20,627 nucleotides of DNA from a virus, in the IMG/VR virus record IMGVR_UViG_3300023184_000608, positions 1-20,627 of that record. One strand, given 5' to 3'. The notes under the pieces were generated by a model. The model worked only from the letters and a program-made list of their open reading frames with translations, had not been told where the DNA came from and did not search any database. Both the position numbers and the translations under genes were made by a program. Positions within the stretch are counted from its first letter, which is position 1; every line of letters begins with the position of its first letter. Positions 1 to 20,627 of the stretch are shown here, piece after piece.

Positions 1-75
1 ATGGAAACCATGATAAAGCCTCCAGTTGATATCGAAACTCTCAATAGTCTCAAACAAATTTATAAGGTAAAGTGA
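1..75 (+). CDS. 3' end of an upstream gene (partial)
   Basis: Frame 1 is open from the first base of the window to a TGA at 73-75, giving 24 residues ending in KQIYKVK. An ATG happens to lie at position 1, but the stretch is more likely the C-terminal tail of a gene cut by the window edge. Its stop is one base before the ATG of the next plus-strand gene, and the ribosome-binding sequence of that gene (TAAGG, 63-67) lies inside it. This fits a compact plus-strand operon with the two oxygenase genes that follow. Nothing in the 24 residues identifies a family. Confidence 0.55.
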   Translation: METMIKPPVDIETLNSLKQIYKVK

Positions 76-76
76 T

Positions 77-757
77 ATGTTCGAACATGCTCTATTTCCT
101 ACGCTGCTAACCGAGTTTGAATATCCAGAAAAAGACGCATTCAAAGAATCGTTTTATCAGAACATCTTCAAATATATGTCCCCGGAAGGATACTCAAGCG
201 AGTTCACTGGTCATGTTAACATTCATCATGAGCCAGCATTTGAGCCATTTTTCAAGTTTGCTACCGATTCCGTCAAACAGTATATCGCAAGACTTCACTT
301 GGATCCAAATCTGTTTGAATATAATGTGGTGAAAACATGGATGAACATTACCAAAAATCGCATGACGCCTATGCACAATCACGCAGACGCGCACATGTCA
401 TTCACATATTATATTAACATTCCGAAAGAGTTCTCAAAGCCCATTCGATTCTTCAATTACCACACAAGGCATGAGCCATTTCCTGGCTGCATCAAGTTCA
501 ACGAACCTTCCAAGTGGGACGAGTTTAACTCGTACACATGGCAGATTGAACCGCAGGAAGGTAGACTGTTTGTTTTTCCAGCAAATCTGACACACGACAC
601 TGTAGGCCACGAAGAAGCGAAAGAGCCAGGTTGCTTTACTCCAGAAGACATGGATCAGATGCGCGTATGTCTTGCGTGTGATATTCTTCTAACATATAAA
701 AATAAAGCAGCGAAACCATTGGGTGTCCAACCTGTGAGTAACTGGAGAATTTTCTAA
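77..757 (+). CDS. Fe(II)/2-oxoglutarate-dependent oxygenase, phage type
   Basis: 226 residues. The protein shows the landmarks of a double-stranded beta-helix oxygenase. There is a metal-binding stretch MHNHADAHMS, with H100, H102 and D104 (H102-A-D104 forms the HxD pair), a distal histidine H173 in FPANLTH, and R196 as the candidate 2-oxoglutarate carboxylate ligand. The HNH stretch followed by a YY-N-IP strand resembles the putative 2OG-Fe(II) oxygenases common in marine T4-like phages (the 2OG-FeII_Oxy_5 style). Such enzymes use Fe(II), O2 and 2-oxoglutarate to hydroxylate a substrate, which here is unknown. The ATG at 77 is preceded by TAAGG nine bases upstream. The stop codon overlaps the next start by one base (TAATG), so translational coupling with the second oxygenase is likely. 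The family assignment rests on motifs only. Confidence 0.75.
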   Translation: MFEHALFPTLLTEFEYPEKDAFKESFYQNIFKYMSPEGYSSEFTGHVNIHHEPAFEPFFKFATDSVKQYIARLHLDPNLFEYNVVKTWMNITKNRMTPMHNHADAHMSFTYYINIPKEFSKPIRFFNYHTRHEPFPGCIKFNEPSKWDEFNSYTWQIEPQEGRLFVFPANLTHDTVGHEEAKEPGCFTPEDMDQMRVCLACDILLTYKNKAAKPLGVQPVSNWRIF

Positions 758-1377
758 TGGCAAAGTATACCACGATTTATAATGATCCTTACAACCGTGC
801 TAAGATTACTTTACCATTTGCATATTGGGATGGTGCATTTTCAGATGAAGAACTAAATGCAGTTATCGAATATTGCGATTCATTCGGTGTGGAGCAAAGC
901 ACTCTTACTGGCACCACAGATATTGAAGAAGTTAAAAAGTACCGAGAATCCAAGATCAAGTTTCACCAACGCAATCAAGACAACGGATGGATCTTTGACA
1001 AGCTAAACTTTATCATTCAGTCAATCAATGAGATGTATTATGGCTTTGATTTGAATGGCTATAATGTGTTCCAATATACCACATATGACGCTGAAGATGA
1101 AGGTCGATACGACTGGCACATGGATATGGCAATGGGTCATGAACAGCCAGGCGTAGCGGAAATTCGTAAGTTATCTCTTACGCTTCTATTGGATGATGAC
1201 TTCGAAGGTGGTGAGTTCCAAATCAATGGCAGCAATGCACATGAGCCAATCATTGTGCCATTACAAAAAGGACGAGCTATTTTGTTCCCGTCCTTTATGA
1301 TTCACCGCGTTACGCCAGTAACGAAAGGCAAGAGGCGCTCAATCGTTGTATGGGTAGTGGGACCAAAGTTCCAGTAA
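757..1377 (+). CDS. PKHD-type Fe(II)/2-oxoglutarate oxygenase (prolyl-4-hydroxylase-like)
   Basis: 206 residues. The core reads like a PKHD/prolyl-4-hydroxylase-type domain. It has H121-M-D123 in YDWHMDM, then the strand LSLTLLLDDDFEGGEF, an FPSFMIHRVTPV segment carrying the distal ligand H183, and R193/R194 ten to eleven residues later for 2-oxoglutarate. The DDDFEGGEF turn and the FPS..H..TPV block are typical of this group, whose phage members are frequent in T4-like cyanophages and pelagiphages. The length fits a single catalytic domain. The ATG at 757 has GGAG at 744-747 and overlaps the stop of the preceding oxygenase. The substrate is unknown; proteins, nucleic acids or small molecules are all possible. 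The gene ends at 1377, immediately before the end of the convergent minus-strand gene. Confidence 0.85.
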   Translation: MAKYTTIYNDPYNRAKITLPFAYWDGAFSDEELNAVIEYCDSFGVEQSTLTGTTDIEEVKKYRESKIKFHQRNQDNGWIFDKLNFIIQSINEMYYGFDLNGYNVFQYTTYDAEDEGRYDWHMDMAMGHEQPGVAEIRKLSLTLLLDDDFEGGEFQINGSNAHEPIIVPLQKGRAILFPSFMIHRVTPVTKGKRRSIVVWVVGPKFQ

Positions 1378-2307
1378 TTACTTCCACACAACATCTTTTT
1401 CATACTTCTTAATCATTTCAGCCTCTTCTCTGATTGTGCTTTTTAGCTTTTCAGTTGGAAGGCATTTTGTTTCATAATTAATCTTTTCGACCGCATCAGC
1501 AAATTGCTGGTCATAACAAGCTTTGAGCATTAGTTGCGTAAATTTTAAACCAAACTCAGACTTTTCTTTTGGTACAGCAATGTGCATGGTGGAAGTGAAA
1601 ATGAAGTCGTTCATGCCCAATTCTTTTCCAGTAGGAACATTTGGAAAAAGTCTTGATCTTACGGAACCAGACATAACCAATGATCTTAGACCCCTAACAT
1701 CAGTCGGTGAAAATACGGTATAGTCTGATTCTTTTCCGAGCACACTCTTCGTAATATCAAAAGGTGAAGTGTAATTCAAATCTTTAGAAGCTTTTAGTCC
1801 ATTACTTTTAAGGAAAATAGCGTTAAGAAATGGAGTTGCTGGATTGGTTGATGTGCTTCCAAAATACACAACATCTTTCTTGCGAAAACTATCAATCAAA
1901 TTTGCCAGCGTTTTAATTTCAGACTCTGGTTCTACCATTAGATGAAATGGTGTGCCAGCAAAAGCGACAAGTGGTACCAAATCATTATCTCGGTCATATG
2001 CGTTTGGACTAGCTGAAACATACTTACCAAATGTGTAGCCAGATGTTCCTTGCCACAGCAATACATCTTGTCCCGTCCGCGCAAGAGCGATAGTTTTCAG
2101 TGCGGCATTATCACCAGCTGCACCGGGTAAAGATACCAATCGAAACTCGTATTCAATCTGAGCGGCATTTAATCTGTTGACAACTTCATATCCAATGATT
2201 GTCCCAGCTGCACCAGGTGAAAACATCGAATAGATATCAATCTGTTTTGCTGCATATACAGCGTTGGTATACAACATAAGCATCATCACACATAGCATTC
2301 TAATCAT
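1378..2307 (-). CDS. TctC/Bug-family periplasmic solute-binding protein
   Basis: 309 residues. The N-terminus is a signal peptide: a hydrophobic MLCVMMLMLY core followed by AVYA, a signal peptidase I-type site near residue 19. The mature part follows the TctC/Bug plan. There is an early MFSPGAAGT loop (about 28-36), LPGAAGDNAA (about 60-69), DVLLWQGTSGYTF (81-93), and RLFPNVPTGKELG (219-231), the counterpart of the PDVPT..E.G motif of the family. Length is close to the usual 320. Two cysteines, C264 and C282, could form a disulfide in the periplasm. Family members capture carboxylates such as citrate or other organic acids for tripartite tricarboxylate transporters; no membrane subunit is encoded here. 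GAGG lies six bases before the ATG, and the start overlaps the stop of the upstream PP-loop gene by ATGA, so it is co-transcribed. Such a gene in a phage tail region suggests an auxiliary metabolic gene acquired from a bacterium. Confidence 0.78.
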   Translation of the reverse strand: MIRMLCVMMLMLYTNAVYAAKQIDIYSMFSPGAAGTIIGYEVVNRLNAAQIEYEFRLVSLPGAAGDNAALKTIALARTGQDVLLWQGTSGYTFGKYVSASPNAYDRDNDLVPLVAFAGTPFHLMVEPESEIKTLANLIDSFRKKDVVYFGSTSTNPATPFLNAIFLKSNGLKASKDLNYTSPFDITKSVLGKESDYTVFSPTDVRGLRSLVMSGSVRSRLFPNVPTGKELGMNDFIFTSTMHIAVPKEKSEFGLKFTQLMLKACYDQQFADAVEKINYETKCLPTEKLKSTIREEAEMIKKYEKDVVWK

Positions 2308-3515
2308 AGCGCACCTCGAAAATTTGGTTGAAATTGACCAACATAGTATGGCCTTGAGAACATGAACTTGCTCAATTGCTGCTTATTTATTATCTTATCG
2401 TACTTTTTCTTTTTGTATCCAATGTACTCATCATAGAATTGCTGCGACTGGTGGTTTATACCAAGAGCATCTAGCAACTTAAAATCGGAATTTACCTCAG
2501 TCGATTTTGGCGCAACATAGATGGTAGGATTCCAATCTGGATAAATGATGGTGTTGTACCATCTGTCCAAGATATATCCAGGAGATGCTTTGATTGATGG
2601 ATCAGCATTGATACGCTTAATCATGGCCCTAAGTGATTTCCACTCATTGTATAGTTTTTCGTTTGTCGATAGTTTATCAACAATCATGTGAGCTTGCTTG
2701 ACAGGTATCAGTGGAAAATCTGGTGACCAGTAAAAATCTTCAATGGTGTATGATGTACCTTTTTTCTGCATTGATACGGTAGCTGTCAATGTGATGTCAT
2801 AGAACACGAAAAAAATCTTACCATCGTCTGTAATATCAATAACGGGTTTTTCTAGACCTCTGATAACAGCTACACCATCTTTTGTGGAGCTTTCCTCTTC
2901 ATGCTTGAATAGTACCGGTGTCCAGTTTTTCCATAAGCCAGTCGTCACATTTCTGAGGGCTGTTGGCTCATCGTTTCTACCAAGATGTTGAAATTTTTTG
3001 TTTGCGAGCTGGTCAACCAAGTTATCGGATGAATCGAGTAATGTAATCTTGGTATTTGGACTTAGCTCTTTGACTCTTTTGAGTTGAGGAATAACGGCAT
3101 ATTCATACTCCAGAAACTGACTCAACTCGGTGTCAATGACCATCATATTCCTGTCAAGGTTTTTGATGGCCTTTTCGTGCATGATAACTATGATCTCATC
3201 AAGAAATATGCCGTTCTTGATGAATGCTTCCAGTGCTTGCGTCGAATCGCTACCACCAGAATACCTAAGAATTAGGTAATTGTACTTGTCACGAAGCTGT
3301 TGAGCCCGAACTCTGTACAGGGCCGATATGTCAAAGTGTACATTCTTTTCCCAATTGATGTTTGAAAAGATATGGTCGTTGTAGTAAAATTCAATCTTAC
3401 CACCATAATCCTTCTTCAACAGCATAAGATCCAATGCTTCTTCTCGCATCAGAAAAGCTTGATTATCATAAACATAATAACCCAAATGTGGGTACTTCAT
3501 ATCAAAAGTTATCAT
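2304..3515 (-). CDS. PP-loop (N-type ATP pyrophosphatase) family protein, paralogue A
   Basis: 403 residues. The PP-loop nucleotide-binding motif SGGSDST is at residues 86-92, preceded by RAQQLRDKYNYLILRY. This motif marks enzymes that activate a carboxylate, amide or carbonyl by adenylation (asparagine synthetase, GMP synthetase, QueC, tRNA thiolases). Beyond the loop I cannot assign a substrate: no glutaminase domain and no CxxC zinc pair are visible. The protein is clearly related to the product of 6101-7156. Both share the R-AQQ-(L/I)-RD stretch before the loop, an IRGLEKP-like segment (218-224), VKQAH (272-276) and a C-terminal SRPYYVG (387-393). It follows the 144-residue gene with no spacer, has no convincing Shine-Dalgarno sequence, and overlaps the binding-protein gene by four bases. 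An in-frame Met at residue 6 is an alternative start. Confidence 0.72.
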   Translation of the reverse strand: MITFDMKYPHLGYYVYDNQAFLMREEALDLMLLKKDYGGKIEFYYNDHIFSNINWEKNVHFDISALYRVRAQQLRDKYNYLILRYSGGSDSTQALEAFIKNGIFLDEIIVIMHEKAIKNLDRNMMVIDTELSQFLEYEYAVIPQLKRVKELSPNTKITLLDSSDNLVDQLANKKFQHLGRNDEPTALRNVTTGLWKNWTPVLFKHEEESSTKDGVAVIRGLEKPVIDITDDGKIFFVFYDITLTATVSMQKKGTSYTIEDFYWSPDFPLIPVKQAHMIVDKLSTNEKLYNEWKSLRAMIKRINADPSIKASPGYILDRWYNTIIYPDWNPTIYVAPKSTEVNSDFKLLDALGINHQSQQFYDEYIGYKKKKYDKIINKQQLSKFMFSRPYYVGQFQPNFRGAL

Positions 3516-3950
3516 TTATTCGTTTTCGTAAAGAGGATACAATTCACCAGTCAGTCTGTTTCGGATAGCATAGTAGATTTGAAAATTTTCGTCTTTTGAT
3601 TTAATTTTTGGATTTAATTCTAACATTCTTTTTTTAAGATCAACAACAGCCGCATTATATGCTCTTGCTAGAGTGATATTTGAAAAGTAGTACTCAACAA
3701 TCAGTGTAGTATTATCTTCTGTATATCTACGTGTCCAACCTTCGAACCCTTCAAACAATTCTGGAGCCATCTGATCTCTCAGATCCTTAGTTGATTTCCA
3801 TGCCGTTGTATTTTTTACCTTGATACCATCTCTAGCATCGAATAAAACATCAAAAGCTTTTGGTGAATTAATAGGAACATAGATGTCGGCCCAATTACCG
3901 CTTTCAGATTTTACAGTGATTTGACTAATTGTGACTGGTGCGTCTGTCAT
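3516..3950 (-). CDS. Conserved-looking hypothetical protein (144 aa)
   Basis: I do not recognise a family. The 144 residues form a soluble, mixed-charge protein with no signal peptide or membrane segment. An aromatic-rich stretch (GFEGWTRRYTED, then a beta-like LIVEYYFSN) lies in the middle and a basic helix-like segment follows. The start is well supported: AAGGAG lies about six bases before the ATG, one of the strongest ribosome-binding sites in the block. A late-promoter-like GATAAATA sits about 25 bases upstream, overlapping the stop of the oxygenase gene. The next gene starts directly after its stop codon. Position suggests it belongs to the enzyme module, but no function can be given. 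Confidence 0.6.
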   Translation of the reverse strand: MTDAPVTISQITVKSESGNWADIYVPINSPKAFDVLFDARDGIKVKNTTAWKSTKDLRDQMAPELFEGFEGWTRRYTEDNTTLIVEYYFSNITLARAYNAAVVDLKKRMLELNPKIKSKDENFQIYYAIRNRLTGELYPLYENE

Positions 3951-3974
3951 AAAATTCTCCTTTGTTCTTGAGAC

Positions 3975-3982
3975 TATTTATC
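3975..3982 (-). promoter_or_regulatory. Possible T4-type late promoter (GATAAATA)
   Basis: Read on the minus strand this is GATAAATA, one mismatch from the T4 late promoter core TATAAATA. It overlaps the TAA stop of 3978-4847 and lies about 25 bases before the ATG of the 144-residue gene, which has a strong AAGGAG site. This is one of only two non-overlapping spacers over 20 bases among the minus-strand genes, and the other also carries a late promoter core. The short leader and the mismatch make it less certain than the two exact copies. Confidence 0.4.
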
Positions 3983-4847
3983 TCTGATCCAGCACCATAT
4001 TAATTGGATCACTTTCTTTGATGGTTAGATAGTCGGTAAAATTTGTCCACTGATCCACAACCGTTTCTTTTTGATATTTCGCTACGCTTCGATCTAGAAG
4101 ATCGACATACTTATTGAGATTTTTTCCGGTAATACATCTACCCAGCTCTCTAGCTGATACTATCATCAGGATCTTTCGGTAACCACCTTTGTTGTATCTG
4201 CTTGCGTGTTTTTGCCTTAGATTATTCCATGCGAATGAATTGGTGTCTTTTGGTATAGGTAACGTGTAGGTAACGTCGAAGTTATCAGTTTCCCACTCTA
4301 ATGGATCAACCTTCATGTACAGAGTTTCCTCTGGATTGTTGTCAAATAGTTTGATACGGATACCAACAGGTGCGTCAATCTGTGAACCATAATCTCTGTG
4401 AGCTGGCACATCCCAGTTGCTCGACCACATTGACCAGCGAAAGTCTTTCTCCTCGATGAATGGCATATATTCGTGGATCTGTTCAAATATCTCTGGAAAC
4501 TCAGTGTAGATTTCAGGTACCTGATTTGCTGACCAAACATCAGAATGGCCTCCACGCGAGACGGATGTGATAGTTCGATATGGTGAATAATCCGATCCAT
4601 CAAATTGAAGACTGAGAAGGTCTGTCTTTACCTTTGTCGCATTTGTAGATTTCTCAAAATAGAACTTTACAAATTTATCCTTATCATTTGGGGCTATGAT
4701 AGGCAGATCAAACGGAACAAAAAGATATTTACCGTACGCTTTCTCAAAATCTGTATACAGACCATTACCCCAATAGTAACTAGCAGACCGAGCGCGTTGT
4801 TCCGACAACACCGTTTTCGTTTCATCCATCAGTTTTTCTTCTGCCAT
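3978..4847 (-). CDS. Probable Fe(II)/2-oxoglutarate oxygenase (aspartyl/asparaginyl hydroxylase-like)
   Basis: 289 residues. No whole-length family is recognised, but the ligand pattern of a cupin-fold oxygenase is present. H150-R-D152 sits in DVPAHRDYGSQ, followed by beta-like strands (GIRIKLFDNN, ETLYMKV). The distal H214 is in LRQKHASRY, and R224 lies ten residues further in GYRKILMIV, the expected spacing for a 2-oxoglutarate-binding arginine. The phrase H.D...(A/P)..(I/V)R.K.. followed by W.....H....N resembles aspartyl/asparaginyl beta-hydroxylase-type enzymes. The N-terminal 130 residues and the C-terminal 55 are unassigned. The start at 4847 has GGAG seven bases upstream; a second in-frame Met is at residue 7. 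The gene lies two bases after a PP-loop ATPase, suggesting joint action on one substrate, which is inference. Confidence 0.6.
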   Translation of the reverse strand: MAEEKLMDETKTVLSEQRARSASYYWGNGLYTDFEKAYGKYLFVPFDLPIIAPNDKDKFVKFYFEKSTNATKVKTDLLSLQFDGSDYSPYRTITSVSRGGHSDVWSANQVPEIYTEFPEIFEQIHEYMPFIEEKDFRWSMWSSNWDVPAHRDYGSQIDAPVGIRIKLFDNNPEETLYMKVDPLEWETDNFDVTYTLPIPKDTNSFAWNNLRQKHASRYNKGGYRKILMIVSARELGRCITGKNLNKYVDLLDRSVAKYQKETVVDQWTNFTDYLTIKESDPINMVLDQR

Positions 4848-4849
4848 AA

Positions 4850-5668
4850 TTACTCCATTGCTTCTAGCATCTTTAGATATTCATTTCTACTGCCAAATAT
4901 GTAGTGTGGATTATGTGTTAGATATCTTGATCGCCTTAAAACATATTGTGTTTTTTGATATGCAGGACCAAACTCGTATTTCATTTTTGGTCGGTATGGA
5001 AGATCATAAAATTCCGACTTACATTTTTGAATATCGTCGTGATAAGGAAATTTGCGAATCATAGTAGCACTAATTTCTGGTGTATAATTGAAAAAGTAGT
5101 GTGTATTATCTATACCGAGCAATAGATCATTATAGAAGTCCCATTCATTGCAACCAACATTGAATCCGCCATTTTTCTTTTCGTCTATCAGATGTTCGGC
5201 CATAACATAGATGCCACCATTTTCTTTTGCATATTCACCAACAATATACGTGGATATTGAATTATCTCCGTATCCATGGCATCGCATTAGAATGTTGTGA
5301 TAATAAGCCTTAAGCATATCTCCGGCAGTTTTATCAAGCACGACAGAATCTCTTGACCACTTATTACAGAAATCATAAGCGTACTTGACTTCTGCCTGAT
5401 TTCCAGATGTGTCAACAATCACAGGAACATATGGTACTTTTCTTTGTTCAAATGCCGTACAAACAAACTCGGAATCTATACCGCCACTAAGTCCGATGTA
5501 TATCGGTTTATTGTGTGCTACTAATAATTGAATAACATTGTCTACCGCATCATTCCATTGTGTGGACAGATTCCAGTCATCTATCTTTGTCAGAGTAACA
5601 TCGAGATCGAGACCAACATTTGTCCGATCGCAGATGTTACTTTGAAACCAATTTTTGTGCGTTGCCAT
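4850..5668 (-). CDS. PP-loop ATPase, asparagine-synthetase-C-like
   Basis: 272 residues from the ATG at 5668. The nucleotide-binding loop is SGGIDSE at 61-67, preceded by the beta strand PIYIGL. It is followed by VPYVPVIVDTSGNQAEVKYA, in which a second strand and an acidic helix start resemble asparagine synthetase C-domains and QueC/ExsB-like ATPases. No glutamine amidotransferase domain precedes it, so the amine donor would be free ammonia or another protein. It is more distant from the two other PP-loop proteins here and lacks their RAQQ and PYY signatures. The frame extends upstream to a TTG at 5689, but the ATG at 5668 has AAAGG about eight bases upstream and is preferred. The gene then overlaps the hydroxylase gene before it by 32 bases. 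Substrate unknown. Confidence 0.7.
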   Translation of the reverse strand: MATHKNWFQSNICDRTNVGLDLDVTLTKIDDWNLSTQWNDAVDNVIQLLVAHNKPIYIGLSGGIDSEFVCTAFEQRKVPYVPVIVDTSGNQAEVKYAYDFCNKWSRDSVVLDKTAGDMLKAYYHNILMRCHGYGDNSISTYIVGEYAKENGGIYVMAEHLIDEKKNGGFNVGCNEWDFYNDLLLGIDNTHYFFNYTPEISATMIRKFPYHDDIQKCKSEFYDLPYRPKMKYEFGPAYQKTQYVLRRSRYLTHNPHYIFGSRNEYLKMLEAME

Positions 5669-6104
5669 CAATGCCTTTCCATGTACCAAATATCAAGTCC
5701 CAAATGGGAATGAACACTCCATAATTTTTGGTGGCATAATCATGATGAATGAGATGCCACTTGCCACTGGTCAGGAATGGGTAGAGATTGATGCGCTTGT
5801 TATGCTCGACTGCTTCTTGGATAAAACCAGCCCAAATGTAGTACGCAATTAAAAGCCACCAATGACCAGTGATTGCAGATATTATAATCGTTGGAATCAC
5901 TTCTGTCAACCACTGATCTATGGTGCTATTCCAAGTGTCAAAAAATAGAAATGCATTTTTCCAGTTGAGGCCCTGGATTGTTTGGTCTGTTACCTGCGCG
6001 TGATGATCCATGTGAAATTTACGGACAATCGGAATCATATGGGCTGCACGATGCGCCCAATAGACAACAAAAGTCCATAAAAGAAACACAAGGAAGTAGC
6101 TCAT
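5637..6104 (-). CDS. Fatty acid hydroxylase / sterol desaturase superfamily protein (short)
   Basis: 155 residues from the ATG at 6104. Three histidine boxes of the superfamily are complete: H18-RAA-H22, H31-MD-H34-H35 and H117-LI-H120-H121. These ligands hold a di-metal centre that hydroxylates or desaturates lipids, sterols or carotenoids at a membrane. A hydrophobic N-terminus (SYFLVFLLWTFVVYW) and a second hydrophobic stretch (about 68-95) fit a membrane protein. The protein is short for the family, which is usually above 200 residues, but nothing catalytic is missing. The frame is open further to a TTG at 6134, but the ATG at 6104 forms an ATGA overlap with the stop of the upstream PP-loop gene, so I place the start there. 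No good Shine-Dalgarno is visible, suggesting translational coupling. A carotenoid-hydroxylase-like role cannot be excluded. Confidence 0.78.
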   Translation of the reverse strand: MSYFLVFLLWTFVVYWAHRAAHMIPIVRKFHMDHHAQVTDQTIQGLNWKNAFLFFDTWNSTIDQWLTEVIPTIIISAITGHWWLLIAYYIWAGFIQEAVEHNKRINLYPFLTSGKWHLIHHDYATKNYGVFIPIWDLIFGTWKGIDGNAQKLVSK

Positions 6105-7156
6105 TTCAGGTAGTATGGTTGCGAGAAGAAGCAATGCTTTCTATTGATACTGGTATGTTTTGAAATTGTTCTCATGCCTTCCAGTGTCATTTTGTACATA
6201 GCACTATCAGTTTTTGATAGCATGAACATATCTCTGGCGCTAAGTGAACTGTACATAGATTTTGTCGATTCAAATTGCAGTGGCGTTCTAAGGTTATATA
6301 TGATGCTATTCATACGCTTCATGCGATCCATGTACGCGACTTCTCTTTGCCAACCATGAGGTAATGTTTTACCATGCATTATCATGTCAACAAAAAGAGT
6401 TTCGAACCTCATGACAACATGCGCTTGCTTTACCATGATCTTTATAACGATATCATCTGTTCCATTGTAGAAATTGATGCGCTTGAAATTTTCGTCTTCA
6501 TAGTTTGCGCCATAGTCATTGACAGATAGATCATTGAAACGGACACAATTATCAAGGGCTTCATATCCTGGCTTATCAGAACCCATGATATAGCATGTTT
6601 TTTTGTTATTGTTTCTACCAATAAATTTCTTCAGGTCATACCAGAAAAGATTGTGGACGCTTTTAAATGCACCGATATGATTGGTCCATTCATTACCGTA
6701 TTTCTTGATAAGTGTGAAATTGTTTGGATCGGTAAAGTGTTCGGTATAGTCTGTTACCGTAATCTTTGTGTTTGGCAAATTCATACTATTCAATGTTGGA
6801 AATGCATTGAGGTATATGTCGCCATTATGATTTTCATCGGTACCTTTTTCTTTATCCTGAGAAAAAGCACCAACCAAAAGAATCTCATCTATGTGTATGT
6901 TATTGTAATAGAATGTTTCTAAAATATTGGTAGAATCATAGCCACCAGAATAGCATAGAATTACATAATCGTATTGATCGCGAATCTGCTGTGCGCGTTC
7001 GCGATACAATGTGTCTAGCGATTCAATTGGCTCTGTTTTCCAATCTACCTTTGAAAACACATCATCGTGAAAGTAAAAAGAGCAATGCCTGTTTGAAGCA
7101 ACAGCTTCAGCATGTGTTGGATAGACATTTCTATCCTCATCATAATAAAACATCAT
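6101..7156 (-). CDS. PP-loop (N-type ATP pyrophosphatase) family protein, paralogue B
   Basis: 351 residues. SGGYDST at 70-76 is the ATP-binding PP-loop, preceded by RAQQIRDQYDYVILCY and followed by IDEILLVG. It matches the product of 2304-3515 in the same order: an FYF.DD.FS..DW segment near residue 27-40, the RAQQ-RD stretch, the PP-loop, MGSDKPG (191-197), VKQAH (242-246) and a C-terminal SQPYYLK at the very end. The two are therefore diverged copies of one gene, now separated by four other genes. The reaction is presumably adenylation of a carboxyl or amide group, with substrate unknown. The gene starts nine bases after the stop of the 143-residue gene, and there is an ATGATG at the start. 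Its own stop forms an ATGA overlap with the hydroxylase gene. Confidence 0.72.
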   Translation of the reverse strand: MMFYYDEDRNVYPTHAEAVASNRHCSFYFHDDVFSKVDWKTEPIESLDTLYRERAQQIRDQYDYVILCYSGGYDSTNILETFYYNNIHIDEILLVGAFSQDKEKGTDENHNGDIYLNAFPTLNSMNLPNTKITVTDYTEHFTDPNNFTLIKKYGNEWTNHIGAFKSVHNLFWYDLKKFIGRNNNKKTCYIMGSDKPGYEALDNCVRFNDLSVNDYGANYEDENFKRINFYNGTDDIVIKIMVKQAHVVMRFETLFVDMIMHGKTLPHGWQREVAYMDRMKRMNSIIYNLRTPLQFESTKSMYSSLSARDMFMLSKTDSAMYKMTLEGMRTISKHTSINRKHCFFSQPYYLK

Positions 7157-7165
7157 TGAATGTGT

Positions 7166-7597
7166 TTACCCTGTGGTTTTGTTGGTAAAATTATCCTTTG
7201 ATAGCGATTCAATCAAACTCTTAATGTCGTCATCTGTTAGAACATCGGCCTTCTTAGCAAGAAGTTCTTCAGTATTTTTGATAACTGTTTTACCAAGCAA
7301 TGCTTTTACACCACTCAATGTTGTGTCTATATCAGGATCATTTACAGCTTCCATTTTGCGAAGCCATGCCATTGGCGCGTTCATCAGAATAAAATCTTCC
7401 AGCACTTGTCCTTCTAGCGCAGGAATAGGCATGTCCAATGATACATCCGTGCGACAGCGCATAGGTGTTCCATCTGCACGACGATTGTTGTCGTATGGTT
7501 GCTTTAGCATTTCCTCTGTCAATTTATCGGTTGTATATCTAACAACAAACAAATGGTCATCAGGCCATACTTCAATGATTCTGTAATGAATGTTCAT
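7166..7597 (-). CDS. Hypothetical protein downstream of the collagen-like fibre (143 aa)
   Basis: I do not recognise a defined domain. The N-terminus (NIHYRIIEVWPDDHLFVVRY) is a beta-hairpin-like stretch of a kind seen in small proteins encoded beside fibre genes of marine T4-like phages. The C-terminal third is helix-rich and charged (TDDDIKSLIESLSKDN). The ATG overlaps the stop of the collagen-like gene by ATGA, so translation is coupled. Position directly after two fibre genes suggests an accessory such as a fibre cap or assembly chaperone; that is inference from position only. The opposite strand also carries a long open frame here, but it lacks the operon context. Confidence 0.6.
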   Translation of the reverse strand: MNIHYRIIEVWPDDHLFVVRYTTDKLTEEMLKQPYDNNRRADGTPMRCRTDVSLDMPIPALEGQVLEDFILMNAPMAWLRKMEAVNDPDIDTTLSGVKALLGKTVIKNTEELLAKKADVLTDDDIKSLIESLSKDNFTNKTTG

Positions 7598-8964
7598 CCT
7601 ACTGGTCCTGTTCTAGTTCCTGTGTTAATCCAACTTGTCACATACGCATTGCCTGTTACAGCATTTCCTCGAGGGCCTGTTGCTCCCGTTGCGCCTGTGG
7701 CTCCCGTGTCTCCAACAGCACCTGTGGCTCCTGGATTACCTGTTGTTCCTGTCGCTCCTGGAGAACCACCGCCTGCCGCATTACCAGCTGGTCCTGCCGC
7801 GCCTGCACCGCCCCCGCCTTGAACGGCACCCCAACCAGCGGGCGAGCCATAAGGAGGATTAGCACTTGAAGCACCACCTGCATTTAAGTTTCCACCAGGA
7901 CCGCCTGATCCGTAACCAGACCAACCAATAGTACCACCCGCACCGCCAGCATTTGCACTACCCGGCGCGCCCGCATTTCCTGATGTTACGCCAGGATAAT
8001 ATCCACCGGGTCCGCCGCCACCAACAGTCGATCCTGCACCACCGCCACCACCGCCACCGGCGCCGTCTGGATCGGCCTTAGCGTTATATGCATAACCACC
8101 TCCGCCTCCGCCACCACCGCCTCCGGCGCTGCTACCACCACCATTTGATCCGCCGCCTGCTGCGCCACCTGGGCCACCAGCGCCGCCGGGCCCACCTGGG
8201 CCTCCTGGTCCGCCAGGGCCACCGACTCCGCCGGGTCCGCCTGTTCCACCAGTACCGCCGATAAATGATGTTGTGTTTTCGATAACAGTTATAAGACCAG
8301 TAACGGAATCGACCTGAAATGCGACACCGCCGGTACCACCAGCATTTCCTGTACCGCCTGTGCCGCCTGTGTTTCCTTTACCGCCCGCATTGCCTTGTCC
8401 GCCACCGTTACCCTGCGAACCGTTATTGCCAGGTGTACCGTTGTTACCTGGATTTCCCGGTGAACCACCACCTCCAGCATTACCAACTACTTGCCAATAA
8501 GCAGGTGAGTTATAGCCTGCTGGTACACCTTTAGATGCTGGATAATAACCCGAAGCAGGAAAATAAATTGGTGAACCCGTACCGCCACCTCCACCGACAC
8601 CATTTGATCCAGGATTTCCTGGTGTGCCTGGATTACCTGCTGCACCCGGGTTACCTGCGAGACCTGTAGTACCTGGTGTTCCTGTTGTGCCTGGATTACC
8701 TGGGTTGCCTGTTGTGCCAGAAGTACCTGTACCACCTGTGATAGTGCCAGTGTTTTTAACATACACAAACGAACCAGCTTTCCAACCTGTACCAGTTTTA
8801 AATGCTGGTGTGTTAGGACTTGATGATCCGATGTTATTATTGATAAAGCATAGCAAGTTCAACGGATATGTAGGTGCAGCCGATGTGTTATATAGATCCA
8901 CATTATTTGTGGAACTATCAATACTAACAACCTTAGTTGGTCTTGCCATTAAAAATGTGAACAT
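7594..8964 (-). CDS. Glycine-rich collagen-like tail fibre / adhesin
   Basis: 456 residues. A non-repetitive N-terminal part (about 1-75, including MARPTKVVSID and a W61-K-A-G-SFVYV segment) is probably the attachment or trimer-start domain. It is followed by Gly-X-Y collagen-like triplets (about 81-124), a short aromatic interruption (SPIYFPASGYYPA), Gly-Asn-rich repeats (161-213) and a small hydrophobic interruption (VAFQVDSVTGLITVIEN). A GGPGGP block (238-270) comes next, then Gly runs broken by variable loops (271-398), a second collagen-like stretch (399-432) ending GATGATGATGPRG, and a short tail. Such alternation suits a trimeric collagen helix or packed polyglycine-II helices with exposed variable loops, as in receptor-binding phage adhesins. 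The ATG at 8964 is three bases after the tail-fibre stop; Met6 (8949) is an alternative start. Neither has a strong ribosome-binding site. Confidence 0.8.
   Translation of the reverse strand: MFTFLMARPTKVVSIDSSTNNVDLYNTSAAPTYPLNLLCFINNNIGSSSPNTPAFKTGTGWKAGSFVYVKNTGTITGGTGTSGTTGNPGNPGTTGTPGTTGLAGNPGAAGNPGTPGNPGSNGVGGGGGTGSPIYFPASGYYPASKGVPAGYNSPAYWQVVGNAGGGGSPGNPGNNGTPGNNGSQGNGGGQGNAGGKGNTGGTGGTGNAGGTGGVAFQVDSVTGLITVIENTTSFIGGTGGTGGPGGVGGPGGPGGPGGPGGAGGPGGAAGGGSNGGGSSAGGGGGGGGGGYAYNAKADPDGAGGGGGGGAGSTVGGGGPGGYYPGVTSGNAGAPGSANAGGAGGTIGWSGYGSGGPGGNLNAGGASSANPPYGSPAGWGAVQGGGGAGAAGPAGNAAGGGSPGATGTTGNPGATGAVGDTGATGATGATGPRGNAVTGNAYVTSWINTGTRTGPVG
7669..7770 (-). repeat. Collagen-like Gly-X-Y coding repeat, C-terminal block
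   Basis: About 34 residues (399-432) of nearly perfect Gly-X-Y triplets, rich in GAT and GNP units, near the end of the collagen-like protein. The sequence is degenerate at codon level, so selection appears to act on the protein. Confidence 0.75.
8155..8253 (-). repeat. GGP/GGX low-complexity block, GC-rich
   Basis: Residues 238-270 of the collagen-like protein are GGT, GGP, GGV and GGA triplets, including four consecutive GGP-type units. The DNA is clearly richer in G and C than the surrounding genes. Short near-identical trinucleotide runs make the segment prone to slippage or recombination, which would change fibre length. Confidence 0.7.
8593..8724 (-). repeat. Collagen-like Gly-X-Y coding repeat, N-terminal block
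   Basis: Residues 81-124 of the collagen-like protein form about 14 Gly-X-Y triplets with frequent GNP, GTT and GTP units. Several triplets carry proline at the third position, the place hydroxylated in animal collagen. Confidence 0.75.
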
Positions 8965-8967
8965 GTG

Positions 8968-9996
8968 TTATCTTACATCCGGCATAAATGAACCATAGAG
9001 ATATGTACCATCAGAAACGAACGAAAATACGTCATGCGCGCCCGCAGCAGTAGATAGTGGCGGAGCAACACCAGCAGTCCACTTAAAGATTGCATTCCAT
9101 GTTGCTGTACGACCACCAGTACCGTCTTGATAAATGTGGAGAATATATGTGCCAACTTTTAGATTTGATGGTGCACCGATTGTGCGGTTACCACCAAGTG
9201 TAACAGTAGCAATCTGACCAGCTGAAGTGTCCCATGCAACAGTTGCTGCGTCGGACAGATTTTGACTTTTAATGTTTGCAGTTGCGGTGCTTACGGTACC
9301 ATTGAATGTGGAGTTACCAGAAACTGTGAGATTCTGAGTGACATTTAGTGATCTATTTACAGTAACGAGACCAGAAGATGCAATGGTAAATCTATCAGCC
9401 AGACCGAGCTGGACACCCCAACCCGAAGTGTTAGCAGTAATCTTTGCGACCTCAACACCATTGATGGTATAGAAGTCATATGTGTTATAACCTGTTGGTG
9501 CTTTTCTTTGGAATGCAGCCGTTGCGCCTGTCGATTCAGCAACAACCGCTTGACTGGCTGCTTTGGAAACCGTGAGAACACCACCAATATTAGTATTACC
9601 ACCAACGAACAAGTTTGTGGAAACCGACGCACGACCAGCAACACCGAACCAACCTTGTACGTTTGCAGTCTTACCTACACCACCGATAGTCGAGTTACCA
9701 GATACGTTTAGATTCGTACCGACAGCAAGACGACCAGACGCCGTTGTTAGGCCTGTGATTGTGGTATTGCCCGTAACACCTAGATTGGTACCAACTACGG
9801 CTCTACCTGATGCAGTAAATAGACCCGTGACAGTTGCAGTTCCTTTCGCAGTAAACGCTACGTTGGATGTCAGAGTGTTAGCATAAAGAGAAGAGTTGTT
9901 GATAGCAAACTGGCTCATACGATCCAACACAGCGTTGGTTCGTGTTCTCCACGTGTTAAATGTATCCGTAAGGGCGACGTTAGCTATCTTAGCCAT
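8968..9996 (-). CDS. Tail fibre protein with beta repeats and a conserved C-terminal domain
   Basis: 342 residues. The N-terminus (ALTDTFNTWRTRTNAVLD) is the short attachment-like segment found at the start of many fibre proteins of marine T4-like phages. Residues 60-141 contain imperfect repeats of about 25 residues built on TASGR..VGTNL.V.GN(T/S)TI, and a further copy lies near 213-235. These are probably beta-strand turns of a fibre shaft. The C-terminal 80 residues (VTLGGNRTIGAPSN, then GTYILHIYQDGTGGRT, KWTAGVAPPLST, FVSDGTYLYG) match a domain common at the tips of phage tail fibres. No tail-spike enzyme motif or self-cleaving chaperone is seen. AGGA lies six bases before the ATG, which is three bases after the stop of the 71-residue gene. 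A late promoter core lies about 70 bases upstream. Confidence 0.8.
   Translation of the reverse strand: MAKIANVALTDTFNTWRTRTNAVLDRMSQFAINNSSLYANTLTSNVAFTAKGTATVTGLFTASGRAVVGTNLGVTGNTTITGLTTASGRLAVGTNLNVSGNSTIGGVGKTANVQGWFGVAGRASVSTNLFVGGNTNIGGVLTVSKAASQAVVAESTGATAAFQRKAPTGYNTYDFYTINGVEVAKITANTSGWGVQLGLADRFTIASSGLVTVNRSLNVTQNLTVSGNSTFNGTVSTATANIKSQNLSDAATVAWDTSAGQIATVTLGGNRTIGAPSNLKVGTYILHIYQDGTGGRTATWNAIFKWTAGVAPPLSTAAGAHDVFSFVSDGTYLYGSFMPDVR
9574..9816 (-). repeat. Imperfect tandem repeat in tail-fibre shaft
   Basis: About three copies of a roughly 25-residue unit (TASGR.VVGTNL.VTGNTTI and variants) code for residues 61-141 of the tail fibre. The third copy is more diverged and contains a short insertion (KTANVQGWFG). 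Confidence 0.65.
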
Positions 9997-9999
9997 CTA

Positions 10000-10215
10000 T
10001 TATCCTATCTTGTCTAAAAGTCGCTGCATCAGCGATTTTATTTGATCTATATCAGACTTCATATTATTTATATCTGAAACGACCTCGTCCATTTCCTGCT
10101 GCTTCTTTCTCTTAAGGCGATAAGCTTCCAAAGCATTATTGTCTGTGTTGAGTACTGCCTGGGTTGACATATCTCTGACCAACCCAGGCGAATCTTTCAC
10201 TTTAGCCAATTTCAT
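10000..10215 (-). CDS. Small coiled-coil phage protein (71 aa)
   Basis: 71 residues. The first third (KVKDSPGLVRDMSTQAVLNTD) is a conserved-looking stretch of a kind I associate with short open frames in cyanophage and pelagiphage baseplate regions. The rest is highly charged and then heptad-like (VVSDINNMKSDIDQIKSLMQRLL), predicting a coiled coil. No function is assigned; a small virion or assembly component is likely from position between the giant structural gene and the tail fibre. AGAGG precedes the ATG and lies within the end of the upstream gene; the gap to that gene is two bases. An exact late promoter core lies inside this gene. Confidence 0.7.
   Translation of the reverse strand: MKLAKVKDSPGLVRDMSTQAVLNTDNNALEAYRLKRKKQQEMDEVVSDINNMKSDIDQIKSLMQRLLDKIG
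10065..10072 (-). promoter_or_regulatory. T4-type late promoter core, intragenic (TATAAATA)
   Basis: The minus strand reads TATAAATA, exactly the T4 late promoter -10 core recognised by gp55-programmed RNA polymerase. It lies within the 71-residue gene, about 70 bases before the tail-fibre ATG at 9996. It could therefore add extra transcription of the fibre genes. No -35 element is expected for this class. Confidence 0.55.
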
Positions 10216-10217
10216 TT

Positions 10218-13200
10218 TTACCTCTGAAGAGCGATTGCACGAAGTTCGTGTACACGCGGCGGATTTGTGCTTGATTCATTTGTCAATACAACTTTAATTG
10301 CGAAGTACTTGAATCGAACATAACGAGCTTTTGTCGAGTTGCGATATTCAACAATGCCTGTTGTTGTGTTTGCGCCATACTGATTGATAGCACGGCCAGA
10401 TGTATCTAATATTGAGTACCCAACTGAAGGGCAAGCAAAATCTGGCATTGTGTACGTCAACTCAATATAATCATTCTTATTGACTGTGCTTGAGTATGCG
10501 TTTGTCAGTGTGAATCCTTGTGAAGTATCGCGTGACATTGGAATCCAACGAGCGTCAGCAAATGTGTCGTTATCATCTTGGCTTAAAATCTTAGAATAGA
10601 CTTTAACATCTGATCCTGGCGGAATGTAAGCTGCAAGATAAACACGAAGGTCTTCTGCATCCTGACCATCAGCAAGAGTTACGCGACGAGTGATGTAACG
10701 CATCTTAGAGTTACCACCAAACTTTACCCAATCTTCTGACGATCCAATTTCAGCATTAGAACTAATCAAATTGTGTGTCGCAACAATCGAAATTCTGTTT
10801 ACGTCAATTGCCGGTGAAGCAACAACATTTCGACAATCTAGATTGTAAATGATTTCAGCAGATTTATTTCTTCCCATAGTTGCAGATGAAGAAGAAGTGT
10901 TTGCTTCATTGCTGCGACTCAAGACATAACGTGGAGAATCGAATTCTGTATGACCATTGATATTCAATTGGTTAAATGATGTGTCTCTTGTGCTTGTACT
11001 CTTAGCAAACTTACCATATGCCGTAATCATAGTATTTGATGGCTGAATCATGTTTGTCTGAAGATTGATATTATCCATTGGAATATTATCAATCGAGACG
11101 ATACGCGCACTATAGCCATTTGTCTGACCTGTGATCCAGTATCCTGGAACAAACAGACGATTTGCGCTGTTTGCAGGACCGCTGTTTGCATATGAAGTGT
11201 TTGCAATATGTAGTTTTGTGTTTGCATAGTTTACCACATCGTAGTAAGTCGAGCGACCAACTGGATATGTGATAGACTTAACAGCGGTACATGTACCAAT
11301 CTTGTTAGCAACAGGTGTTGTGCTTCCTGTTGGAGGAACATTGTAGAGATTGATTGTTTCGCCACCTCTGAACGCATTATTGATTGAGTTTGTTTTAATG
11401 CGAATAGAGCTTGTGCTATATGATGTGATTGTGCCGGTTGCATTTGAAGTTACGCCCATTGCATAGCACAATGTTACGCCAGCAGTATTTACAGACTTCG
11501 TGTTAGAGAATGTGCCAACTAGAAGCTGTTCACCATAAATGACTTCACCAATCTTGTTGAATGCACCTGTTGTGTTTGCGATTGTTAGATAGTCACGATT
11601 TTCATTCTTAACAACCATCACACCAGTATTGTCTTTTTCAAACTTGGCATGATATGCAGTGAATTTAATATCCTCGTTTTCTACAGGAACCCATAGACGC
11701 TGATTAGCTGAAGTGAACAAGAACCCAGTGCATGGTTGCTCAGACACACGCGCTTGTGTAGCTATATCTTTTTCACCAAGAACTGCGGTAAATGCGTTGT
11801 AGTTTGGATTTGTTCCTGCAGGAACAAGAGCCATCGCATATTCTTTTCCTTCGGCCAAATAAACTGGTGAAGGGAAATATACAGGTGTTGGTGCAGTGCC
11901 ATCATCACTTAGATTTACGTCAGCTGGTGCCAGAACAACGCGAGAGAACGGTACAACACGAGGTGTAATATTACCGGTAATCTCATCAACTTCACGAAGC
12001 TCAACAGTGATTGGTAGCTTTGAATCCTTTGTAGCAAAATATAGATCCAATTTAGTTAGGTACATTCCGCTAGTTTGCATCTTATTTGATACAAGCGCAG
12101 TGATAAGCATTGTCTGTGCGATAGGATCACTACCACAGCCACCTCCGCCACCACAGTTACCACCATCAGCTTGCGCAGTGCCATCGCCACCGCCACCTCC
12201 GCCCCACGAATCGCCAGCATCACCAACGGGAGCTGGAACATTACCAACAACACGTTGACCACCAACAGAAGTGCCGAATTGTGTTTCACCATTTCTTGTT
12301 TCTGTTAAGATATTTTGTGCTAGAATTGCTCTCTTTGTTGAGAGTGTCAAATCAGAAACACCGGCCATTAAGCCTTCAGCAGTATATGGCGCTTCACACG
12401 ATGTTGTGAATTGACCAAAAATTTTACTGTTCGTTGGATTATCCACAAAACGAAGACGTTTTGTTCCTGTGCGGAAACGCAGTGACGTATCACTTGGAAG
12501 ACGGAACACACCCCATGCAGATCCATTAGAATCTGTATACATAGGACTACCTTCACCAGCAGTTGGTTTTGCTGGAGCTCCGCTAGAAGTCTTTAGACCA
12601 GACTCATATTCAGCTTCAGTTAATGGCGTAATATATCTATTAACATCGGTGCTATCAAAGAATCCATAAACTCGGCTGCTACTCTTTAGACCAAACATCT
12701 TGAACAAAATCATACGCGAGCGCATGAATGGCTGAATGTTTACGTCCTTAACAAAATTACCTACAGATTCCTTTGAGCTAACAACCGTGGCTTTTACGCC
12801 AGTTCCAGTGCGCGCTTGAATTGTTGGTGAAGTGTAAATGCTCTGAGTGATAAAGTTCTGAACGATATCTGTCGAACCGTCTGCCTGTGGAACATAGGTC
12901 AGACCTTGATCGACTTCAGATTGGGCGCTTAGAACTGGTTGACCAGTAAATGTTGTCTCCCATCCATTCCACTGCGTTTGCCATGCGTTAGCTAACCAAA
13001 CAAAGTTGTCTGTGTTAAGATCGACATTCATATTTGTATCTGGTCGCGTAGTCGTATCGCACCAGTAATCACTATCCGGTGTCAATACAAGTGTTCCTAA
13101 CCATGTGTATGCAGTGCCAACGCAGTTGCGAGTTGTTGTTGCATATGGCTGACGAATTAGAGGATGGTGAGTATATGGCAATGTCACTAGATCGCCAGGT

Positions 13201-16200
13201 GTAGGACTAGAAACTGCTAATATGCTAACGCTTGAAAATACAACATTAGGCTCGACCGTTAGACTTATTGTTCCGCCTACCGTAAAGTTTCCTGTGCATT
13301 GTTCTAGATATAGTTTACCAGAACCGCCTATTGCTTTTCCATATCCACTTGGTGATCTACTTCTAATGACACCAGTAACTGCACCAGAGGTAACAGTTGA
13401 ACCAATTACGGCTATAGAGGCATATTCATCGCCAATAGTAATTGTTTGATCGCGAGAAACTCCAGCTGGCGTTACGTTTGTGCGTACCACATTTGATGAA
13501 TTTGCCGTGTAAACAAGAGCTACGTTATCAACACTTGCAAGAGGACGCATCTCTCCTTTTTGAGAATCAACGCTCCACTTTAGATCGGTATCATGCGGAT
13601 TAGAAATTGAGAATCCCTTGAATGAATCAACAAGAATGCCGTTCTTAAATCTATCCAAACCATTAGAGTCTGGAATCAATAGATCCTTGGCATTTTTTTC
13701 TAAAAGATTCAAAGATGTGTAGTACTCGAGGCGGTCAATACGGTCACGAATTGTACCAATATCACGCATCGTATAACGCTCGTTGCGAATCTTACGAACC
13801 GTGTTTGAAAGATCAGCGCGGTTAACACGACGGCCAATTTCAATTGGTAGTGATGGATATGGTGCAAGAGAGACCGTGGCAAGAGCCATCAAATCCTCTG
13901 GAACAGCCGGTGCTGCTGGACGAATGGCTGGCATACCACGAACAACTTCTACCTTACCACGTTTATCAATAGCAATGGTATCAATACGCTTCAAATAGTA
14001 ATCAGCATCGGTTGTAAAATCTTGACCTGTTGGTGAAAATTTCAAACAACCGGTTGGATTATAGAATGATGTTGAAGTGAGTGGATTAATTGAAATACCA
14101 GTAAGCGCGGTAACGCTATTAGCCGTATCAGCAATACGAGGACGAATATCCAATGAATCGCGTAAATCATAAGTAATACCATCTACTGTAGATGTGTAGA
14201 TTGGAATTTCATATGTGTAGATTTTAGATGTGTCCGTAGATGCTGTAGTATCATTTACTGGATACGAATCGACAGAGAAGAATCCTACACCAGAAGAGTG
14301 GCTATGTGTAAAGTGGTCAAAAGAAACTAGTAGACGATCACCAGACGCAATTGAAAGACTACTTGTTGACTTCTTCTTCAATTGAGCATGGTCATAATAG
14401 TTATCTCTCATGCCAGTATCAAGAATAAAATCATTAGTTACGTCGGTACCTTCTGTCAAAGTACCAAAGTTTGAACCACTCTTTTTGCGAACGGATACAA
14501 GCTTAAATCCATCGGATAGACCTAGTGGCCATGGACCAGTGGTATTAGCTGTGTATGAAGTACCACCACCGGCACCAACACGAATCTGGACTAAACGATT
14601 GCGAACAACCGATTTACCCATTTCTTGACCGTTGATTTGATTTATATGTGCTGTGATAGATAGTGGTGCACCTGTTGTGTTAAACGTCTCATTCAAATTG
14701 ATCGTTGCCGCGCGAGCGGGCGTAGATGAAATCTGAACTGTTCGTGCGCCATTGTATCCATATCCACCAAGATCAACAACTTGACCAGAAATGAATTTCT
14801 TATAGTACTTACCACTGGTAACTGTAGCCGCTGCTGTACCAAGAACTTGCAATGAAGTATCACTTGTTACCGCACTTACAATAAGATCACCAGCTGGTCC
14901 AATATGAAGAACATCGCCGACGTTGATTTTTGTTGAGAATCCAGTACCAGTTACCGTATTTGCACCAGATGTGATAGATACGCTACCAGCTGCGACTGTA
15001 TTAGCAGCACTAGTTACAACTGCATAGAAATCAGAGCGACGAGCAGATTGACTTAGTAGTGAACCGCCACCATCAAATGTTTGATTATCATCGCCCGTGT
15101 TAATAACAGCAACACCAGATGTGTCGGTTGTCTGTGTGAATGTTTTATAGAATTCAAAATCGTTTCTTATTGTTCCAGATGTGCTACGCAAAGTTTTAGT
15201 TGCGTTTGTAGGAAGACGGAAGATAGAACGATCAGTAGCAGCATCTTGTGTATTGGCTGATAGATAACGAACGTCAGCTTTTCCTGGAGTGTTTGCGTTA
15301 TATGCAAGACCTTGAACCTGAAGGAATGACTTACCAGCATTCATCTTAACGTCGGTAAGATACATTTTATAAAGCGCACTTGGTGAACCTGGTGTTCCTG
15401 TGTAGTATTCGATACCTTTCACACGCGCGGTACCAATTGTAGCACCCTTAGCACCACCTGATGGCCATGTTGTCGAGTAAACACCCAAGCTTGCAGCATT
15501 TGATTGATTATCTTTTAGATTGATAACACCTTGACCGTCAATATTCCATTTACCAACCACGTTATCAACGATGATATAATTGCCGTAATCTACAAGAGCT
15601 TTAGCATCTGCAACCGAAGCATAATCTGTTGCCTTCTGCATGTTAACACGACTAGATACAATAGTCTGAATATCATATCCCTTAACATAAGCTTTTCCTG
15701 GCTCAACAATAGCCACAAGTCTGTTTGCACTTCCGCCAGCTGCAAGAGTATATACGCCTTGGTTATTACCAGACTTTAGATTTTCTTTGATGTTGACATT
15801 TAAACCGGTAACAATATAATCACCAGATTCATCTGATGTACGTTGCGCCATGTAATCACGAATCTGTGAATACTGAGTACGATTTGATAGAGACTGAACG
15901 ACACCATCTTTTACCTGCATCAACTCGATAAAGGTATTTGATACTGTGGTATTGATATCGAGAGATTTTAGATCAACTTCTAGCTTCAAACGCGCAGCAC
16001 CTGGTGCCGCATAGTTATATGAACCAGATGCTGGATCTAGAAGTGTACTATCATCAACTTCTGTGATGATTGATTCTTTAATATCAAAACCAACACGGAC
16101 ATTTGGATATGTGTCGTACTTACTTAGAACCAGTGTTTGAGAAGGAACACGAATAAAGTGATCCTTGGCATATACAATACCAGAAGTAAATGTGGCAGCT

Positions 16201-16742
16201 ACACCATATCCTTCTGCAGGATATGTTGTTGTACCACGAACTGTATTTGCTACGAGGCCAGAACCGTCGGTAGCAATGAGAATTTCGTTGTTGGTAAAAT
16301 ATTTTCTACCGCTGCTGTTTGCAGACTGATACTTAACGAAAATTGTTTTTGTGTGTGGTGTATTGGCTTCAGAACCATCATTACTATTAACAACAAGAGC
16401 GGTAACACCAGATGTTGTACCTCTTAGTGTTTTACCAACAAATGATGATGGTGTAATCGAAACACCGGTGCTGGTTTTATCGCGCAGGCGGACGTAGTTA
16501 TAGAGCGTATCATAGCTCATATCAAAACCGCGAACTGTAGATCCTTCGGTAAAAATATGCGAAGCAAAACGGTCGATTTGGTTTTGCATGATCGTTTGCA
16601 TCTGTGTTAGTTCACGAGCCTGAACTGCTAGTCCTGGTCTAAAAAGAACACGATGAAAATTTTTGGCCTCATCAAAATCGTCGTAGTATGGATCTACGTT
16701 AAAGTTTGTTGAGAGTGTGACGGAATTTGCTTCTCCAGCCAT
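10218..16742 (-). CDS. Giant virion structural protein, DUF4815 type
   Basis: 2174 residues. The N-terminus (DPYYDDFDEAKNFHRVLFRPG, followed by AVQARELTQMQTIMQNQIDRF) is the signature of large structural proteins in T4-like cyanophages and pelagiphages annotated with DUF4815. Later landmarks fit too: a TWLGTLVLTPDSDYW...RPD segment and NGWET (about 1240-1300), PFMRSRMILFKMFGLK...FFDSTDV (about 1345-1380), FRTGTKRLRFVDNPTNS (about 1425), and DPIAQTMLI after a Gly/Cys-rich hinge (about 1505-1540). A DLYFATKDSKLPITVELREV domain follows. The protein probably forms part of the baseplate periphery where T4 encodes gp9-gp12; that role is inference. The start has GGAAGG before the ATG and lies 12 bases after the wedge gene. 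The length is large even for this group. Confidence 0.85.
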   Translation of the reverse strand: MAGEANSVTLSTNFNVDPYYDDFDEAKNFHRVLFRPGLAVQARELTQMQTIMQNQIDRFASHIFTEGSTVRGFDMSYDTLYNYVRLRDKTSTGVSITPSSFVGKTLRGTTSGVTALVVNSNDGSEANTPHTKTIFVKYQSANSSGRKYFTNNEILIATDGSGLVANTVRGTTTYPAEGYGVAATFTSGIVYAKDHFIRVPSQTLVLSKYDTYPNVRVGFDIKESIITEVDDSTLLDPASGSYNYAAPGAARLKLEVDLKSLDINTTVSNTFIELMQVKDGVVQSLSNRTQYSQIRDYMAQRTSDESGDYIVTGLNVNIKENLKSGNNQGVYTLAAGGSANRLVAIVEPGKAYVKGYDIQTIVSSRVNMQKATDYASVADAKALVDYGNYIIVDNVVGKWNIDGQGVINLKDNQSNAASLGVYSTTWPSGGAKGATIGTARVKGIEYYTGTPGSPSALYKMYLTDVKMNAGKSFLQVQGLAYNANTPGKADVRYLSANTQDAATDRSIFRLPTNATKTLRSTSGTIRNDFEFYKTFTQTTDTSGVAVINTGDDNQTFDGGGSLLSQSARRSDFYAVVTSAANTVAAGSVSITSGANTVTGTGFSTKINVGDVLHIGPAGDLIVSAVTSDTSLQVLGTAAATVTSGKYYKKFISGQVVDLGGYGYNGARTVQISSTPARAATINLNETFNTTGAPLSITAHINQINGQEMGKSVVRNRLVQIRVGAGGGTSYTANTTGPWPLGLSDGFKLVSVRKKSGSNFGTLTEGTDVTNDFILDTGMRDNYYDHAQLKKKSTSSLSIASGDRLLVSFDHFTHSHSSGVGFFSVDSYPVNDTTASTDTSKIYTYEIPIYTSTVDGITYDLRDSLDIRPRIADTANSVTALTGISINPLTSTSFYNPTGCLKFSPTGQDFTTDADYYLKRIDTIAIDKRGKVEVVRGMPAIRPAAPAVPEDLMALATVSLAPYPSLPIEIGRRVNRADLSNTVRKIRNERYTMRDIGTIRDRIDRLEYYTSLNLLEKNAKDLLIPDSNGLDRFKNGILVDSFKGFSISNPHDTDLKWSVDSQKGEMRPLASVDNVALVYTANSSNVVRTNVTPAGVSRDQTITIGDEYASIAVIGSTVTSGAVTGVIRSRSPSGYGKAIGGSGKLYLEQCTGNFTVGGTISLTVEPNVVFSSVSILAVSSPTPGDLVTLPYTHHPLIRQPYATTTRNCVGTAYTWLGTLVLTPDSDYWCDTTTRPDTNMNVDLNTDNFVWLANAWQTQWNGWETTFTGQPVLSAQSEVDQGLTYVPQADGSTDIVQNFITQSIYTSPTIQARTGTGVKATVVSSKESVGNFVKDVNIQPFMRSRMILFKMFGLKSSSRVYGFFDSTDVNRYITPLTEAEYESGLKTSSGAPAKPTAGEGSPMYTDSNGSAWGVFRLPSDTSLRFRTGTKRLRFVDNPTNSKIFGQFTTSCEAPYTAEGLMAGVSDLTLSTKRAILAQNILTETRNGETQFGTSVGGQRVVGNVPAPVGDAGDSWGGGGGGDGTAQADGGNCGGGGGCGSDPIAQTMLITALVSNKMQTSGMYLTKLDLYFATKDSKLPITVELREVDEITGNITPRVVPFSRVVLAPADVNLSDDGTAPTPVYFPSPVYLAEGKEYAMALVPAGTNPNYNAFTAVLGEKDIATQARVSEQPCTGFLFTSANQRLWVPVENEDIKFTAYHAKFEKDNTGVMVVKNENRDYLTIANTTGAFNKIGEVIYGEQLLVGTFSNTKSVNTAGVTLCYAMGVTSNATGTITSYSTSSIRIKTNSINNAFRGGETINLYNVPPTGSTTPVANKIGTCTAVKSITYPVGRSTYYDVVNYANTKLHIANTSYANSGPANSANRLFVPGYWITGQTNGYSARIVSIDNIPMDNINLQTNMIQPSNTMITAYGKFAKSTSTRDTSFNQLNINGHTEFDSPRYVLSRSNEANTSSSSATMGRNKSAEIIYNLDCRNVVASPAIDVNRISIVATHNLISSNAEIGSSEDWVKFGGNSKMRYITRRVTLADGQDAEDLRVYLAAYIPPGSDVKVYSKILSQDDNDTFADARWIPMSRDTSQGFTLTNAYSSTVNKNDYIELTYTMPDFACPSVGYSILDTSGRAINQYGANTTTGIVEYRNSTKARYVRFKYFAIKVVLTNESSTNPPRVHELRAIALQR
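11810..11827. repeat. 18-bp perfect palindrome inside the giant structural gene
   Basis: TTGTTCCTGCAGGAACAA is its own reverse complement over all 18 bases, with no loop. It lies in frame within codons for VPAGT. By simple chance about 0.1 such sites are expected in a window this size, so it is uncommon, but coding constraint may explain it. Confidence 0.5.
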
Positions 16743-16754
16743 GATACCTTCCGA

Positions 16755-18347
16755 TTAAAATTTGAGTACTAGCTTAATATTTTCTGTTTGATCGCCAGCG
16801 CGTTCAACTTTTTCTCTGTATTCAGTATATAGTATGAATCCCGTGTTACGCTGGAGAGCTGGTCCAATGCGTGACACGACTGTTGCGGTAACACCAGTTG
16901 TGCCACCCGTAATTGTTTCACCAGCTAAGAATGAATGTCCAGTGCCGTTTGTTGTTTCACGAATTACGCGAACAATACCCTTAGTTCTTGATGCGTCTGT
17001 GTTTGCAAAATAAACATTTCTTGCTTTAGCACCAGTAGACGATCCTGTAATAATTTCATCAGCTTGAAAGTCACCACTGACACCAGAAACGACTATTCTT
17101 GTACATTGGTCAATAACAGAAGCATTTGCAGTTCTACCATCAGCAAGAAGAGGGTCTCTCATTAGTCCAATGATACGGAAGTCATTGTTAGATGCGAAGG
17201 TATTAGCTTCTGAACCTACCAGATTCACGTTAATCATCACGTTATAGCCGCGCAATTCATCGACAGGATCTGATCCATGACCACCGACAGGTGGAATAAT
17301 TACATAAGCATTAGCACCTGATCCATACAGAGGATTATGACCAAATGATACGTTTGCTTGTGAGTAATCTTCGCCATTTTGAATTACGGTAATATTGTTG
17401 ATATATCCACCAGCACAATTTGACACATACGCAGACACTCTTGTCGATAACGATCTACCACTATCACCACGAATAATCACGCGAGGAGAAATATAATATT
17501 CGCTTGTGAGATCAGGTATTGTCGTGAATGCATTATTTACAGTAAGAACTCTTGATGCGCCTTTATAGTTTGTAATTGTTCTGATTTGACCAGAACCTGT
17601 TCCAGCTCTAATAAACAATGCTGAACCAGCATATGCAGCATCAAGATTTGATGCGCTTGCTTTCAAAATAAAAGATGTTGAATTTGTTACTGTAGCAAAA
17701 GTGTTTGAGTTACACAAATATCCACTGCCAGTATTACTAACAATGATCGTATTGATAGCACCGTTAGCTGCATTATCTTGAATAGTCCACTGGGCGCTGC
17801 TATCTTGACTCTGTAGCGTTTTAACTGGCATCCACGCAGGAGTCAAAAATTTTAACGCTTCACCAGCTGAAATGGTATACATGTACTTCCAACGATAGCC
17901 ATCTGCTGTTGTTGTAATTGTAGTGCCAGTTCCAGTTGGTTTAACTGTCGATGCAGAATATTTATTATTGTCGATAACTTTGTAGACGTTATTTTCATTA
18001 GTCAGCACATAAAAATTATGCTCAGGAAGACGATAATTTTCCACATCTTGCAGATTTTCATTATCGTCCCATTCGTCATAAATTGTACCTGATGTCCAAT
18101 CGTAGCGCGGCACCACATGAGAAACATCTGATGGTTGAATACGCTTGACCGACATAATGTCGCGCCATTGATTGTAGTATGTTTCCTGGTACGTGTCACC
18201 TGGAGTTGGTGGTTCCACTTCATTATTCCACGCAAAACTTTTCGCGATATAAAAATAATATCGCGTAGGAGATGTTTCACCAAACGACTCAAAAAATTGA
18301 ATCGCATTGTGAATTCGGAAATGTGAAGTGATTAATCCACCAGCCAT
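16755..18347 (-). CDS. 8: Baseplate wedge protein, gp8-like
   Basis: 530 residues. The first 100 residues match the baseplate wedge gp8 family as it appears in cyanophages: LITSHFRIHNAIQFFESF, then SPTRYYFYIAKSFAWNN, a PPTPGDT...YYNQWRDIMSVKRI segment, and DVSHVVPRYDWTSGTIYDEWDD. Further on, NFYVLTNENNVYKVIDNN and DGYRWKYMYTISAGEALKFL are also characteristic. It should form a dimer in each wedge, linking inner and outer baseplate. T4 gp8 is about 334 residues; this version is longer because of a beta-rich C-terminal half (residues 190-510) with repeated G-SG-F-A-E-ITG-STGA-type units. The ATG is three bases after the stop of the 188-residue gene with no strong ribosome-binding site, suggesting coupling. 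A hairpin-forming inverted repeat lies in codons near residue 30. Confidence 0.85.
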   Translation of the reverse strand: MAGGLITSHFRIHNAIQFFESFGETSPTRYYFYIAKSFAWNNEVEPPTPGDTYQETYYNQWRDIMSVKRIQPSDVSHVVPRYDWTSGTIYDEWDDNENLQDVENYRLPEHNFYVLTNENNVYKVIDNNKYSASTVKPTGTGTTITTTADGYRWKYMYTISAGEALKFLTPAWMPVKTLQSQDSSAQWTIQDNAANGAINTIIVSNTGSGYLCNSNTFATVTNSTSFILKASASNLDAAYAGSALFIRAGTGSGQIRTITNYKGASRVLTVNNAFTTIPDLTSEYYISPRVIIRGDSGRSLSTRVSAYVSNCAGGYINNITVIQNGEDYSQANVSFGHNPLYGSGANAYVIIPPVGGHGSDPVDELRGYNVMINVNLVGSEANTFASNNDFRIIGLMRDPLLADGRTANASVIDQCTRIVVSGVSGDFQADEIITGSSTGAKARNVYFANTDASRTKGIVRVIRETTNGTGHSFLAGETITGGTTGVTATVVSRIGPALQRNTGFILYTEYREKVERAGDQTENIKLVLKF

Positions 18348-18350
18348 GTA

Positions 18351-18917
18351 TTAGGCGCTTGCTGTATAAGTTACGTTTACAGTGTCACCGCTTGAAACGA
18401 CCTTGTCGCCACCAGTGAATAGTCCTACCGAGTAAAGAATACCGGTTGTGCCATCTTTGGTTGATACTGAGGTCAAGAACGCGCCCTTGACAGTACCAGA
18501 AGAAGTGATAGAGAATGAAACAGCCGCTGAAGTAGCCTTAGATCCAGATGATGCTGAAGACCAAGATGGAGTTGGGCGAGCAGACTGCGAATATGTTGGG
18601 TTGTATGTTGCGCCAGCTTCCAACCAACCTGTGTGTGACGACATTGTGTCACCAGCAGCAACGGCTGTGTAAGATGTGGAGCTGATTAGACCCATGTACC
18701 AAGCAGCGGTATAAGCAGAACCGGCTAGATACTTGTCTAGGAGGTCATTCTTACCAACTGTGGTTACGAGATTTGAGAACTCGTCGGCCCACTTCACATT
18801 GCCAACTTCGTCAACACACGAAACGGTATAAAAACCGGTAGCGTTTACGTCTTCACTCATACCACCGCCACGAACAACGGAAGCATCTGTCATAATATTT
18901 GCATCAATCTTTTCCAT
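18351..18917 (-). CDS. Conserved phage virion-associated protein (188 aa)
   Basis: 188 residues. The pattern [20 protein letters not shown], then [25 protein letters not shown] and a C-terminal [19 protein letters not shown] belongs to a small protein I recognise from many unrelated tailed phages, where it is placed among head, tail or decoration proteins. Its exact role is not established to my knowledge. The beta-rich, Ser/Thr/Ala-rich composition fits a virion surface protein. This is the best-equipped gene of the window: a late promoter core at 18965-18972 and GAGGAG before the ATG. It lies between two baseplate genes, which is an unusual place and may reflect insertion as a self-contained unit. 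Confidence 0.75.
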
Positions 18918-18964
18918 TTTTTTCTCCTCTGATTAATGGAATTTGTCTAAGCTATTTAGCTTGC

Positions 18965-18972
18965 TATTTATA
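18965..18972 (-). promoter_or_regulatory. T4-type late promoter core (TATAAATA)
   Basis: The minus strand carries an exact TATAAATA in the 57-base gap between the upstream structural gene and the 188-residue gene. It is about 48 bases before the ATG at 18917, leaving a leader of about 40 bases with GAGGAG near its end. A 14-base inverted repeat (AAGCTA, two bases, TAGCTT; 18949-18962) sits at or next to the expected start of transcription. The location and exact match make this the clearest promoter in the window. Confidence 0.7.
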
Positions 18973-18974
18973 TA

Positions 18975-20627
18975 TTATCCTACGCTATAAGCAAATGTCG
19001 CGTTCGATGTGACTGGAACATAATTTGTACGAAGTGTCAGATATGTATTTGAGAAAATCGCATTGACTTGATATGTAGTCGTGCTGCCACTGCCTATTGC
19101 CGCTGCAATAATTGCAGTTCCTACGCCACCAACCTGAATGTTTCCTGTGTTTGCTCTAAGCGCATTGTTTGCAAACCAAGGTGTTCCCTTTGCGATACGA
19201 ACGAGGCGTGGTGTGCCATTGAGAGCGTCGATGACAAATGGATCGTATGCCGATATTGTAGCAGAATCGTAGAAAGATGCAATATTGTTGGCCACGGTGA
19301 CCTGAACATAAGTTCCGTTGACGAGAACAATCTTAATGGCCGATGGCGCATCCGTAATAGCGACATTTGCTGTGCCGCCTGCTGGGTATGTACCAATTGC
19401 AACTTGAGTACCAGCAAGATTAATTGTATTCTCAGAAATTGCGCCAGGATATGTACCAATGGCAGACTGCTCATCGCTGGATGTAATGCTTTCAGCAGCA
19501 GTGCCTGGGTAAATGCCGGTACCACCAAACGAATCGGTTGTCGTAACATTTGCTGTGCCAAGACCAAGGAATCTGACTGTGACAGATGGATTACCATTCG
19601 CTGTGGCAACCTCTGTTCCAATGTCAACATCCTTAGACACGAATGCCGTCATAATCGCATTAGGATTTATCTCATTGTCCAAAGATGAATCGGTCGTAAT
19701 CTTAGTGCCAGAAACAATTTCGGTTGCATATACCGGTTCAAGATTTCTAACATTATGGATGTTCGAACTAGACTGCGCGAGCGTGAATGGCATCGTAGCG
19801 CCAGAACGGATGGTATATGTACCAAACATCTTTGTGCCGGCTGGATGCACCAAATTCTTTATGATATCACGGTACTTATTGACAAGTTCGCTTATCTGAA
19901 CAACGTATGAGAATTCCTGATAGTAGTAGTTGTCTTGGATCTTATTGTTCCAAGATAGGAATCCTTTGGTATCTGTATAGCGGCCTGGTAGATTTTTAAC
20001 ACCAGATACTAGAGGAGCGCCAGCACCATTGAAGGTTGTTTTTAGCTTACGATATGTAGTACCACGATTACCTGGTGTAGCTTGAATGATTACACTATTG
20101 CCTTGCGTTACGTTTTGAATTGTAGCAAGTTCGTTTCGATTGAAATTAGCGCCAGTTGATGTGAGAGCTATACTTACTATTGAACCAGGAGCATAGTCGG
20201 TACTTACAGTAGCATTACGTCCAATAAATCCGCCAACACCATCGTCAATATTTAGAATTGATGTAGTCTCGTCAACAATGCGGATTGTTGGTAGTGTGGT
20301 ATAATTATATCCAGGATTAATAATGGCAATCGAGTTGATCGAATACGTTCCTGTTGTTGAGAACGCAAACGCAGTTTGCAATGTGGAATCAGCATTAGCA
20401 GCCGCAAGTCTGATGTACGCATCAGCGCCGGGCGAAACGAAACTGCCATTTGGTTTAAATGCAGAAACGAAACTTGTATCACTCAGTACCGTATGTACGC
20501 GCAGAGTATTTGCTTGACCAGGAATACGAACTAAAAGTCCTGGTTGCAACTGAGTTTCAAATGCAGTACCAATACCGTAGATAGTATTAGATGTGGATGA
20601 GAATATCAATCTGCCTGTTAGCTTCGA
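18975..20627 (-). CDS. Virion structural protein, probably baseplate (5' end beyond window)
   Basis: The frame is open to the right edge (first codons read SKLTGR), so this is the C-terminal 550 residues of a longer protein. A TTG at 20609 could initiate but the open frame beyond it makes truncation by the window more likely. The recognisable stretch is KGFLSWNNKIQDNYYYQEFS, YVVQISELVNKYRD and NLVHPAGTKMFG (about 220-275). This block is typical of large baseplate or tail structural proteins in T4-like cyanophages. Before and after it are beta domains with the G-GT-F-T-L-PG-L-V-IPG pattern (N-terminus) and a related one at the C-terminus. Three tandem IGTYPG repeats lie in between. Position directly upstream of the gp8-like gene suggests the gp7 slot; that is inference. 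Confidence 0.75.
   Translation of the reverse strand, partial: SKLTGRLIFSSTSNTIYGIGTAFETQLQPGLLVRIPGQANTLRVHTVLSDTSFVSAFKPNGSFVSPGADAYIRLAAANADSTLQTAFAFSTTGTYSINSIAIINPGYNYTTLPTIRIVDETTSILNIDDGVGGFIGRNATVSTDYAPGSIVSIALTSTGANFNRNELATIQNVTQGNSVIIQATPGNRGTTYRKLKTTFNGAGAPLVSGVKNLPGRYTDTKGFLSWNNKIQDNYYYQEFSYVVQISELVNKYRDIIKNLVHPAGTKMFGTYTIRSGATMPFTLAQSSSNIHNVRNLEPVYATEIVSGTKITTDSSLDNEINPNAIMTAFVSKDVDIGTEVATANGNPSVTVRFLGLGTANVTTTDSFGGTGIYPGTAAESITSSDEQSAIGTYPGAISENTINLAGTQVAIGTYPAGGTANVAITDAPSAIKIVLVNGTYVQVTVANNIASFYDSATISAYDPFVIDALNGTPRLVRIAKGTPWFANNALRANTGNIQVGGVGTAIIAAAIGSGSTTTYQVNAIFSNTYLTLRTNYVPVTSNATFAYSVG
19338..19523 (-). repeat. Three tandem ~21-residue repeats (IGTYPG type)
   Basis: Units starting at 19523, 19460 and 19397 (minus strand) are 63, 63 and about 60 bases long. 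They share (I/G)-(G/T)-(T/I)-YP-(G/A) followed by Ala/Ser/Thr/Ile-rich residues and an SA or VA ending. The DNA of the second and third unit starts is nearly identical around the TAYGTACCAAT stretch on the plus strand. Confidence 0.65.

Follow-up and report, generated by a model that had tools for sequence, protein, structure and literature searches.

Cassette organization

The window analysed here (20,627 nt) is part of the genome of a T4-like phage sampled from the environment. The initial annotation described a compact block of seven minus-strand genes at positions 1378-7156; all seven open reading frames (ORFs) are present and uninterrupted. Four of the products are FAH, a di-iron membrane enzyme of the fatty-acid hydroxylase superfamily, and three PP-loop ATPases (PPa, PPb and PPc). 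The others are OGc, a predicted 2-oxoglutarate (2OG)/Fe(II) dioxygenase; a 144-aa small partner protein (U144); and a TctC-type solute-binding protein. Alignment with relatives places the true start of PPb at ATG 5668 (272 aa) and that of FAH at ATG 6104 (155 aa); the ORFs themselves open at 5689 and 6134. With these corrected starts, the junctions from PPa to TctC are -4, -32, +2, +27, 0 and -4 bases. It had been stated that six of the seven genes overlap or lie within two bases of a neighbour; the compactness holds but the count does not, as each of the seven overlaps or sits no more than two bases from at least one neighbour.

The cassette is an insert that is missing from the cultured phage checked. 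Fibre/adhesin genes border it on one side and two 2OG oxygenases, encoded on the opposite strand, on the other. The upstream boundary is a conserved 143-aa protein (7166-7597, minus strand), recognised by its conserved position between adhesin and cassette; it is fibre-associated and may be a chaperone. Beyond it, outside the cassette, is a glycine-rich protein (7594-8964, minus strand) which is adhesin-like in sequence and position and has only low-complexity matches in the PDB. At the other end are the convergent plus-strand 2OG-Fe(II) oxygenases OGa (77-757; PF13759, 8.8e-12) and OGb (757-1377; PF13640, 2e-14). The T4 late-promoter motif TATAAATA occurs at two sites; this is no more than expected by chance, and neither site is in front of the cassette.

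PP-loop ATPases

PPa (6101-7156), PPb (4850-5668) and PPc (2304-3515) all contain the SGGxDS pyrophosphate-binding motif, which is invariant across 32, 28 and 22 relatives respectively. PPa additionally has GxDK and KQ motifs, invariant in the same 32 relatives, and PPc has an invariant GxEKP-type motif. PPa and PPc are paralogues that share 32% identity, with a profile-profile match of 100%. Among the cassette members, PPa is the most conserved (dN/dS 0.03).

Among the three, PPa alone was modelled (pLDDT 92). In a Foldseek search with this model, PP-loop ATPases head the PDB list, which includes LarE, GMP/NAD synthetase and carbapenam synthetase (best E 9.4e-4; TM about 0.2-0.35); the model has a HUP/Rossmann-type fold. 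PPb appears to be of the NAD-synthetase/asparagine-synthetase-like type: its family profile matches NAD synthetase (8e-6) and TtuA (2e-5). Membership of the asparagine synthetase family was rejected, since PPb matches Asn_synthase (PF00733) at 0.002 and 18.1 bits, under the cut-off of 21, and PPa and PPc do not match it.

The SGGxDS motif and the PP-loop fold are shared with asparagine synthetase, beta-lactam and carbapenam synthetases, QueC and PesC. Unlike the PP-loop enzymes that form amides or nitriles, PPa and PPc are a family of their own with GxDK/GxEK and KQ motifs. Pfam scans found no glutaminase N-terminal domain in the PP-loop proteins (272-403 aa) and nothing meaningful for PPa, PPc, OGc or U144; the profiles of PPa, PPc and OGc gave no useful match when searched against PDB sequences. 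PPa and PPc would represent a new, essentially phage-specific PP-loop ATPase family.

Oxidising enzymes and U144

FAH (5637-6104) matches PF04116 at 1.5e-16. The histidines of its HxxxH/HxxHH/HxxHH motifs are all invariant across 26 relatives, and dN/dS is 0.08.

OGc (3978-4847) has the HxD...H...R/K pattern, with H150-x-D152, H214, R164 and K225 invariant. The OGc model (pLDDT 86) retrieves ALKBH2, HalA/BesD and PHD2 at E values of about 1e-4 (TM 0.3-0.5); motif and double-stranded beta-helix fold together identify it as a predicted 2OG dioxygenase. A halogenase was considered and rejected despite the HalA/BesD fold neighbours, as the invariant HxD carboxylate argues for hydroxylation over halogenation.

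U144 (3516-3950) belongs by profile-profile comparison (96%) to the c32 family of small proteins, found beside PPc-TctC pairs in relatives. Its place before PPc is conserved (dN/dS 0.16).

The conserved neighbourhood extends to the plus-strand genes OGa and OGb, which had been overlooked: they are present in 21/33 (counting loci with enough flank) and 22/33 PPa loci. Like cyanophage 2OG-FeII oxygenases, they fall in phage families phrog_81 and phrog_61; unlike those, they flank a binding-protein/PP-loop cassette, and OGc is a further family without an assignment.

TctC-type binding protein

The window TctC (1378-2307) matches PF03401 at 6e-9 (36.3 bits; cut-off 27), and the profile of its family finds Bug/TctC structures at E values as low as 4e-16. 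It has a predicted Sec-type signal peptide, and most family members also have a signal-like N-terminus. Calling these with a simple hydrophobicity and AxA rule rather than SignalP, signal-peptide-like N-termini occur in 281/321 binding proteins and 2/859 control enzymes. The ORF list and Pfam scan show neither TctA nor TctB in the window. The classes originally proposed (three PP-loop ATPases, an FAH-type enzyme, a 2OG oxygenase and an exported binding protein) are confirmed; of the structures predicted, the PPa model finds PP-loop ATPases and the OGc model 2OG dioxygenases.

Conservation and exchange

Relatives are found in 137 non-redundant contig groups in viral metagenomes and in no GenBank phage. 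The statement in the initial annotation that no described phage system has this gene set is upheld across GenBank phages, PHROGs and the literature searched. Since the cassette is common in viral metagenomes and absent from cultured-phage records, current annotation misses it. A recent bacterial origin was rejected: only three relatives are found in GTDB genomes, at least one of which is probably a phage contig.

Some 30 PPa contigs, with identities of 30-95%, retain the cassette, and its genes co-occur in dozens of independent contigs. Where dS is unsaturated, dN/dS is 0.03-0.16 across the cassette genes. Such strong purifying selection, together with recurrence in independent contigs, is more than chance would produce; the selection also rules out ORF artefacts. 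The recurring neighbourhood rules out scattered single homologues, which, with broken active sites, had been named as the outcome that would count against a functional block; the motifs are intact.

The PPa-FAH-PPb order holds over wide divergence. OGc and U144 are optional among relatives, and the PPc-TctC pair is frequently duplicated, inverted or reordered. Between close relatives the segment from PPb to TctC is exchanged as a block, and a mosaic replacement of 1408-5636 is seen between 88%-identical phages. The expected co-occurrence in viral metagenomes is borne out as a conserved neighbourhood but not as a fixed order, and a single fixed co-translated operon is not supported.

The locus could be a hotspot of unlinked auxiliary genes, individually useful in different pathways, their proximity recording insertion history. 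The mosaic replacement is consistent with this, as are the numerous optional genes and the distances of PPb, PPc and TctC, which are uncorrelated with backbone genes or with one another. However, the genes overlap, the PPa-FAH-PPb order is stable, and the adjacency of PP-loop and binding-protein genes recurs across subfamilies, orders and genomic sites; a hotspot is regarded as improbable.

Pairing of PP-loop and binding-protein genes

A binding protein is encoded in 71 contig groups; 67 of these also carry a PP-loop gene, which is adjacent in 59. TctC adjoins a PP-loop gene in 39/42 cases, compared with 11% for unassigned genes, and the pairing recurs with different subfamilies on both sides. 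Since most loci came from PP-loop or FAH baits, these counts carry a partial ascertainment bias. The one independent bait was the c5 binding proteins; about 14 new contigs have these beside QueC-like c26 genes or PPa. A narrower set replaced the TctC alignment A6, which was too divergent to serve as bait. Most c26 genes carry a QueC-like cysteine motif, C-x2-C-x2-C; their matches are 0.055 to PF06508, under the cut-off, and 0.076 to PDB QueC.

Some relatives also encode membrane subunits. TctA is present in 4/18 related records (E <= 2e-39; three intact), in all cases beside PP-loop genes. One of these has a TctC-TctB-TctA run, with an in-frame TGA in the TctB-like gene. In two phages an outer-membrane Porin_2 lies next to a distant PP-loop gene, and another phage has an SBP_bac_5 protein. 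Other nearby genes in relatives encode QueC-like, amidoligase, ATP-grasp, radical-SAM, desaturase and CoA-transferase III proteins; the QueC-like motif, amidoligase, ATP-grasp and CoA-transferase III point to chemistry of the carboxylate type. The initial annotation listed the binding protein simply alongside the other members of the block and overlooked this recurrent pairing; a PP-loop gene paired with an exported binding protein, with TctA/TctB in some relatives, is a clue to small-molecule import.

The main alternative is virion modification: the fibre or the glycine-rich adhesin would be the target of the PP-loop enzymes and oxygenases, with the effect of tuning receptor binding. The chemistry would be amidation, nitrile formation or other C-terminal activation, and hydroxylation, with TctC supplying a building block or being incidental. 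In most relatives the cassette directly follows the fibre, adhesin and 143-aa genes and precedes the neck gene, and 2OG oxygenases are frequent in T4-like phages. A precedent is nitrilobacillin biosynthesis, in which peptide C-termini are modified by PP-loop enzymes resembling asparagine synthetase, together with 2OG or other iron hydroxylases (PMC13060819). Virion modification leaves the exported binding proteins, TctA/TctB and porin beside PP-loop genes unexplained, however; pairs are also seen elsewhere in the genome and in phages whose flanking genes differ, and FAH-type enzymes are membrane proteins whose usual substrates are lipid-like. It is rather unlikely, at perhaps one chance in five or slightly better.

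Much less likely is remodelling of the host lipid or envelope, in which FAH and 2OG oxygenases would hydroxylate an amino-acid lipid or similar and PP-loop enzymes would alter the head group, changing the host surface. FAH matches the ornithine-lipid hydroxylase OlsE weakly (0.0012, far under cut-off), a desaturase lies beside FAH in other phages, and Porin_2 suggests an alphaproteobacterial-type host. The OlsE match may reflect shared superfamily alone, however, and neither the PP-loop enzymes nor the TctC proteins show any link to lipids.

Proposed import, activation and oxidation

Phages carry single uptake or metabolic genes. A conserved cassette in which exported acid-binding proteins are coupled with oxygenases and with enzymes that activate substrates at the expense of ATP is, as far as these searches show, undescribed. 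The set of binding protein, activating enzyme and oxygenase suggests that infected cells take up and convert a small molecule; among the targets first proposed (fibre, lipid or metabolite), the evidence leans towards a small metabolite. The best explanation, with about an even chance of being correct, is an auxiliary-metabolic cassette through which small carboxylates are brought into the cell and activated with ATP, after which the product is oxidised.

Judging from its family, the phage TctC-type protein would be exported to the periplasm, capture a specific small acid and pass it to a TctA/TctB carrier, mostly host-encoded but phage-encoded in some relatives. The partner PP-loop ATPase would use ATP to adenylate the acid and convert it to an amide, nitrile, thio-acid or comparable derivative, which the 2OG oxygenases and the di-iron enzyme FAH would then hydroxylate or desaturate. 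Exchange of the PPb-to-TctC segment would give related phages different acids.

A more specific and tentative version is a modular, phage-encoded biosynthetic pathway that also imports its own precursors. Within each pair, the exported binding protein would take one carboxylate and the PP-loop enzyme would activate that carboxylate; the pairs would be exchangeable building-block units, from which FAH, 2OG and other enzymes would assemble a new metabolite benefiting infection. If import is correct, phages redirect uptake by the infected cell and make a specific product from the imported molecule, and the binding-protein pocket is a direct experimental handle on the substrate.

Some observations run counter to import. 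The substrates of PP-loop enzymes also include tRNA, proteins and sugars; the cassette's place among virion genes also fits a virion-directed role; and in a mirror-tree comparison, co-inheritance of PPc with the neighbouring TctC falls short of significance (partial Mantel 0.19, p 0.053). Most contigs, including the window, have TctC but no TctA/TctB, so that transport would rely on the host. In alphaproteobacteria and Bordetella, TTT binding proteins are commonly encoded without membrane subunits of their own (PMC5994714); a phage-made TctC could therefore plausibly use host carriers. The binding proteins could also act in sensing instead of transport.

Comparison with known systems

The cassette TctC belongs to the same binding-protein family as TTT transporters (TctCBA, Bug), and TctA occurs in a few relatives and TctB once. 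Unlike in those transporters, it is phage-encoded, paired with PP-loop ATPases and usually without membrane subunits.

In the cyanophage phosphate cluster a T4-like phage likewise encodes an exported solute-binding protein, PstS; in two phages pstS is next to phoA (PMC3037559), so that there, too, a binding protein sits beside an enzyme helping to obtain the solute. In contrast to the cassette, that cluster comprises a phosphate ABC-type binding protein and a phosphatase; it has no PP-loop ATPase, FAH enzyme, TctA/TctB or pair duplication.

A SUP05-associated viral contig has tctA and a 2OG-FeII oxygenase among its auxiliary genes, the role of tctA being stated as unknown (PMC4164917); this is a domain match only, and neither PP-loop pairing nor the cassette is reported there. 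TctA matches in GenBank phage records resemble host DNA (unannotated or bacterial records).

Source phage and position of the cassette

The 20,627 bases of the window are the IMG/VR record in full. Judged by sequence, it is part of a T4-like phage genome: the large minus-strand gene at 10218-16742 has homologues in 1,518 GenBank phage records, the best of which belong to Ochrobactrum phage OC, Pelagibacter phage HTVC008M and related T4-like Kyanoviridae phages. Genes for a glycine-rich adhesin (7594-8964) and a 143-residue protein (7166-7597) are followed by the seven cassette genes (1378-7156, minus strand) and then by two convergent 2-oxoglutarate (2OG) oxygenase genes, OGb (757-1377) and OGa (77-757). 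In Ochrobactrum phage OC the neck genes come almost straight after the fibre genes; by this comparison of gene order, the cassette is an insert between the two. In related loci a neck-like gene (family c13, called as neck by eye and by position) comes after the cassette. The glycine-rich protein resembles T-even gp38-type adhesins by eye; a PDB search gave no confirmation of this likeness.

Conservation and distribution

PPa (6101-7156), a PP-loop ATPase, recovered 40 viral loci as single bait. Downstream sequence of 5 kb or more is available for 33 of them; there, the PP-loop gene PPb (4850-5668) is found in 26, the fatty-acid-hydroxylase-type gene FAH (5637-6104) in 25, OGb in 22, OGa in 21, the third PP-loop gene PPc (2304-3515) in 19 and the binding protein gene TctC (1378-2307) in 17. 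The initial annotation had raised the question of whether the seven genes co-occur in one order. The order 143-residue gene, PPa, FAH, PPb, 2OG oxygenase OGc (3978-4847), small protein, PPc, TctC and opposite-strand OGb and OGa does recur, over an identity range of 30-95%, but OGc and the small protein are optional and the PPb-to-TctC segment is swapped. Profile scans with PPc, FAH and PPb added many further contigs. After overlap removal there are 137 contig groups; the grouping relied on shared 31-mers, which may leave close relatives counted separately.

Among GenBank phages, PPa, PPb, PPc, TctC and the binding-protein family c5 have no match; for FAH there are two hits at 28%, both to Acinetobacter phage records. 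GTDB genomes yielded only three relatives. L193, a short contig in an archaeal MAG, carries desaturases, OGc- and FAH-like genes, PP-loop genes, CoA-transferase III and TctC (1-12702); it looks like a further cassette and is probably a misbinned phage fragment. The clearest non-phage relative of PPa and PPc lies at 9923-11604 of L195, a chromosomal-looking Bacteriovoracaceae contig, adjoining a gene with a weak match to CntL, a staphylopine enzyme.

The cassette genes are real and intact. Against the relative L004, PPa, OGa and OGb show a dN/dS of 0.03, FAH one of 0.08 and the 144-residue protein U144 (3516-3950) one of 0.16; PPc, TctC, PPb and OGc have a saturated dS, and their pN/pS is 0.16-0.29. 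Active sites are likewise preserved among relatives: the PP-motif is invariant across all three PP-loop families, as are the FAH histidines (26 sequences) and the OGc iron triad (14 sequences). The dS of FAH (0.25) is far below the approximately 0.88 of PPa, OGa and OGb in the same phage pair, which suggests local recombination or constraint.

The PPa model scores well (pLDDT 92). The experimental structures closest to it belong to the PP-loop enzymes LarE, GMP and NAD synthetases and carbapenam synthetase, although these matches are weak (best E 9e-4, low TM). Among viral predicted structures, its close matches are uncharacterised phage proteins only. In its fold, OGc resembles 2OG dioxygenases.

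Stable and swapped segments

The window shares 88% identity with its closest relatives, L003 and L004, across 1-1407 and 5637-9333; 1408-5636 is mostly replaced. The breakpoints lie just beyond OGb and exactly at the FAH end. Distances of PPb, PPc and TctC do not track those of PPa, FAH, OGa and the 143-residue gene. The PPc-TctC pair is doubled in L003, L004, L025 and L043; in L003 and L004 one copy is inverted. The small proteins adjoining the pairs (U144, c32, c300; c61, c54, c123) form one or two related families.

Within FAH, upstream of the swapped segment, lies a sequence that matches the sigma-70 consensus perfectly (TTGACA-17-TATAAT; 5909-5881, minus strand). It is conserved in L003-L006 and L026 and not in most relatives; it is thus possibly a by-product of the conserved protein sequence.

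Binding proteins and possible function

The central clue is that TctC-type exported binding proteins (signal peptides assigned by a simple rule) recurrently adjoin PP-loop genes. A PP-loop gene is adjacent to TctC in 39 of 42 cases, compared with 11% for unassigned genes, and of the 71 groups that include a binding protein, 67 also have a PP-loop gene, adjacent in 59; these counts are partly bait-driven, most loci having been found with PP-loop or FAH baits. For this reason c5, a second binding-protein family, served as an independent bait. On contigs new to the set, it sits next to either PPa or a QueC-like PP-loop gene (c26) about 14 times. Profile comparison shows c5, the family c44 and TctC to be related.

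In general, TctC proteins capture small acids in the periplasm and pass them to TctA/TctB carriers, PP-loop enzymes use adenylation to activate carboxyl, amide or similar groups, and hydroxylation or desaturation is the chemistry of FAH and 2OG enzymes. The most economical reading, which we give an even chance, is that the cassette may import, activate and oxidise a small carboxylate. PPc would act on the ligand of the adjoining TctC, and the cassette would make a single product. Bordetella and Rhodoplanes have large TctC sets without their own membrane subunits (PMC5994714). Modification of the fibre protein by the cassette enzymes is a possible reading given the position among virion genes, and in nitrilobacillins an asparagine-synthetase-like enzyme and hydroxylases do modify a peptide C-terminus (PMC13060819); we consider it the main rival, though less likely than import.

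Among described phage systems, cyanophage pstS comes closest; it encodes an exported binding protein in T4-like phages and has phoA next to it in two cyanophages (PMC3037559). The initial annotation knew of no phage system with this gene set, and none of the papers that the literature searches turned up describes the cassette; most subscription journals lay outside the search, making this weak evidence of absence. The cassette is therefore classed as phage auxiliary metabolism of unusual composition.

Transporter subunits occur at these sites as well. TctA is present in 4 of 18 records, one with internal stops; the L042 match is at 4.8e-125. A tctA domain was reported earlier on a SUP05-associated viral contig, its role given as unknown (PMC4164917). 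On the phage contigs L041 (3555-6026) and L042, TctC, a TctB-like ORF and TctA stand in a row beside PP-loop genes, amounting to a nearly complete phage-encoded TTT transporter. The TctB-like ORF (104 residues, TGA near its end) was seen between TctC and TctA once. Relatives also carry, in the same neighbourhood, genes for amidoligase, ATP-grasp, radical SAM, desaturase, CoA-transferase III, carbamoyltransferase and SBP_bac_5 proteins. One run in L336 (7369-16419) holds two PPc genes, 2OG-like genes, a carbamoyltransferase, an SBP_bac_5 binding protein and a TctA whose reading frame is broken by stops or a frameshift. At a second site in the phages L332 (5190-7705) and L333 (5005-7520), a gene for a Porin_2 outer-membrane porin directly precedes a distant PP-loop gene and a SPASM radical SAM gene follows it.
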